DNA of 64,000 bases. Origin: Zunongwangia mangrovi (lineage in GTDB: Bacteria > Bacteroidota > Bacteroidia > Flavobacteriales > Flavobacteriaceae). The stretch spans positions 682,001 through 746,000 of the forward strand of contig NZ_FOKV01000001.1 of assembly GCF_900112105.1 (NCBI RefSeq), in the 5' to 3' direction. Under the pieces are notes generated by a model. That model was not told the DNA's origin. It worked only from the letters and a program-made list of their open reading frames with translations, and ran no database searches. The position numbers were made by a program, and so were the translations under genes. Of the stretch, positions 1 to 64,000 are shown piece after piece (position 1 is the stretch's first letter; each line of letters opens with the position of its first letter).

Positions 1-222
1 ACCGGCCCGTTAGATTTTGATGGACTGCCGGGATTAATTTTAGAGGCTACATGGGATAAAAGAATTATTTATTTCGCGACGAAAATAGAAAGCAGAGAAG
101 ATATTAAGATAGAAATCCCAACGGCAAAAAAAACAATTACCTATCAGGAAAGAGATACAATTACGAAGAAAATCCTTATGGAAATAAAAAGAAGAAGTGA
201 AATGTATGGAACAGAGTTTTAG
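1..222 (+). CDS. GLPGLI family protein, C-terminal fragment cut by window edge
   Basis: Only the last 73 codons are inside the window; the start lies upstream. The fragment opens with GPLDFDGLPGLILEA, the family signature, followed by the usual C-terminal stretch in which a beta strand (IIYFATKIES) leads to a charged helical tail. This makes it the first visible member of the tandem GLPGLI array. GLPGLI proteins are secreted proteins confined to Bacteroidota and have no established biochemical role. It is separated from the next gene by 80 bp, unlike the overlapping genes that follow, so it may belong to a separate transcript. Confidence 0.85.
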   Translation, partial: TGPLDFDGLPGLILEATWDKRIIYFATKIESREDIKIEIPTAKKTITYQERDTITKKILMEIKRRSEMYGTEF

Positions 223-302
223 TCTATACCGTTAATTCCTTTCTGTTTTAACTAATCGTTTAGTTTTATTTGTTATCTTGGTTGTTCATCTATCAAAAAT
301 CT

Positions 303-1046
303 ATGTTTCGGTCACTATTTTTTATCTTCTTCCTTTTTTGGAACTTTCAAATTTATGCTCAGCTACGATCTGGTGAAATTGAATATGCTATCGAAATCGA
401 AGAATTGCCAGAAGTAAAGCGAGGCGAAAACAAAGATGTTATACAGAAAATGTATAAAATGAGTAAGGATTATGTGGCACAGATGAAAGCCATATTAAAA
501 TTTGATAGATCTAAAGCTCTTTTTAAACTGGAAGAGGGAATGGAAATAGATCGAAAACCATATTATCGATTTTCGAAAGCTTTGGTAGGGCTGGATAAGG
601 TTTATTTAATCGAGGCAGATGCTAATAAACTGGTGATCCAACAAGAGGATTTTATGACGATGCATTTGGTTAAAGATAAAACCAAAGGCGCTGGGGAGTG
701 GGAGGTTTCTTCAGCATCTAAAATAATCGACGGTTTTAAGGTATTTAAAGCTAGCACAACTGAAGTTACTGAAAATTCTAAAGGAAAATTTGAGCATGAA
801 GTTATTGCCTGGTTTGCTCCAGAGCTGTCTTTTGGTTACGGGCCTTTTGGATATGGCGGTTTGCCGGGTTTAATTTTAGAATTACAGATCAATAGATCTT
901 ATCTTCCAATGACCTATAAGTTGAAAAGCATTAAGTTCAGTGATAAAGATTTGGAAATTCAGGCATTAGAAGGTAAAGAGATTTCTCGCGAAGCCTTAGA
1001 CGCTTTGTATAGAGAAGCAGCAGCCAATATGATGAAGTCGGGATGA
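303..1046 (+). CDS. GLPGLI family secreted protein
   Basis: A 247-residue secreted protein of unknown function. I chose the ATG at 303 because it gives a compact signal peptide (MFRSLFFIFF...IYAQ) ending in AQ; an in-frame TTG at 270 only adds 11 unlikely residues. The core of the family is present: a W-F-A-P-E strand, FGYGPFGYGGLPGLILEL and a C-terminal helix. Where several array members have a Cys in the preceding strand (GYSCFKA), this one has Val (GFKVFKA). The stop codon overlaps the next start by 4 bp, indicating translational coupling. Likely exported to the periplasm; the family's substrate or partner is unknown. Confidence 0.88.
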   Translation: MFRSLFFIFFLFWNFQIYAQLRSGEIEYAIEIEELPEVKRGENKDVIQKMYKMSKDYVAQMKAILKFDRSKALFKLEEGMEIDRKPYYRFSKALVGLDKVYLIEADANKLVIQQEDFMTMHLVKDKTKGAGEWEVSSASKIIDGFKVFKASTTEVTENSKGKFEHEVIAWFAPELSFGYGPFGYGGLPGLILELQINRSYLPMTYKLKSIKFSDKDLEIQALEGKEISREALDALYREAAANMMKSG

Positions 1047-1750
1047 AAAAAGCGTTGATATTTTGTAGCATATTATTCCTTTCGTTGAGTTTCTATGCTC
1101 AAACTGGTACGATTTGTCATTACAAGATCGTAGAATTTAAGGAGTTTGAAATTAAAAAGCCAGATGATGAAGCCCATCGCAACGCCATAAAAAGACTTAA
1201 TCAAGCTAGGAAAGCAACTTTAAAGTTTGATTTCGTCTTAGAGTTTAAGGATTCGGTTTCTTCCTTTCAGCTGGTTGATCGAATGGATAATGATGTCAAC
1301 ATGCCGGGATCTGCAAAGATTGGGCATGCAATGATAGGCAGCGGTGAGTTTTACCAAAACACAAAAAGTGGCGTTTGGCTAAAAACTTCGGAAGCTACCG
1401 GAAAAAAATATACGATTCAGGATTCTATAGATTTCGATTGGATAGTTACCAAAGAGACCAAAATCGTAAACAGATTTACCTGTTTTAGAGCTGAACTTCC
1501 AGAAAATGGAACTATCAAGGAGGTTTGGTTTACGCCACAGATCCCAGCATCTTTCGGGCCGTTGGGTTTTGGTGGTTTGCCGGGTTTAATTGTCGAAGTG
1601 AAAAGAGGAACCTTTGTGCTTTCTTTAGTCGAGATTAGTACAAGCCAACCGGTAAACATTAAAAAACCAGATTTTGGCAAATTAATTTCCGCAGAAAAAT
1701 ATAACAAGATGCTGGATGATATGCGCGGTACCATTTTTAAACAAGATTAA
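1043..1750 (+). CDS. GLPGLI family secreted protein
   Basis: 235 residues with a signal peptide ending SLSFYAQ. The signature reads FGPLGFGGLPGLIVEV near residues 170-185, preceded by VWFTPQIP and by a Cys-containing strand (FTCFRAEL). The start ATG overlaps the stop of the preceding gene (ATGA), so the two are coupled. Sequence identity to its neighbours is low outside the core motifs, so this is an old duplication rather than a recent copy. Function unknown; family membership is firm. Confidence 0.88.
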   Translation: MKKALIFCSILFLSLSFYAQTGTICHYKIVEFKEFEIKKPDDEAHRNAIKRLNQARKATLKFDFVLEFKDSVSSFQLVDRMDNDVNMPGSAKIGHAMIGSGEFYQNTKSGVWLKTSEATGKKYTIQDSIDFDWIVTKETKIVNRFTCFRAELPENGTIKEVWFTPQIPASFGPLGFGGLPGLIVEVKRGTFVLSLVEISTSQPVNIKKPDFGKLISAEKYNKMLDDMRGTIFKQD

Positions 1751-1751
1751 G

Positions 1752-2456
1752 ATGAAGTATGTTTTCAGTTTACTTTTTGGATTCAGTCTTTTAACTGGTT
1801 ATGCCCAGGATTCTGGCATAGCTACCTATAAAAAAGAATGGATCAATTTATATTCTGAATCGGCAGCAGGGCAACAGGATAAAATAGCAAATCCGCAGAA
1901 ATATAGACAGTACCGTGAGTTAGAAAAACTTCAGGAAGAACTTACAAAGCAGTTATCTTATAAACTGAAATTCGATAAAGATAGAAGCTTTTTTTATTTG
2001 GAAGACTTACTGAGTGTTGAAGATCAAGCCGACTTAGCCTTGGCTAAAGGGCCTTATCAGGGAGAATATTATTTTAACCGAAAGGCAGCTTCCATGATTT
2101 GGGCGATCGAAGCTCTGGGAGAAAAATTTCTTGTGAATGTAGATAAAATCGATTGGAAGCTGGAAAAAGAACGAAAAACAATTAGTGGCTATTCCTGCTT
2201 TAAAGCTTCAGCAAAAATAGCATTAGAGAAGGGTAAATTTCAAGATGTCATTGCCTGGTACACGCCAGAAATTCCGCTTAGTTACGGTCCGCTACATTAC
2301 AATGGTTTACCGGGATTGGTTGTGCAATTAGAAACTGGCAGTGAACTTTATAAACTTGTTCAAATTCAGCAAAAAGAGATAACAATTAATACGTCGCAAA
2401 AAGGAACTTCCATTAGCGAAGCTGACTTTTTTAAGCAATTTGAAAATTTTAAATGA
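1752..2456 (+). CDS. GLPGLI family secreted protein
   Basis: 234 residues counting from the ATG at 1752, one base after the previous stop; an in-frame upstream ATG at 1716 lies inside the previous gene and would bury the signal peptide. Mature protein begins with DSGIATYKKEW, nearly the same as the following gene, so these two are the closest pair in the array. Carries GYSCFKAS (conserved Cys), AWYTPEIP and the signature YNGLPGLVVQL. Ends in an ATGATG overlap with the next gene. Exported protein of unknown function. Confidence 0.88.
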   Translation: MKYVFSLLFGFSLLTGYAQDSGIATYKKEWINLYSESAAGQQDKIANPQKYRQYRELEKLQEELTKQLSYKLKFDKDRSFFYLEDLLSVEDQADLALAKGPYQGEYYFNRKAASMIWAIEALGEKFLVNVDKIDWKLEKERKTISGYSCFKASAKIALEKGKFQDVIAWYTPEIPLSYGPLHYNGLPGLVVQLETGSELYKLVQIQQKEITINTSQKGTSISEADFFKQFENFK

Positions 2457-3193
2457 TGAAAAAATACTACATCAGTTTTATCTTCCTCTGCTTTACGTTT
2501 TCTGTAATAGCGCAAAGTGGAATCGCTACCTATAAAAAGGAATGGACTTCTTTTGGATCTGAAGAAGGAATGAAGGAATTAAAAAAGACTAATCCGCAGC
2601 GATATCGAGAATATTCTAAAATGAAACTGGCCAGGGATCGACTCGCTAAACGACTAAAATATGAGTTGAAATTCGATAAAAATGAAGCAGAATTTAAACT
2701 TCCTGAATTGATGAGTGTCGATGATGATCCATACATGGCTTTAGCTACAGGCCCAAGAGATGGAATTTATTATACCAATTTAAAAAGCGGAAATACTTTC
2801 TTCTTTACCGATTCTTTTTACAATAGCACCTACTTAATCGAGTATCCACCCTATAAATGGGAAATTACCAAGGAGCAAAAAATCATTAATGGATATTCCT
2901 GTTTTAAAGCTAAGGGAACTCTAAAAACCTGGGATGGAAGCTTAGAAGTTTGGTTTACACCACAGCTAAATATCCCGTTGGGTCCAAGAGGAGTTACAGG
3001 CTTGCCGGGCTTGGTAGTTCAGGTAGAATATGGAAGGGAAGTGTTCACTTTAGTCGACATAGATTTGGAAGAAAAGCCTGGTGATATTAAAAAACCTAAA
3101 GCAGCTAACGAAGTTACAATTGCTGAATGGAAGAAAATAAACGAAGCAAGAAACGAGAAAGTGAAAAGTTTAATGAAAAACGATAAAAATTAA
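2453..3193 (+). CDS. GLPGLI family secreted protein
   Basis: 246 residues; two ATG codons in tandem (2453 and 2456) overlap the upstream TGA. Signal peptide ends FSVIAQ and the mature start SGIATYKKEW matches the previous gene, so the pair probably arose by recent tandem duplication. Conserved Cys strand GYSCFKAK, VWFTPQLN and the signature VTGLPGLVVQVE are present. It lacks the Tyr before GLPG seen in most members (here Thr). Function unknown. Confidence 0.88.
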   Translation: MMKKYYISFIFLCFTFSVIAQSGIATYKKEWTSFGSEEGMKELKKTNPQRYREYSKMKLARDRLAKRLKYELKFDKNEAEFKLPELMSVDDDPYMALATGPRDGIYYTNLKSGNTFFFTDSFYNSTYLIEYPPYKWEITKEQKIINGYSCFKAKGTLKTWDGSLEVWFTPQLNIPLGPRGVTGLPGLVVQVEYGREVFTLVDIDLEEKPGDIKKPKAANEVTIAEWKKINEARNEKVKSLMKNDKN

Positions 3194-3201
3194 TATTGAA
3201 A

Positions 3202-3606
3202 ATGATGAGAGCGAAATTAACTGTTTTATTATGTGTTTTAGGCTTTTCAATGGGCGTGAGTGCACAATCTTCGACAGAAAATAACAAAGTTTTTTATCTG
3301 AATGTTTTTATAAATGCGAATAAAACTATTTATGTAGAGGAAGAAAAAACTTCGTTTCAAAATGTACAAAATCAGGTTGCAGAGATGCTGCGTAAGCAGC
3401 CTTTTAAAGTAGATCAACAAATTATATTCAGAATTTTTGGCGATAAAGATCTTGATATGGGCTATATCATCGATGTTAATGCTGAAATGAGGAAAGCAAT
3501 TCAAGAAAATATAAAAACCGAACGTTACCTTTTAGAAACAAAAAAGTTAAATGTCGATGGGCAAAATTGGTTTCAGAAAATCGACCTAAAAGCACTAAAG
3601 CAATGA
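3202..3606 (+). CDS. Small secreted protein resembling the periplasmic domain of ExbD/TolR
   Basis: 134 residues from the ATG at 3202 (a second ATG follows immediately; an upstream TTG at 3196 is less likely). It has a cleavable signal peptide ending GVSAQ and no GLPGLI motif. The mature part looks like the C-terminal domain of ExbD/TolR: a strand plus turn and strand (LNVFINANKTIYVEEE), a helix, a strand (QIIFRIFGDKD) and a helix (GYIIDVNAEMRKA). Real ExbD has an N-terminal membrane anchor; here it is replaced by a signal peptide. The resemblance is by eye only. Its stop overlaps the next GLPGLI start, so it is embedded in the same transcript. Confidence 0.6.
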   Translation: MMRAKLTVLLCVLGFSMGVSAQSSTENNKVFYLNVFINANKTIYVEEEKTSFQNVQNQVAEMLRKQPFKVDQQIIFRIFGDKDLDMGYIIDVNAEMRKAIQENIKTERYLLETKKLNVDGQNWFQKIDLKALKQ

Positions 3607-4325
3607 AGAAATTAAGGTGTTTATTATTGATTTGTTTTTTTGGGTTTTCGTTAAACGCGCAAAGTCTAGAGGTGGTTTACGGGGTAAGTACAGAACTTTC
3701 GTTAACCAAAGAACAACTCGAAAAAATACCGCCGCAAATAAGAGAACACTATAAACAATCATTTAAGAATCTAAAGCATATAAAATACAGGCTTCAAATA
3801 AATGATCACGAAAGCTTATTTAAAATGCAGGAATCAATGGAAAATGAGGCCTTAAGCGGATTTGCGTTTACAAGGATCATGGCAGGTTTTAGTGGAACTT
3901 ATTATAGCAACTATCAAAAAGATATATGCTTAAATCAGACAAATGCTTTTGGAAGAGAATTTATAATAAGTTCTAAAATGAGTAATATGATATGGCAACT
4001 CAGTAAAGAGCAAAAAACCATAAAAGATTTCAAAGTTTATAAAGCTTCAGGATTTGAAACCATTAAAAATAATTCGGGAGAACATGAAATTTCAATTATC
4101 GCATGGTACACACCAGAAATAAATTTACCCTTTGGGCCGGCCAATTACGGTAATTTACCTGGACTTATTTTGGAACTGGAAAGGAACAAGAAAACCTATA
4201 CCATCGAAAATATACAAGATAAAGAAAATATAAAAATCGAAAAACCAAGTAAAGGTAAGCAGGTCACGCATGCAGAGTTTGAAGAGATTGGCGCTAGAGT
4301 GATGAAAAATTTAGGAAGTAATTAA
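3603..4325 (+). CDS. GLPGLI family secreted protein with a divergent signature
   Basis: 240 residues; the ATG at 3603 overlaps the upstream TGA and starts a signal peptide MKKLRCLLLI...LNAQ. An upstream in-frame ATG at 3567 lies inside the preceding gene and is rejected. The signature is changed to YGNLPGLILELE (Asn in place of the first Gly), and the usual Cys strand has Val (DFKVYKASG), as in the gene at 303. AWYTPEINLPFGP is intact. The 303 and 3603 genes may therefore form a Cys-less subgroup. Function unknown. Confidence 0.86.
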   Translation: MKKLRCLLLICFFGFSLNAQSLEVVYGVSTELSLTKEQLEKIPPQIREHYKQSFKNLKHIKYRLQINDHESLFKMQESMENEALSGFAFTRIMAGFSGTYYSNYQKDICLNQTNAFGREFIISSKMSNMIWQLSKEQKTIKDFKVYKASGFETIKNNSGEHEISIIAWYTPEINLPFGPANYGNLPGLILELERNKKTYTIENIQDKENIKIEKPSKGKQVTHAEFEEIGARVMKNLGSN

Positions 4326-4340
4326 TATAAAATTCACAGT

Positions 4341-5072
4341 ATGAAAGTATTCACTCTTTTCCTTTTAATACTGGTGTGTTCTTGCGGTTACCCTCAATCA
4401 GGTACAGCAATCTATAAAAAAAAATATACCGGGGATTATGCAGGTAGCAGTAGGGGTTTAAAATTGAAGAAGGCCGATCCTCAAAGATTTGCGCTTTATA
4501 AAAATATAGAAGAGAAAAGGAGAAAATATACAAAAATACTTGAGTACGAGCTTGTGTTTTCGGGCTCTAAATCTCTTTTCACAATGAAGGAAGTTATGGA
4601 TATAGCTGATGAAAATAATATCAAACTTGCTGCAGGTCCCAATACAGGAATTTATTATCATAACGCAACTGAAAACACTACTATATTTAATGCAGAAAGA
4701 TTGAACCAAACCTTTAATATAAAGCTTATGCCTGTTCGGTGGAAGCTATTTAATGAAGAGAAAACAATAAATGGCTATAAATGTAGGAAAGCAATAGGTG
4801 AGATGATAGTTTATGATAAACAATTAGAGGAAAAATTAATTCCGGTTGAAGCATGGTATTCTTTGGATATACCGGTTAATTATGCTCCAAACGGTTTTGC
4901 GGGATTGCCCGGCTTAATCGTAAGTGTAGAAGAAAGAGGTGAAAAGTTTATTTTAGAAAGTTTCAAATTGCATAAGAAGGATAAAAATATAGAAAGGGTA
5001 AAGGGAGAGGAGATTACGTTAAAGGAATTTTATCAAAAAATACATAGAGCATTACAAAGTTTCAAGGGTTAA
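4341..5072 (+). CDS. GLPGLI family secreted protein, possible lipoprotein
   Basis: 243 residues, 15 bp after the previous gene. The signal region MKVFTLFLLILVCSCGYPQSG ends in VCSC, which could be read as a lipobox, or as an ordinary signal peptide cut later. The body shows GYKCRKA, AWYSLDIPVNYAP and FAGLPGLIVSVEE. It is the last gene of the tight run: a 100-bp gap follows before the next GLPGLI gene. Function unknown; lipidation is uncertain. Confidence 0.85.
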   Translation: MKVFTLFLLILVCSCGYPQSGTAIYKKKYTGDYAGSSRGLKLKKADPQRFALYKNIEEKRRKYTKILEYELVFSGSKSLFTMKEVMDIADENNIKLAAGPNTGIYYHNATENTTIFNAERLNQTFNIKLMPVRWKLFNEEKTINGYKCRKAIGEMIVYDKQLEEKLIPVEAWYSLDIPVNYAPNGFAGLPGLIVSVEERGEKFILESFKLHKKDKNIERVKGEEITLKEFYQKIHRALQSFKG

Positions 5073-5103
5073 AGTTTGCAGGTTTATTATTTTAGGCCAA
5101 GAC

Positions 5104-5115
5104 GTTAAATTTAAC
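5104..5115. promoter_or_regulatory. 12-bp perfect palindrome upstream of the last GLPGLI gene
   Basis: GTTAAATTTAAC reads the same on both strands and sits 58 bp before the ATG at 5173, in the only sizeable gap of the array. Its place and symmetry fit a repressor or activator site, but AT-rich palindromes also arise by chance and no regulator is known. Confidence 0.35.
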
Positions 5116-5172
5116 AGTCGTAATGGAAGTTTAAGCTTATAATCTTAGTAACTTGATATCAGCGCATTGGTT

Positions 5173-5850
5173 ATGAAACAATTTTATTCATTTATATTGA
5201 TATTTACATTTTTTGCTGGGTTTTCTCAGGAAAAGCAAATAGGAGAAGTTCTTTATGAAGTGAATATGATGATGCCAGAAGATACCAATCAAGGTACTTC
5301 GTCAGCAGAAACTAGAAACAAGGTTAGAATGTTAATGAAAACTTCGCGCCCTGAGAGATTCAAGCTTATTTTTAATGAAAATGAATCAAGATATGAAATT
5401 ATAAAGAGAATGAATTCTGATATTGATCCTACAATAAATTTGTCCAGAATTCTTGGGGGCGAGACTAAAGTCTTTTATCAGAATGTTAAAGCTGATATTC
5501 AATACTATAATGAAAATTTTAGTGGCGAGGATTGGAGTGTGTTTTATGAAAATTACAACTATAAATTAACCAAAGAAAAGAAAACGGTGTTAGGCTTCTT
5601 ATGTTATAAAGCAACTTTTGGGAAAGGGCGTTATGCATGGTATACACCAGAAATTCCTGTAAATTTTGGCCCTGGTAAATATAATGGTCTTCCCGGTTTG
5701 GTTCTTGAAGCTATGCATAAAGGTTTACTCATTACTGCCAAAAAAATAAACCTAGACTCAAATAACATACAATTAGAAGTTCCCATTGTTGGAAAGAAAA
5801 TTAGTGAAGAAGATTATATAGATCTAAAATCCAAAAATGCAGATTTTTAA
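5173..5850 (+). CDS. GLPGLI family secreted protein
   Basis: 225 residues from the ATG at 5173 (an in-frame TTG at 5167 adds two residues and is not needed). Signal peptide ends FFAGFSQ. Contains GFLCYKATFG, AWYTPEIPVNFGP and YNGLPGLVLEA. The segment between the Cys strand and the WYTPE strand is shorter than in other members, giving one of the smallest proteins of the array. A separate promoter is possible because of the 100-bp gap upstream. Followed after 55 bp by the receptor gene, consistent with the frequent pairing of GLPGLI genes with TonB receptors in this phylum. Confidence 0.88.
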   Translation: MKQFYSFILIFTFFAGFSQEKQIGEVLYEVNMMMPEDTNQGTSSAETRNKVRMLMKTSRPERFKLIFNENESRYEIIKRMNSDIDPTINLSRILGGETKVFYQNVKADIQYYNENFSGEDWSVFYENYNYKLTKEKKTVLGFLCYKATFGKGRYAWYTPEIPVNFGPGKYNGLPGLVLEAMHKGLLITAKKINLDSNNIQLEVPIVGKKISEEDYIDLKSKNADF

Positions 5851-5905
5851 ATACTATTATTAAGAGCCTAATTAAATGTTTACCTAACAACTTTATTCCT
5901 TTAAT

Positions 5906-8587
5906 TTGATTAAAATATTTAGGCTTAGTTATTGTTTTATTATCTTAAGTTTTATGCTTGGCAAGGTCCACGCACAAACCTACACCGGTACCGTTAAAGA
6001 CTCCGCCAATGCGCCACTTCATGGCGCTAACCTTATTGCTATTCCAGATAGTGATGATCTTAATATGGCCTTTTCTATTTCAGATGAAAAAGGGAGGTAT
6101 CGCCTTAACCTGGAAAAAGACAGTAGCTATGTGATCGAAATTAGTTATTTGGGTTATCAAAAAATCATCGATTCGATCATTGCCAGCCGTGATATTCAGA
6201 AAGATTATATCATGCAGGCCAGTAACGAAAGCCTGGAAGAAGTCCTTATTAAAAAGAAAATGGCGGTGGTCGTAAAAGAAGATACCACAATTTACCGTAC
6301 CGATGTCTTTAAAACCGGGGAAGAGCGTAAGCTTCGCGAAGTTTTAAATAAATTGCCAGGTGTGGAAGTAGATCGTGAAGGAACCATTACCGTAATTGGC
6401 AAAAAGGTAGATAAATTAATGGTCGATGGGAAAACATTTTTTACCGGAGACTCTAAACTTGCCGTAGAAAATATTCCCGCCGATGCTGTAGATGAAGTCG
6501 AAGTGCTGGATAATTACAGCGAAATTCCGTTTTTAAAAGGCCTGGAAGACAGTGATAAAATGGCGATGAACATTAAACTCTCTGAAGGTAAAAAGAAATT
6601 TGCGTTTGGTGATATCGAAGTCGGCGGCGGTGTAGAAGATCGCTATTCCCTGCATCCTACTTTATTTTATTATAGCCCGAAAACCTCAGTAAATGTTATA
6701 GGTGATTTTAATAATACCGGGCAAAAGTCGTTTTCCATGCAGGATTATATCAATTTCGAAGGTGGTTATTTATCGCTTATGGATCGCCCAAATGCAAATA
6801 ATATTTATAATGATGATTTTGCACAATTTCTGCGGAATGAAGATTTTACCTATAACAAAAATGAATTTGGCGCTTTTAATATTGCCCAGGAAATAACTAG
6901 TGATCTCGATCTAAATGCCTACAGCATTATTTCTAATAATAAGCTGGAAACGCTGGAAGAATACAATATTACCTATATCGATGAAGAGCGAGGCTTGGAT
7001 GAATTTCGCGAAACCCGCCAAAATAACGATCTGTTCTTTACATTGAATAAATTGCAATTGCGTTATCGCCCAAATCCCGATGAAGATCTTACGTACGATG
7101 CCTATGTAAAAACATCTTCGGCTACAGCAAACGGAATTTTGAATTCATTTACTCCGGTAGATTCTACGTTTATCAATACCATGGCAAATCCCGATGGAAT
7201 CGATTTTACACAACATTTAAACTACAGCAAACAGTTTTCCTTTGAACATACCTCTACACTAAATGTCGATTATAAATATTCGAAGAACGAAAATGATAAA
7301 GATTGGTTATTTAACGAGCCGATTTTTAATACGATTATTCCGTTTGTAGAAGAAGACAGTCTGCATTTATTTCAGCAGGTAAATACCACGCTCAACCAAG
7401 CCAGTTTAGATCTCAAGCATTATTGGGTGCTTAACAATACCAATCATATTTATCCGGCATTGGGGATTAGTTTTTCAGATCAGCTTTTTAGCACTCTCGA
7501 CGAGCAACAATTGGATTCTGGAGAAATTAATGGTTTTACTGAAGCTGATTTTAATAATGATGTACATTACCGGTTGGTCGATCAATATGTAGGTTTTCAA
7601 TATAAAACCATGTTTGGCGATCTTATTTTAAAACCAGGTCTTTTTTATCATTACTACCTGTGGCAGGTCACACAGTTTGCTGATGAAATTACCAATGAAA
7701 CAAAACCGGTTTTGTTACCCGAATTTGAAAGTGAATATAAACTTGGCGGTTCAGAAAAAATACGATTAAATTACAGCATGCGTTCCAGTTTTGCCAATGC
7801 ATCAAGTTATGCCAATCGCTATCGCTTAAGTAGTTTTAATAGGATTTACCGCGGAAATGAAGATTTAGAGAATCAATTGTATCATCGGCTTTCGTTGAGC
7901 TATTATAAGTTTAGTCTTTTTAAAGGTATCAATTACAATTTCTTTTTTAATTATTCGAATAGGGTACGATCCATTTTAAATGCAACGATTTTAGAGGGAA
8001 TTAACCAGATCTCGAGTCCAATTTATACCGATTTGCCCAATGAAACCTACAGCTTGCGAGGTTCTTTTACCAAGCGAATCAGTGACTTTCGATTTACGGT
8101 AGATGGTGATGCTGCGCTGTCTAGTTATAGCCGAATTGTAAACGAAAATATTATTGATTATGATTCTGAAAATTATGGTTACAGCCTGCGAATTCGAACT
8201 ACTTTTGACGATCTCCCAAATTTAGATGTGGGTTACGAACATGATTTTAGTGCTTTTGGATCTGATAATTTTCAGAATCGATTTGTGCAATTTCAACCTT
8301 TTGCCCGCTTAGAATATGACTTTTTAGACGGATTTATTCTGAAAGCCGATTACGAATATAATTATTACAAAAATCAGGAAAACGACCAGGTGAACCGTTT
8401 TCAGATAGGAAATGCCTCGCTGTTTTATAATAAATTGGATAGCGCCTGGAGTTTTGAGGTTGAAGTCAATAATATGCTGGATGCCAACTTCCGAAGGGAA
8501 AATTCATTTTCAGAATTCATCGTTACCGATAGTCGTGTTTACCTACAACCAAGAACTGTTCTTTTGAAAATTGCTTATAAGTTGTAG
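5906..8587 (+). CDS. TonB-dependent receptor-like outer-membrane protein with carboxypeptidase-regulatory-like domain
   Basis: 893 residues. Order of parts: signal peptide (to about 24, ending KVHAQ), a carboxypeptidase-regulatory-like beta-sandwich (about 25-110, TYTGTVKDSANAPLHGANL), a plug domain (about 130-215, with LREVLNKLPGVEVDREGTI and VDGKTFFTGD), then a long beta-barrel of the OMP_b-brl_3 type ending in a Leu. The start used is TTG at 5906 because it alone supplies the whole signal peptide; the first ATG (5954) would cut it. The same TTG lies in a TTAATTTG sequence that resembles a -7 promoter box, so the true start deserves checking. Likely substrate unknown; it closes the GLPGLI array and may act with those proteins. 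Confidence 0.8.
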   Translation: MIKIFRLSYCFIILSFMLGKVHAQTYTGTVKDSANAPLHGANLIAIPDSDDLNMAFSISDEKGRYRLNLEKDSSYVIEISYLGYQKIIDSIIASRDIQKDYIMQASNESLEEVLIKKKMAVVVKEDTTIYRTDVFKTGEERKLREVLNKLPGVEVDREGTITVIGKKVDKLMVDGKTFFTGDSKLAVENIPADAVDEVEVLDNYSEIPFLKGLEDSDKMAMNIKLSEGKKKFAFGDIEVGGGVEDRYSLHPTLFYYSPKTSVNVIGDFNNTGQKSFSMQDYINFEGGYLSLMDRPNANNIYNDDFAQFLRNEDFTYNKNEFGAFNIAQEITSDLDLNAYSIISNNKLETLEEYNITYIDEERGLDEFRETRQNNDLFFTLNKLQLRYRPNPDEDLTYDAYVKTSSATANGILNSFTPVDSTFINTMANPDGIDFTQHLNYSKQFSFEHTSTLNVDYKYSKNENDKDWLFNEPIFNTIIPFVEEDSLHLFQQVNTTLNQASLDLKHYWVLNNTNHIYPALGISFSDQLFSTLDEQQLDSGEINGFTEADFNNDVHYRLVDQYVGFQYKTMFGDLILKPGLFYHYYLWQVTQFADEITNETKPVLLPEFESEYKLGGSEKIRLNYSMRSSFANASSYANRYRLSSFNRIYRGNEDLENQLYHRLSLSYYKFSLFKGINYNFFFNYSNRVRSILNATILEGINQISSPIYTDLPNETYSLRGSFTKRISDFRFTVDGDAALSSYSRIVNENIIDYDSENYGYSLRIRTTFDDLPNLDVGYEHDFSAFGSDNFQNRFVQFQPFARLEYDFLDGFILKADYEYNYYKNQENDQVNRFQIGNASLFYNKLDSAWSFEVEVNNMLDANFRRENSFSEFIVTDSRVYLQPRTVLLKIAYKL

Positions 8588-8694
8588 AACGCTGCGCTGT
8601 TAGATTTTAGACATGAGACCGCTTCGCTTTTAGATGTTAGAGCTTAGACTAGAGAGAATAGATATTTTTTATGTTGAATTTTGAATACAAAAAC

Positions 8695-8742
8695 TTGTCA
8701 CTTCGAGTGATTGCGAGTTTAGGAGCAATTGTATCGAGAAGT
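8695..8742 (+). repeat. Dispersed intergenic repeat, copy 1
   Basis: The two ends of this element, TTGTCACTTCGAGTGAT (8695-8711) and AATTGTATCGAGAAGT (8727-8742), occur as exact reverse complements at 14593-14609 and 14552-14567. The middle differs in length (15 against 25 bp). The ends are themselves partly complementary (CACTTCGAG / CGAGAAGTG), so a transcript could fold into a hairpin. Confidence 0.75.
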
Positions 8743-8862
8743 GGATGTTAGTCAGAATTTCAAAAAGAATGAAATTCAAGATTATATAATTTAGAAGTTA
8801 ATTTTGGCTGAAAGCTGAACGCTAATAGCTAAAAGCTGTCAACAGTAAACCGTGAACTTTTC

Positions 8863-8967
8863 GTCATCTCGACCAAGCCTCGCCGCAGGCAGGCGTAGTG
8901 GAGAGATCTTTTTCGAAACTATATCTAAATAGATTTCTCCATTGCGCTACGCTTCAGTCGAAATGAC
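8863..8967. repeat. REP-like imperfect inverted repeat
   Basis: The left arm starts GTCATCTCGACC (8863) and runs to CGTAGTGGAGAGATCT (ending 8909); the right arm runs AGATTTCTCCATTGCGCTACG (8931 on) to GTCGAAATGAC (ending 8967). The arms are imperfect reverse complements, with an extra GC-rich insert (near 8878-8893) in the left arm. This looks like the palindromic intergenic repeats widespread in marine Flavobacteriaceae genomes. Confidence 0.65.
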
Positions 8968-9186
8968 ACTCTTCTTCAGGCTAAAATCAGGCTAACAGCT
9001 GATCGCTAAAAGCTGACAGCTAAAATAACTGTAAACCGTGAACTGTTAACTCAAAACTATATTCAAAACAAAAGAAAAAACCGCTATAAATATTACGTTT
9101 TCTTTAATTCGGTTTTACCATTAGATTAAAATTCCTAAGAATGGGTAATTTAAGCAGATACCGACCGCTGTTTTAGCAAAATTCCT

Positions 9187-9194
9187 TATTTTCG
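9187..9194 (+). promoter_or_regulatory. Candidate -7 promoter box of ileS
   Basis: TATTTTCG matches the Bacteroidota consensus TAnnTTTG at all but one base and lies 24 bp before the ileS ATG. No clear TTG -33 element at the right distance. Confidence 0.4.
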
Positions 9195-9218
9195 CACATC
9201 ATTAGAAATTTTGAGGAA

Positions 9219-12200
9219 ATGAGCACAAAGTTCCCTGAATATAAAGGACTTGACTTGCCAAAAGTTGCAGAGGAGACATTAAAGTATTGGAAAGAAAACC
9301 AAATATTTGAAAAGAGCATAACTTCACGTGAAGGTGAAAAGCCATTCATATTTTTCGAAGGGCCACCATCGGCTAACGGATTGCCGGGGATTCACCATGT
9401 GATGGCAAGATCGATCAAAGATATTTTTTGTAGATATAAAACTCAAAAAGGATTTCAGGTAAAACGTAAAGCAGGATGGGATACTCATGGTCTTCCGGTA
9501 GAGCTTGGCGTAGAAAAAGAACTTGGGATCACCAAAGAAGATATTGGCACTAAAATTAGTGTAGAGCAATATAACGAGGCTTGTAAAAATGCGGTAATGC
9601 GTTATACAGATATCTGGAACGACCTTACCGAGAAGATGGGATATTGGGTAGATATGGACGATCCTTATATCACCTACAAGCCAAAATATATGGAAACGGT
9701 TTGGTATCTTTTAAAAGAGATCTACAACAAAGGTCTTATTTATAAAGGCTATACCATTCAGCCATATTCTCCAAAAGCAGGAACAGGTTTAAGTTCTCAC
9801 GAGCTTAACCAGCCGGGGACGTATCAGGATGTTTCAGATACCACCGTAACCGCGCAATTTAAGATTAAACAAAATGACAAATTAAAAGCCTCACCCCTTG
9901 GGGGAGGTTTGGAGGGGGAAGCTTGGGGCGATCTATTCTTTATTGCCTGGACAACTACTCCGTGGACGCTTCCATCAAACACCGCGCTTACTGTTGGGCC
10001 AAAGATCGAGTATGTAACGGTTAAAACTTATAATCAATATACTTTTGAGCCTATTACGATTGTTGCAGCCAAGGAATTGGCACGTAAACAATTCGATAAG
10101 AAATTTAAAGAAGTTGAAAGCGAAGAAGAGCTGAAAGCTTATCAAGAAGGAGATGAACATATTCCATTCTTAATCGGCGAATCTTATATAGGGAAAGATC
10201 TTGTAGGTATCCAATATGAGCAATTATTGCCATATACCTTGCCTTTCGAGAATCCTGAAAATGCATTTAGGGTAATTTCTGGTGACTTTGTAACTACAGA
10301 AGATGGTACCGGGATTGTACATACTTCGCCAACTTTTGGTGCAGATGATGCGCTTGTGGCAAAACAGGCAACACCGCCGGTTCCGCCAATGTTGGTAAAA
10401 GACGAGAACGATAATCTAGTGCCTTTAGTAGATCTTCAGGGGAAATTTAGACCAGAAATGAGCGAATTTGCCGGTAAATATGTGAAGAACGAATATTATG
10501 ATGATGCTGAAGTTCCAGAGAAATCTGTAGATGTAGAGATCGCTATTAAGCTGAAGGAAGAAAACAGGGCTTTTAAAGTTGAAAAATACGTGCACAGTTA
10601 TCCAAACTGCTGGCGTACCGATAAGCCAATTTTATATTATCCATTAGATTCTTGGTTCATTAAAGTGACGGATGTAAAAGATCGCATGCACGAGCTGAAT
10701 ACCGGAATCAACTGGAAACCAAAATCTACAGGAGAAGGTCGTTTTGGAAACTGGCTTGCCAATGCGAACGACTGGAATTTATCCCGAAGCCGATATTGGG
10801 GAATTCCGCTACCAATTTGGAGAACCGAAGATGGTAGGGAAGAAAAGATCATTGGATCTGTAGAAGAATTAAAAGTAGAGATCACCAAGGCTGTTGAAGC
10901 TGGGGTGATGGAAAAAGATATTTTCGCCGATTTCAAAATCGGTGATATGAGTGAAGAAAACTACGCTAATGTAGATCTTCACAAAAATGTGGTAGATACG
11001 ATCACGTTGGTTTCTGATGCCGGGAAGCCAATGAAGCGTGAAGCAGATCTTATCGATGTTTGGTTCGATTCTGGTTCTATGCCTTATGCACAGTGGCACT
11101 ACCCATTCGAGAATAAAGAGAAAGTAGAAAAAGACTGGCGTAAAGCCGATTTTATTGCTGAAGGTGTCGATCAAACTCGTGGATGGTTCTATACTCTTCA
11201 TGCGATTGCAACCATGACCTTTGATGATGTTGCTTATAAAAATGTAGTTTCAAACGGACTGGTTTTAGACAAAAACGGGCAAAAAATGTCTAAACGTCTT
11301 GGAAACGCCGTAGATCCATTCGAAACTTTATCGGTTTATGGTCCAGATGCTACGCGTTGGTATATGATCTCTAACGCGAATCCCTGGGATAACCTAAAAT
11401 TCGATATTGAAGGAATTGGTGAGGTAAGCCGTAAATTCTTCGGTACACTTTACAATACCTATTCGTTCTTTACATTATATGCCAACATCGATAACTTCAC
11501 CTATGCTGAAGCCGATGTTGCTTTAGAAGAACGCCCGGAAATCGATCGTTGGATTCTTTCAGAATTACATACGCTAATTCAGAAAGTAGATAAGTTTTAT
11601 GCTGAATACGAACCAACAAGAGCCACAAGAGCAATTTCAGAATTTGTTCAGGAAAACTTAAGTAACTGGTTCGTTAGATTAAGCCGAAGAAGATTCTGGA
11701 AAGGCGATTACGAGCAGGATAAAATTTCAGCATATCAAACTTTATACACTTGCTTAGAAACTGTAGCTAAGCTTAGTGCTCCGGTAGCACCATTTTTTAC
11801 GGATGCTTTATATAAAGATTTGAACAACACTACGAAAAAAGAGAATTACGAATCGGTTCACACCGCTTTATTCCCTGTTTTCGACGAAAAATTTGTAGAT
11901 AAATCTTTAGAGCGTAAGATGGAAAAAGCGCAAACTATTTCAAGTTTGGTGCTTTCGTTGCGTAAAAAAGAAATGATAAAAGTAAGACAGCCACTGCAAC
12001 GAATTATGATCCCGGTTTTAGATAAGCAACAGGGAGAAGAAATCTTAGCAGTACAGGATCTTATAAAATCTGAAGTAAACGTAAAAGAAGTCGAGTTAAT
12101 CGACGATGCTTCAGGAATACTTGTTAAGCAGGTTAAACCTAACTTTAGGGTGCTTGGTCCACGTTTTGGGAAAGAGATGAAACACGTGGTAAACAAGATC

Positions 12201-12644
12201 AATCAATTTGATGCTGGAGACATTGCGATCCTTGAAAAGGAGGGTAAAATAAATGTCGAAGTAAATGAAAAAATGATTATTTTGTCCATCGATGAAGTTG
12301 AAATTTCTTCTCAGGATATCGAAGGATGGCTAGTGGCAAGCAGTGGCAATATAACGGTAGCTTTAGACGTTAGTATCTCGCCAGAACTCAAGAAAGAAGG
12401 AGTTGCGAGAGAACTAGTGAATAGAATCCAGAATATGAGAAAAGATAGCGGATTCGAAGTGACAGACACTATTAATGTGACCCTACAAAAAGACGGTATT
12501 GTCGAGGATGCCGTAAATGAAAATATAACCTATATCAAAACTGAAACTTTAACTGCAGCACTCGAACTTGCAGAGGTAGTAAACGAAGGAATAGAGGTCG
12601 AGTTTGATGATGTTACTACTAAATTATTAATCACAAAAAACTAA
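9219..12644 (+). CDS. ileS: Isoleucine--tRNA ligase
   Basis: 1141-residue cytoplasmic class I synthetase that charges tRNA-Ile. The HIGH-type motif is GLPGIHH (residues 54-60) and the KMSKR loop is at about 689-693 (KMSKRLGN). The editing domain carries WTTTPWTLPSNTAL. The length and C-terminal part fit the long, eukaryote-like type of bacterial IleS. An odd low-complexity insert, KASPLGGGLEGE (residues 223-234), lies before the editing motif and corresponds to a GC-rich palindrome in the DNA (9889-9918) that looks like a short repeat inserted in frame. The start ATG follows a GAGGA ribosome-binding sequence. A DksA/TraR-like gene follows after 4 bp. Confidence 0.97.
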   Translation: MSTKFPEYKGLDLPKVAEETLKYWKENQIFEKSITSREGEKPFIFFEGPPSANGLPGIHHVMARSIKDIFCRYKTQKGFQVKRKAGWDTHGLPVELGVEKELGITKEDIGTKISVEQYNEACKNAVMRYTDIWNDLTEKMGYWVDMDDPYITYKPKYMETVWYLLKEIYNKGLIYKGYTIQPYSPKAGTGLSSHELNQPGTYQDVSDTTVTAQFKIKQNDKLKASPLGGGLEGEAWGDLFFIAWTTTPWTLPSNTALTVGPKIEYVTVKTYNQYTFEPITIVAAKELARKQFDKKFKEVESEEELKAYQEGDEHIPFLIGESYIGKDLVGIQYEQLLPYTLPFENPENAFRVISGDFVTTEDGTGIVHTSPTFGADDALVAKQATPPVPPMLVKDENDNLVPLVDLQGKFRPEMSEFAGKYVKNEYYDDAEVPEKSVDVEIAIKLKEENRAFKVEKYVHSYPNCWRTDKPILYYPLDSWFIKVTDVKDRMHELNTGINWKPKSTGEGRFGNWLANANDWNLSRSRYWGIPLPIWRTEDGREEKIIGSVEELKVEITKAVEAGVMEKDIFADFKIGDMSEENYANVDLHKNVVDTITLVSDAGKPMKREADLIDVWFDSGSMPYAQWHYPFENKEKVEKDWRKADFIAEGVDQTRGWFYTLHAIATMTFDDVAYKNVVSNGLVLDKNGQKMSKRLGNAVDPFETLSVYGPDATRWYMISNANPWDNLKFDIEGIGEVSRKFFGTLYNTYSFFTLYANIDNFTYAEADVALEERPEIDRWILSELHTLIQKVDKFYAEYEPTRATRAISEFVQENLSNWFVRLSRRRFWKGDYEQDKISAYQTLYTCLETVAKLSAPVAPFFTDALYKDLNNTTKKENYESVHTALFPVFDEKFVDKSLERKMEKAQTISSLVLSLRKKEMIKVRQPLQRIMIPVLDKQQGEEILAVQDLIKSEVNVKEVELIDDASGILVKQVKPNFRVLGPRFGKEMKHVVNKINQFDAGDIAILEKEGKINVEVNEKMIILSIDEVEISSQDIEGWLVASSGNITVALDVSISPELKKEGVARELVNRIQNMRKDSGFEVTDTINVTLQKDGIVEDAVNENITYIKTETLTAALELAEVVNEGIEVEFDDVTTKLLITKN
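9889..9918 (+). repeat. GC-rich palindromic repeat inserted in frame within ileS
   Basis: CCTCACCCCTTGGGGGAGG (9889-9907) forms a near-perfect hairpin and is followed by TTTGGAGGGGG. Its G+C content stands out from the rest of the gene, and its translation (SPLGGGLEG) is Gly-rich. Similar words are common as dispersed repeats in Flavobacteriia genomes (recalled, not searched here). Length is a multiple of three with its flanks, so the frame is kept. Confidence 0.55.
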
Positions 12645-12648
12645 GCTT

Positions 12649-13032
12649 ATGTCAACCGATGTAAAAGAGCGTTTTAGCGATGCAGAATTGGCCGAATTTA
12701 AGGAGTTGATCCAGGGTAAGATCGCTAAAGCCAAGGAACAACTGGAGATCTATCAAAATGCTTATAAAAACGACGGGAATAATGGTACAGACGATACTTC
12801 CCCAACGTTTAAGGCATTCGAAGAAGGTAGCGAAACAATGAGTAAAGAAGCGAATTCGCAATTAGCTATTCGCCAGGAGAAATTTATTCGTGATCTTAAA
12901 AACGCTTTAATGCGTATCGAGAACAAAACTTACGGTATTTGTCGCGTTACTGGAAAATTAATTAATAAAGAGCGTCTAAAGCTGGTACCTCATGCCACTT
13001 TAAGTATCGAAGCTAAAAATATGCAGCGATAA
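12649..13032 (+). CDS. TraR/DksA family protein lacking the zinc-finger cysteines
   Basis: 127 residues: a long N-terminal helical (coiled-coil) part, then a DksA/TraR-type C-terminal knuckle (YGICRVTGKLINKERLKL). In classical DksA the knuckle holds four zinc-binding Cys; here only one remains (GIC), the second is Thr and the last pair is absent (HATLSIEAKN). The acidic coiled-coil tip (DDTSPTFKAFEEGSE) is kept, so binding in the RNA polymerase secondary channel is still plausible. It lies 4 bp after ileS, probably in one operon, and is followed by a terminator. Probable regulator of transcription; targets unknown. Confidence 0.85.
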   Translation: MSTDVKERFSDAELAEFKELIQGKIAKAKEQLEIYQNAYKNDGNNGTDDTSPTFKAFEEGSETMSKEANSQLAIRQEKFIRDLKNALMRIENKTYGICRVTGKLINKERLKLVPHATLSIEAKNMQR

Positions 13033-13080
13033 AAGCTTTACGCTAATCGAGAGTTTAAATGCTCTTATAATTGAAAAATT

Positions 13081-13109
13081 AACGCTCCCGTTTTAAGGAG
13101 CGTTTTTTG
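13081..13109 (+). terminator. Rho-independent terminator after ileS-dksA-like operon
   Basis: Perfect 8-bp stem AACGCTCC/GGAGCGTT with an 8-base loop, followed by TTTTG. It ends 14 bp before the next ATG. Confidence 0.85.
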
Positions 13110-13122
13110 TTGTATAGATTAT

Positions 13123-13755
13123 ATGAAAGTAGTTAATCGATATTTGATATTTTTATGCTGTTTTTTTACAGGTACGCTTTTTATGCTTGCTCAAAAAGAC
13201 ACGCAAAATATCTTAACTTCAGATTTTACTGAAGTGATTATCGATGCAGATGAGGTTTTTAAGATTAATGTAATTAGCGAGAAGCGCGACAATTTACAAT
13301 ACAAAACTCATTCTGAAGGAGAGTATTTTAATGAAATTAGGTTAAAAAGCAGCCTTAAAAATGGCAGACTTTTAATCGAAACTCAGTATCCAGAGCAGTT
13401 AGTAGGAGGTTTTGATAAACTAAGTGCTCATAAAGTTTTTTCACTCGAATTAGACCTTTATCTTCCCGAAGATAAAATATTGATCATTAGTTCTAATTCG
13501 GCTTCTTTGGTCGTTTCAGGGAACTTCGAGAGTTTTTCGGCTAATTTGCAACGTGGATATTGTAATTTAAAAGCTTTTGAAGGAAATGCAAGTATAAATA
13601 CTTATAAAGGTGATATTAATGCTGAAGTTGCTTCCGGAGAAGTCACTGCGAATAGTAGGCATGGTGAAGTTTTGGTCGATAAAGATCTCTACGGAATGCA
13701 TCAAATTAAACTAACTTCAATTAATGGTGACATAAGCGTGCGAAAAACTAAATAA
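13123..13755 (+). CDS. Secreted DUF4097-like beta-structured protein
   Basis: 210 residues with a signal peptide ending LFMLAQ. The C-terminal half reads as a run of short regular strands (SLVVSGNFESFSANL, CNLKAFEGNASINTY, GDINAEVASGEVTA, NGDISVRKTK), typical of the DUF4097 / putative adhesin beta-helix group. No catalytic motif. It lies between a terminator and lspA (37 bp gap). Its location in the envelope is clear from the signal peptide; its function is not known. Confidence 0.7.
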   Translation: MKVVNRYLIFLCCFFTGTLFMLAQKDTQNILTSDFTEVIIDADEVFKINVISEKRDNLQYKTHSEGEYFNEIRLKSSLKNGRLLIETQYPEQLVGGFDKLSAHKVFSLELDLYLPEDKILIISSNSASLVVSGNFESFSANLQRGYCNLKAFEGNASINTYKGDINAEVASGEVTANSRHGEVLVDKDLYGMHQIKLTSINGDISVRKTK

Positions 13756-13761
13756 TATTAG

Positions 13762-13769
13762 TATTTTTG
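13762..13769 (+). promoter_or_regulatory. Candidate -7 promoter box of lspA
   Basis: TATTTTTG is an exact match to TAnnTTTG and lies 23 bp upstream of the lspA ATG. No TTG is found at the usual -33 distance. Confidence 0.45.
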
Positions 13770-13792
13770 GTGCGTTTTTAACAAAAAAAGAA

Positions 13793-14401
13793 ATGTCTTT
13801 AAAGAAAGCAGGCTTAATTATATTTATAGTTCTTTTAATCGATCAGATTTCTAAAATTTACATCAAAACACATTTTAAACTTGGTGGCGAGGTTGAAGTT
13901 TTTGACTGGTTTAGAATCCTTTTTGTTGAAAACGAAGGTATGGCCTGGGGAACCAAAATCCCGGGACAATACGGTAAACTGGCACTTACACTTTTTAGAT
14001 TGGTAGCCATCTTTGGTATTGGTTACTGGCTGGTAGATTCGGTTAAGAAAAATGGAAGCCGAATTTTGATCACTTCGATCGCGTTAATTTTTGCCGGTGC
14101 TTTTGGAAATATTATCGATTCTGTTTTCTACGGAATTACTTTTAGTGACAGTTATAATAAAATAGCCACTTTCTTACCTGAAGGTGGAGGCTACGGAACA
14201 CTTTTCCATGGGAAAGTAGTAGATATGCTTTACTTCCCGTTATATGAAGGTTATCTGCCAGACTGGATTCCGTTTTGGGGTGGCAAATTCTTTACCTTTT
14301 TCGAACCTGTATTCAATATCGCCGACTCTTCAATAAGTGTTGGTGTTGTTTTACTACTATTATTTAATAAAAGAGCTTTTCCTAAGGAGGAGAAGGAGTA
14401 G
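13793..14401 (+). CDS. lspA: Lipoprotein signal peptidase (signal peptidase II)
   Basis: 202-residue inner-membrane aspartyl protease that removes the signal peptide from diacylated prolipoproteins. Four hydrophobic segments are visible. The two catalytic Asp regions are present: FGNIIDSVFYG and FNIADSSISVG. The N-terminal DQISK motif (LLIDQISKIYIK) and the VENEGMAWG segment are also typical. Somewhat longer than the usual ~165 residues because of an extended loop between the third and fourth segments, a common feature in Bacteroidota. The many lipoproteins in this window are its expected substrates. Confidence 0.95.
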   Translation: MSLKKAGLIIFIVLLIDQISKIYIKTHFKLGGEVEVFDWFRILFVENEGMAWGTKIPGQYGKLALTLFRLVAIFGIGYWLVDSVKKNGSRILITSIALIFAGAFGNIIDSVFYGITFSDSYNKIATFLPEGGGYGTLFHGKVVDMLYFPLYEGYLPDWIPFWGGKFFTFFEPVFNIADSSISVGVVLLLLFNKRAFPKEEKE

Positions 14402-14551
14402 TTGTTTAGTAGTGAAGAGTTTACAGAGGTTTTATTTAATAGCCGCCTTTAGTTGTAAGATTTGAGCTCTAAAAAAGGATTTCTAGAGTTAAAATTTAGA
14501 GTACAAATTATCGAATCTTGGGTTCGCTTTTAGTAAATCTGATTTCAATTT

Positions 14552-14609
14552 ACTTCTCGATACAATTTTTATTCCGCTATCGCTTCATTAAAATCACTCG
14601 AAGTGACAA
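14552..14609 (-). repeat. Dispersed intergenic repeat, copy 2 (inverted)
   Basis: ACTTCTCGATACAATT (14552-14567) and ATCACTCGAAGTGACAA (14593-14609) are exact reverse complements of the two ends of the element at 8695-8742. The rest of the gap between lspA and the minus-strand operon (14402-14677) shows no gene. Confidence 0.75.
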
Positions 14610-14677
14610 TTGGGAAAGTTTACGCATATGGCTTTTATCCCTCAAAATTCAGCATAGAAACGCCTATATTATAAACT

Positions 14678-15241
14678 CTAAAATCTATAAACTTGTTTTG
14701 GGGTGACGCAATAATCAAGCGGAATGTCACTGGCGTAAACATCTTCAAAAGCCTCTTCAGCTTCAAAAAATGAGAGTCCTATTTTAATAATATCGGGTTT
14801 GCAGGAGCTCAAAAATTTGTCGTAATAGCCTTTTCCGTAACCAATTCGATGACCATTTTTATCAAAAGCAAGTAAAGGCACAAAAACCACGTCTATTTTT
14901 TCTGAAGGAATTTCGATGCCATCTACAGGCTCTGGAATATTCCACCTGTTTTTTTTGATCTTGGTGGTTTCGGTAAGTAAATAATTGATCAGGTTATTGT
15001 GTTCGATATCAGTTCTGGGAATTACCACATTTTTATCTTTTCCCTGAAGAATGTGCAAAATAAATTCGGTATCCACCTCTTTTTGTTCAGCAATACTTAA
15101 GAACAGGTGATAAAATTTGCCTTCCCAAACATCTAATTTCAGCAGATTATTGGCGATCTCTAAACTGGATTCTTCAATAACTTCCGAAGAAAGATCGATA
15201 CGTAAAGCTTTATATTTTTTACGCAGTTCAGTTTTATTCAT
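14678..15241 (-). CDS. 5-formyltetrahydrofolate cyclo-ligase
   Basis: 187 residues. Converts 5-formyl-THF to 5,10-methenyl-THF with ATP. The family signature GHRIGYGKGYYDKFL is intact near residues 130-144, and the N-terminal RKKYKALR with the PEP stretch (WNIPEPVDG) also fits. The start ATG overlaps the end of the M14-type gene by 8 bp, so it is the last cistron of the RimB-RimK-M14 operon. No functional link with the ribosomal modification genes is obvious. Confidence 0.93.
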   Translation of the reverse strand: MNKTELRKKYKALRIDLSSEVIEESSLEIANNLLKLDVWEGKFYHLFLSIAEQKEVDTEFILHILQGKDKNVVIPRTDIEHNNLINYLLTETTKIKKNRWNIPEPVDGIEIPSEKIDVVFVPLLAFDKNGHRIGYGKGYYDKFLSSCKPDIIKIGLSFFEAEEAFEDVYASDIPLDYCVTPKQVYRF

Positions 15242-16220
15242 CGGTCACTTTTGAAGCGGTTGAAATATGAAAAATAGCATCACCCTGATACACGATCGGA
15301 GCTTCGTTCACATTAATAATATAACCTTGGTTTCTGGACTTTATCTTATGTCTGAATTTTCCATAAGGATCGGTAATTGTTCCAATATATTCACCTTTTT
15401 CAACAAACTTTCCGCAGGGAACTTTAAGATGTAATAGTCCGCTGTACTTTGCACGCATCCAGGTAGTATTCTCGATAAGAATGGGTTCAGCATGCGCATC
15501 GGGAAGTTCAAATCTAGACTTCAACATATCCAGGTGATCCAAGATTCTCATAGTACCTTCAACTCCCTGTTTTGCGATTTCCTTGTTGCTATCCTGAGAT
15601 TTTCCACCTTCAAAAAGTAGAATAGGAATCCCCATTTTAGAACAGGTTTCACGATAGGATTTTGTGATTGTCGTAGAAACGATCGTAAATGGTGCTTTAA
15701 AGATATTAGCTAGCTCAATACTGTGTTTATCGCCTTTTTTAACGCGAATCTGTGCTACATTAAAACGACTTGCACCGCCGGTATGAAAATCCAGGCAAAA
15801 ATCGGCAATCGGTAAAATTTCCTGTACAAACTGAAAAGCAAATCTACCCGCAAGCGATCCGTTTTTTGTTCCCGGAAACATACGATTTAGGTCGCGTCCA
15901 TCGGGAAATTCGCGAGCCATATTTAAAAAGCCAAAAACGTTCACCACCGGAATACAGATGGTGGTACCGCATTTTGGTTTATTAATTTCTTTACTTATTA
16001 TTTGTCTTACGATTTCTACACCGTTAAGCTCGTCACCATGAATACCGGCAGTAATTAAAACCACAGGTCCCGGATTTTTGGAACGCTCTATAATCACAGG
16101 AACTTCTACCGATGTGGTCGTGTAGAGTTTCGCCATGTTAAGATTAATGGTGGCGCTTTTACCGGGTAGGATCTTTTTTCCCAGAATTTCCAGGACGTTA
16201 TCTTTGGTGATTTGAGGCAT
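15234..16220 (-). CDS. Succinylglutamate desuccinylase/aspartoacylase family (M14-like) protein
   Basis: 328 residues. A zinc carboxypeptidase-like fold: the first two metal ligands are in AGIHGDELNG (His and Glu) and the third in LDFHTGG. The C-terminal part carries a small barrel-like domain (VPCGKFVEKGEYIGTI) seen in this subfamily. AstE/AspA relatives cleave amide bonds of acylated amino acids. Its place directly after rimK (8 bp) suggests that it trims or removes residues added by RimK, but the substrate is not known. Confidence 0.88.
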   Translation of the reverse strand: MPQITKDNVLEILGKKILPGKSATINLNMAKLYTTTSVEVPVIIERSKNPGPVVLITAGIHGDELNGVEIVRQIISKEINKPKCGTTICIPVVNVFGFLNMAREFPDGRDLNRMFPGTKNGSLAGRFAFQFVQEILPIADFCLDFHTGGASRFNVAQIRVKKGDKHSIELANIFKAPFTIVSTTITKSYRETCSKMGIPILLFEGGKSQDSNKEIAKQGVEGTMRILDHLDMLKSRFELPDAHAEPILIENTTWMRAKYSGLLHLKVPCGKFVEKGEYIGTITDPYGKFRHKIKSRNQGYIINVNEAPIVYQGDAIFHISTASKVTDE

Positions 16221-16228
16221 AGATTAAA

Positions 16229-17101
16229 TTAGGCGTGTTTTTCGATATATCGAATAATGGTTTTGGCGATATCTTTTCCGGTAGCTTTTTCGATACCTTC
16301 TAAGCCTGGTGAAGAATTTACTTCTAGTATTAAAGGACCGCGAGAACTTTGTAACATATCTACACCGGCAACACCAAGTCCCATTGCTTTTGTAGCTTTT
16401 ACTGCTGCAATTTCTTCTTCGTCGCTAAGCTCGATAGATTCTGCACTACCACCACGATGCAGGTTAGAACGGAATTCCCCATCTTTTCCCTGTCGTTTCA
16501 TGGCGCCAACTACATGGCCATCTACCACAAAAGCTCTGATATCTGCACCTTTTGCTTCTTTGATAAACTCCTGCACGATCACACGAGCCTGTAAACCGTT
16601 AAAAGCTTCAATAACAGATTCGGCTGCATTTTTGGTTTCAGCAAGAACAACACCAACACCTTGTGTTCCTTCTAGCAATTTAATCACCAACGGTGGCCCG
16701 CCAACCTGGCTAATTACGCCAGATACATCTCTGGAATAGTTGGTAAATACCGTTTTTGGTAGTCCGATTTTTGCGCGAGAAAGTACTTGTAGACTTCTTA
16801 ATTTATCACGACTTCTCACTAAAGCTTCACTATCTGTAGTTGTAAAAGCACCCATCATTTCGAACTGGCGCACTACGGCAGTACCATAAAAAGTAACCGA
16901 CGAACCAATTCTTGGGATAATAGCATCTACATCTTTTATATATTTTCCCTTAAAATAAATATTAGGGTTTCTCCTTTCAATCACAATATCACACTTTAAA
17001 GGATCTACAACCTCTACGGTGTGTTTGCGTTTCATGGCCGCTTCAACAAGTCGTTTTGTTGAGTAAAGTTGCGAATTTCTGGAAAGGATTTTAATGTTCA
17101 T
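16229..17101 (-). CDS. rimK: RimK family alpha-L-glutamate ligase
   Basis: 290 residues with an ATP-grasp fold. RimK adds glutamate residues to the C-terminus of ribosomal protein S6 and can form poly-glutamate. Visible: the N-terminal RimK domain ([16 protein letters not shown]), ATP-grasp elements ([34 protein letters not shown]) and the metal-binding end ([20 protein letters not shown]). Overlaps the upstream RimB-like gene by 11 bp. Length matches RimK well. Whether the target here is S6 or another protein cannot be told. Confidence 0.93.
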
Positions 17102-17537
17102 TTGTTTGGTGTTGATTATTAAATGATAGATCGATTAATTGCGGATCGACGATAAATTTATTGCTTAAGAATTTACGTCCTAAGAGAACGGGAAAACGCA
17201 TTTCCTGGCGTGAGGACAAAGAAAGCGAAATTTTATAGATTTTATTAAAAAGCTTGATCTTAGATTCGATCTGGTAGCGCTTCTGTATCATGCCATTGCT
17301 ACTGCGAACGTAAATAATATCATAGTCTTTAAAAATGAATTCTTTACCATTATACTGGTCGTGCTCTTCGTCTAGAAATTTACAGTATAACACATCATCT
17401 TTTTCAACAATTTCGTCGCAATGAATTGAAGATGTATAAGCGCCGGTATCGATTTTTACAGATATACCTTCCAGGTTAAGCACAGGGAAATCTGCTTTAT
17501 CAAATCGACCGATTATGGTTTTTTTGCTCTCGCTCAT
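17091..17537 (-). CDS. RimB-like retropepsin-fold protease (ATP-dependent zinc protease family)
   Basis: 148 residues, first gene of the operon. The hallmark is an aspartic-protease-like motif [13 protein letters not shown] near residues 28-40, followed by [10 protein letters not shown]. Members of this family (PF05618) were named zinc proteases but have a retropepsin-like fold and accompany rimK, where they are thought to cut poly-glutamate tails. Its coupling to rimK by overlap supports that role. Start ATG at 17537. Confidence 0.85.
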
Positions 17538-17711
17538 ATGCTCAAGATAGCCAAAATAAATGTTTTACGGTTTTTAGGAATTATAAAATACCTTTAAAAC
17601 TGCGAATTTCAGTAATACGATCGAGATTCAGAAATAAAATTTCAGAGAAAAATTGGTGTAAAAATTGCGCCAAATTTTATCGATTTTCTTCAAAATAGCC
17701 TAAAGATATTT

Positions 17712-17719
17712 TAAATTTG
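17712..17719 (+). promoter_or_regulatory. -7 promoter box of uvrC, implying a leaderless or near-leaderless mRNA
   Basis: TAAATTTG matches TAnnTTTG exactly and ends only 5 bp before the ATG at 17725. If used, transcription would begin at or next to the start codon. The -33 position has TTC rather than TTG. Confidence 0.5.
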
Positions 17720-17724
17720 AAGTG

Positions 17725-19527
17725 ATGGAAATACCTTCTTTGGATGTACAGTTAAAGACTTTGCCCGATAGTCCCGGCGTTTATCAATATTTCGATAAAA
17801 ATGGGAAGATCCTTTATGTAGGTAAAGCTAAAAACCTTAAAAAACGGGTAACTTCTTATTTTACAAAGCGCCACGATAGCCATCGTATTGGTGTGATGGT
17901 AAAGAAGATTCACGAAATACGGCATATCGTTGTTTCTTCGGAAACTGATGCCCTATTATTAGAGAATAACCTTATCAAGAAACTTCAGCCTCGTTTTAAT
18001 GTAATGCTGAAGGATGATAAAACCTATCCCTGGATCTGTATTAAAAATGAGCGTTTTCCAAGAGTTTTTCCTACCCGAAGATTAGTAAAGGATGGGAGTG
18101 AATATTATGGCCCGTTTACCAGTTTTAAAACGGTAAACACTTTGCTCGATCTAATTAAAGGATTGTATAAACTGCGAACCTGTAATTATGATCTTGCAGA
18201 AGATAAAATTCGGGAAAACAAATTTAAGGTTTGCCTGGAATATCATTTGGGGAATTGCATGGGTCCTTGTGAAGGTTACCAGGGCGAAGCCGAGTATAAC
18301 CGAAACATTGACCATATTCGACAGATCGTAAAAGGAAATTTTAAAGATTCGCTTAGCCAGTTTAGAGAGCAAATGCAGGAACACGCTGTAAATATGGAGT
18401 TTGAAGATGCACAGCGAATAAAAAATAAGATCGAAGTTTTAGAAAATTACCAATCGCGATCTACGGTTGTGAATCCTAAGATTAATAACGTAGATGTGTT
18501 TTCTGTAATTAGTGATGAGGGTTATGGCTATGTGAACTTTCTTCAGTTAATGCATGGTTCGATTATTAGGTCGCATACCATCGAAATGAAGAAGAAATTA
18601 GATGAAACCGATGAAGAATTATTAGAGCTTGGTATAACTGAAATTAGGCAAAGATTCAATTCAAAATCACCTGAAATTTACGTTCCTTTTAAAGTAGATG
18701 CCGGTGATGAAGTAAAAGTTACCGTTCCTAAGCTTGGTGATAAACGTAAGATCGTAGAGTTATCTGAGCGTAATGCCAAATATTACCGCCAGGAGCGATT
18801 TAAGCAAATGAAGATCGTAGATCCAGATCGTCATGTAAACCGTGTGATGGCCCAAATGAAAGAAGATTTGCGCTTAAGTGTAGAGCCACGCCATATCGAA
18901 TGTTTTGATAACTCGAATATCCAGGGAACAAATCCGGTGGCTGCCTGCGTTGTTTTTAAAAATGGAAAACCAAGTAAAAAAGATTATCGTAAATTTAATA
19001 TCAAAACTGTTGAAGGCCCTAACGATTTTGCTTCGATGGAAGAAGTGGTGTATCGACGGTATAAGCGTCTTTTAAATGAAGGTGAAGAATTACCGCAGCT
19101 TATTATTGTAGATGGAGGTAAAGGACAGTTAGGTAGTGGCGTAAAAGCCTTGGAAACTTTAGGCTTGCGAGGTAAGATTGCGATTGTAGGTATTGCTAAA
19201 CGTCTTGAAGAACTGTTTTATCCAGGAGATCCAATCCCATTGTATTTGGATAAAAGATCGGAAACCTTAAAGATCATTCAGCAGTTAAGAGATGAAGCGC
19301 ATAGATTTGGAATCACTTTTCACCGAAATAAACGTAGTAAATCTGCGTTAAATACGGAGCTGGAGTCTATTAAAGGAATTGGCGAAAAAACGGTGGTGGA
19401 GTTACTAAAAAGTTTTAGATCATTAAAACGAATAAAGGAAGCTTCAGAAAAATCGCTGGCAGATGTTGTGGGAAGTGCTAAAGCTAAAATTGTTTACGAT
19501 TATTATCACTCAGAATCTTCAGATTAA
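17725..19527 (+). CDS. uvrC: UvrABC system protein C
   Basis: 600 residues from the ATG at 17725 (a GTG three bases upstream is possible). UvrC makes both incisions in nucleotide excision repair. Parts in order: GIY-YIG nuclease domain (about 12-95, DSPGVYQYF...ILYVGKAKNLKKR), a UVR motif (about 200-235), the RNase H-like UvrC domain (IECFDNSNIQGTNPVA, IIVDGGKGQLG) and a C-terminal helix-hairpin-helix (IKGIGEKTVVELLKSF). Stop codon directly abuts the next ATG, so the patatin gene is likely co-transcribed. Confidence 0.97.
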   Translation: MEIPSLDVQLKTLPDSPGVYQYFDKNGKILYVGKAKNLKKRVTSYFTKRHDSHRIGVMVKKIHEIRHIVVSSETDALLLENNLIKKLQPRFNVMLKDDKTYPWICIKNERFPRVFPTRRLVKDGSEYYGPFTSFKTVNTLLDLIKGLYKLRTCNYDLAEDKIRENKFKVCLEYHLGNCMGPCEGYQGEAEYNRNIDHIRQIVKGNFKDSLSQFREQMQEHAVNMEFEDAQRIKNKIEVLENYQSRSTVVNPKINNVDVFSVISDEGYGYVNFLQLMHGSIIRSHTIEMKKKLDETDEELLELGITEIRQRFNSKSPEIYVPFKVDAGDEVKVTVPKLGDKRKIVELSERNAKYYRQERFKQMKIVDPDRHVNRVMAQMKEDLRLSVEPRHIECFDNSNIQGTNPVAACVVFKNGKPSKKDYRKFNIKTVEGPNDFASMEEVVYRRYKRLLNEGEELPQLIIVDGGKGQLGSGVKALETLGLRGKIAIVGIAKRLEELFYPGDPIPLYLDKRSETLKIIQQLRDEAHRFGITFHRNKRSKSALNTELESIKGIGEKTVVELLKSFRSLKRIKEASEKSLADVVGSAKAKIVYDYYHSESSD

Positions 19528-21747
19528 ATGAAAAAAATCTTTTGCATCCTATTCTTCTGTAGTTCACTTTTTAGTTTTTCTCAGGAAGAAAAATTAAAGG
19601 TAGGATTAGTGCTGAGTGGAGGAGGAGCAAAAGGTTTAGCGCATATTGGTGCTATTAAAGCGATCGAAGAAGCCGGCGTGCATATCGATTATATTGCGGG
19701 CACCAGCATGGGAGCTATTGTTGGAGGATTGTACGCTTCAGGTTATACTGCGACCGAATTAGATTCGATCGTGAATCATACCAATTTCAATATTCTTATT
19801 CAGGACGAAATTCCACGAAAATCAATGACATTTTATGAAAAGGAAAATACCGAGCGGTATGCGCTTACGCTTCCTTTCGATCATTTTAAAGTAGGATTTC
19901 CTTCGGGATTAAGTAAAGGACAAAATATTTATAATTTCATGTCTGGTTTAACCGTGCATCTGGAAGATGAAACCGATTTTACGCAATTACCCATCCCGTT
20001 TTTTTGCGTGGCGGCAGATGTAGAAACCGGCGAAGAAATTATTTTAGATAAAGGTTCGCTGGCAAAATCTGTTGCAGCTAGTGGTGCGATTCCGTCTTTG
20101 TTTTCTCCTGTAAAAATAGATGGCAGGTTGCTTATCGATGGCGGAGTAGTAAATAATTACCCGGTAGAAGAACTTCGCCGTCGCGGAGCCGATGTGGTTA
20201 TTGGTGTGGATGTGCAGGATTCGTTGCTTAATCGTAAAGATCTAAAAGGAGTTTTCGATATTTTCACACAGGTAAGTAACTTCAGGACCATTAATGATAT
20301 GAAGCATAAGATTCCGCTTACCGATATTTACATTCGCCCTGATATTGGTCGTTTTTCGATCATGTCTTTTGAAGAAGGCTCGGCGATCATCGATTCTGGA
20401 AAAGTGGCCGGAAACGAGCGAATTATAGCATTAAAGGAGCTGGCCTCGAAACAACAAACACATCCAAAACCATATAAGCGAAAACTTATTGATACGCTTA
20501 ATTTAAGTAGAGTAGAACTTGCAGGCAATACCAATTATCCGCGTTCATTTATCATGGGGCGGCTTAGATTGCAAACACCAGGTAAATTTAGTTTGTCGCA
20601 GATTAACGAAGGGATCGATTTTTTATCGGCTACAGGAAACTTCGATAAGATCAATTATTTTCTAACTCAGGATAATGAAGATTCGTATACGCTAAATCTT
20701 AATATGGACGAGAGCGAAAATAAAACTTTCTTGAAGCTGGCCTTGCATTACGATGAGTTGTATCGTAGTGCAGCACTGGTAAATTTAACCCGAAAAAGTT
20801 CGATTTTTACCAACGATGTTACATCTTTAGATCTAATTGTAGGAGAAAATGTTCGGTATAACTTTCAGTATTATATCGATAAAGGATATTATTGGAGTAT
20901 TGGCGTAAAATCCAGATTCAATTCTTTTGATACGCCGGTAGATTATGTGCTGGTAGAAGATGAAATTAACGGAAGCGATTTTAATATTAATCGAATAGAT
21001 ATCGATTTTAAGGATTTTACCAATCAATTTTATGTAGAAACCTTATTTAAGCAGGTGGCTTCTCTGGGAATGGGTGCCGAGCATAAGTATCTAAAAATTT
21101 CTTCGGAAACTATAAATAGCGGTGAGGAAGGTCTTGATGTTCCCGGAACCGAATTCGAGAATAACCATTATTACAGCGCTTTTGGATATTTAAAATATGA
21201 TTCTTTCGACAATAAATATTATCCCAAACGCGGATTTTATTTTCATGGAGATTTTCATATTTATCCCTTTTCTTCAATCGACGATTTTACTGAATTCTCT
21301 ATCGCAAAAGGAAAGATTGGATATGTTTTTACGCCAATTAGAAATCTTAGTTTCAGGCTTTTTTCTGAAACCGGTTTTAAAATTGGCCCAAGCGACCAGC
21401 GAACGCTCGATTTTCTTTTAGGTGGCTACGGAAATAACCTTATTAATAACATGGTTCCTTTTTACGGGTACGATTTTATTAGTCTTGGCGGGGATAGTTA
21501 TATAAAAGGACTTGTTGAAGCAGATGTAGAAATTTTTAAAAATAACCATATTACTTTAAGTGGTAATATCGCAAATGTAGAGAACGATCTTTATTCTTCG
21601 GGAAACTGGTTGTCGCTGCCAGATTATACGGGTTATGCTTTGGGTTACGGGATGGAAACTTTTCTTGGTCCCATGGAAGTAAAATATTCGTATTCACCAG
21701 AAATCAGGGAAAGTCAGTGGTTTTTTAGTTTAGGTTTTTGGTTTTAA
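19528..21747 (+). CDS. Patatin-like phospholipase fused to an outer-membrane beta-barrel
   Basis: 739 residues: signal peptide (ending FSFSQ), patatin lipase domain (about 24-300) with the oxyanion loop GGGAKG (31-36), nucleophile GTSMG (Ser60) and the catalytic Asp motif IDGGVVNNYP (about 207-216), then a POTRA-like segment and a C-terminal Omp85-type barrel ending in FSLGFWF (C-terminal Phe). This layout resembles type Vd secretion proteins (PlpD-like) in which the barrel carries the lipase across or anchors it to the outer membrane. Whether the lipase faces the surface or the periplasm is not known. Starts at the base after the uvrC stop. Confidence 0.9.
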   Translation: MKKIFCILFFCSSLFSFSQEEKLKVGLVLSGGGAKGLAHIGAIKAIEEAGVHIDYIAGTSMGAIVGGLYASGYTATELDSIVNHTNFNILIQDEIPRKSMTFYEKENTERYALTLPFDHFKVGFPSGLSKGQNIYNFMSGLTVHLEDETDFTQLPIPFFCVAADVETGEEIILDKGSLAKSVAASGAIPSLFSPVKIDGRLLIDGGVVNNYPVEELRRRGADVVIGVDVQDSLLNRKDLKGVFDIFTQVSNFRTINDMKHKIPLTDIYIRPDIGRFSIMSFEEGSAIIDSGKVAGNERIIALKELASKQQTHPKPYKRKLIDTLNLSRVELAGNTNYPRSFIMGRLRLQTPGKFSLSQINEGIDFLSATGNFDKINYFLTQDNEDSYTLNLNMDESENKTFLKLALHYDELYRSAALVNLTRKSSIFTNDVTSLDLIVGENVRYNFQYYIDKGYYWSIGVKSRFNSFDTPVDYVLVEDEINGSDFNINRIDIDFKDFTNQFYVETLFKQVASLGMGAEHKYLKISSETINSGEEGLDVPGTEFENNHYYSAFGYLKYDSFDNKYYPKRGFYFHGDFHIYPFSSIDDFTEFSIAKGKIGYVFTPIRNLSFRLFSETGFKIGPSDQRTLDFLLGGYGNNLINNMVPFYGYDFISLGGDSYIKGLVEADVEIFKNNHITLSGNIANVENDLYSSGNWLSLPDYTGYALGYGMETFLGPMEVKYSYSPEIRESQWFFSLGFWF

Positions 21748-22139
21748 TGCGTTTTTCTATAAAATACTTTCTAGTTGCTTTTGTACTTTTTATAACCGAA
21801 TTTTTAATCGCCAGATTTATCAATGGCGGTTTTATAAGGAATGTTCTTGGGGATTATCTGGTTGTTTTTTTGATCTATTATTTCCTGCTCAGCTTTTACA
21901 AGTGGCAAAAAATTAAACTTGCCGTTTTCGTTTTACTTGTAGCATATCTTATTGAGATTTTACAGTATGTACAAATTTTAAAGATTCTTGGAATCCCAAA
22001 ATCGACATTTACAGATATGATTTTAGGATCTTCTTTCGATTGGCTGGATATGCTGGCCTATACTTTAGCGTTTTTAAGTCTTGTTTTTATGCAAAGAATC
22101 TTGCAGAAAAAAGATGCTTCAGGAAAGGCTGTTCATTGA
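21747..22139 (+). CDS. DUF2809 family membrane protein
   Basis: 130 residues from the ATG at 21747, whose A is the last base of the upstream stop (TAATG); an in-frame TTG at 21738 is less likely. Four hydrophobic segments and the pattern LGDYLVVFLIYYFLL, then ILGSSFDWLDMLAY, match DUF2809. Function unknown. Its 3' end overlaps the convergent monooxygenase gene by 21 bp. Confidence 0.8.
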   Translation: MRFSIKYFLVAFVLFITEFLIARFINGGFIRNVLGDYLVVFLIYYFLLSFYKWQKIKLAVFVLLVAYLIEILQYVQILKILGIPKSTFTDMILGSSFDWLDMLAYTLAFLSLVFMQRILQKKDASGKAVH

Positions 22140-23129
22140 AAAAGCTTCAGCAACCAACTCAAAACTTCGCAAGCGCAATTCTTTATTAAAACTCATCGTA
22201 GAGATAATTACTTCATCTACATCAAAATCCTTCGCTAAATTGACGATTTTCTCCTTTACACGATCTGGAGTTCCAGAGATAATTCGACCGGCATTATAAT
22301 GCAGACGCTGCTTTTCGAAAGAGGTGAACCGGTGATTTCGAATATCCTCGAAAGCTGGGAGATTTTGGTAATTTCCTTTATCGAATTGCAATAAAATATA
22401 GTCGATATACTTTCGCATTTGGTTGGCTTCATCTTCGGTTTCACCACACATTACGAAAGAAGAAATTAGCGCTTTGGGTTCTGGGCGATCTTCCGTAGGC
22501 GTAAAATGTTTTTGGTAACTTTCTACTACATTAGGAGAAACACTTCCGTTTATAAATTTGGCCACAGCAAGATTTAAACCTAAGTTGGCCGCGATTTTTG
22601 CGCTCCCACCGCTACTGCTTAAAATCCATTGCTGCGGTATTGTTTTTACCTGCGGAATCGCATAAATAGGAGAAGCATTAACCTGCGCGTTATCCTTAAA
22701 AAAGTGATCTAAATGCTGCAGTTGCTTAATATAATCTTCCTCCTGAAATGTATTCGAAGGATTTAAAAGGCTGGCACTAATACCATCGCCACCGGGTGCG
22801 CGACCAATTCCCAAATCGATCCTTCCCGGGTAAAGCGCTTCTAACATTCTAAAATTTTCAGCAACTTTAAAAGCACTATGATTGGGCAGCATAATTCCGC
22901 CACTTCCTAGCCGAATTTGTGAAGTTTCAGCCCCTAATCTTGCCATTAAAACTTCTGGAGTAGAGCCGGCAATAAAGGTAGAATTGTGATGTTCAGAAAT
23001 CCAAAATCGATGATACCCTAAGTTTTCAGCAAGAATAGCAGTTTCGATCGTCTCCTGAACTGCTGAAATAGCAGAGGAATCTGTGCGAACAACAGATTGA
23101 TCTAAGATTCCAAGTTTAATATCACTCAT
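22119..23129 (-). CDS. LLM class flavin-dependent oxidoreductase (luciferase-like)
   Basis: 336 residues with the TIM-barrel fold of bacterial luciferase-like monooxygenases; typical pieces are FWISEHHN, IRLGSGGIMLPNHS and GRIDLGIGRAPGGD. It resembles the YhbW/MsnO8 subgroup of single-chain flavin enzymes. Substrate unknown. It is a single gene, transcribed toward uvrC-patatin-DUF2809 and divergent from hmgA with a 201-bp gap. Confidence 0.9.
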   Translation of the reverse strand: MSDIKLGILDQSVVRTDSSAISAVQETIETAILAENLGYHRFWISEHHNSTFIAGSTPEVLMARLGAETSQIRLGSGGIMLPNHSAFKVAENFRMLEALYPGRIDLGIGRAPGGDGISASLLNPSNTFQEEDYIKQLQHLDHFFKDNAQVNASPIYAIPQVKTIPQQWILSSSGGSAKIAANLGLNLAVAKFINGSVSPNVVESYQKHFTPTEDRPEPKALISSFVMCGETEDEANQMRKYIDYILLQFDKGNYQNLPAFEDIRNHRFTSFEKQRLHYNAGRIISGTPDRVKEKIVNLAKDFDVDEVIISTMSFNKELRLRSFELVAEAFSMNSLS

Positions 23130-23330
23130 GCAATGGTTTTAATAAGTTATTCGGAATTGGAGCTTAATGCTTACAAACTAATTTAAGCTATTGGTGTTTA
23201 GTTTTACATTTCATTTAAGAAAGAATACATTTATTTTCTATAAATTTATTATTAGTTAATTTTATATGGTTTTTATTGATAATTTTATAATTTTAGCTAT
23301 TAGGAAAGCAGTTTAATTAAATGTTTAATT

Positions 23331-24500
23331 ATGCCTTTTTATCATAAGTTAGGTGAGATTCCACATAAAAGACACACGATCTTCAAAAAACCAGACGGAA
23401 ACCTTTATTACGAACAGGTTTTTGGTACTATTGGTTTTGATGGAATGTCTTCGATATCTTACCATGAACAGCGACCTACGCAGGTTAAGGAAGTAAAAAA
23501 AAGTTATAGCGTAAAACCTGTAATTTCAAAAGAAAATAATTTAAAATCTTATCGTCTAAAGGGATTTCAGGTAAAGCCAGAACAGGATTATTTAGAAAGT
23601 AGAAAAGTTATTCTTACTAACAGTGATGTCGATATTATTCTGGCAGCGCCACAAAAATCTACCGATAATTATTTTTATAAGAATGCCGATAGTGATGAGC
23701 TTTTGTTTATTCATAAAGGAAGCGGGAAATTAAGAACGCATTTAGGGAATCTGGATTTTAAATACGGTGATTATTTGCTAATCCCGCGTGGTACGATCTA
23801 TAAAATTGATTTTGAAACTGAGGAAAACCGACTATTTATTGTTGAGTCCAAGCGCCCAATTTATACGCCTAAAAGGTATAGAAACTGGTTTGGGCAATTA
23901 TTGGAACATTCGCCATTTTGTGAACGCGATCTAAGGCAGCCTTACGAGTTAGAAACCAATAATGAAAAAGGCGATTTTTTAATCAAGATCAAAAAGCAGG
24001 GCGATATTTTTGATACGGTTTACGGCACACATCCATTCGATGTGGTGGGTTACGATGGTTATAACTATCCTTATGCGTTTTCAATTCACGATTTTGAACC
24101 TATTACAGGTAGAATTCACCAACCGCCACCGGTGCATCAAACTTTTGAAACCGATGCGTTTGTAGTTTGCAGTTTTTGTCCGCGTAAATACGACTATCAC
24201 CCAGAAAGTATTCCGGCGCCATACAGCCATAGTAATATCGATAGCGATGAGGTGCTTTATTATGTAGATGGCGATTTTATGAGCCGAAATGATATTGAAG
24301 CGGGACATATTTCGCTGCACCCGGCTGGAATTCCGCATGGGCCGCACCCGGGAGCAGTAGAACGAAGTATTGGTAAAACCGAAACTGAAGAATTAGCAGT
24401 AATGGTAGATACGTTTAAACCTCTGCAACTTACCGAAGATGCGATGGCCATTGCAGATAAAACTTATTATAGATCTTGGTTAGAAGACGAGGATAAATAA
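23331..24500 (+). CDS. hmgA: Homogentisate 1,2-dioxygenase
   Basis: 389 residues; opens the ring of homogentisate to maleylacetoacetate in tyrosine and phenylalanine breakdown. N-terminal IPHKRHTIFKKPDG and the two cupin-like halves fit the family. Candidate iron ligands lie in HSNIDSDEVLYYVDG (Glu) and HPAGIPHGPHPG (His). Shorter than the ~430-residue proteobacterial and human enzymes, as usual for the Bacteroidota form. Followed after 32 bp by hppD, which makes its substrate, so the pair is an operon. The later steps (isomerase, fumarylacetoacetase) are not in this window. Confidence 0.93.
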   Translation: MPFYHKLGEIPHKRHTIFKKPDGNLYYEQVFGTIGFDGMSSISYHEQRPTQVKEVKKSYSVKPVISKENNLKSYRLKGFQVKPEQDYLESRKVILTNSDVDIILAAPQKSTDNYFYKNADSDELLFIHKGSGKLRTHLGNLDFKYGDYLLIPRGTIYKIDFETEENRLFIVESKRPIYTPKRYRNWFGQLLEHSPFCERDLRQPYELETNNEKGDFLIKIKKQGDIFDTVYGTHPFDVVGYDGYNYPYAFSIHDFEPITGRIHQPPPVHQTFETDAFVVCSFCPRKYDYHPESIPAPYSHSNIDSDEVLYYVDGDFMSRNDIEAGHISLHPAGIPHGPHPGAVERSIGKTETEELAVMVDTFKPLQLTEDAMAIADKTYYRSWLEDEDK

Positions 24501-24532
24501 AAAACATTCAAAAACTAACGAATATTAAGATT

Positions 24533-25675
24533 ATGTCTAAAGATAATTCATCCTTACAATTAGAAAAAGTAATTCCTGAAGCAGAAGACTTTCTTCCCAT
24601 CTTGGGGACAGACTTTGTAGAGCTTTATGTAGGGAATGCAAAGCAGGCAGCATATTATTATCAGCATGCCTGGGGATTTCAGCCGGTTGCGTATTCGGGA
24701 TTGGAAACCGGAAGGAAGGATAGCGTATCCTATGTGTTGCAGCAGGGAAAAATCAGGATCGTACTTACTTCTCCATTAGAACCTTCCGGAGAAATAAATG
24801 CGCATATCGATAAACATGGTGACGGGGTAAAATTTGTGGCACTTTGGGTAGATGATGCAAAAAAAAGTTACGAGGAAACTACCAAAAGAGGTGCTGAAAG
24901 TTACGTAGAACCTTACGAGCTGGAAGATGAACATGGTAAAGTAGTGATCTCTGGAATTCATACTTATGGTGAAACCGTACATCTTTTTATTGAAAGAGGT
25001 GATTATCAAGGAGCTTTTATGCCGGGTTATAGAACTTATGCTCCGCTTGCAAAATCTCCAGAAACCGGGTTGAAGTATATCGACCACATGGTAGGCAATG
25101 TGGGTTGGGACGAGATGAATAGATGGTGCGAATTTTATGCAAAAGTGATGGGCTTTGCGCAAATGGTTTCATTTGACGATAAAGACATTTCTACAGATTA
25201 CACGGCTTTAATGAGTAAGGTGATGAGTAACGGGAATGGACGAATTAAATTTCCGATAAACGAACCTGCTGAAGGAAAAAAGAAATCACAGATCGAAGAA
25301 TATATTGATTTTTATAATGGTGCCGGGGTGCAACATATCGCTTTAGCTACAGATAATATTATCGAAACGGTAACCGCTTTACGTGATCGTGGGGTAGAAT
25401 TTTTATATGTTCCAGAAACCTATTATGATGATCTCTTAGATCGAGTTGGTGAGATCGATGAAGATCTAGAACCGCTAAAAGAGTTGGGAGTATTGGTAGA
25501 TCGTGATGATGAAGGTTATTTGTTACAGATATTTACCAAGCCTGTTTTAGATCGGCCAACCATGTTTTTTGAAATAATTCAAAGAAAAGGAGCGCAATCT
25601 TTTGGGAAAGGAAACTTTAAAGCCTTATTTGAAGCAATAGAAAGAGAGCAGGATTTGCGAGGAACGCTAAATTAA
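24533..25675 (+). CDS. hppD: 4-Hydroxyphenylpyruvate dioxygenase
   Basis: 380 residues; turns 4-hydroxyphenylpyruvate into homogentisate using Fe(II) and O2. Two vicinal-oxygen-chelate halves. The three iron ligands can be placed: His in YIDHMVGNVG, His in GVQHIALATDNI and Glu in TMFFEIIQRKG. The C-terminal GNFKALFEAIEREQ is the typical lid helix. Works directly with hmgA upstream. Confidence 0.97.
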   Translation: MSKDNSSLQLEKVIPEAEDFLPILGTDFVELYVGNAKQAAYYYQHAWGFQPVAYSGLETGRKDSVSYVLQQGKIRIVLTSPLEPSGEINAHIDKHGDGVKFVALWVDDAKKSYEETTKRGAESYVEPYELEDEHGKVVISGIHTYGETVHLFIERGDYQGAFMPGYRTYAPLAKSPETGLKYIDHMVGNVGWDEMNRWCEFYAKVMGFAQMVSFDDKDISTDYTALMSKVMSNGNGRIKFPINEPAEGKKKSQIEEYIDFYNGAGVQHIALATDNIIETVTALRDRGVEFLYVPETYYDDLLDRVGEIDEDLEPLKELGVLVDRDDEGYLLQIFTKPVLDRPTMFFEIIQRKGAQSFGKGNFKALFEAIEREQDLRGTLN

Positions 25676-25857
25676 TTTGAAATTTTTGATTTTTACTAAA
25701 ACAAAAAGCTTCTTTTTTATCTAAAAATCAATGTTTTAGTTAAAGTTTATTTTTGGCTTTTTTTAATTGGATTAAATGCAGAATTTTGCGCTCGCATTTT
25801 TGGAGTGGTTACCAAATTTGTTTTTTCATAATTTAAGTTTTAGTTGGTTAATAAGAC

Positions 25858-25894
25858 AAAAAACCTCGTCATTAATTTGATGGGGTTTTTTGTT
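25858..25894 (+). terminator. Terminator after hmgA-hppD, overlapping a promoter
   Basis: A 12-bp stem with two G-T pairs (AAAACCTCGTCA, 25860-25871, with TGATGGGGTTTT, 25878-25889), a 6-base loop and a TTTTTTG tail. The preceding 180 bp after hppD contain no gene. Confidence 0.75.
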
Positions 25895-25906
25895 TTGATA
25901 CATTTG
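25877..25906 (+). promoter_or_regulatory. Promoter of the DUF3108-TDO-M23 operon
   Basis: TTG (25877-25879), a 19-bp spacer and TACATTTG (25899-25906), an exact match to the Bacteroidota consensus. The -33 element lies in the loop of the upstream terminator. A start about 7 bp downstream gives a 5' leader of about 60 bases before the ATG at 25973. Confidence 0.6.
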
Positions 25907-25972
25907 GAATAGTAATTGTAAATCTACTTAAAAGATAGTCATTTAGGATGAAACTATTTCAAATTGAAACCA

Positions 25973-26749
25973 ATGGATAAAAGACTTACAATTACATTAA
26001 TTCTCTTCTTTTTTGCGCTTACTTCGCACGAAGCTCAAACCGCTTTTGATGCGGGAGAGTGGTTTAAATTCAGGATTCATTACGGGCCTTTTAATGCAAG
26101 CTATGCGACACTTCAGGTAAGTGAAGAATATTTAAATAGTAAGCCTGTTTATCATGTAGTAGGAAAAGGTAAATCTACCGGGATGCTACATTGGTTCTTT
26201 AAAGTGAATGATAATTACGAAACATATATCGATCGTAAATCTGGACATCCTTATAAATTTATACGTCAAATCGATGAAGGTGGGCACACCAAAGATCTAG
26301 AGATCGATTTTGATCATAAATCGAATACGGCCTATGTTCATGATAAAAAGCATAATAAGAAAAAGACCTATTCTACAAAGGAAAATATCCATGATATGTT
26401 GTCTGCATTTTACTATCTTCGCAGCAATATAAACGAAGAGGCGCTACAACCCGGCCACGAGCTAATCCTTAATCTTTTTATCGATGATGAAAACATGGAT
26501 TTTAAGGTGAAGTTTTTGGGTAGGGAAGTGATAAAAACCAAATTTGGAAAAGTAAATGCGCTTAAGTTTAGGCCTTATGTGATGGCTGGTAGAGTATTTA
26601 AAGAGAAGGAGAGCCTTACCTTTTGGGTAAGTGACGACAAAAATAAAGTTCCTTTAAAAATCGAAGCCGATCTTGCAGTAGGATCACTGGATGCCGATCT
26701 TGATGCTTACAAAGGTCTAAAATACCCCTTCAGGATTATCGTAGATTAG
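25973..26749 (+). CDS. DUF3108 domain-containing secreted protein
   Basis: 258 residues from the ATG at 25973 (an upstream TTG at 25964 is in frame but not needed). Signal peptide ends EAQTAF. The body matches DUF3108: FDAGEWFKFRIHYGPFNASYATLQV, VVGKGKSTGMLHWFFKVNDNY and the C-terminal WVSDDKNKVPLKIEADLAVGS. Probably a periplasmic beta-rich protein; the family's job is not established. One base separates it from the downstream dioxygenase gene. Confidence 0.88.
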   Translation: MDKRLTITLILFFFALTSHEAQTAFDAGEWFKFRIHYGPFNASYATLQVSEEYLNSKPVYHVVGKGKSTGMLHWFFKVNDNYETYIDRKSGHPYKFIRQIDEGGHTKDLEIDFDHKSNTAYVHDKKHNKKKTYSTKENIHDMLSAFYYLRSNINEEALQPGHELILNLFIDDENMDFKVKFLGREVIKTKFGKVNALKFRPYVMAGRVFKEKESLTFWVSDDKNKVPLKIEADLAVGSLDADLDAYKGLKYPFRIIVD

Positions 26750-26750
26750 C

Positions 26751-27710
26751 ATGGAAATTAAACCCGAAATAGCCGAGAGAATAGAATTGCTGGAAGAGAA
26801 ATTCAGAAATTCTGGTCAGGATATGGGTTCTTACCTTGATGGTCTTTTATACGACCGTTACTTAACTTATTGGGATTATATAAGTTTGGATACATTGCTG
26901 AGTTTGCAAAAACCAGAGACACATTTTCCAGACGAGGAAATTTTTCTAACCTATCACCAGATAACCGAGTTGTATTTTAAACTTATTATCCACGAGCAAA
27001 AGCAGGTGATCGAAAATCCTAATCTAACGGCTTCTTATTTTATTGAGAAATTAAATAGGATGATTCGTTATTTTAGAGTGCTTATCAATTCTTTTGATGT
27101 GATGATCAAGGGAATGGAGCGTGAGCAGTTCTTGAAATTTCGTATGGCTTTACTGCCTGCAAGCGGATTCCAATCGGCTCAGTTTAGAATGATAGAATTT
27201 TATTCGACTCCAATCGAAAATCTAGTAGAGCACAAGATCAGGAAGAATTTCAATTTAGATAATTCTGTAGAAGATTTATTTGATCATATTTACTGGAAAA
27301 AGGGTGGTATCGATCTTAAAACCGGTGAGAAAACTTTAACCCTTAAGCAATTCGAAAAAAGGTATACGTCCCGCTTTTTAAGGATTGCAAACGAGGTAAA
27401 AGGGAAAACACTTTATGGACGTTATCAAAGCCTGGCCGATTCAGAAAAAAACAATCCAAAATTAATTAGAGCATTACGTACTTTTGATAGTAGTGTAAAC
27501 GTTAACTGGTTGTTGATGCATATTGGTGCGGCATATAGGCACCTGGATAAAGGAAACAAAACGATAAAAGCAACCGGAGGAACAAACTGGAAAGAGTTTT
27601 TACCACCAGGATTTCAGAAAATATCTTTTTTTCCTGAATTGTGGAGTGAAGAAGAGCACGAAGAATGGGGCAAAGAATGGGTAAACCACATGTTTAATAC
27701 TGAAAAATAA
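26751..27710 (+). CDS. Tryptophan 2,3-dioxygenase family protein
   Basis: 319 residues. The all-helical, heme-binding family that opens the indole ring of tryptophan to N-formylkynurenine. Visible signatures: YDRYLTYWDYISLDTLL, TYHQITELYFKLIIHE (active-site region), FRMALLPASGFQSAQFR and the C-terminal WLLMHIGAAYRHL with ATGGTNWKEF, which resembles the GTGG loop and heme-ligand region. True TDO activity rather than a related role is likely but not certain. Adjacent to the tyrosine genes, so the region deals with aromatic amino acids. Confidence 0.9.
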   Translation: MEIKPEIAERIELLEEKFRNSGQDMGSYLDGLLYDRYLTYWDYISLDTLLSLQKPETHFPDEEIFLTYHQITELYFKLIIHEQKQVIENPNLTASYFIEKLNRMIRYFRVLINSFDVMIKGMEREQFLKFRMALLPASGFQSAQFRMIEFYSTPIENLVEHKIRKNFNLDNSVEDLFDHIYWKKGGIDLKTGEKTLTLKQFEKRYTSRFLRIANEVKGKTLYGRYQSLADSEKNNPKLIRALRTFDSSVNVNWLLMHIGAAYRHLDKGNKTIKATGGTNWKEFLPPGFQKISFFPELWSEEEHEEWGKEWVNHMFNTEK

Positions 27711-27720
27711 GAATTAGAAA

Positions 27721-28953
27721 TTGAAGAAATTTAGTTTTTTATTCCTGCTGTTATTAGTTTTTGCGGGATGTAAAGAAGACACAAAAGAACAAGCTGTAGC
27801 TGAAACTAAAAAACCAGCACCTAAGCCGGTCGTAAAAGAATATGGCTTTGTTTTGGACGATTTTGATGTAGTTGTAGATACGATAGAGCGAGGCGATAAC
27901 TTTGGATATATCCTGGATCGTCATGGTGTAGATCGTGGTAAAGTTTTCGAAATTTCAGAAAAAGTAAAAGATACTTTTAATCCGGCCAGAATTACGGCTG
28001 GTAAGAAATTTCTAATCTTGAAGGCTAAAGATTCAGCAAAGACTCCGCTTCATTTTATATACCAAAATGATAAGATCAATTATACGGTTTTAAATATTGG
28101 TGATAGTATTTCAGCATTTAAAGCAAAAAAGCCGGTTTCAGTAAAAAGAAGAGAGGTTTCTGGAGTGGTAACTTCATCACTTTCTGAAGCAATGCAGGCG
28201 CAGGGTTTAAGTAACTTGCTAGTGTATCAATTATCAGATATCTATCAGTGGAGTATCGATTTCTTTAAACTTCAGAAGGGAGATCAATTTAAAATGATCT
28301 ATCATGAAAAATATATTGACGATACCATCTTTGCGGGAGTAGAGCGAGTAGAGGCAGCCGTTTTTAAACATTCAGACCGTCCTTTTTATGCGTTCAATTA
28401 CGAAACTGATACGATAACCGGCCAGGCAAGTTTTTATGATGAAGAAGCAAAAGCTTTGCAGAGTTTTTTCTTAAAGGCTCCGCTTAATTATAGTAGAATT
28501 TCTTCCAGATATCAGCGAAGAAGATTTCATCCGGTACAAAAGAGATGGAAAGCGCATTTAGGAACAGATTATGCTGCACCCACCGGGACACCTATTAAAA
28601 CTACAGCAGATGGTGTTGTAATAGCTTCAAGTTATACTTCTGGAAATGGTAATTATGTAAAAGTGCGCCATAATGGAAAATATACAACGCAATACCTTCA
28701 CATGAGCAAACGAAATGTGAGAAATGGCCAGACTGTTAAGCAGGGAGATGTGATAGGTTTTGTAGGGAGTACAGGATTGGCCACAGGGCCGCACGTATGT
28801 TATAGGTTTTGGGTAAATGGGAAACAGGTAGACCCTTATCGCCAAAACTTACCAACAGCTAAGAAAATTGAGGATGCTAAAAAAGATGATTATTATGCTT
28901 TTATAGAGCCGCTAAAAACAGAACTTGATAGTATACCTTATAAAAATATCTAA
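27721..28953 (+). CDS. M23 family peptidoglycan endopeptidase, lipoprotein
   Basis: 410 residues starting with TTG at 27721, which gives a lipoprotein signal MKKFSFLFLLLLVFAGC. An N-terminal region with a LysM/OapA-like part precedes a LytM (M23) domain at about 275-375. The first zinc motif is intact (HLGTDYAAP, HxxxD); YLHMSK supplies the catalytic His. The usual HxH motif reads GPHVCYRFW, with Cys in place of the final His zinc ligand. Likely cuts peptide cross-links in the periplasm while tethered to a membrane. Ten bases after the TDO gene. Confidence 0.85.
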   Translation: MKKFSFLFLLLLVFAGCKEDTKEQAVAETKKPAPKPVVKEYGFVLDDFDVVVDTIERGDNFGYILDRHGVDRGKVFEISEKVKDTFNPARITAGKKFLILKAKDSAKTPLHFIYQNDKINYTVLNIGDSISAFKAKKPVSVKRREVSGVVTSSLSEAMQAQGLSNLLVYQLSDIYQWSIDFFKLQKGDQFKMIYHEKYIDDTIFAGVERVEAAVFKHSDRPFYAFNYETDTITGQASFYDEEAKALQSFFLKAPLNYSRISSRYQRRRFHPVQKRWKAHLGTDYAAPTGTPIKTTADGVVIASSYTSGNGNYVKVRHNGKYTTQYLHMSKRNVRNGQTVKQGDVIGFVGSTGLATGPHVCYRFWVNGKQVDPYRQNLPTAKKIEDAKKDDYYAFIEPLKTELDSIPYKNI

Positions 28954-29020
28954 AACCAAGATTAATGTGTAAGATTTGGTGGTTTTTTCTACTAAGTTTT
29001 TCGCAATAAAAAATTGAAAA

Positions 29021-30652
29021 ATGAAAAACATTAATCCAACCAAAACCGAAGCCTGGAAAAAATTAGAAGCTCATTATAACGAGACTAAAAACCAGTCTTT
29101 AAAATCACTTTTTGAGAACGATAGTGAGCGTGCTGCAAAATTCACCACTAAGTGGGAAGATTTTTATGTAGACTTTAGTAAGAATAAAATTACTGAAGAA
29201 ACGAAGTCACTTCTTTTAGAGCTTGCTAAAGAGTGTGGTTTAAAAGAAGCGATGGATGCTTATTTTGGCGGCGAGGCCATTAATCAAACAGAAGGAAGAC
29301 CTGTTTTACATACTGCTTTAAGAGCTTCTAAGAATGCGGAAATTAAAGTGGATGGTGAAAATGTAATGACCGAAGTTGAAGAAGTGAAAGCAAAAATTAA
29401 AGCTTTTTCTTCTGAAGTGATTCAGGGAATTAGAAAAGGATACACAGATAAAGCATTTACCGATGTTGTAAATATTGGTATTGGAGGCTCAGACCTTGGG
29501 CCGGTAATGGTAACTGAAGCATTAGAGTTTTACAAGAACCATCTTAATGTTCATTTTGTTTCTAATGTAGATGGTGATCATGTTCACGAAACTATCAAGG
29601 ATCTTAATCCTGAAACTACACTTTTTGTAATTGTTTCTAAGTCTTTTACTACTCAGGAAACTTTATCAAATTCAACCACAATAAGAAACTGGTTTATGAA
29701 AACTGCTCCAGAGGAAGCAGTTTCTAAACATTTTATAGCAGTGTCTAGTAACGTGCCAAAAGTAAAAGATTTTGGTATCGATGAAGACAATATTTTCCCA
29801 ATGTGGGATTGGGTTGGTGGTCGTTTCTCACTATGGAGTGCTGTTGGACTTTCTATTAGCTTAGCGATTGGATACCCTAATTTTGATGCTTTACTAAGTG
29901 GAGCTCAAAAAATGGACGAACATTTTAAAGAAACTGAATTCGAAAATAATATTCCAGTATTAGCAGGTCTTTTAAGTGTTTGGTATAACAACTTTTATAA
30001 GGCAGAAAGTGAAGCTGTAATTCCTTATACGCAATATCTACATAGACTTCCCGCATATTTACAACAGGCAGTTATGGAAAGTAATGGTAAAAGTACAGAC
30101 CGTAATGGCGATAAGGTAGATTATGAAACAGGAGCGATTATTTGGGGTGAGCCTGGAACAAATTCTCAGCATGCCTTTTTTCAGTTAATTCACCAGGGTA
30201 CAAAATTAATCCCTGCCGATTTTATAGGTTTTAAGGTGTCTTTATTCGACGATAAAGATCATCATAACAAACTTATGGCAAACTTTTTTGCTCAAACAGA
30301 AGCTTTGCTTCAGGGAAAAACCGAAGATGAGGTTCGTGAAGAATTATCTTCTAAAGAAATGAGTGAAGATGAAATAAAAGAATTGCTGCCTTTTAAATTA
30401 TTTGATGGAGATAAGCCAACGACATCTTTTCTTATCGATAAACTAACACCTGAAAGTTTAGGTAAATTAGTAGCGATGTACGAACATAAGATCTTTGTAC
30501 AGGGTGTTATCTGGAATATCTTTAGTTACGACCAATGGGGAGTTGAATTAGGAAAGCAATTAGCAAGTACTATTTTAAAGGATATGGATAGTAAAGCGAT
30601 AGAAAACCATGATTCTTCAACAAGTAGTTTATTAGAGGTTTTCTTAGGATAG
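29021..30652 (+). CDS. pgi: Glucose-6-phosphate isomerase
   Basis: 543 residues; interconverts glucose-6-phosphate and fructose-6-phosphate. Signatures: [31 protein letters not shown] and [12 protein letters not shown] (catalytic region), plus the C-terminal [14 protein letters not shown]. Full length for the bacterial form. Stand-alone gene with its own terminator. Confidence 0.97.
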
Positions 30653-30679
30653 CGATTTAACATTTTTTAAGATAATTTA

Positions 30680-30710
30680 AAAAGCACCTCAAAATGAGGT
30701 GCTTTTTTAT
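30680..30710 (+). terminator. Terminator after pgi
   Basis: Perfect 12-bp stem AAAAGCACCTCA/TGAGGTGCTTTT with a 3-base loop, then TTAT. Confidence 0.88.
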
Positions 30711-30804
30711 TTTTAATAATGGAATGGCGAATAATTCATTATTATAAATCATAGAAGTCTTATAAATACCTTAAAAACATCATTGTTTAATCACTAAATT
30801 CTCA

Positions 30805-30834
30805 TTAAAGTTTAGTTAAAATTTATATTAAAAT
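30805..30834 (+). promoter_or_regulatory. Pho-box-like direct repeats, distal site
   Basis: TTAAAGT at 30805, TTAAAAT at 30816 (11 bp later) and TTAAAAT at 30828 (12 bp later): seven-base direct repeats with four- or five-base spacers, about 190-220 bp before the receptor gene. The spacing is that of PhoB binding sites, but the words are AT-rich and could arise by chance. The remainder of the 372-bp gap (30653-31024) holds no gene. Confidence 0.4.
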
Positions 30835-30944
30835 AAAAATAAGATAAAACTAAATATGAGTTCAAAACTTTTAGTCTCTCAATTTCAGAGGGTTTGAAAA
30901 AAGTTTTAGTTTTGGCGAGCAAATTGGTGTTAAATATTGAATCC

Positions 30945-30962
30945 TTAACATTACGTTAAAGT
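30945..30962 (+). promoter_or_regulatory. Pho-box-like direct repeat next to the receptor promoter
   Basis: TTAACAT (30945) and TTAAAGT (30956) are 11 bp apart, ending at the -33 element. The same DNA can be read as an inverted repeat TTAAC-N5-GTTAA (30945-30959). The ten bases CGTTAAAGTT (30954-30963) recur upstream of the second receptor at 38695-38704. Confidence 0.45.
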
Positions 30963-30989
30963 TGGATTTTGGAATAATAACTTCATTTG
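30962..30989 (+). promoter_or_regulatory. Promoter of the first receptor-nuclease module
   Basis: TTG (30962-30964), 17-bp spacer, TTCATTTG (30982-30989), one mismatch to TAnnTTTG. Leader of about 28 bases. Confidence 0.5.
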
Positions 30990-31024
30990 CGTCGAACTAA
31001 AATCAAATCAAACAAATTTTACAC

Positions 31025-33637
31025 ATGAGGAAATTATTAGCTTTAGCGTTGTTTTTTGCAACGGCTACAATTTTTGCTCAGGGGACTGTTACCGGTACGG
31101 TAATAGATTCTGAAATGAATGGCCCGCTACCGGGAGCAAACGTAATGGTAGTAGGTTCTAGAACTGGTACTACAACAGATTTTGATGGAAATTTTTCATT
31201 AGAAGTGGATGGCTCTTCAGGAACTTTAGAAATTACTTTTGTAGGTTTCAAAAGCAAGAGAGTACAGTTCAATTTTTCAGGAAATTCTCAAGATCTGGGA
31301 GAAATTGTGTTAGTAGGTGATGACAATGCTTTAGATGAAATTGTAATTACCAGCTTTTCTTTGGCAATCGATAGAAAGACACCAGTTGCTGTTTCTACAA
31401 TTAAAGGGGAAGAAATTGAGATGAAGTTAGGAAACCAGGAATTTCCTGAAATCCTTAACACAACTCCAGGTGTTTACGCAACAAAATCTGGTGGAGGTTT
31501 TGGTGATGCTGAACTAAGAATGAGAGGTTTTGGATCTACGAATATTGCTGTAATGATAAACGGTGTTCCAGTAAACGACATGGAAAACGGTCGTGTTTAT
31601 TGGAGTAACTGGGCGGGACTTTCTGATGTGACTCGTACAATGCAGGTTCAAAGAGGTCTTGGTGCAGCAAAAGTTGCCGTACCTTCTATTGGAGGTACTG
31701 TAAATATTGTTACAAAAACTACAGATATTGAAAGAGGAGGCAACATTATAGCTTCAACTGGAAACGATGGTTATCAAAAATTTGGCGCTACCGTTTCTAC
31801 TGGTAAAACAGAAAACGGTTGGGCAACTACAGTATCGGCTTCCAAAACTACAGGAGAGAGATTCGCTGATGGTCTACAATTCGAAGGTTACAACTATTTT
31901 CTTAGTGTAGCGAAGGAGATTAATGAAAATCATGAATTATCTTTTACGATGTTTGGTGCACCACAGCGTCATGGGCAAAGAGAAACTCAATATTCTATCG
32001 AAGATTATGAAAGAAGTGATCGAGGTATTAAATTCAATGGTGATTGGGGATATAGAAATGGAGAAGTAGTAAATATTCAAGACAACTACTACCATAAGCC
32101 ACAGATATCTTTAAATCATTATTGGGATATTAACGATAAAACAGAATTGTCGACTGCAGCTTATGTTTCTTTTGGAACAGGAGGTGGTGGTGGATATACT
32201 GGTGATGCTAATCTAAGAAGCGTAAACTCGCCATATAGAAGCGCACCATATCAACCAATTAATTTAGATCTTGTAGTTGATGAAAATGTCGCTAATGGAA
32301 TAGACGGATCAGGTACTATACTTTACAATTCAGTAAATAATCACAATTGGTATGGTGTTCTTTCAACCTTATCAACAGAACTTACTGAAGATTTAGAATT
32401 GATGGGAGGAATAGATCTAAGGTATTATGAAGGAAAGCATTATCAGGAAGTAAAAGATCTATTAGGAGGTCAGTACTGGGCTGATGGAGGAAACATAAAC
32501 AATCCTACTAATCTTGCAAGAACAGGTGATAAAATCAATTATTATAACGATGGAATCGTTTTATGGGAAGGATTATTTGCACAGGCAGAATATTCTAAGG
32601 ACGATTTTTCAGCGTTTCTATCTCTATCAGGATCAAATACATCCTACAAAAGAATAGATTACTTCACTTATGAAGATTCAGACCCTATTCAGGAAACAGA
32701 TTTTGAAAGTTATATTGGGTTTATGACTAAAGGTGGAGCAAATTATAATATTGATGATAATCATAACATCTTTGCAAATGTTGGGTATTTTGAGCGAGCT
32801 CCAGATTTTGATGCCGTATTTCCAAATAATGAAAATATTGTAAACTCTGAAGCCGAAAATGAAAAGATATTTAGTGTGGAAGCTGGATATGGTTTTAGAA
32901 GCTCTAATTTAAGAATCGATCTAAACCTTTATAGAACCCAATGGTTAGACAGAACCCAAGTACAATCTATTGTTGTAAGAGGTGATGAAGAAGGAGAAGA
33001 AGATCAACAATATTTTGGAAACCTACTAGGTGTGGATGCTCTTCACCAAGGTGTTGAATTAGAATTTGAGTATAAGCCATGGGAAGTTTTAACCGTTAAT
33101 GGTATGTTCTCGTATGGAGACTGGAGATGGAGTAATGATATTACAAATGTGCAGTTCTTTGATGAAGAACAAGCACCTGTGGGTGAGCCAGTAGATCTTT
33201 TTATTGAAGATACTCCTGTTGGTAATCAACCTCAAACATCATTAGCTCTGGGTCTTAATGCTGAAGTATTCCCTGGGACTTTTGTACGTGGAAATTTCAA
33301 TTATTTCTCAAGAATGTATGCGCAATATGATCCGTCTTCTAGAAATGATGATGAAGTGGAATTTACAGATCCATGGGAGGCTCCAGATTACGGTGTTTTT
33401 GATTTAGGTTTTACACACAAGTTTGCTTTTGGTTCTTTTGATGCAACAATAAATGCCAATGTTTACAATGTGTTGGATACAGAGTATATTTCTGATGTAA
33501 CTGATGGTACTCGAAGAGACCAATTTGAAGGTCCTGATGGACAAACCAGAACAAGATTAGTTTCAAATGCTCAAGATGCATCGGTATATTATGGTTTTGG
33601 TCGTACATATACCGTAGGAATGAAGATTAATTTCTAA
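31025..33637 (+). CDS. TonB-dependent receptor (NGR-WSNW subfamily), first nuclease module
   Basis: 870 residues: signal peptide (ending TIFAQ), carboxypeptidase-regulatory-like domain (about 20-100, VTGTVIDSEMNGPLPGANV), plug (about 115-240) with FPEILNTTPGVYATKSGGG and the segment INGVPVNDMENGRVYWSNW, then a 22-strand-type barrel ending in a Phe (YTVGMKINF). The receptor imports a bound ligand using TonB-ExbBD energy. The WSNW segment is shared with the receptor at 38780. A lipoprotein gene follows 10 bp later and an endonuclease after that, so nucleic-acid fragments are a reasonable ligand, by inference only. Confidence 0.92.
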   Translation: MRKLLALALFFATATIFAQGTVTGTVIDSEMNGPLPGANVMVVGSRTGTTTDFDGNFSLEVDGSSGTLEITFVGFKSKRVQFNFSGNSQDLGEIVLVGDDNALDEIVITSFSLAIDRKTPVAVSTIKGEEIEMKLGNQEFPEILNTTPGVYATKSGGGFGDAELRMRGFGSTNIAVMINGVPVNDMENGRVYWSNWAGLSDVTRTMQVQRGLGAAKVAVPSIGGTVNIVTKTTDIERGGNIIASTGNDGYQKFGATVSTGKTENGWATTVSASKTTGERFADGLQFEGYNYFLSVAKEINENHELSFTMFGAPQRHGQRETQYSIEDYERSDRGIKFNGDWGYRNGEVVNIQDNYYHKPQISLNHYWDINDKTELSTAAYVSFGTGGGGGYTGDANLRSVNSPYRSAPYQPINLDLVVDENVANGIDGSGTILYNSVNNHNWYGVLSTLSTELTEDLELMGGIDLRYYEGKHYQEVKDLLGGQYWADGGNINNPTNLARTGDKINYYNDGIVLWEGLFAQAEYSKDDFSAFLSLSGSNTSYKRIDYFTYEDSDPIQETDFESYIGFMTKGGANYNIDDNHNIFANVGYFERAPDFDAVFPNNENIVNSEAENEKIFSVEAGYGFRSSNLRIDLNLYRTQWLDRTQVQSIVVRGDEEGEEDQQYFGNLLGVDALHQGVELEFEYKPWEVLTVNGMFSYGDWRWSNDITNVQFFDEEQAPVGEPVDLFIEDTPVGNQPQTSLALGLNAEVFPGTFVRGNFNYFSRMYAQYDPSSRNDDEVEFTDPWEAPDYGVFDLGFTHKFAFGSFDATINANVYNVLDTEYISDVTDGTRRDQFEGPDGQTRTRLVSNAQDASVYYGFGRTYTVGMKINF

Positions 33638-33647
33638 AAAAATACAA

Positions 33648-35360
33648 ATGAAAAAATTATATATTTTAACCGCTTTATTAGGGAGTATACTTTATTCGTG
33701 CGACCCTACGGATAATCTTCAGGATATTGCAAATGAAGAAATCGACAATAGTCTTACCGAAGGAGAAGCTAATTATACTTTAACCGAGGATGATTATGAA
33801 GAAGTTGGATTTAATATTGAATCAGGTTTTGATAATTATGAGCAAGCTGAGGAATTAATTCCTGTTGTTTTAGATAACGCATTCCCATTGTATCAAAACG
33901 GTACCTCAATAATAACAACATTTAACGTAGAAGATCCATTGTTACCTGTGGAATATACTGTAAGTGAAGACGATTATACTGCAATAGGTAACCAAAATGG
34001 ATATTTTAGCTCTACATCGCAAGTACAATCTTTTCTAGAGAGTCAATTTGAAGCAGCTCAAAACGGAGACTTAGTGGAGTTAACATATAATACGGTAGCT
34101 AACGAAATAGCTTATGAGTTAAGTTCTGAAGATTTTGATCTTTTAGAAGAAGAATTGGGCGAAACTTATCCGAATGCCGCAAGCAGTGCAGCAAACTATA
34201 GTAATTTCGATAGACGTGAAACTAATGATGCTTACTGGAGTAATGATATGATTTTAGAAGCCATCAATGTAATTTTAAATGATGCTTTTGATGGGGTAGA
34301 GGGTCAGCGATATAATGTAAGCTATGATATTTATGACGGGAGTGCAGGTACAGAAAGCATGACTGTTGAATTTAATGGTAATAGTTATGTGCCTGTAGGA
34401 GGTGCTTCTTACGAACTTGATAATGCTGACTATGCACTAGCAAGAACGGAATTAGCAGATACTTACCCTGGTCCTGCAAATAATTTATCTTACAACAGTT
34501 TCAACATAGATGAAGGATCATCAAATTACTGGAGTGAGGAAATGATAGTTGAAGCCTTGAATATAATCTTAGGTGAAAATTTCACGGATGTAACAGAAGG
34601 TAGCCAGTTTGAAGTTAGTTATACTATTTATAATGGCAGTAATACAGCTCCAGAATCTTTATCTCTAATTTTTGAGGATGGAGAGTTCGTAATAAATAAC
34701 GAGCCAACCCCTATATCAACTATTGAAACTACAGTAATGTATGCTTACACGGGAAGCTCTTGGAATATGCCTTTATCCTTGTCTACTGAGGACTACGCTG
34801 AAATGGGACAGAGTTACCCTAACTTTGATGATGAATCAGAAGCTTTTTACAACATAGGTATATATTTAGATAATCTTTACACGTATCCTCCAAATGGTAG
34901 TTCCGCTGTTGTGTCTTACCAATTTTATGATGGTAGTACTAATACTAGATATTCATTATTTACATTGCAAGATGGTGAATGGATTGGTGTACCTCGAGTA
35001 ATCGAGACTACGTTACAGTTTGCAAAAACTGATGGTATTTGGGTTCCAGACAATACTATTTCATACTTCTTGACAGGTTCAGATTATAGTACGGTAGCTG
35101 AGGCATTAGTGGATCAATATCCAGATCCGGTTTCAAGTATGGCTCGCTATAGCAATTTTGATAGAAGGAATGGTAATGCTGCTTATTGGAGTGACGATAT
35201 GATAATCGAAGCTATGCGTATTGTGTTGAATAGTATCGATCCAGATGCTGAAGTAGGACAGCAATACGATATTACTTACGATGTTTACAATGGTTCTAAC
35301 GTAACTGAAACTATCAGCCTAATCAAGAATGAAGCTGGAGAGTGGGTTATTAATGAATAA
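33648..35360 (+). CDS. Surface lipoprotein with six internal repeats
   Basis: 570 residues; lipobox LYSC at 15-18. I do not recognise a named family. The mature part is made of a repeating unit that begins Y-x-L-x-x-x-D-Y and ends V-S-Y-x-I-Y-x-G-S; copies start near residues 43, 103, 156, 255, 377 and 473. The copies at 156, 255 and 473 are long and contain YSNFDRR (or a variant) and YW-S-x-x-MI-x-EA. Strongly acidic. It takes the place that a SusD-like partner holds beside other TonB receptors, and may bind ligand at the cell surface. Confidence 0.8.
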   Translation: MKKLYILTALLGSILYSCDPTDNLQDIANEEIDNSLTEGEANYTLTEDDYEEVGFNIESGFDNYEQAEELIPVVLDNAFPLYQNGTSIITTFNVEDPLLPVEYTVSEDDYTAIGNQNGYFSSTSQVQSFLESQFEAAQNGDLVELTYNTVANEIAYELSSEDFDLLEEELGETYPNAASSAANYSNFDRRETNDAYWSNDMILEAINVILNDAFDGVEGQRYNVSYDIYDGSAGTESMTVEFNGNSYVPVGGASYELDNADYALARTELADTYPGPANNLSYNSFNIDEGSSNYWSEEMIVEALNIILGENFTDVTEGSQFEVSYTIYNGSNTAPESLSLIFEDGEFVINNEPTPISTIETTVMYAYTGSSWNMPLSLSTEDYAEMGQSYPNFDDESEAFYNIGIYLDNLYTYPPNGSSAVVSYQFYDGSTNTRYSLFTLQDGEWIGVPRVIETTLQFAKTDGIWVPDNTISYFLTGSDYSTVAEALVDQYPDPVSSMARYSNFDRRNGNAAYWSDDMIIEAMRIVLNSIDPDAEVGQQYDITYDVYNGSNVTETISLIKNEAGEWVINE

Positions 35361-35381
35361 GCTCTTTTCTTAGAATATTTT

Positions 35382-35418
35382 AAAACCTTCTGCCACTACG
35401 TAGAAGGTTTTATTTTTT
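35382..35418 (+). terminator. Terminator between the repeat lipoprotein and the endonuclease gene
   Basis: Perfect 10-bp stem AAAACCTTCT/AGAAGGTTTT (35382-35391 and 35402-35411) with a T-rich tail. It implies that the endonuclease has its own promoter or depends on read-through. Confidence 0.8.
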
Positions 35419-35481
35419 TAAGCCTTTTTATTTAAGATATTTGTACGACAAGAATCAAATTAGAATATAAATCAAGAATTA

Positions 35482-37128
35482 ATGAAAAAGAATTTCTTTT
35501 TTGCATTCCTTTTAGGAAGTTTCTTCCTTGGATGTAGCAGTGATGATAGTGCTCCAGAGGAGCCCGAGGTACCTGTGGAACAGGAGCCTGTTGCAGTAGA
35601 TGATAATTTTAGCACAATAGAAAATGTTGAAGTTACAATATCAGTCAATCAATTGCTGAATAATGATGAAATTGTAGACAATGCTCGAATTTTTTCTGTA
35701 GATGAAGAATCTCTTGAAGGTGGGAGTATAGAAAACAACCGAAATGGAACATATACTTATACTCCACCTGCAGACTTTCAGGGAGAAGATTCTTTTATGT
35801 ATTTACTTTGTGTTCCTGGGGATTCAGATCGATGTTCAGAAGCTACAGTGACTATTCAGGTAGATCAGCCTGGGCCACCAACAGCTAATGATGATAATTA
35901 TGAAGTTGCAGAAGATGGAACTTTAACAATTCGTAATTACGGTGGGAATGATGACCTAATTGGAGATGCTTCTATCACTGAGGTTGAATCTTCAAGTGGA
36001 AATGCAACTGTGAGTATTGATAGTGAAAACAATATTGTATACGTTCCTAACGAAGGCTTTGCAGGATCAGACACATTCACCTATACCATCTGTAACGATG
36101 ATGAAGAAACCTCTTGTGATACTGCAACTATTACAATTGAGGTAATCGATGAAGGTAATCCTTATGCTGAAGATGATGAAGTGATTGCAAACGGCAATAA
36201 TGCAGAAACAATCTTTGCAGACCTCCTTGCTAATGATAATTTAATCGATGGTGCTACGCTTAATGGTGTAGATGATTCGTCTAGCAAAGGAACCGTAACA
36301 CTTAATGAAGATGGTACAGTAACTTATGTTACGGCAGCTGGTTTTACAGGAGAAGATACTTTTGAATATACGATTTGTGATGACGATCAGCCAGAAGCTT
36401 CCTGTAGCACCGCTACGGTAACTGTTCAGGTTGTAACCCCGATTTCCTTCAATATTCCGGCAGATCTACAGGATTACTACGACGGTGTTACTTTTACAGA
36501 TCAATCAGATTTCTTAAAACTAGCGCTTTCAAACTTTACAGTAGCTGCGCACGAAACGATCTTAGCGTATACAGATCGTCACGATTATCTTTACGAAGCC
36601 GATGAAGATCCGGATAATCCAGATAACGTTCTTTTAATGTACTCTGGTGAAAGTAGATATTGGGAAGAATATACTTCAGGAAGCAATTCTTATTCACCGC
36701 AAACTTTCAATACAGAGCATATTTATCCGCAATCTAGATTAGGATCAGAAGATGCAGTCACAGATTTACATCACTTAAGAACCATAGATGACGGTATAAA
36801 TAGCGATAGATCGAACTATTCTTTCACAGACGGAAGTGGAGATTATGGGTTAGTTGGCAATAATGCTTGGTACCCTGGAGACGATTGGAAAGGTGATGTA
36901 GCCAGAATGATATTCTACCTTAATATTCGTTACGGAGAAAATATCTCGACGGTTGGTGACTTAGATCTTTTTCTTCAGTGGAATAGAGAAGACCCGGTTT
37001 CAGCATTCGAAATACAACGAAATAATGTGATCGAAGCTGCCCAGGGAGTAAGAAACCCGTTTATCGATAATCCATATCTTGCAACACTTATTTGGGGTGG
37101 CAGTGATGCTGAAAATCGATGGGAATAA
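35482..37128 (+). CDS. Surface endonuclease I lipoprotein with Ig-like repeats
   Basis: 548 residues. Lipoprotein signal ending FFLGC followed by SSDD, a pattern linked to surface export of lipoproteins in Flavobacteriia. Three Ig/cadherin-like repeats (about 38-310), each ending in a V-T-I-Q-V-type strand and containing GTYTYTP or similar. The C-terminal domain (about 320-548) is endonuclease I: NTEHIYPQSRLG and TDLHHLRTIDDGINSDR form the beta-beta-alpha-metal active site. Degrades DNA or RNA outside the cell. The Ig-like part probably holds the enzyme away from the membrane. Placed directly after the receptor and repeat lipoprotein. Confidence 0.9.
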   Translation: MKKNFFFAFLLGSFFLGCSSDDSAPEEPEVPVEQEPVAVDDNFSTIENVEVTISVNQLLNNDEIVDNARIFSVDEESLEGGSIENNRNGTYTYTPPADFQGEDSFMYLLCVPGDSDRCSEATVTIQVDQPGPPTANDDNYEVAEDGTLTIRNYGGNDDLIGDASITEVESSSGNATVSIDSENNIVYVPNEGFAGSDTFTYTICNDDEETSCDTATITIEVIDEGNPYAEDDEVIANGNNAETIFADLLANDNLIDGATLNGVDDSSSKGTVTLNEDGTVTYVTAAGFTGEDTFEYTICDDDQPEASCSTATVTVQVVTPISFNIPADLQDYYDGVTFTDQSDFLKLALSNFTVAAHETILAYTDRHDYLYEADEDPDNPDNVLLMYSGESRYWEEYTSGSNSYSPQTFNTEHIYPQSRLGSEDAVTDLHHLRTIDDGINSDRSNYSFTDGSGDYGLVGNNAWYPGDDWKGDVARMIFYLNIRYGENISTVGDLDLFLQWNREDPVSAFEIQRNNVIEAAQGVRNPFIDNPYLATLIWGGSDAENRWE

Positions 37129-37154
37129 CCTATTTTTGTAAAAAAAAGATAATT

Positions 37155-37595
37155 ATGTACCAAACTGTTCAATTTATACATTCTTACTGGGCTTATTTAG
37201 TGATAGCCATGTTGGTAATCGCATCTGTTAGTGCTATTATTGGTTGGGTATCTGGTAAAGAATATAGTGCCGGTAATTTTAGAATTTCCCTATTTACACT
37301 TATCGTTTCTCACATTCAGCTTTTGATAGGAATTGTATTGTTTTTTGTTTCAGATAAAACAGTATGGTTTAATGATCAAGTTTCTGTAAGTGAAATTATG
37401 GGTGACGATACGTTAAGATTGTATAATATGGAACATCCTCTTATGATGATCATCGCTATTGTTTTGATCACCGTAGGATATTCAAAGCACAAAAAGAAAT
37501 TAACCTCTACTCCAAAATTTAAAACGCTGGCGATATTTTATACGATTGCTTTGGTGGTACTTCTTTCCAGAATTCCTTGGAATGCATGGCTATAA
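37155..37595 (+). CDS. Small membrane protein, cytochrome-B-like
   Basis: 146 residues from the ATG at 37155 (an upstream in-frame start at 37119 overlaps the endonuclease gene and is rejected). Four hydrophobic segments, with His in the first (VQFIHSYWAYLV), second (LIVSHIQLLIG) and third (NMEHPLMMII), the spacing expected of a heme-binding or quinone-type small membrane protein; related Flavobacteriaceae proteins are labelled cytochrome B. Real function unknown. Confidence 0.7.
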   Translation: MYQTVQFIHSYWAYLVIAMLVIASVSAIIGWVSGKEYSAGNFRISLFTLIVSHIQLLIGIVLFFVSDKTVWFNDQVSVSEIMGDDTLRLYNMEHPLMMIIAIVLITVGYSKHKKKLTSTPKFKTLAIFYTIALVVLLSRIPWNAWL

Positions 37596-37613
37596 AAAAT
37601 AGTCTTCAAAATA

Positions 37614-37646
37614 TCGAAAATCCCCGTTTTTAGCGGGGATTTTTCT
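37614..37646. terminator. Bidirectional terminator between convergent genes
   Basis: 10-bp stem AAAATCCCCG/CGGGGATTTT (37617-37626 and 37634-37643) with T-runs in both directions. It overlaps the last codons of the minus-strand nuclease gene, whose C-terminus is therefore encoded by the hairpin. Confidence 0.85.
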
Positions 37647-38664
37647 TTTTTATAAGATAAAGATATACCGGGAAATGATCGCTATAACCGCCCAAATAGC
37701 CATTATATCCATAACTTCGGAAGGGATATCCTTTATACTGCCCATTTGAAGTGATTAAATAGTCTTTTTTAAAAATTCCGGCTTTGTAATATTGAAAATA
37801 ATCATAATTTTTAGTCATCATAGCGCCTGAAACAAGGATTTGATCAAACAAATTCCAATTATCGCGATAAGCCAAACTTCCAATGCCATTTTTATACAAT
37901 TTCAGCATAGGATTATAAAACTGAAATTGATTCGCCTTTTCTGAAGTTTTAAGCACATTCTTCACATTTTTGTTTTTAGGATCATCATTAAAATCCCCCA
38001 TATTTACGATCTTGAAAGAAGAATCTATTGCCCAAAGCGAATCGCAAATTTTTCTGTTTACCATTGCAGCAGATTTTCGGTAATTTCGGCTTGCTTTTTC
38101 ACCACCACTTCTGGATGGCCAGTGGTTAATTAAAAATGCAAAGTTTTCATTTTCAATTTTTCCTGTAGCCACCACAATATCCCTGGTGTAAATTCTTTTT
38201 CCTTCCTTATTCTGAATAAAAACAGTAATAGCTTTCGATGTTTTCGGTTGAAACACCTTAGGATTATAGAATAGGGCATTATCAATACCTCGGCGATCAG
38301 GCGAATCAAAATGAATAATTTCGTAATTCTTATCTTTCAATTGTTCTGTATTCAAAAGATCTTCAAGTACACGGTAATTTTCGATTTCGCTTAAGCCGAT
38401 AATTTCAGGACTATTGCCTGATAGATCAACTCCAATTTCCGAAATTACCTGGCCGATATTGTTTAATTTCTGAAGGTATTTTTCTTCCGTCCACGCATCT
38501 TTTCCTTCAGGAGTACGATCATCATCGAAAGTAAAATCGTCATTTTCAGTATCAAAAAGATTCTCGGTATTATAAAATGCGATCGTCAAAACCTCGTACG
38601 TAGTTTGATTTTGCGCAAATCCAATTCCGCAGTAAAAAAGAAAAATTAGTTGTAAGATTTTCAT
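37630..38664 (-). CDS. Secreted endonuclease/exonuclease/phosphatase family protein
   Basis: 344 residues with a signal peptide ending CGIGFAQ. Catalytic elements of the EEP fold: FYNTENLFD, a metal-binding Glu in GLSEIENYRVLE, NHWPSRSGG, GDFNDDP and the C-terminal catalytic YSDHFPVYL. Likely cuts extracellular or periplasmic nucleic acid or phosphoesters. Divergent from the second receptor gene with a 115-bp gap containing the Pho-box-like repeats, so both may respond to one signal. Confidence 0.9.
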   Translation of the reverse strand: MKILQLIFLFYCGIGFAQNQTTYEVLTIAFYNTENLFDTENDDFTFDDDRTPEGKDAWTEEKYLQKLNNIGQVISEIGVDLSGNSPEIIGLSEIENYRVLEDLLNTEQLKDKNYEIIHFDSPDRRGIDNALFYNPKVFQPKTSKAITVFIQNKEGKRIYTRDIVVATGKIENENFAFLINHWPSRSGGEKASRNYRKSAAMVNRKICDSLWAIDSSFKIVNMGDFNDDPKNKNVKNVLKTSEKANQFQFYNPMLKLYKNGIGSLAYRDNWNLFDQILVSGAMMTKNYDYFQYYKAGIFKKDYLITSNGQYKGYPFRSYGYNGYLGGYSDHFPVYLYLIKKKNPR

Positions 38665-38674
38665 TATCAGAATC

Positions 38675-38703
38675 TTAAAATTGTTGTGAGTTTGCGTTAA
38701 AGT
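38675..38703 (+). promoter_or_regulatory. Pho-box-like repeats between the nuclease and second receptor genes
   Basis: TTAAAAT (38675-38681) and TTAAAGT (38697-38703) lie exactly 22 bp apart, two turns of an 11-bp period; the middle position (38686, GTGAGTT) is degenerate. CGTTAAAGTT (38695-38704) is identical to the site before the first receptor. The site is 11 bp from the nuclease start and 76 bp from the receptor start. Confidence 0.45.
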
Positions 38704-38779
38704 TATCCTATTCTTTCGGATAAAATAAACGGTTTCGAATGCTATTTTCTAAATTGAAGCTGTAATTTATTGATTTTCA

Positions 38780-41599
38780 ATGAAAAGTGTAGTTTTTATT
38801 TGGGTGATTTCTATTTCCTCTGGTCTTTTGCAGGCGCAGGAAATCATTATATCCGGAAAAATACTACATGCTAATTCTCAAAATGTTATTGGTGGCGTTA
38901 GTGTTCGTTTAGAAGATCATTTTACGGAGACTAAAACTAATACCGAGGGAATTTTCATACTCAGTTTTACAGATCTCGAAATGGGAAATTATATTTTAAA
39001 TATTTCAAAACTTGGTTTTCAGTCATTACGATTGCCTATTCTTCTAGATCGATCAACTTTAGATTTGGGTGTGATTAGCCTAACTCCCGATATTGCTGAA
39101 CAGCAGGCCCAATTAGGAAGCGTAAATCTTAGTGAAAATGAGTTGGATGACGATCAAATCGATGCCGGTTTTTCCTCGATTTTAAATGCTGGGAAGGATG
39201 CTTTTTTAAATGCTGCCGCGTACGATTTTAGTCAGACCTATTTTAAACCTCGTGGTTATGATAGTCAGTACGGTCTGGTAATGATTAACGGAATTCCGCT
39301 GAATAAAATCAATAATGGCCGGCCGCAATGGAGTAACTGGGGTGGTTTAAATGATGTGCAGCGCAATCAGGATTTTAATTTCGCGGTAAGCGCTGTAGAT
39401 AAGAACTTCGGAAGTCTTGCCGGTTCTACCAATTTCGTGATGCGTGCTTCAAAATTCTCTAAAGGTGGCAGGCTTACTTTATCGGCTGCCAATAGAAGTT
39501 ATCGCTCCAGGATCATGGCCACGTATAGTTCAGGAGAATTAAAAAATAATTGGTTTTATACCGTTTCGCTCTCCGGAAGATTTGCTGAAGAAGGCTATAT
39601 GGAAGGTACTTCATACAACGCGAAATCAGCTTTTCTTTCCGTAGAAAAAAAGATAAATGAAGATCATAGTTTAAATTTTGCGGCAATTTATACGCCTAAT
39701 ATTCGTGGAAAATCGGCAGCGATCACCGATGAAGTTTTTGAACTAAAAGGAAGAAAATATAATAGTTACTGGGGATATCAGGGAGATCAAATCAGGAATT
39801 CCCGTCAAAGACGAGTAGAAGAGCCTATCTTGATGCTGAATCATTTTTGGGAACTCTCAAAAGACACCCAAATAACAACCAATATCGCTTATCAATTTGG
39901 GAGTATTGGGAATACCAGGATCGATTATGGTGGTACAAATTTAGTTCGGTTTAACGATCAGGTTTCTTACGATGGTGGTGGCCAAAATCCAGATCCTTCT
40001 TATTATCAAAATTTACCGAGTTATTTTTTACGATTTGAAGGGAGTGAAAATTATGAGGCCGCTTACCGAAGCGCCGCTGCATTTCGGGAAAATGGACAAT
40101 TAAACTGGGATGCGATCTATGAAGCTAATAGAACTGAAGCCAATGCCGGAAATAACGCCGTTTATGCTTTAACCGAAGATCGTAATGATGATCGTTCGGT
40201 TTTTCTAAATACGACTTTCGATCATCAGCTAAATTCAAATTTGAAGCTAAATGACGGAATTAATTTTCAGCAGCTAAAAAGCCATAATTATGCAAAAATC
40301 GATGATCTTTTTGGTGGAAATCAATTTCTGGATATCGATTTTTTCGCTGAACCAACCAATGATTTTTCATTAGAACAGGTGGCGCAAAGTGATTTGCAAA
40401 ACCCAAATCGGCTGGTGGGTGAAAATGAGATTTACAAGTATAACTATGATCTAAATTCAACGAAATTTGAAGCTTTTTCTCAGCTTGAATTTATCGCTAA
40501 AAATATCGAAACTTACCTTTCAGCAAAGATCAGCTCTACAAATTATGATAGGTTTGGTAATTATCAAAATGGTTTATTTCCTGATAATTCACTAGGGCAA
40601 AGTGCAACATTACATTTTACAGATTTTGGCTTAAAAACAGGTATAACTTATCATTTTACGGGTAGACATTCTATTTCTTCCAATTTATTTCTAGCCAGTA
40701 ATCCGCCAACTTTGCAAAACAGTTTCGCAAATCCACGACAAAATAAAACGCTGGTTCAGGATTTAGATAGTGAACAAATTTATAGCGCAGATGCCACGTA
40801 TCGCTATCGTTCGCCGAATTTCAATTTAAAAATTAGCGGCTATTTTACACAATTTAGAAATGTAACCGATGTCTCTTTTTATTATGTTGACGGACTTTCG
40901 GGCCTTGGCAGAAATACAACCACTGCTTTTGTTCAGGAGATTTTATACGATGCCGAAAAGCAGCATTTGGGTATTGAATTTGGTGCTGAAGCGCAGGTAA
41001 CTTCCACGATCAAATTAAAGTCGGCTTTAGCGCTTGGCCAATTTATCTTTTCCAATAATCCCAATTTGTATTTAACCAGCAATAGTTTTGCTGGCAATGT
41101 GAATTACGGGGAAACTCGACTGAAGAATTACCGGCTCGCCAACGGGCCGCAGCATGCGGCACAACTAGGTTTTGAATACCGTGATCCCGATTATTGGTGG
41201 TTTGGTTTAACGGCAAACTATTTTGCAAACGTGTTTATTAATGTGAGTCCGTTACTGCGAACTTCAAATTTCGCTACAGATACCGATGGATTGCCTTTAG
41301 AAAATTATGATGCGCAACTTGCCAGGGAATATCTAAAACAAGAGAATTTAGGCGATTATTTTTTGCTGAATGCCATTGGAGGGAAATCCTGGAAACTGGG
41401 AGATTATTATGTTGGGCTTTTTGTTAGCCTGAATAATATCTTGGATCAGCTTTACAAAACCGGCGGTTACGAACAATCCAGAAATGCCAATTTTACCAGT
41501 TTGCAGGAAGATCGCGAACGTGAAATGCCTGTTTTTGGTAATCGCTATTGGTACGGTTACGGCACCACTTATTTTGCTAATCTATATGTTCGGTTTTAA
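38780..41599 (+). CDS. TonB-dependent receptor (NGR-WSNW subfamily), second nuclease module
   Basis: 939 residues: signal peptide (ending GLLQAQ), carboxypeptidase-regulatory-like domain (about 20-105, ISGKILHANSQNVIGGVSV), plug (about 130-230) containing INGIPLNKINNGRPQWSNW, which lines up with the receptor at 31025, and a barrel ending YFANLYVRF. The barrel start also matches (LSVEKKINEDHSLNF). Companion of a DUF5689 lipoprotein gene 1 bp downstream and a divergent nuclease. Ligand unknown; nucleic-acid-derived ligand inferred. Confidence 0.92.
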   Translation: MKSVVFIWVISISSGLLQAQEIIISGKILHANSQNVIGGVSVRLEDHFTETKTNTEGIFILSFTDLEMGNYILNISKLGFQSLRLPILLDRSTLDLGVISLTPDIAEQQAQLGSVNLSENELDDDQIDAGFSSILNAGKDAFLNAAAYDFSQTYFKPRGYDSQYGLVMINGIPLNKINNGRPQWSNWGGLNDVQRNQDFNFAVSAVDKNFGSLAGSTNFVMRASKFSKGGRLTLSAANRSYRSRIMATYSSGELKNNWFYTVSLSGRFAEEGYMEGTSYNAKSAFLSVEKKINEDHSLNFAAIYTPNIRGKSAAITDEVFELKGRKYNSYWGYQGDQIRNSRQRRVEEPILMLNHFWELSKDTQITTNIAYQFGSIGNTRIDYGGTNLVRFNDQVSYDGGGQNPDPSYYQNLPSYFLRFEGSENYEAAYRSAAAFRENGQLNWDAIYEANRTEANAGNNAVYALTEDRNDDRSVFLNTTFDHQLNSNLKLNDGINFQQLKSHNYAKIDDLFGGNQFLDIDFFAEPTNDFSLEQVAQSDLQNPNRLVGENEIYKYNYDLNSTKFEAFSQLEFIAKNIETYLSAKISSTNYDRFGNYQNGLFPDNSLGQSATLHFTDFGLKTGITYHFTGRHSISSNLFLASNPPTLQNSFANPRQNKTLVQDLDSEQIYSADATYRYRSPNFNLKISGYFTQFRNVTDVSFYYVDGLSGLGRNTTTAFVQEILYDAEKQHLGIEFGAEAQVTSTIKLKSALALGQFIFSNNPNLYLTSNSFAGNVNYGETRLKNYRLANGPQHAAQLGFEYRDPDYWWFGLTANYFANVFINVSPLLRTSNFATDTDGLPLENYDAQLAREYLKQENLGDYFLLNAIGGKSWKLGDYYVGLFVSLNNILDQLYKTGGYEQSRNANFTSLQEDREREMPVFGNRYWYGYGTTYFANLYVRF

Positions 41600-41600
41600 A

Positions 41601-42969
41601 ATGAAGAAATTTGTACTCCTTTTAATTCTTGTTTTAATAAGTTGTGTGACGACAGATGATTTTAATGTGCCCAGAAACTCAGGTTCCGGCAAATGTGAGC
41701 ATAGAAGGCACGCAAATTAGTCTGAGGGCCGCAAAGAATAATTATGATGAAGAAACCGGCGATATATTTACATTTTCGGGTGATCAATATTTTGAGGCTT
41801 ATGTGGTTTCTTCAGATAGGGCAGGTAATTTTTATAATGAATTGATCCTTCAGGATCTTCCAGGAAATCCGGAAGCGGGGATACAAATTTTAATTGATGA
41901 AAATGCCCTTTATCAGCGCTATAACTTCGGAAGAAAAGTTTTCGTGAAATTAAACGGATTGAGTATTTCTAAGAGCAATGGTTTAATTCAGTTGGGAAAA
42001 CAGAATAGGGGAGATCTTGATCCTATAACACCTTCAGAAATTGATGAATATCTGGTTCGTTCAGAAATTATAGAAGAGATCACTCCGCAGCAAATCGATA
42101 TTGGTGATTTTTCACCTGAATTTTTATCTACATATATTCAGTTAGATAATATTCAATTCAATCGAAATTTGTTTACCCAAACAAACAGCACTTTTGCTGC
42201 TGAAACTTACGATCAATTTGATGGTTTTCGTCAGATCGAAGAATGTGGCAGCGATGATTCGGCTTTACTAGCCACCAGCACCTATGCCGATTTTAGGTCG
42301 GTTAATTTGCCGGCGACCTCAGGTACGATATTGGGCGTTTTAGGACGTGATTTTTATGATGACTTTTATGTGGTTCAACTAAATTCAACCGAAGATCTTT
42401 CTTTTGGAAGTGAGCGATGTGACCCCGAGTTTTTTGACTGCGGAAATAATACTGAAGAAGGCGACACGATTTTGTTTGAAGAAAACTTTGCTGAAATCAC
42501 CAACGAGAATCGATTAGATCCTTTAGGTTGGACGAACCTGAATGTAAACGGTGGCGAAGAGCGATTTGTTGATGCTACCTCCAACGGAAACAGAACACTT
42601 AGAATCTCAGCTTACAATACCGGGGAAAATCCTTTAGAAGCCTGGCTGATAACGCCGCCCATAGATCTTTCGCAAACTCGAAATGAGGTTTTGTCTTTTG
42701 ATATTCGAGCGTCTTACGATAATGGTACTATTTTGCAGGTGTATATTAGCGAAGATTTTAATGGTGATCCAGAAACTGCAAACTGGCAATTACTCGAGGC
42801 TAATATTCCCATGGGACCATCGAATCAAAATGCTACGATCTTCAGGAATTCAAAAATCGATATTTCCTGTTTTACTGCTCAAGTTTATATTGGTTTTCGA
42901 TACCAGGGAAGAGATCCGTCACGAACCACAACTTATGATATTGATAACATAAAAGTCACAGCTGAATAA
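41601..42969 (+). pseudogene. DUF5689 / choice-of-anchor J surface lipoprotein, frameshifted near its start
   Basis: The lipoprotein signal (MKKFVLLLILVLISCVTTDD) starts at 41601, one base after the receptor stop, but the rest of the protein is in the next frame. The break is at CCC (41670-41672): removing one C joins FNVP to ETQVPANVSIEGTQ and gives a full 455-residue protein. After the break come a DUF5689 domain (about 40-270) and a C-terminal jelly-roll choice-of-anchor-J domain (AWLITPPIDLSQT, VYIGFRYQG). As written the gene would give a 39-residue peptide. A sequencing error, a real mutation or a phase-variable tract are all possible. Confidence 0.85.
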
Positions 42970-43008
42970 TTATTTTCGTAAAACCTACTAACCAAAATCT
43001 ACTATAAA

Positions 43009-43407
43009 ATGAAACTTAAATTATGCCTGGTTTTAGCTGTTTTTTGCAGTTTTTTTATGAGAGCCCAGAATCTAGAAGGTTCCTGGAAATGGACTTCGCC
43101 AGATGGCTCACAGCAATTTAAAATCGAGTTAGAACAAATTAACGAAAAAGAATATCGAGGTAGTCATTGCGCTATTTTTGATAATGGAGAGCGTATCGAT
43201 TGTAATAGTGACCAGGATACTTTTTCTATTGTGATGCTCGAAATAACTAAAGACAATTTTGCCGGAACTATAGAAAGCAGTTACGAAAGATCACAAGGTA
43301 AAATAAGAATGCAATATCATGATCAGGAAGATTTGTTACATTTTAAACTCACCAAAAATCCTTCAGGTATATTTTATTTACCTCCAGAGGCTATTTTAAC
43401 CCGATAA
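43009..43407 (+). CDS. Small secreted protein of unknown function
   Basis: 132 residues with a signal peptide ending FFMRAQ. The mature start NLEGSWKWTSPDGSQQF and the following run of beta strands suggest a small lipocalin-like barrel; two Cys (SHCAIF, RIDCNS) could pair. No named family recognised. A -7-like box TATTTTCG (42971-42978) lies upstream. Its stop codon directly abuts the stop codon of the convergent gene. Confidence 0.7.
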   Translation: MKLKLCLVLAVFCSFFMRAQNLEGSWKWTSPDGSQQFKIELEQINEKEYRGSHCAIFDNGERIDCNSDQDTFSIVMLEITKDNFAGTIESSYERSQGKIRMQYHDQEDLLHFKLTKNPSGIFYLPPEAILTR

Positions 43408-44142
43408 TTAATTCTGAATGATTTCTTCAGGTTTATAAGGAGACCATATCTCATTTACTGGCTCACCTGTAGAACTTTTGCCGCGATGATTCCACTCATT
43501 ATTCATTATTTGATAATCGAAGCTTAAGCTTGCCCCTACCCGAAAATCGTCTTTAGAAAAGAATTCGATATTCTCGATATATCTGCCATATTTTGAAAGA
43601 TAAGAACCACCGCCAGTAGCAAAAAATTCTCCTGTAGCCGAGTTATATGCGATCCATTGAAAGCGTGTTCCGCTAAGGATTTTAATGGTTTTACGGTCTC
43701 CAATTTCTCGTTGTTGCATTTCGCCATTGCGCTCGCGACCTGTAATAATCCATACCCCAGAAAGATCGTCCTGATAATCGCCAATCTTAAGCCAGATTTG
43801 TGAAATATCATCATTCCATATTTTTAAGGTGTCTCCTTTAACACCAAAATCATAATTTACAGTAGTACCTACTTTTAAAGAGTCATCAGAATCAAATTCA
43901 AATTTTTCAGTATAAATGGATTCTCCTTGTTTATAAAACCCGCCTTTTGCACTTTTAAAATCGTAGTCACCTTCTTTAGTTCCTTCAGCAAAAAAACCGT
44001 CCTGGTAAATCCTAACCGTAGTGAGTGATACAGTTGTTTCATTTTCTGAAATTAATTCCCAAGATCCCTCTAAACCTGCTAAACTTTGTGCATTTACAAG
44101 CTGAAATATACTAAAAGCTATAAATGAAAAAAGTATCTTCAT
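43408..44142 (-). CDS. Secreted protein built of two lipocalin-like halves
   Basis: 244 residues; signal peptide ends QLVNAQ. Two halves repeat the same order: L-x-G-x-W (LEGSWELI; LSGVWIIT), GGFYKQGESIYTEKFEF against GGSYLSKYGRYIENIEF, then VGTTVNYDF against VGASLSFDY, each ending with an IW. So the gene arose by internal duplication. Function unknown. The start of the neighbouring protein (EGSWKW) is similar, which hints that the two convergent genes encode related folds. Confidence 0.75.
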   Translation of the reverse strand: MKILFSFIAFSIFQLVNAQSLAGLEGSWELISENETTVSLTTVRIYQDGFFAEGTKEGDYDFKSAKGGFYKQGESIYTEKFEFDSDDSLKVGTTVNYDFGVKGDTLKIWNDDISQIWLKIGDYQDDLSGVWIITGRERNGEMQQREIGDRKTIKILSGTRFQWIAYNSATGEFFATGGGSYLSKYGRYIENIEFFSKDDFRVGASLSFDYQIMNNEWNHRGKSSTGEPVNEIWSPYKPEEIIQN

Positions 44143-44221
44143 AACACCAATTTTTGGTAATGAAGATACTAATAATTACTCGAAAATTGAGTTCTATTTC
44201 TTTTGAAGAAAAGACGATTGA

Positions 44222-45442
44222 TTACTTTTCTTCGCCATATTTATCATATTCAGGATATAGAAAATTATTATATGGAAAACGTGTAATATGAATTTTACGT
44301 ACCGCTTCGTATACTTTCTTTCTAAAGTGCTCCATATTTTCTTTTTCTAAAGCCGAGATAAACAATACTTTGTCGCCTAGACGATTCATCCAGGTTTGTT
44401 TCCACTCGGTTAATGTGTAATGGGCGCTGGTTTTTTCAGTAATAAGATCGTCTTCTGCAATTTCTTCAGGAACATATTGATCGATCTTGTTAAATACCAT
44501 AATTGTTGGTTTATCGACACTTTTTATTTCATCCAGAATTTGATTCACGGAGTCGATATGTTCTTCGAAATTAGGATGAGAGATATCAACAACATGCAAT
44601 AACAGATCTGCCTCTCTAACTTCATCTAAAGTCGATTTAAAAGACTCTACCAACTGCGTAGGTAATTTTCTAATAAATCCTACCGTATCACTAAGTAGAA
44701 ATGGCAGGTTGCGAATCACCACTTTTCTTACTGTCGTGTCCAGTGTAGCAAAAAGCTTGTTTTCAGCAAAAACTTCACTTTTACTAATCGTGTTCATTAG
44801 TGTAGATTTTCCAACGTTGGTATAACCTACCAAAGCAACTCTTACTAACTGCCCGCGATTGCCACGCTGTATTTCCATTTGTTTATCGATGGTCGCAAGT
44901 TTCTTCTTTAGCAAAGAAATTTTATCTCGAACTATACGACGGTCGGTTTCGATCTCTGTTTCCCCAGGACCACGCATACCAATACCACCACGTTGTCTTT
45001 CAAGGTGCGTCCACATCCCGGCAAGTCTTGGTAGTAAATACTCATATTGGGCAAGTTCTACCTGCGTTCTTGCATAACTGGTTTGTGCACGCTGGGCGAA
45101 TATATCCAGAATAAGATTGGTTCTATCTAAAACTTTACATTTCAGGATCTTTTCAATATTCTTTTGTTGTGCAGGAGAAAGCTCATCGTCAAAAATGGCA
45201 GTACCAATTTCGTTATCAGATACGTAATTTCGTACCTCTTCCATCTTTCCAGTTCCGATGAAAGTTTTTGGATTTGGAAAGTCCATTTTTTGCGAAAAAC
45301 GTTTTGCAACTTCTCCGCCAGCAGTATAGGTAAGGAATTCCAACTCGTCTAGATATTCCTCTAATTTATCTTCGTTTTGGTCCTTAGTGATGATCCCAAT
45401 AAGAACCGCTTTTTCGTAACTTAAATCTGTTTTTTCAATCAT
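44222..45442 (-). CDS. hflX: GTPase HflX
   Basis: 406 residues from the ATG at 45442. A ribosome-associated GTPase that splits stalled or hibernating ribosomes. N-terminal HflX domain (KTFIGTGKMEEV, FDDELSPAQQKNIEK), the linker GGIGMRGPGETEIETDRR, then the G domain with G1 GYTNVGKST, G3 DTVGFIRKLP and G4 NKID. An in-frame TTG at 45460 would add six residues but lies inside the promoter box, so I reject it. Confidence 0.96.
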   Translation of the reverse strand: MIEKTDLSYEKAVLIGIITKDQNEDKLEEYLDELEFLTYTAGGEVAKRFSQKMDFPNPKTFIGTGKMEEVRNYVSDNEIGTAIFDDELSPAQQKNIEKILKCKVLDRTNLILDIFAQRAQTSYARTQVELAQYEYLLPRLAGMWTHLERQRGGIGMRGPGETEIETDRRIVRDKISLLKKKLATIDKQMEIQRGNRGQLVRVALVGYTNVGKSTLMNTISKSEVFAENKLFATLDTTVRKVVIRNLPFLLSDTVGFIRKLPTQLVESFKSTLDEVREADLLLHVVDISHPNFEEHIDSVNQILDEIKSVDKPTIMVFNKIDQYVPEEIAEDDLITEKTSAHYTLTEWKQTWMNRLGDKVLFISALEKENMEHFRKKVYEAVRKIHITRFPYNNFLYPEYDKYGEEK

Positions 45443-45447
45443 AACTA

Positions 45448-45455
45448 CAAAGGTA
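45448..45455 (-). promoter_or_regulatory. -7 promoter box of hflX, close to the start codon
   Basis: On the minus strand TACCTTTG is an exact TAnnTTTG match ending 5 bp before the ATG at 45442. Use of this box would give a leaderless or near-leaderless mRNA, as for uvrC. No good -33 TTG. Confidence 0.45.
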
Positions 45456-45504
45456 CACAATAGATTAGTATTGTGATTTAGCGCGTTATTTTTTCAAATT
45501 ATTT

Positions 45505-45540
45505 TAACCAAAAAAAGCCTGTAACTTAATTACAGGCTTT
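45505..45540 (-). terminator. Terminator of the suf operon
   Basis: On the minus strand an 11-bp perfect stem AAAGCCTGTAA/TTACAGGCTTT with a 5-base loop is followed by TTTT. It lies 23 bp after the DUF3078 gene and closes the long Suf transcript. Confidence 0.85.
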
Positions 45541-45562
45541 GGATTTTTATATTTTTTAGGTT

Positions 45563-46459
45563 TTAGAAGCTGTAATTAAATCCTAAACCAAAAACTTCTC
45601 TTACCTGAAATGCTCCTACGGCATTATCATCATAAATCGTCTGGAAAATGAAGTTTGTAGATAATAACTCATTAATTTTCATTTTAATGTTCATCGTGTA
45701 ATCAATATCTACATTTTGTGGATCTTCCAGGTAGTTAGAGTATAGGTTAAGAATGTTCTCCATCTTTACGTTTTCGATGATATCGAATTTCGCATAAGCT
45801 GAAAGTGAAGCACCAAGCTCGAATCTGGAAGAACTCCCTTGATCTACACCAAAATAATCACCGTCTTCATAACCTTCTACACTTGTAAAATAAGAATCTA
45901 CAAAGATAAACCTTGCTGTAGCCGGAGCGATGTTTACATAAAAGTTTTCGTTTTTCTTCCAAAGCATACCAGGACCAAATTGCAGGTAGGCGGGAGAGAA
46001 AAAGCTGGTGCGTTCGGTACGAATAGTTTCACCAGTTTCTGCATCTTCACTAAAAGTATATCCTTTAGTAACCTGTGTTCTAAAATTAGTAAAGAATGAA
46101 TAAAACCAGTTTGAATCTTCCACTTGTTTACCGGCAACCGAGTTAAATTCTAAACGGTCACTGGTTTTTCTTGGAAAATCATCACCATTCTGTTTTGTAA
46201 GTCCATAGTCTACCAAAACTTTAGAGTCCCAGGTAAAATCGTCCTTCAGGTAATTAAAATCATAATTGAAGATTAAGTTTCCAGAGATGTTAGAAGTCCC
46301 TCCACCAGTCCATTCAGCATTAAAGGCCGATTGGTTAAAAAGTAGTTGGATGTTTCCTTCTGTTGTCCATCCTTCTTTTTGCTCATCGCCATCGTCTTCT
46401 TGTGCCTGTAGGCTAAATGCTCCTGCTAACGCAAGTAGGCTAAGTAAAATCTTTTTCAT
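45563..46459 (-). CDS. DUF3078 outer-membrane-type protein
   Basis: 298 residues with a signal peptide ending FSLQAQ. DUF3078 features: GWTTEGNIQLLFNQSAFNAEW, WTGGGTSNISGN and a run of amphipathic strands ending in a Phe (FGLGFNYSF), consistent with a beta-barrel in the outer membrane. No known function. It is the last gene of the Suf operon, 21 bp after DUF2480; this tail arrangement suggests co-transcription rather than a role in Fe-S assembly. Confidence 0.85.
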   Translation of the reverse strand: MKKILLSLLALAGAFSLQAQEDDGDEQKEGWTTEGNIQLLFNQSAFNAEWTGGGTSNISGNLIFNYDFNYLKDDFTWDSKVLVDYGLTKQNGDDFPRKTSDRLEFNSVAGKQVEDSNWFYSFFTNFRTQVTKGYTFSEDAETGETIRTERTSFFSPAYLQFGPGMLWKKNENFYVNIAPATARFIFVDSYFTSVEGYEDGDYFGVDQGSSSRFELGASLSAYAKFDIIENVKMENILNLYSNYLEDPQNVDIDYTMNIKMKINELLSTNFIFQTIYDDNAVGAFQVREVFGLGFNYSF

Positions 46460-46480
46460 AGGTTAGTAGTTGTATTTGGG

Positions 46481-46996
46481 TTAGTTTTTTGGCTTTTTGT
46501 ATAACGGAACTGAAGAGCAGGCCTCTCCATACATTATACTTTTTGCAATAGGTTGTAGTTTGTTTATTAGTAGTAAATAGGCATTTTTAGGTACAGGTTT
46601 GTTTGCACAACCTTTAATGATTACCGGTTTATCTTCTAATGCTGAAAGATCCATTTGCTGAATAATTTCAGTATAAAGAATATTTTCTAAATCTTCCAGA
46701 TTACCATTTACGGTTTTTTTAGCGAAAGGCTGAAGGTAAGTAGCTATAAGCATATAAGCCCAGGCCGGGATTATGGCATCTGTACTACAATGTAAAGCCA
46801 CATAACAGTCTTGATATTGGCTCCAATCGTGATTTTTGGCTTCTTCTCTAAAAGTGCCTTCTCGTAATACGAAACCTTCTAGCAACCAGCTTGAAATATC
46901 AAAAGTCACTCTTTCGCCCTTTGGATAATAATCCTCCAGATTAAAAGTGACTAGTTTACTGTTTGCTACTCGATTTACAATTTCTTCTGTAGCCAT
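46481..46996 (-). CDS. DUF2480 family protein
   Basis: 171 residues, cytoplasmic by appearance (no signal peptide). Matches DUF2480, a family confined to Bacteroidota and often found with suf genes: IVNRVANSKLVTFNLEDYYP at the start, GCANKPVPKNAYLLLI and IMYGEACSSVPLYKK at the end. Cys residues in GCANKP and EACSS could bind metal or cluster. Function unknown, but the conserved place in the operon argues for a link with Fe-S assembly. Confidence 0.88.
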   Translation of the reverse strand: MATEEIVNRVANSKLVTFNLEDYYPKGERVTFDISSWLLEGFVLREGTFREEAKNHDWSQYQDCYVALHCSTDAIIPAWAYMLIATYLQPFAKKTVNGNLEDLENILYTEIIQQMDLSALEDKPVIIKGCANKPVPKNAYLLLINKLQPIAKSIMYGEACSSVPLYKKPKN

Positions 46997-47006
46997 ACCT
47001 TTTATT

Positions 47007-47330
47007 TTATAATAGTCCTAATTCTAATTTAGCACCCTCGCTCATTAGATCCTGGCTCCATGGCGGATCAAAAGTAATTTCAACTTCAGCGTCTTTTACT
47101 TCGTTTAAAGATTTTACTTTTTCTTCCACTTCCTGAGGTAGCGATTCTGCTACCGGGCAGTTTGGAGTGGTAAGTGTCATTAAAATCTTTACATCATAAT
47201 CTGTACTTACCATTACGTCGTAAATAAGCCCTAGTTCGTATATATCTACAGGGATTTCAGGATCGTAAATAGTTTTAAGCACTTTTACGATTTTTTCTCC
47301 CAATTCCTGAGTGTCGATTTCCTGTTCCAT
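47007..47330 (-). CDS. DUF59 (MIP18/SufT-like) iron-sulfur assembly protein
   Basis: 107 residues. The DUF59 core is complete: DPEIPVDIYELGLIYDV, LTTPNCPVAESLP (with the reactive Cys) and the C-terminal FDPPWSQDLMSEGAKLELG. Proteins of this family help Fe-S cluster maturation or delivery. It abuts sufE (no gap). Confidence 0.92.
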   Translation of the reverse strand: MEQEIDTQELGEKIVKVLKTIYDPEIPVDIYELGLIYDVMVSTDYDVKILMTLTTPNCPVAESLPQEVEEKVKSLNEVKDAEVEITFDPPWSQDLMSEGAKLELGLL

Positions 47331-47759
47331 TTATTTTAATTGGGTTTGATATGCAATTGCATACATTTTTAGTTGTTTGATCATACTTACCAGTCCGTTT
47401 GCTCGAGTAGGAGATAAGTGTTCTTTTAATCCGATCTCGTCGATAAATTGGGTATCTGCTTCTAGAATATCTGAAGGATGATGTCCAGAAAATGCTCTAA
47501 TTAAAATGGCTACGATACCTTTTGTAATTATCGCATCGCTATCTGCAGTAAATTCAAGTTTTTCACCATTTAACTCGGCATGAACCCAAACTTTACTCTG
47601 GCAACCTTTAATTAAGTTTTCTTCGATCTTATATTTTTCGTCGATCAAAGGAAGTGACTTTCCAAGTTCGATCATGTACTCATAACGCTGCATCCAATCG
47701 TCGAACATAGAAAATTCATCTATAATTTCTTCCTGTATTTGCTGTATAGATTTACTCAC
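47331..47759 (-). CDS. sufE: Cysteine desulfuration protein SufE
   Basis: 142 residues. SufE takes persulfide sulfur from SufS and passes it to the SufBCD scaffold. The acceptor Cys is in IKGCQSKVWVH (about residue 51). Family pattern DWMQRYEYMIELGK at the start and GLVSMIKQLK near the end. Start overlaps the META gene by 8 bp. Confidence 0.96.
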   Translation of the reverse strand: MSKSIQQIQEEIIDEFSMFDDWMQRYEYMIELGKSLPLIDEKYKIEENLIKGCQSKVWVHAELNGEKLEFTADSDAIITKGIVAILIRAFSGHHPSDILEADTQFIDEIGLKEHLSPTRANGLVSMIKQLKMYAIAYQTQLK

Positions 47760-48213
47760 TTTTTTCGGTTTTTATAAGGCTTATCAAAACCTCATTATTA
47801 TTTGATAATAACCTAAGCTCTTTCTCAGAAAATTCAAAAGCTGTAATCTTAGGCAAAGTTTTAGAGATTGTATTTTCGTTTTCCATTGCTCCCTGACAAA
47901 ATTTGCGGGTGCTTATGGCATTAGAAAATGTAATTGTATTTTCACTAATCTCGTATCCAGCACCAATAGAATTACAATCTGTTGTTATTGCAAGTCGATC
48001 GTTTTCTGAATTAAAGTCAAATATAAGATTCCCAAGATTTTCATTGTTATTATTCAGTGTTTTAACCGAATATTTCCCGGAAATTTCAGAATTATTTAAC
48101 GTTTTTTGATCCTTCTCGCTAAGATTAGGTGTTTCTTTGGGCTTACTTTCTTCTTTACAGCTATAAATTAAAAGGGAGCTAAAAATGGCTAAGATCGATA
48201 AAGATCTATGCAA
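47752..48213 (-). CDS. META-domain lipoprotein within the suf operon
   Basis: 153 residues if it starts at the TTG at 48213, which overlaps the sufS stop by 8 bp and gives a lipoprotein signal (LSILAIFSSLLIYSC). The alternative ATG at 48252 would overlap sufS by 47 bp and put 13 polar residues before the signal. The mature part is a META/HslJ domain: ISGKYSVKTLNN, TTDCNSIGAGYEI and ISTRKFCQGAMENEN. HslJ-type proteins are envelope stress proteins. It lies between sufS and sufE; why is unknown. Confidence 0.8.
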   Translation of the reverse strand: MHRSLSILAIFSSLLIYSCKEESKPKETPNLSEKDQKTLNNSEISGKYSVKTLNNNNENLGNLIFDFNSENDRLAITTDCNSIGAGYEISENTITFSNAISTRKFCQGAMENENTISKTLPKITAFEFSEKELRLLSNNNEVLISLIKTEKSE

Positions 48214-49444
48214 GCATGGTTTTAGCTTTAATAACGGCTTTGATAAATGCATCTATTTCTTCTTTTGTATTATAAAACGAAAAAGAAGCGCGAACCGTAC
48301 CCGGAATTTTATAAAAATCCATGATGGGTTGAGCACAATGATGCCCGGTTCTCACTGCTATTCCCAATTTGTCGAGAATAGTCCCGATATCATACGGATG
48401 CATCCCATTAATATTGAAAGAAATTACGGCTGTTTTTTCTTTTGAAACTCCGTAGATCTCCATACCGTCTATTTCCAGAAGTTTTTTAGTAGCATAATGA
48501 AGCAATTCTTCCTCGTACGCAGCGATCTTATCGAAACCAACAGTATTCATATAATCTAATGCTGCGCCAAAAGCGATTCCGCCGCAAATGTTAGGAGTTC
48601 CTGCTTCAAATTTATGCGGAAGATCGGCATAAGTAGTTTCCTCGAAAGTTACCGTTGCGATCATCTCACCACCACCTTGATACGGAGGTAATTTGTTAAG
48701 CCATTTTTCTTTTCCGTAAAGCATACCAACGCCGGTTGGGCCACACATTTTATGAGCAGAAACTACGTAAAAATCTACGTCTAAAGCCTGTACATCGGCT
48801 TTGATATGCGGTGCTGCCTGAGCTCCATCGACTAAAACTGCCGCATCATACTCATGTGCTTTAGTAATGATCTTTTCGATAGGATTTACCGTACCTAAAG
48901 CATTAGAAACATGATTTAAAAATACAAGCTTGGTCTTTTCTGAAAGTAATTCTTCAAAAGCAGGATAGATTAATTCTCCTTCCTGATTCATTGGAATTAC
49001 TTTTAAGATCGCCCCGGTTTTTTCAGCTAAGATCTGCCACGGCACAATGTTAGAGTGATGCTCTAAGGCAGAAACGATAATTTCGTCACCTTTTTTCAGC
49101 AAAGAAGCGAAACCATTTGCTACCAGATTTATACCATGAGTTGTACCTGAGGTAAAAATGATCTCGTGAGCCTTTTCAGCATTAAAATGCTTTTGTATTG
49201 TATGTCGAGCATGCTCATATTTATCTGTAGCTTCTTGTGATAAAGCATGAACACCACGATGAATATTGGCGTTATAATTAGAATAATAATCTGCAATCAC
49301 ATCGATCACCTGTTGTGGCGTTTGCGAAGTTGCAGCATTATCAAAATAAACGAGAGGATAACCGTTTATTTCTCGTTTAAGAATAGGGAAATCCTCTCTA
49401 ACTTTTTCTACGCTATATTCTAATACTTCAGTAGCTGTACTCAT
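48206..49444 (-). CDS. sufS: Cysteine desulfurase SufS
   Basis: 412-residue PLP enzyme that removes sulfur from cysteine. The PLP lysine is in VVSAHKMCGPTGVG, the catalytic Cys in RTGHHCAQPIMD (group II form). ALEHHSNIVPWQ and GAQAAPH are also typical. Length normal. Downstream of sufD by 48 bp. Confidence 0.96.
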   Translation of the reverse strand: MSTATEVLEYSVEKVREDFPILKREINGYPLVYFDNAATSQTPQQVIDVIADYYSNYNANIHRGVHALSQEATDKYEHARHTIQKHFNAEKAHEIIFTSGTTHGINLVANGFASLLKKGDEIIVSALEHHSNIVPWQILAEKTGAILKVIPMNQEGELIYPAFEELLSEKTKLVFLNHVSNALGTVNPIEKIITKAHEYDAAVLVDGAQAAPHIKADVQALDVDFYVVSAHKMCGPTGVGMLYGKEKWLNKLPPYQGGGEMIATVTFEETTYADLPHKFEAGTPNICGGIAFGAALDYMNTVGFDKIAAYEEELLHYATKKLLEIDGMEIYGVSKEKTAVISFNINGMHPYDIGTILDKLGIAVRTGHHCAQPIMDFYKIPGTVRASFSFYNTKEEIDAFIKAVIKAKTMLA

Positions 49445-49492
49445 ATCTTAAAATTTTTGCTGAATAAAAAGGGCTACTTAAAAAATAGCTTT

Positions 49493-50806
49493 CTATAAGT
49501 TGAAACCTAGTTCAACGCCAAGTTTTTCAGCAATAAGATTGTTGATTCTTTTCTTGATCTCTGGGATCTTTACACTTTCTAATACGTTATTGGCGAAAGC
49601 GTACATTAATAATCCGCGTGCTTCTTTATGCGGAATTCCGCGTGATTGAAGATAAAATAAAGCATCTTCATCTAATTGTCCAATCGTGCACCCGTGGCTA
49701 CAACGTACATCATCTGCAAAGATCTCTAGCTGAGGTTTGGAGTTGATGGTAGCTTTATCATCTACAAGAATGTTGTTGTTAGATTGATACGCATTTGTTT
49801 TTTGCGCCTCTTTCTCTACAACCACTTTCCCGTTAAATACACCTACAGATTTATCTGAGAAAATTCCTTTATAATCCTGGTGACTCTCGCAGTTTGGGTA
49901 AATGTGGTGAACCAGCGTGTTATGGTCTACGTGCTGCTTTCCTTCAATAATCGTAACTCCTTTCATAGTAGAGTCGATTCGCTCCCCTTTTTGGTAGAAG
50001 TTTAAGTTATTTCTGGTAAGATTTCCACCTAAAGAGAATGTGTGAACAGAACAATTACTTTCATCTTTCTGCTCGATAAAAGTATTATCGATCAAAGAAG
50101 AAGTTCCTTTGTCATTCTGAATTTTATAATAATCTACGATCGCACGACGATCTGCAAAGATCTCGGTAACCGAATTAGTTAATACCGGGTGATCTGTTAG
50201 GCTTTGATGTCTTTCGATAATTTGAACATGAGAATTCTCATCGACTACCACAAGGTTTCTAGGCTGAAGCAATAAAGAAGATTCATTTCCGGTAGAGAAA
50301 TTAATTATCTGTATTGGCTTGTCTGCCATGATATTCTTATGAATATGTATATAAGCTCCTTCTTTTGTAAATGCAGTGTTTAATGCATTAAGACCATTTT
50401 TAGGTGCAAGCTTATTGAAATAATTATCGATAACAGGCTTAAATTTGTCTTTGTTTAATGCTGAAGACATTAAGCAAACATCGATCTTATCGTGAGTAGT
50501 ATTAGATAAATGAGAAGAATAAATACCATCGATAAATACCAAATCGTAGGTGTCTATGTCGTGAATTAGGTACTGTTTGATCTGGCTATACTCTATAGCA
50601 TCTTCTTTTTTAGGAAAAATGCTATAATCGTGTTTTAGAGCAGATTTTAACGAAGTGTATTTCCAGGCTTCTTCTTTTTTACTTGGGAAACCAAAGGTTT
50701 CGAAGTCTTTAATAGCCTGACTTCTTATTTGTTGAACATCATCATCTACCTGATATTGCTCGTCGAAAGCTAAAAATGATGATACTAATTTATCTTTTAA
50801 TTCCAT
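49493..50806 (-). CDS. sufD: Fe-S cluster assembly protein SufD
   Basis: 437 residues. Forms the SufBC2D scaffold. N-terminal helical part with FPSKKEEAWKYT, a right-handed beta-helix core, and the conserved C-terminal RCSHGCTIGQLDEDALFYL. Lies 77 bp after sufC. Confidence 0.95.
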   Translation of the reverse strand: MELKDKLVSSFLAFDEQYQVDDDVQQIRSQAIKDFETFGFPSKKEEAWKYTSLKSALKHDYSIFPKKEDAIEYSQIKQYLIHDIDTYDLVFIDGIYSSHLSNTTHDKIDVCLMSSALNKDKFKPVIDNYFNKLAPKNGLNALNTAFTKEGAYIHIHKNIMADKPIQIINFSTGNESSLLLQPRNLVVVDENSHVQIIERHQSLTDHPVLTNSVTEIFADRRAIVDYYKIQNDKGTSSLIDNTFIEQKDESNCSVHTFSLGGNLTRNNLNFYQKGERIDSTMKGVTIIEGKQHVDHNTLVHHIYPNCESHQDYKGIFSDKSVGVFNGKVVVEKEAQKTNAYQSNNNILVDDKATINSKPQLEIFADDVRCSHGCTIGQLDEDALFYLQSRGIPHKEARGLLMYAFANNVLESVKIPEIKKRINNLIAEKLGVELGFNL

Positions 50807-50883
50807 TGTCTTCTGTTTATCAGTTGTAATACAAATTCTTAAGATTGGCCTAAAAGACCTCCCGTTGTTATCGAATTTTAATA

Positions 50884-51636
50884 TTAAACTGCTTTTTCCT
50901 GCTTAATCCAGTCGTAACCTCTTTCTTCTAATTCGTAAGCAAGTTCTTTACCACCAGTTTTAACGATCTTACCATCAATTAAAACATGTACTACATCTGG
51001 TACGATATAGTTTAAAAGTCTTTGGTAGTGAGTAATGACAAGCACCGCATTGTTTTCGGTTCTTAATTTATTTACTCCGTTCGAAACGATCTTAAGAGCA
51101 TCGATATCTAAACCAGAGTCAGTTTCATCTAAAATCGATAATTTAGGCTCTAGCATTGCCATTTGGAAAATCTCATTTCTCTTTTTCTCACCACCAGAAA
51201 AGCCTTCGTTTAAAGATCTTGATAAGAATTTACGGTCGATTTCCAGTAATTCAGATTTTTCACGAATTAGCTTAAGCATTTCGTTTGCAGGCATATCTTC
51301 TAAACCATTCGCTTTACGATGTGCGTTGATCGCGGTTTTCATAAAGTTAGTTACCGATACTCCTGGAATTTCCACTGGATATTGAAAAGAAAGAAAAACA
51401 CCTTTATGAGCTCTTTCCTCTGGATCTAGCTCTGCAAGGTCTTCGTTTTCAAAAATGATTTCGCCCTCTGTCATTTCGTATTCTTCTCTACCTGCAATAA
51501 CAGAAGATAAAGTACTTTTTCCAGACCCGTTAGGCCCCATGATAGCGTGTACTTCACCTGGGTTAATCTCAAGATCGATTCCTTTTAGGATTTCTTTTCC
51601 TTCAATATTAGCGTGTAAATTCTTTATCTTAAGCAT
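50884..51636 (-). CDS. sufC: Fe-S cluster assembly ATPase SufC
   Basis: 250-residue ABC-type ATPase of the scaffold. Walker A GPNGSGKST, ABC signature FSGGEKKR and Walker B LSILDETDSGLD are intact. The D-loop SGLD is followed by ALKIVSNGVN as in other SufC. Forty-two bases after a small lipoprotein gene. Confidence 0.97.
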   Translation of the reverse strand: MLKIKNLHANIEGKEILKGIDLEINPGEVHAIMGPNGSGKSTLSSVIAGREEYEMTEGEIIFENEDLAELDPEERAHKGVFLSFQYPVEIPGVSVTNFMKTAINAHRKANGLEDMPANEMLKLIREKSELLEIDRKFLSRSLNEGFSGGEKKRNEIFQMAMLEPKLSILDETDSGLDIDALKIVSNGVNKLRTENNAVLVITHYQRLLNYIVPDVVHVLIDGKIVKTGGKELAYELEERGYDWIKQEKAV

Positions 51637-51678
51637 AATTATTTGGTATGCATTTAGGCTGTGCCCAAATTATGTTTG

Positions 51679-52065
51679 TTATTCCTGTCTTTTATTTATT
51701 GTGCTATCAGCAAGGATAGCTACAATTTCTTTTAATTCTATATTTCTTTCGATTCCGGTTTGTCTGGGACTTTGTTTTAGTTTTCCTTTTACTTTTACCG
51801 GTATCATTTCAAAATCATCAGTTTTATAAGCTTCAACCTGTTTGGCCAAAACTCGGCTTAAACTGTCGATTTCTACATTATATATAAAGTCGTCACCTCT
51901 TAGAATAGCATCTTCTTCAGTAAAAATGAATTTCCCTGTTACCGTTGGTACCGTATCTTGTGCGGTTTCCTTATCATCAGTGTTATCCTTAATAGTCTTT
52001 TCACTATTATCTTTGCAGGACAGGATGAATAAGACCAATAAAAATATGAACAGTAACTTCTTCAT
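51679..52065 (-). CDS. Small lipoprotein inserted between sufB and sufC
   Basis: 128 residues; lipobox ILSC at about 14-17. After an acidic linker comes a domain, FTEEDAILRGDDFIYNVEID to MIPVKVKGKLKQ, that looks like an OB-fold or NlpE-C-type barrel. No named family recognised. It keeps the operon spacing (21 bp after sufB). Its presence between two scaffold genes is notable because Suf proteins are cytoplasmic while this one is anchored in the envelope. Confidence 0.8.
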   Translation of the reverse strand: MKKLLFIFLLVLFILSCKDNSEKTIKDNTDDKETAQDTVPTVTGKFIFTEEDAILRGDDFIYNVEIDSLSRVLAKQVEAYKTDDFEMIPVKVKGKLKQSPRQTGIERNIELKEIVAILADSTINKRQE

Positions 52066-52086
52066 TTTCTAGAAACGAGCGATTGA

Positions 52087-53532
52087 TTATCCTACAGAAC
52101 CTTCTAACGAAATTTCTAATAGCTTTTGAGCTTCTACAGCAAACTCCATAGGAAGTTTATTTAATACCTCTTTACTAAAACCGTTAACGATTAACGCGAT
52201 AGCTTTCTCGGTATCAATTCCTCTTTGGTTACAGTAAAAGATCTGGTCTTCACCAATTTTACTGGTTGTCGCTTCGTGCTCAACTTTCGCAGTTTTGTTT
52301 TTCGCTTCGATATATGGGAAAGTGTGCGCGCCACATTCGTTACCCATTAAAAGTGAATCACATTGCGAGAAGTTTCTTGCATTTTCTGCGCGTGGGTTAA
52401 CCTGCACTAAACCACGATATGAGTTTTGTGATTTTCCTGCTGAAATACCTTTAGAGATAATCGTACTCTTAGTGTTTTTACCAAGATGAACCATTTTTGT
52501 ACCAGTATCTGCCTGTTGGAAATTATTAGTTACTGCGATCGAATAAAATTCTCCAACCGAGTTATCTCCTTTTAGAATACAAGAAGGATACTTCCAGGTT
52601 ACAGCAGATCCTGTTTCTACCTGTGTCCATGAGATTTTTGCGTTTTTCTCGCAAAGTCCTCTTTTGGTCACAAAGTTGAAAACTCCACCTTTGCCGTCTT
52701 TTCCACCAGGGAACCAGTTTTGTACGGTACTATATTTAATCTCGGCATCATCTAAAGCAACAAGCTCTACAACAGCAGCGTGCAACTGATTCTCGTCACG
52801 CATCGGCGCAGTACAACCTTCAAGATAGCTTACATAACTACTCTCATCAGCAATTACTAAAGTTCTTTCAAACTGCCCGGTTCCTGCCTGGTTGATTCTA
52901 AAATAAGTAGAAAGTTCCATTGGACAACGAACGCCTTTTGGAATGTAACAGAACGATCCATCACTAAATACAGCCGAATTTAATGCGGCGTAAAAGTTGT
53001 CTTTCTTCGGAACCACAGATCCGATATATTTCTTAACTAATTCTGGGTGTTCTTTAATGGCTTCTGAAATTGAGCAAAAAATAATACCTTTTTCAGCCAA
53101 AGTCTTTTTAAAGGTGGTAGTCACCGAAACAGAATCCATTACAACATCTACGGCAACTCCTGCAAGTTTTTTCTGCTCGTCGATAGAAATACCCAGCTTT
53201 TTAAAAGTGTCCAGTAATTCTGGATCGACTTCATCTAAACTCTCGTATTTAGGTTTTTTGTTAGGAGCAGAATAATAAGAAATGTTTTGGAAGTTTGGTT
53301 TTTCATAATGAACATTAGCCCATTCTGGTTCTTCCATTTGTTCCCATGCTCTAAAAGCTTCCAGTCGCCACTCTGTCATCCATTCTGGCTCTTCTTTCTT
53401 TTTAGAGATTGCTCTAACAATATCCTCATTTAAACCAACAGGTAAGGTATCAGATTCTATATCGGTATAAAATCCGTACTCATATTCTTTGGTTTCGAGT
53501 TCTTTTTTTAAGTCGTCTTCAGTATATGCCAT
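52087..53532 (-). CDS. sufB: Fe-S cluster assembly protein SufB
   Basis: 481 residues from the ATG at 53532 (MAYTEDDL); an upstream start at 53571 would add 13 residues not seen in the family. Main scaffold subunit. Conserved: [27 protein letters not shown] and [12 protein letters not shown]. Beta-helix core. Follows the HesB/IscA gene by 109 bp. Confidence 0.96.
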
Positions 53533-53641
53533 AATCTGTTTCTTAAATTCTAAAGTAGCAGGTTTATACAATTAATTTCAGAAGTGAAATATAAATCCAT
53601 TCAATTTACATTCTGAAAGTTGCCTGTCTGCTCTCTAAGTT

Positions 53642-53971
53642 TTACAGCGAAAAACTTTCGCCACATCCGCATGTTCTTTGGGCGTTAGGATTGTTAAAAA
53701 CAAATCCTTTACCATTTAATCCGCCAGAATATTCTAAAATAGTTCCTGCCAGATATAGAACGCTACGTTTATCGACAACAATCTTAATATCGTTATCTTC
53801 AAAAAGTTTATCATCATCGGCTTTGGATTTATCGAATTTTAATTCGTAGGACAATCCAGAACAGCCGCCACTCTTCACGCCAACACGCACAAAATCCTGA
53901 AGGCTGTTAAAGCCTTCTTCTTCCATAAGATTAGAAATCTTTTTCTTTGCGTCTTCACTTACTTTTATCAT
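53642..53971 (-). CDS. HesB/IscA family iron-sulfur carrier
   Basis: 109 residues, first gene of the operon. A-type carrier with the three conserved Cys: one in SGGCSGLSYEL and two in RTCGCGESFS. Receives clusters from SufBCD and hands them to apo-proteins. The promoter 30 bp upstream drives the whole Suf set. Confidence 0.94.
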   Translation of the reverse strand: MIKVSEDAKKKISNLMEEEGFNSLQDFVRVGVKSGGCSGLSYELKFDKSKADDDKLFEDNDIKIVVDKRSVLYLAGTILEYSGGLNGKGFVFNNPNAQRTCGCGESFSL

Positions 53972-54000
53972 AGCTTAAAAAGATCTTTTTAAATCGCGTA

Positions 54001-54008
54001 CAAATATA
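54001..54008 (-). promoter_or_regulatory. -7 promoter box of the suf operon
   Basis: Minus-strand TATATTTG, an exact TAnnTTTG match, 29 bp before the HesB/IscA ATG. Predicted leader about 23 bases. Confidence 0.55.
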
Positions 54009-54010
54009 CA

Positions 54011-54051
54011 TTAAAACAAGCGTTTTACCATAGCGGTAATATTTGTTTTAA
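54011..54051. promoter_or_regulatory. Nested inverted repeat overlapping the suf promoter
   Basis: Outer arms TTAAAACAA (54011-54019) and TTGTTTTAA (54043-54051), inner arms TTACC (54025-54029) and GGTAA (54035-54039). It covers the region where the -33 element of the suf promoter should be, which fits an operator or activator site. The rest of the 54052-54278 gap shows no gene; a TTATTTTG box (about 54254) precedes thiL. Confidence 0.45.
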
Positions 54052-54278
54052 GAATGTCTAAATAAATGTATTCAATTATTATTAGTAGCCTTTGTTTTAC
54101 CGGATTTAAAAATGGCTAAGTTGTTTTATTTCAAAATCTTCCGGATGATTTCTAAATTCTTATACTTCCTATTGTATTAGTGGGATTATCTGCTAAACCT
54201 TTCAGTTTAAATGATAAAATTCATTAAGTGTATGTTGTTGAAATAATATTCATTTATTTTGCATAAAATTTATTTGTG

Positions 54279-55331
54279 ATGTTTGATAATAGTGAGTCTA
54301 CAAAAACAAGTTTGTCTGAATTGGGAGAATTTGGATTGATCGATCATTTAACCAAAAATTTTTCTCCAAAACATTCTTCTACGATCAAAGCCATTGGTGA
54401 TGACGCTGCGGTTTTAGATTTTAAAGAAAAGCAAACTCTTGTGAGTACAGATATGCTTGTTGAAGGCGTTCATTTTGATCTTGCCTATATGCCGCTAAAA
54501 CATTTAGGGTATAAATCTGTGATGGTGAACGCATCAGATATTTATGCTATGAATGCTAAGGCTACGCACATCACAGTTTCTATTGCTCCTTCTAATAGAT
54601 TTCCTGTAGAGGCTTTAGAGGAATTGTACGCTGGCATACAATTAGCTGCAGATCTTTATAATATCGATGTTATTGGTGGTGATACAACATCTTCAACCTC
54701 TGGATTGTTTATTAGTATTTCAGTTTTTGGTGAAGCTGAAAAAGAAGATGTGGTGTACAGAAGTGGTGCAAAACCAAATGATCTTCTAGTCGTAACTGGT
54801 GATCTTGGTGCGGCCTATATGGGCTTACAGGTTTTAGAACGTGAAAAGCAGGTTTTTAAAGCCAATCCAAATGCGCAACCAGATCTGGATCAATACACCT
54901 ATTTAATAGAGCGTCAATTAAAACCTGAAGCACGTAAAGATATCCCACCTTTGCTTAAAGAACTTGACGTAAGGCCAACATCGATGATCGATATTAGTGA
55001 CGGACTTTCTTCTGAAGTGATACATCTTTGCAAAAACTCTAAAACCGGAGTTAATCTGTTTGAAGAAAAAGTGCCACTGGATCCTGCTGTAATTTCTGTT
55101 TGTGAAGAATTTGAATTAGATAGTACGATGATCGCCTTAAGTGGAGGTGAAGATTACGAACTATTATTCACCGTTTCACAATCTGATTTTGATAAAATTA
55201 AAGGGAATCCAAATCTGACGGTTATTGGCCATATGACCGAAGAAAGTGCAGGTATGCATCTTATCACACGTGCTAACCAGGCGATTCCATTAGTTGCTCG
55301 TGGATGGAACTCTATGAATAGCGAAGATTAA
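54279..55331 (+). CDS. thiL: Thiamine-phosphate kinase
   Basis: 350 residues from the ATG at 54279 (a GTG three bases before is in frame). Phosphorylates thiamine monophosphate to the diphosphate, the active cofactor. AIR synthase-type fold: IGDDAAVLDF, LVSTDMLVEGVHFD, NASDIYAMNAKATH, GDTTSS and ALSGGEDYELLFTV are all family signatures. Stand-alone gene; convergent with the small zinc-ribbon gene. Confidence 0.96.
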   Translation: MFDNSESTKTSLSELGEFGLIDHLTKNFSPKHSSTIKAIGDDAAVLDFKEKQTLVSTDMLVEGVHFDLAYMPLKHLGYKSVMVNASDIYAMNAKATHITVSIAPSNRFPVEALEELYAGIQLAADLYNIDVIGGDTTSSTSGLFISISVFGEAEKEDVVYRSGAKPNDLLVVTGDLGAAYMGLQVLEREKQVFKANPNAQPDLDQYTYLIERQLKPEARKDIPPLLKELDVRPTSMIDISDGLSSEVIHLCKNSKTGVNLFEEKVPLDPAVISVCEEFELDSTMIALSGGEDYELLFTVSQSDFDKIKGNPNLTVIGHMTEESAGMHLITRANQAIPLVARGWNSMNSED

Positions 55332-55339
55332 AGCAAGAC

Positions 55340-55597
55340 CTAAGAAGCTTTTGCGTAATGACGTACGCGACGATTTTTTCGCCTTTTGTGAATCTTGGCG
55401 ATGTAGTTGTTCGTTTCTTTAAATTTCTTAGTAAGGGGTGCTAAAAATCCATTCGCTGTATCTGTCATTTCCTGACCGCAGTTTGCACACTTATATTCGT
55501 GTACATGGTCGGTAACATTTTTGGTTACCTTTAACTTGTGGCCAAAAATATTACAGAATAACTTAGCGAAAGAAAAATTGTTGGGGGTGTCTTTCAT
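55340..55597 (-). CDS. Small DUF1660-like zinc-ribbon protein
   Basis: 85 residues, basic. The pattern CNIFGHK near residues 15-21 followed by HEYKCANCGQEMT (Cys37 and Cys40) resembles DUF1660, otherwise known mainly from prophages; a third and fourth ligand could be the first Cys and a His. The C-terminal tail (KIHKRRKNRRVRHYAK) is strongly basic and could bind nucleic acid. No other phage gene nearby. Function unknown. Confidence 0.65.
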   Translation of the reverse strand: MKDTPNNFSFAKLFCNIFGHKLKVTKNVTDHVHEYKCANCGQEMTDTANGFLAPLTKKFKETNNYIAKIHKRRKNRRVRHYAKAS

Positions 55598-55732
55598 AAA
55601 AGCTTGATTTTTAATTTTTTGACACCCTAAAGTTAAAAAAGCCTTATGAAATTCCCAAAAAATAGCTAATTTTTTGTTAAAAATTAAAATTTAAGTTTTA
55701 GGTTGAGGATAATGTAATATTTGTTGAAATTT

Positions 55733-55901
55733 TTAAACAAATGATAAGCCTCTTCGTTTAAAGACAGTAATTTTTGCATTAGTATTTTTCCTAATCTGTA
55801 ACGTTTTAGCACTAATTAATGCCAGATCCTGCATACTTTAAAGCTGAAATTTTCCATTGAAAATGACTGGTATCTGAATGCTTTTGAGTAGATTTTGCGT
55901 A
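55733..55901 (-). pseudogene. Decayed duplicate of the alpha/beta hydrolase 3' end
   Basis: The otherwise gene-less 354 bp between the zinc-ribbon gene and the hydrolase contain, on the minus strand, a remnant of a second hydrolase. In one frame it reads QDLALISAKTLQIRKNTNAK, then ITVFKRRGLSFV and a stop (55733-55735), which lines up without gaps with QDPVLDVENTIKLGKKTSAK, then IIEFPDGHLSFI of the intact gene. The catalytic His of GHLSF has been lost. A frameshift precedes QD, and further upstream IYSKAFRYQ resembles LDSTEAFEQ. Nothing else is seen in 55598-55732 or 55902-55951. Confidence 0.7.
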
Positions 55902-55951
55902 TCTAGAATTGGAATGATGATACTTTCTGAATAAATTTTATCCTTAATTCT

Positions 55952-56728
55952 TTAGATTTTTGATTGCAGAAATTGTAGTAATAAATCCCTATTTTCAATA
56001 AAAGACAAATGCCCATCTGGAAATTCGATAATTTTTGCACTCGTTTTTTTGCCTAATTTTATGGTATTTTCTACATCTAATACCGGATCCTGCTTACCAA
56101 CAACTATAAATTTATCTCCTTCGAATTGTTCAAAGGCTTCAGTGCTGTCTAATCTGTTCTTCATGCCTAAAGTAGCTGCGATAATGCTTTCTGAAGACAT
56201 TTTTTGAGCTTCATTCTTAAGAATCTCGATTTCAGGCTTAAATTTTTTATTGTTTTCCGCAGTTAAAAGATTCGATATTGCCATACTTACAAAAGCCGAT
56301 TTGTTTTTTGCTACTAAATTGGCGACACGATCACGATTTTCTTTCTTTTCTGGAGTATCTTCAGCAGGAGTAGAATTTATAAGGCCGATTTTGGATATTT
56401 TTTCGGGATATCTTTTTAGAATTTCCATAATCACATAACCACCCATAGAATGCCCGGCAAAACTTGCTTTTTCTATTTTTAAGTGATCAAGCACTTCAAT
56501 AACCGCATCTGCCATACTTTCCATAGAGTGAACTTCAGAAATATTTCCTGTTTTACCATGTCCTAAGAGATCGATCGTTATTACTTGCCGGTTTTTAGAA
56601 AGTAGTTCCTGGTAGTCTCTCCAAATTTCTTCAGTTTCTAAAAAACCATGTAAAAGTATCAAAGGATTGCTTTTTCCCTTTGATGTAAACTTTATTTGTG
56701 TATTTTTATGCTGTATTTTCATAAGCAT
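55952..56728 (-). CDS. Alpha/beta hydrolase
   Basis: 258 residues (a second ATG two codons in, at 56722, is equally good). Classical fold: oxyanion LILLHGFLETEEIW, nucleophile AGHSMGGYVI (Ser), acid Asp in GKQDPVLDV and His in PDGHLSFI. Similar to small esterases and to MenH-like enzymes; the substrate cannot be told. No signal peptide. Preceded by the pepP terminator, so it has its own promoter. Confidence 0.9.
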   Translation of the reverse strand: MLMKIQHKNTQIKFTSKGKSNPLILLHGFLETEEIWRDYQELLSKNRQVITIDLLGHGKTGNISEVHSMESMADAVIEVLDHLKIEKASFAGHSMGGYVIMEILKRYPEKISKIGLINSTPAEDTPEKKENRDRVANLVAKNKSAFVSMAISNLLTAENNKKFKPEIEILKNEAQKMSSESIIAATLGMKNRLDSTEAFEQFEGDKFIVVGKQDPVLDVENTIKLGKKTSAKIIEFPDGHLSFIENRDLLLQFLQSKI

Positions 56729-56733
56729 TACAT

Positions 56734-56782
56734 TAAAAAAGGCCGCAAAATCGATTTAAAAATCAATTTCTGTGGCCTTTTT
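56734..56782 (-). terminator. Terminator after the aminopeptidase P gene
   Basis: Minus-strand stem AAAAAGGCCACAG.../...GCGGCCTTTTTT, extended inward by GAAATTGATT/AATCGATTTT, followed by T-rich sequence. It ends about 6 bp before the hydrolase start. Confidence 0.75.
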
Positions 56783-56788
56783 GTTTTT

Positions 56789-58087
56789 TTATGAATTCAT
56801 AATATCTTCGATCTCATCAGCTTCGATCGGGATATTGCGCATTAAATTGAATGGTTCACCATTTTCCTGAATCACAACATCATCTTCAAGTCGAATCCCG
56901 AAACCTTCATCAGGAAGATAAATTCCTGGCTCAACCGTAAAAACCTGGTTGGCTTTCATAGGTTCGGTTAAAATTCCGTAGTCATGCGTATCCAGTCCGA
57001 TGTTATGAGCGGTACCATGCATAAAGTATTTCTTATATGCCGGCCAGTCTGGATTTTCATTTTGAACATCAGCTTTATCAAGTAATCCTAGATCTAGCAA
57101 TTCCGAAGTCATTAATTTCCCAACCTCTTTATGGAACTCGTCCCACATGGTTCCCGGTCTAAGCCATTTTGTAGACTCAGACTTCACTTTATTAACGGTA
57201 TTGTAGATTTGTTTCTGGCGATCTGTAAATTTACCAGAAACCGGGATCGATCTCGTCATGTCGCTCGAGTAGTTGGCGTACTCGGCTCCCGTATCTAATA
57301 AAATTAGTTCTCCAGCTTTACATTGCCGGTTATTTTCAGTGTAATGTAAAACATTGGCGTTGTTACCGCTGGCGATAATTGGGGTGTAAGCAAAACCTTT
57401 AGAACGATTTCTAATCATTTCGTGCCAGTATTCAGCCTCGATCTCGTATTCCCAAACGCCAGGTTTCGTAAATTTAAGCGCTCTTCTAAAAGCTTTTTCG
57501 GTAATATCACATGCTTTTTGCATTAGATCCAGTTCGATAGGATCTTTTACAGAGCGTAATCTTTGTAAGATAGGATTACTTTTTGCAACGCGGTGAGCAG
57601 GATATTTTTCTTTACACCACTTTATAAAACGGTCGTCACGAGTTTCTGTTTGGATACTTCCCTGAACTCGATAATGTTCATTTTTATTGAAATAAATTGT
57701 TTCTGCCTGCGCCATAATTTCAAAAAACACCTTTTCGAAATCCTGTAGCCAGTAAACGGTTTTTACTCCGCTAACCTCAAAAGCTTTTTCTTTTGTAAGT
57801 TTTTCGCCTTCCCAAACTGCGATGTGAGGATTGGTTTCTGTAAGGAATAGAATTTCTCGGTGTTCTGGTTTTGGTGCTTCTGGAAATAAAACTAAAATAG
57901 CCTCTTCCTGGTCTACACCACTTAAATAGAACAAATCCCTATTTTGCTGAAAAGGCATTGTACTATCGGCACCAATAGGAAAAACATCATTGGCATTAAA
58001 AACAGCTAGACCTCCGGGAACCATTCGTTCCATGAAATTTTTACGGTTTTTAATGAATAAATTCCTGTCTATTTGATCATATTTCAT
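56789..58087 (-). CDS. pepP: Aminopeptidase P family protein
   Basis: 432 residues; M24 metallopeptidase that removes an N-terminal residue before Pro. N-terminal creatinase-like domain, then the catalytic pita-bread domain. Metal ligands: two Asp in LLDTGAEYANYSSDMTRSIP, His in MHGTAHNIGLDTHD, Glu in FTVEPGIYL and Glu in GIRLEDDVVI. No signal peptide, so cytoplasmic. Single gene. Confidence 0.95.
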   Translation of the reverse strand: MKYDQIDRNLFIKNRKNFMERMVPGGLAVFNANDVFPIGADSTMPFQQNRDLFYLSGVDQEEAILVLFPEAPKPEHREILFLTETNPHIAVWEGEKLTKEKAFEVSGVKTVYWLQDFEKVFFEIMAQAETIYFNKNEHYRVQGSIQTETRDDRFIKWCKEKYPAHRVAKSNPILQRLRSVKDPIELDLMQKACDITEKAFRRALKFTKPGVWEYEIEAEYWHEMIRNRSKGFAYTPIIASGNNANVLHYTENNRQCKAGELILLDTGAEYANYSSDMTRSIPVSGKFTDRQKQIYNTVNKVKSESTKWLRPGTMWDEFHKEVGKLMTSELLDLGLLDKADVQNENPDWPAYKKYFMHGTAHNIGLDTHDYGILTEPMKANQVFTVEPGIYLPDEGFGIRLEDDVVIQENGEPFNLMRNIPIEADEIEDIMNS

Positions 58088-58098
58088 AACTCTAATTT

Positions 58099-58106
58099 CA
58101 AAATTA
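58099..58106 (-). promoter_or_regulatory. Candidate -7 promoter box of pepP
   Basis: Minus-strand TAATTTTG, an exact TAnnTTTG match, 11 bp before the ATG. A usable TTG at the right distance is not clear. Confidence 0.45.
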
Positions 58107-58375
58107 TCCTCAAAACTAAAAAACAGTCTTTACAAAGCTTGTTAATCCATGGCTAATATTTGATAAATCGGCATTGCTTGTTTTAGGCACATTGAAAATT
58201 TACCGATGCTTTACTGCTGAAAAAAATTCGTTATATTTATACTTCGGAATTTTGATTATTTAATCTTATTTCTGAAATATAATTTACAAATGTAATTGAA
58301 ATAGGTGTCGTGGCTTTTTTAATGAAATGTTTATTCGATATTTGTTTCATCTTTAATACTTAAAATTTTAAAACT

Positions 58376-60058
58376 GTGTGTGGAATTGTTTGTGCGTTCG
58401 ATTTAAAAGAGAAGTCTGATGATTTAAGACCTCAATTATTAGAAATGGCCAGATGTTTAAGACATCGTGGTCCGGACTGGAGTGGGATTTACAGTAATGA
58501 CAATGTGATCATGGCGCATGAGCGTCTAGCTATTGTCGATCCAATTTCAGGAGGCCAGCCTTTATTGTCTAAAGATGAAAAATTAATACTTGCCGCGAAT
58601 GGCGAAATATATAATCATAAGAAATTAAGAGAGCAATGCCCAGATTACGACTTTCAAACGGCATCAGATTGTGAAGTTATTCTTGCTTTATACAAACAAA
58701 AAGGAGCGAAGTTCCTTGATGATTTAAACGGAATCTTTGGTTTTGCTATTTATGATGTAGAGAATGATGAATATTTAATTGCAAGAGATCATATTGGTAT
58801 AATTCCATTATATATTGGATGGGATCATAACGGAACTTTTTATGTAGCTTCAGAGCTTAAAGCTTTAGAAGGAAAATGTACCAAGATCGAATTATTCCCT
58901 CCTGGTCACTATCTTTCTAGCAAAGAAGAAGGTTTCCAGAAATGGTATGAGCGTGACTGGATGGAGTATGATGCGGTAAAAGATAACGCTACCAGTATCG
59001 AAGAACTTAGAGAAGCTTTAGAAAAAGCGGTACACCGCCAATTAATGAGTGATGTTCCTTATGGAGTTTTACTTTCTGGAGGTTTAGATTCTTCAATAAC
59101 TTCAGCAGTCGCTAAAAAATATTCAGAAAAAAGAATAGAAAGTGATGATAAGGACGCGGCTTGGTGGCCAAGATTACATTCTTTTGCGATTGGGTTGGAA
59201 GGTTCTCCAGATTTAGCTGCAGCGCAAAAAGTAGCCGATCATTTAGATACCGTGCATCACGAGATCAAGTTTACCATTCAGGAAGGTTTAGATGCAATAA
59301 AAGATGTGATCTATCATTTAGAAACTTATGATGTGACCACGATTAGAGCTTCTACTCCTATGTATCTAATGGCTAGAACTATTAAATCTTTAGGGATTAA
59401 AATGGTACTTTCTGGAGAAGGATCAGATGAGCTTTTTGGTGGATATCTTTATTTCCATAAAGCACCAAATGCGAAAGAGTTTCATGAAGAAACCGTTCGT
59501 AAATTAGATAAACTACATCAATACGATTGTTTAAGAGCTAACAAATCACTTTGTGCCTGGGGAATCGAAGGCCGTGTACCATTCTTAGATAAGGAATTTA
59601 TGGATGTTGCAATGCGTCTTAACCCAAAAGATAAAATGATTACTGGTGAGCGTATCGAAAAATGGGTGCTAAGAAAAGCTTTTGAGGATTACCTTCCAGA
59701 AAGTGTTGCGTGGAGACAAAAAGAGCAGTTTTCTGACGGAGTTGGATACAGCTGGATCGATACTTTAAAACAATTGGTAGACTCTGAAGTAAGTGACGAG
59801 CAACTTAAGAATGCACACTTCAAATTCCCAATTCAGCCACCAACAAGTAAAGAGGAATACTATTATAGAACGATCTTCTCTCAGCATTTTCCAAGTGATG
59901 CTGCGGCATTATCTGTACCTTCAGTGCCTTCTGTAGCTTGTAGTACACCAACTGCATTAGAATGGGACGAATCGTTTAAGAACATGAACGATCCTTCTGG
60001 TAGAGCAGTGGCAAATGTTCATTCAGATGCATATAAAAAAGATCTTGTAGAAGGTTAA
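58376..60058 (+). CDS. asnB: Asparagine synthase B (glutamine-hydrolysing)
   Basis: 560 residues. Makes asparagine from aspartate with glutamine as amide donor. The start is a GTG at 58376; this is fixed by the need for Cys as residue 2 (CGIVCAF), the nucleophile of the class II amidotransferase domain. ANGEIYNH and SDCEVI also belong to it. The synthetase half has the PP-loop LLSGGLDSSITSA (about 232-244) and SGEGSDELFGGY. A -7-like GATATTTG (58337-58344) lies upstream. Confidence 0.96.
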   Translation: MCGIVCAFDLKEKSDDLRPQLLEMARCLRHRGPDWSGIYSNDNVIMAHERLAIVDPISGGQPLLSKDEKLILAANGEIYNHKKLREQCPDYDFQTASDCEVILALYKQKGAKFLDDLNGIFGFAIYDVENDEYLIARDHIGIIPLYIGWDHNGTFYVASELKALEGKCTKIELFPPGHYLSSKEEGFQKWYERDWMEYDAVKDNATSIEELREALEKAVHRQLMSDVPYGVLLSGGLDSSITSAVAKKYSEKRIESDDKDAAWWPRLHSFAIGLEGSPDLAAAQKVADHLDTVHHEIKFTIQEGLDAIKDVIYHLETYDVTTIRASTPMYLMARTIKSLGIKMVLSGEGSDELFGGYLYFHKAPNAKEFHEETVRKLDKLHQYDCLRANKSLCAWGIEGRVPFLDKEFMDVAMRLNPKDKMITGERIEKWVLRKAFEDYLPESVAWRQKEQFSDGVGYSWIDTLKQLVDSEVSDEQLKNAHFKFPIQPPTSKEEYYYRTIFSQHFPSDAAALSVPSVPSVACSTPTALEWDESFKNMNDPSGRAVANVHSDAYKKDLVEG

Positions 60059-60078
60059 TTCTGAATAAAAATAAATGA

Positions 60079-60120
60079 AAGAGCTATCTAAAATTCGATA
60101 TTTTGGGTAGCTTTTTTTAT
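60079..60120 (+). terminator. Terminator after asnB
   Basis: Stem AGCTATC/GGTAGCT with inner AAAAT/ATTTT pairs, followed by seven T. The 228 bp between it and the sdh promoter show nothing I can name. Confidence 0.7.
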
Positions 60121-60324
60121 ACAGTTAAGTTAAATTCAACTTTATAAATTGTAGAATTTCAATCGATTGAAAAATTATGCGATTATTCTTCTTTTTCGTT
60201 CTGGAGCGTTGCAAATAAAGGTGTTCGGTGATTTTTAGTCTGAAATCTAGTTTTATTTAAGATTAAACAAAACTGTATCTTACTTATACTTATTCTAAAT
60301 AGCCTTATAAAGAAGCATTAAAGT

Positions 60325-60355
60325 TTGTCCATAAATTAATTGGAGTGTATTTTTG
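60325..60355 (+). promoter_or_regulatory. Promoter of the sdhCAB operon
   Basis: TTG (60325-60327), a 20-bp spacer and TATTTTTG (60348-60355): a full match to the Bacteroidota consensus TTG-N17-23-TAnnTTTG, 29 bp before the sdhC ATG. The best promoter in the window. Confidence 0.7.
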
Positions 60356-60384
60356 CTGTTAAAATTCTATAAATAATCAAACCA

Positions 60385-61047
60385 ATGGGTGGATTTTTAA
60401 AATCATCTATCGCAAAAAAAGTTGCGATGGCCTTGTCGGGACTGTTCCTGGTCTTATTTTTACTTCAACACTTTACGATCAATCTAACTTCTGTAATTAG
60501 TGAAGATCTATTTAACGAGCTTTCTCATTTTATGGGAACCAATTTCCTGGTACAGGCAATTCTTCAGCCGGTATTGATCTTTGGGGTGATATTCCATTTT
60601 GTGATGGGATTTGTGCTTGAAGCTAAAAACCGTGGGGCTAGAAATATAAAGTATGTAAAGTACAATGGTAGTGCTAATTCTAGCTGGATGTCAAGAAACA
60701 TGATCTATTCTGGATTAGTAGTTTTAGCTTTTTTAGCGCTTCACTTTTATGATTTTTGGGTACCAGAAATTGTACATAAATATGTAGAATCTCACCCAGA
60801 AGATGCCTCGAGATATTATGGTGAGTTGGTGGCTAAATTTCAGGATCCAATTCGTGTAGCAGCTTACTGCTTATCTTTTGTGTTCTTAAGTTTACACTTA
60901 CTTCATGGTTTTTCTTCCTCATTTCAATCTATGGGATGGAATAACAAATATGCTAAAGGAGTAAGAGGCATTACAGTGGCTTATGCTATAATCATTCCGC
61001 TAGGATTTATTTTTATAGCATTGTTTCACTATATCAATAACCTTTAA
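60385..61047 (+). CDS. sdhC: Succinate dehydrogenase cytochrome b subunit
   Basis: 220 residues, five hydrophobic segments. Single-subunit b-type membrane anchor (Bacteroidota and epsilonproteobacterial style) that holds heme and passes electrons to quinone. His residues suited to heme binding occur in LLQHFTINL, IFHFVMGF, ALHFYDFW and LHLLHGF. Start MGGFLKSSIAKKVAMALSG is typical. First gene of the operon. Confidence 0.94.
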   Translation: MGGFLKSSIAKKVAMALSGLFLVLFLLQHFTINLTSVISEDLFNELSHFMGTNFLVQAILQPVLIFGVIFHFVMGFVLEAKNRGARNIKYVKYNGSANSSWMSRNMIYSGLVVLAFLALHFYDFWVPEIVHKYVESHPEDASRYYGELVAKFQDPIRVAAYCLSFVFLSLHLLHGFSSSFQSMGWNNKYAKGVRGITVAYAIIIPLGFIFIALFHYINNL

Positions 61048-61059
61048 TTCGCGAGATTT

Positions 61060-63063
61060 ATGTCAGTTTTAGAATCAAAGATACCAGAAGGACCACTTAA
61101 AGATAAGTGGACTAAACATAAGAATGATATTAACCTGGTAAACCCTGCCAACAAGCGTAATATCGATATTATCGTTGTAGGTACAGGTCTTGCAGGAGGA
61201 GCTGCTGCTGCAACACTTGCAGAATTGGGTTATAATGTAAAGACTTTTTGCTACCAGGATTCTCCAAGACGTGCACACTCTATCGCTGCACAGGGAGGTA
61301 TAAATGCATCAAAGAATTATCAGGGAGATGGTGACTCAGATTACCGTCTTTTTTATGATACCGTAAAAGGTGGGGATTACCGCTCTAGAGAAGCGAACGT
61401 TTATCGTCTTGCTGAGGTATCAGGAAATATTATCGACCAGTGTGTTGCACAAGGTGTTCCTTTTGCACGTGAATACGGTGGTTATTTAGATAACCGTTCT
61501 TTTGGTGGGGTTTTGGTTTCCAGAACTTTTTACGCAAAAGGGCAAACTGGTCAGCAATTATTGTTAGGAGCATATTCTGCAATGAACCGCCAAATTAATC
61601 GTGGTAAGATCCAAACTTTTAATCGTCACGAGATGATGGATCTTGTATTGGTTGATGGTAAGGCAAGAGGAATTATCGCCAGAGATATGATTACCGGAGA
61701 GATCCAAAGACATTCTGCTCACGCAGTTGTATTGGCATCTGGTGGTTACGGTAATGTATTCTTCCTTTCTACGAACGCTATGGGAAGTAACGTAATGGCA
61801 GCATGGAGAGCACACCGTAGAGGTGCTTATTTTGCAAATCCATGTTATACGCAAATTCACCCAACATGTATTCCGGTTTCAGGAGATCATCAGTCTAAAC
61901 TGACGTTGATGTCTGAATCTTTACGTAATGATGGTCGTATTTGGGTTCCGAAGAAAAAAGAAGATGCAATAGCGATTAGAGAAGGCAAGAAAAAGCCTAC
62001 CGAACTTTCTGAAGAAGAAAGAGATTATTACTTAGAGCGAAGATATCCTTCATTTGGTAACCTTGTACCTCGTGATGTAGCTTCACGTGCTGCAAAAGAG
62101 CGATGTGATGCTGGATTTGGAGTAAATAAAACCGGACAGGCTGTATTTTTAGATTTTGCTAGCGCAATTAAGCGTTACGGAAAAGAAGCGGCTTTCTCAG
62201 CAGGGCAAAAAAATCCTTCTGAAGCAGAAATTATAAAATTAGGTAAGGAAGCAGTAGAGGCTAAATATGGTAACCTTTTCCAAATGTATGAAAAGATCAC
62301 CGATCAAAACCCTTACGAAACTCCAATGATGATCTTCCCGGCAGTACACTATACGATGGGAGGACTTTGGGTAGATTATAACTTACAAACAACTATTCCT
62401 GGATGTTACGCCGCAGGAGAAGCAAACTTCTCAGATCACGGCGCGAACAGATTGGGAGCTTCGGCTTTAATGCAGGGGCTTGCAGATGGTTACTTTGTAC
62501 TTCCTTATACGATAGGAGACTATCTTTCAGGAGATATTAAAACCGGAAAAATCCCAACAGATTCTCCAGAATTTGAGGCTGCAGAAAAAGATGTTCGTGG
62601 TAAGATCGAGCGTTTGATGAATGCAGGCGGAAAATACTCTGTAGATACTTACCATAAAAAATTAGGTAAGATTATGTGGGATAAATGTGGTATGGCACGT
62701 AATGAACAAGGTCTTAAAGAAGCTATCGAAGAAATTAAAGCTTTAAGAGAAGATTTTTGGAAGAACGTAAAAGTTACCGGTACCGCAGATAGTAAAAATG
62801 CTGAATTAGAAAAAGCAGGTCGTGTGGCCGATTTCCTAGAACTAGGAGAGCTTTTCGCAAAAGATGCATTACATAGAAATGAGTCTTGTGGAGGACACTT
62901 TAGAGAAGAGTATCAAACCGAAGAAGGTGAAGCTTTAAGGGACGATGAAAACTTTAGATATGTAGCTGCCTGGGAATACAAAGGACAACCAAGCGATGCT
63001 GCTCTTCACAAAGAAGAACTTATTTTCAACAATATCGAATTAAAAACAAGAAGTTATAAATAG
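61060..63063 (+). CDS. sdhA: Succinate dehydrogenase/fumarate reductase flavoprotein subunit
   Basis: 667 residues. Oxidises succinate to fumarate in the TCA cycle. FAD-binding [17 protein letters not shown] near the N-terminus, the covalent-FAD His region [11 protein letters not shown], and active-site segments IHPTCIP and [12 protein letters not shown]-terminal domain complete. Twelve bases after sdhC. Confidence 0.97.
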
Positions 63064-63099
63064 ATGCAAGTGTTGAGATATGAGCTGTTACAAATTAGC

Positions 63100-63127
63100 G
63101 ACTCAAGACTCAATACTCAATACTAAA
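63100..63127 (+). repeat. Four tandem 7-bp repeats between sdhA and sdhB
   Basis: GACTCAA, GACTCAA, TACTCAA, TACTAAA in direct succession inside the 75-bp gap. Similar TTTTAGATT-type words occur in the repeat patch at 8.6 kb. Confidence 0.7.
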
Positions 63128-63138
63128 ATCTAAAGAAT

Positions 63139-63885
63139 ATGAAACTTATATTAAAAATATGGCGACAAGAAAACGCTAAGTCTGCAGGGAAGATGGTATC
63201 CTATCCTATCGACGGTATCGAAGGAGATATGTCTTTTCTTGAAATGTTAGACGTTTTAAATGAAGAGCTTGTTGCTAAAGGAGAAGATCCGGTAGAATTC
63301 GATCATGACTGTCGTGAAGGAATTTGCGGTTCTTGTTCATTACAAATTAACGGTGAACCTCACGGTCCAGATAAATTAATAACAACCTGCCAATTACACA
63401 TGCGTTCTTTTAATGATGGTGATACGATCGTGATCGAGCCATTTAGAGCCAATGCGTTCCCGGTAGTTAAGGATTTGATCGTAGATAGAACTTCTTTCGA
63501 TCGTATTCAGCAGGCGGGTGGATATGTTTCTGTAAATACTTCAGGAAACACTATCGATGCCAATAGTATTCCTGTAAATAAGCATGATGCAGACGATTCT
63601 TTCGCTGCAGCAACCTGTATTGGTTGTGGTGCGTGCGTTGCAGCTTGTAAGAATGCAAGTGCGATGTTATTTACTTCAGCAAAAGTTTCACAATATGCTT
63701 TACTTCCGCAGGGACAGGTAGAAGCTACAGATCGTGTTATGAATATGGTTCGCCAAATGGATCTTGAAGGTTTTGGTAACTGTACAAATACCGGTGCTTG
63801 TGAAATTGAGTGTCCTAAAGGAATATCTTTAGAGAATATTGCTCGTATGAACCGTGAATATTTATCTGCAAGTACAAAAGGATAA
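63139..63885 (+). CDS. sdhB: Succinate dehydrogenase/fumarate reductase iron-sulfur subunit
   Basis: 248 residues. Carries electrons from SdhA to SdhC. The [2Fe-2S] ligands lie in CREGICGSC and the following TTC; the other two clusters are bound by [11 protein letters not shown] and by [14 protein letters not shown]. The second motif has the usual CxxCxxxC-CP order. Last gene of the operon. Confidence 0.97.
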
Positions 63886-63910
63886 AAAATATTTTTTCTG
63901 AATAGAACTG

Positions 63911-63946
63911 AATCCCGATTTCTCTTTAGATTTCGGGATTTTTTAT
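63911..63946 (+). terminator. Terminator after sdhB
   Basis: Stem AATCCCGA/TCGGGATT (63911-63918 and 63933-63940) followed by TTTTT. Confidence 0.8.
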
Positions 63947-64000
63947 GCATCTTATTTAAAAATTTTTATGGCTTTTTCTGAATCCCTTATTTCTAAACTT

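What the first reader, a model, noticed from the sequence alone, without database searches (positions are those of the whole stretch)
31025..42969. Two parallel receptor-lipoprotein-nuclease modules: a candidate system for using extracellular nucleic acid
Module 1: receptor, six-repeat lipoprotein, Ig-endonuclease I lipoprotein. Module 2: secreted EEP nuclease, receptor, DUF5689 lipoprotein. The receptors share an NGR-x-x-WSNW plug segment not present in the receptor at 5906, so they form one subfamily. Each is paired with a secreted nuclease and a surface lipoprotein, in the way SusC/SusD pairs are joined to glycan enzymes. I infer uptake of DNA or RNA fragments, mainly for phosphorus.
Basis: inference. 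Interest (0 to 1): 0.75.

Follow-up and report, generated by a model that had tools for sequence, protein, structure and literature searches.

The report
DNA-uptake receptor locus of flavobacteria
Half of this locus matches the outer-membrane receptor and lipoprotein that a related bacterium needs to take up DNA for natural transformation, and it usually sits beside a gene for a DNA-cutting type of enzyme that may be the missing entry nuclease.

Summary
The genes are as described, with one correction: the DUF5689 lipoprotein gene (41601-42969) is frame-shifted in this assembly. Module 2 (EEP nuclease < > receptor 2 > DUF5689) is the syntenic orthologue of Riemerella anatipestifer RA0C_RS04915/RS04920, both published as essential for natural transformation. 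Receptor 2 occurs in 55 of 60 sampled genera of the family and in other orders of the class. DUF5689 lies within 3 kb in 54 of 55 family loci and a PF19580 EEP gene within 5 kb in 49 of 55; in other orders 18 and 15 of 20, with gene order rearranged in several. Receptor 2 and DUF5689 are missing together (5 of 5 genomes tested), receptor 2 occurs almost only with comEC, and DUF5689 is also found fused to nuclease domains. I read module 2 as the outer-membrane DNA importer of natural transformation, with the EEP protein as candidate entry nuclease (untested). Module 1 is loosely connected: its receptor is a separate clade, mostly beside pgi, with endonuclease I in 7 of 45. Phosphorus nutrition is second best, not excluded. 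WSNW is specific to these two receptors but absent from many receptor 2 proteins.

The parts
37630..38664 (-). EEP (endonuclease/exonuclease/phosphatase, PF19580) protein, 344 aa, Sec-type signal peptide by eye, no lipobox and no type IX secretion tail found; likely periplasmic; candidate entry nuclease
   Evidence: Pfam PF19580 381 bits, match over residues 27-339 of 344. N32, E93, H181, D224, N226, D329 and H330 are invariant in 50 of 50 receptor-2-linked homologues; that these are the catalytic residues is recalled. Lipobox-like sequence in 2 of 50 homologues.
38780..41599 (+). Receptor 2, 939 aa TonB-dependent-receptor-like outer-membrane protein with N-terminal CarbopepD_reg_2 domain; orthologue of R. 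anatipestifer RA0C_RS04915
   Evidence: 35% identity over 53-939, E 4.8e-142, to G060:C22; receptor 2 clade 100/100 including Riemerella; orthologue read in 55 of 60 genera
41601..42969 (+). DUF5689 lipoprotein gene (orthologue of RA0C_RS04920), frame-shifted in this assembly: signal peptide and lipobox in the frame of 41601, DUF5689 plus choice-of-anchor J domain in the frame of 41656
   Evidence: intact copies exist in the relatives
31025..33637 (+). Receptor 1, 870 aa TonB-dependent receptor; separate clade, mostly next to pgi; substrate unknown
33648..35360 (+). Lipoprotein with six irregular repeats, no Pfam match up to E 0.01; a homologue beside receptor 1 in 17 of 45
35482..37128 (+). 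Lipoprotein with three Big_9 stretches and an Endonuclease_1 domain; a homologue beside receptor 1 in 7 of 45
37119..37595 (+). 158-aa membrane protein by eye (hydrophobic stretches), recurrent in this gene cluster (43 phmmer hits in the 83 stretches examined); role unknown
35381..35412 (+). terminator-like hairpin between the repeat lipoprotein and the endonuclease I gene
38665..38779 (.). 115-bp intergenic stretch shared by the divergent EEP and receptor 2 genes

Best explanation
Module 2 is the outer-membrane DNA-import unit of Riemerella-type natural transformation. DNA binds the surface lipoprotein with the DUF5689 domain and passes through receptor 2, probably powered by TonB. It is trimmed or made single-stranded in the periplasm by the divergently encoded EEP nuclease, and ComEC carries the strand inward. 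Published for the Riemerella genes: receptor and DUF5689 lipoprotein are each essential for transformation. Shown here: orthology, synteny, conservation of the three genes, joint absence of receptor 2 and DUF5689, association with comEC, and DUF5689-nuclease fusions. Inferred: that DNA itself passes the receptor, that the EEP protein is the entry nuclease, and that the same holds in the window's organism, where the DUF5689 gene is frame-shifted in the assembly and the pathway may be off. Module 1 is a neighbour of unknown substrate.
For: R. anatipestifer carries EEP(-)/receptor 2(+)/DUF5689(+) in the same arrangement, on the contig that also holds comEC and recA (read by eye). DUF5689 occurs once in that genome, at this place, and scores 590.8 bits against NF052645 (cut-off 475), so it should be RA0C_RS04920, the paper's DUF5689 protein. 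Markerless deletion of RS04915 or of RS04920 brings transformation from 5.4e-5 to below detection (PMC8459023). tonB mutants are impaired (PMC8383284). Receptor 2 is one clade, 100/100. EEP within 5 kb in 49 of 55, 15 of 17 and 15 of 20 loci (family, order, class); DUF5689 within 3 kb in 54 of 55, 16 of 17 and 18 of 20; in several distant loci position and strand differ, yet the genes stay near. In 16 chosen genomes DUF5689 is missing in 5 of 5 without receptor 2 and present in 11 of 11 with it. comEC is present in 78 of 79 order genomes with receptor 2, against 69 of 167 without; in 60 genera the absences coincide, [[53,2],[2,3]], Fisher p=0.003. DUF5689 is fused to an EEP-type domain (L188) and to a PLD nuclease domain (L176).
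Against: The window's own DUF5689 gene is frame-shifted. EEP is not strictly tied to receptor 2: G004 lacks receptor 2 but keeps a strong EEP match, and four receptor-2-positive family genomes (G016, G023, G035, G057) have EEP elsewhere, in G057 about 14 kb off. Three order or class loci have receptor 2 without a recognised DUF5689 nearby (L149, L170, L177), and DUF5689 also occurs in other proteins and in the B. subtilis control. Two receptor-2-negative genera keep comEC (G032, G046), and 69 comEC-positive genomes of the order lack a receptor 2 at E 1e-60. The Fisher tests ignore shared ancestry. F. johnsoniae has the homologues but was not transformable under the conditions tried (PMC8459023). 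The sections I read list no mutant of the EEP gene. One of the two tonB effects is put down to iron. No usable structure was obtained.
Confidence: 0.68

Rival explanations
1. Nutritional use of extracellular DNA or RNA: surface nucleases cut nucleic acid, receptors import fragments for phosphorus, nitrogen and nucleosides; transformation is a by-product.
For: Nucleases with a type IX secretion tail (PLD, EEP, endonuclease I) lie near receptor 2 in some other orders; an endonuclease I gene lies beside receptor 1 in 7 of 45; in Riemerella comEC and dprA transcripts rise without phosphate (PMC8383284).
Against: The conserved EEP of the window has no type IX tail and 48 of 50 homologues have no lipobox-like sequence, so it looks periplasmic rather than a surface digester; association with comEC; the only mutant phenotype I found in print is loss of transformation; phosphate removal lowers transformation.
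Confidence: 0.2
2. Receptor 2 imports another nutrient or signal, and the transformation defect of its mutants is indirect.
For: Iron, phosphate and peptone supply change transformation in Riemerella (PMC8383284); no TonB-dependent receptor is known to me to carry DNA (recalled); G048 and G055, incomplete genomes without a comEC match, hold receptor 2.
Against: Loss is complete, below detection as for comEC, dprA and recA insertions, and holds for two adjacent genes deleted separately; DUF5689 is recurrently fused with or beside nucleases.
Confidence: 0.12

Closest known systems
Natural transformation genes RA0C_RS04915 and RA0C_RS04920 of Riemerella anatipestifer (PMC8459023; abstract, passages, Results sections 18-20 and Discussion read)
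   Same: Orthologous receptor and DUF5689 lipoprotein, same order; comEC in the genome
   Different: In what I read the paper does not mention the EEP neighbour and reports RS04915 homologues only in Flavobacteriaceae. Here the EEP gene is a conserved neighbour and receptor 2 reaches other orders. The window copy of DUF5689 is frame-shifted.
SusC/SusD glycan importers
   Same: TonB-dependent receptor plus surface lipoprotein encoded downstream
   Different: Receptor 1 scores 106.6 bits against TIGR04056 (cut-off 368) and receptor 2 has no hit; no SusD family match in the lipoproteins up to E 0.01
ExeM/NucH-type extracellular DNases
   Same: The Riemerella EEP protein has a weak match (21.8 bits, cut-off 300); a DUF5689-EEP fusion with a type IX tail exists in G057
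   Different: Here the domains are separate proteins, with a receptor encoded between them

Membership tests
Riemerella-type transformation uptake pair | receptor orthologous to RA0C_RS04915 | tested here: met
   locus tags were not seen on the sequence, the identity rests on the unique DUF5689 neighbour, comEC and recA nearby and domain annotation
Riemerella-type transformation uptake pair | DUF5689 lipoprotein directly downstream | tested here: met
   gene present, but frame-shifted in this assembly
Riemerella-type transformation uptake pair | comEC in the same genome | tested here: met
   G000:C25:50885-51685, open frame of 677 aa
Riemerella-type transformation uptake pair | required for natural transformation in this organism | not testable with these tools
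   needs mutants
Riemerella-type transformation uptake pair | HHH periplasmic protein and DUF1343 protein (RS02645, RS09020) in the genome | not tested
SusC/SusD nutrient importer | receptor above the TIGR04056 cut-off | tested here: not met
SusC/SusD nutrient importer | SusD-family lipoprotein | tested here: not met
Phosphorus-scavenging nuclease system | induced by phosphate limitation, growth on DNA | not testable with these tools
   needs experiments
EEP nuclease (PF19580) | family match and conserved EEP residues | tested here: met
   that the residues are catalytic is recalled

The most novel reading that the evidence does not exclude
A TonB-powered receptor, an outer-membrane DUF5689 lipoprotein and a periplasmic EEP nuclease form a DNA importer found across the class, in which the nuclease converts incoming double-stranded DNA to the single strand taken by ComEC. 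It would be the first TonB-dependent transporter for DNA (as far as I recall) and the missing entry nuclease of Bacteroidota transformation.
Probability: 0.38. Interest if true: 0.85.

Novelty: new member of a known kind. Interest (0 to 1): 0.6.

Why it matters
How DNA crosses the outer membrane in these bacteria, and which nuclease prepares it for ComEC, is open: the Riemerella authors call their model speculative and the nuclease unidentified (PMC8459023). A conserved three-gene unit names a candidate for each step and makes both testable by gene removal. It would also mean that the genes for this kind of DNA uptake reach well beyond the family in which they were described.

Tried and rejected
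Fold prediction of the DUF5689 domain from the single window sequence failed (mean pLDDT 31.7), so the OB-fold that its sequence suggests to me is recall and untested. Profile search of DUF5689 against solved structures gave nothing up to E 1, and the 11 Pfam families listed for its 16 homologues hold none that I know as an OB-fold. The EEP protein has no meaningful match among solved structures (one at E 0.51). A pattern scan of viral contigs with receptor 2 confirmed no relative. WSNW as a sufficient subfamily marker was rejected for lack of sensitivity. Receptor 1 as half of the same system was rejected as unproved. Iterated profiles seemed to mix receptor 1 with receptor 2 and were set aside for single-pass and cleaner-profile labels. 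My first comEC table was mistyped; the right one is. Paper searches for nutritional DNA use with such receptors found nothing. DUF5689 is named in one paper of the library, and a search for nuclease work in Riemerella competence listed five papers, none on this EEP gene by title or abstract start. Twelve further papers holding the word M949_1556 were seen in the listing only.
Full report
What is there. The window lies in a 4.13-Mb draft genome of 32 contigs. Terminator-like hairpins after pgi (30679), after the repeat lipoprotein (35381) and between the converging 158-aa membrane-protein and EEP genes (37616) suggest the units receptor 1-repeat lipoprotein, endonuclease I-membrane protein, EEP, and receptor 2-DUF5689. 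Ten such sites were found with 6.5 expected from shuffles, so only the three with 13-pair stems carry weight. The DUF5689 gene is frame-shifted against its own signal peptide; intact copies exist in relatives. I cannot tell a real mutation from an assembly error.

The WSNW segment. As a codon pattern it has two places in the own genome and 36 places in 30 of 60 family genomes; by coordinates all 36 lie in receptor 1 or receptor 2. But 45 of 95 receptor 2 proteins lack even a loose form of it (two of them are fragments), the Riemerella one included, while 50 of 51 receptor 1 proteins have it.

The known relative. A text search for DUF5689 led to one paper: in Riemerella anatipestifer the adjacent genes RA0C_RS04915 and RA0C_RS04920 (DUF5689) are each essential for natural transformation in markerless mutants, below a detection limit near 4.2e-10 against 5.4e-5 (PMC8459023). 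The authors propose a speculative model: RS04920 binds DNA, RS04915 carries it through the outer membrane, an unidentified protein makes it single-stranded, and ComEC takes it in. With a comEC primer from a second paper (PMC8383284; abstract, passages and section 19 read) I fetched the R. anatipestifer contig. It holds recA and comEC (by eye) and then EEP(-), receptor 2(+, 935 aa) and DUF5689(+, 469 aa), the arrangement of module 2, with a 248-nt gap between EEP and receptor. That genome has one DUF5689 match, here. It scores above the cut-off of the NCBI family lipo_M949_1556; the window protein scores 184.7 bits, below the cut-off of 475. That these are RS04915 and RS04920 rests on the unique DUF5689, the nearby comEC and recA and the domain annotation; I did not see the locus tags on the sequence.

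How widespread. In 60 genera of the family (own genome included) I read receptor 2 orthologues from the table in 55; missing in G004, G030, G032, G046 and G052. In G021 the gene is split in two ORFs, and in G058 and G037 it is cut by contig ends. In 55 family loci EEP lies within 5 kb in 49 (48 of them divergent within 300 nt) and DUF5689 within 3 kb in 54; the one without, L120, ends at a contig edge there. Of the six without EEP, L101 and L111 end at a contig edge upstream of the receptor, and another contig of G037 (L130) shows EEP next to a short end-of-contig receptor 2 match (37 bits). The other four (G016, G023, G035, G057) hold a PF19580 gene elsewhere. In the order, 79 of 246 genomes have receptor 2 at E up to 1e-60. 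I fetched 20 stretches, of which 17 hold receptor 2 and three are receptor 1 loci; 15 of the 17 have EEP (not L150, L163) and 16 have DUF5689 (not L149). In the class, 70 of 149 genomes have matches at E up to 1e-30, but I count only 28 over 350 bits, 23 of these outside the order. I fetched 20 of those 23 (not G414, G401, G337); 15 have EEP within 5 kb and 18 have DUF5689 within 3 kb. In several of these the order and strand of the genes differ while they stay together, which argues for a functional tie rather than inherited order alone; some of the distances are inflated by spurious ORFs in GC-rich loci. PF19580 matches number 0 to 3 per genome in 16 chosen genomes, so chance nearness should be rare. 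Of 21 receptor 1 proteins without receptor 2 in reach, 2 have EEP: L123, where tblastn finds what looks like a stub of the receptor 2 N-terminus beside it, and L141, where the contig ends in it. Four control receptor loci show no EEP, DUF5689 or endonuclease I label.

Co-inheritance. In 16 chosen genomes DUF5689 is absent in all 5 without receptor 2 and present in all 11 with it, Riemerella included. comEC in the 60 genera: 55 have it; 53 have both, 2 receptor 2 only (G048 and G055, 82 and 86% complete), 2 comEC only, 3 neither; Fisher p = 0.003. In the order comEC is in 147 of 246: 78 of 79 with receptor 2 (the exception, G089, is 68% complete) and 69 of 167 without. These tests ignore shared ancestry and reduced genomes. 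EEP is less tightly tied: G004 and G032 keep it without receptor 2. DUF5689 is not confined to this locus: second copies occur in G053 and G057, and the controls B. subtilis and Bacteroides ihuae match.

Domain evidence for DNA. The receptor-2-linked EEP proteins keep N32, E93, H181, D224, N226, D329 and H330 in 50 of 50. Their role in metal binding and catalysis is recalled from the EEP fold and was not tested. They carry Sec-type N-termini by eye, the window protein has no type IX tail, and 2 of 50 have a lipobox-like sequence, so the periplasm is their likeliest place. The DUF5689 proteins show a lipobox in 66 of 73 by pattern, the window frame being one of the seven without. One protein of G057 joins DUF5689, an Exo_endo_phos domain and a type IX tail; one of G366 joins DUF5689, a PLD nuclease domain and a tail. 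Near receptor 2 in other orders lie further nucleases with such tails. DUF5689 is thus a recurrent partner of nucleases.

Module 1. In a tree of 43 receptors, receptor 2 (23 rows) is one clade, 100/100, and the 14 true receptor 1 proteins another, 100/100; five weakly similar receptors that I had labelled receptor 1 fall outside, on long branches, so the label as such needs two changes. Riemerella has its own receptor 1 with no EEP or endonuclease I match in its 20-kb stretch. Of 45 receptor 1 proteins in 44 family loci, 36 have pgi within 1.5 kb, 17 the repeat lipoprotein and 7 endonuclease I. Endonuclease I matches exist in 36 of 60 genomes, so 7 placements beside receptor 1 exceed chance by my estimate but are far from general. 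I do not assign a substrate to module 1.

Mechanism, with what is shown and what is inferred. Published: need for receptor and lipoprotein in transformation, and for TonB in part (one of the two tonB effects is put down to iron). Inferred here: surface binding by the DUF5689 lipoprotein, passage through the receptor, EEP as the nuclease that the authors leave open, and ComEC as next step. The nutritional reading remains possible, and the two may coexist.

Novelty. The receptor-lipoprotein pair and its role are known from Riemerella, so the window locus is a new member of a known kind. New, as far as my searches show, are the conserved EEP partner, the spread beyond the family, the joint absence and the nuclease fusions. 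The library lacks most subscription papers.

Noticed in passing
41601-41720: Frameshift separates the lipoprotein signal peptide from the DUF5689 domain; real or assembly error unknown.
   Followed up: partly
L123 (G032) 12267-13689: Open EEP gene beside what looks like a stub of the receptor 2 N-terminus; receptor 2 and DUF5689 not found in this genome while comEC is.
   Followed up: partly
L087 (G021); G216:C19:401297-404102: Receptor 2 appears broken in two other genomes (split ORF; stops inside).
   Followed up: no
L070 (G003): Tandem duplication of receptor 2-DUF5689 with one EEP.
   Followed up: no
L116 3406-6639 and ORFs of 1077-1103 aa in L078, L092, L103, L118: A different, longer receptor-like protein (L116 read by eye; the others judged by length and place only) occupies the receptor 1 slot before the small membrane protein.
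   Followed up: no
L066 15211-19413: 1400-aa ORF downstream of DUF5689 in R. anatipestifer that looks like Cas9 by its N-terminus (recalled, not tested).
   Followed up: no
23331-27710: Genes matching homogentisate dioxygenase, HPPD/glyoxalase and tryptophan dioxygenase families upstream of pgi.
   Followed up: no
L107 (G043) 7264-8358: Endonuclease I with type IX tail placed between EEP and receptor 2.
   Followed up: no
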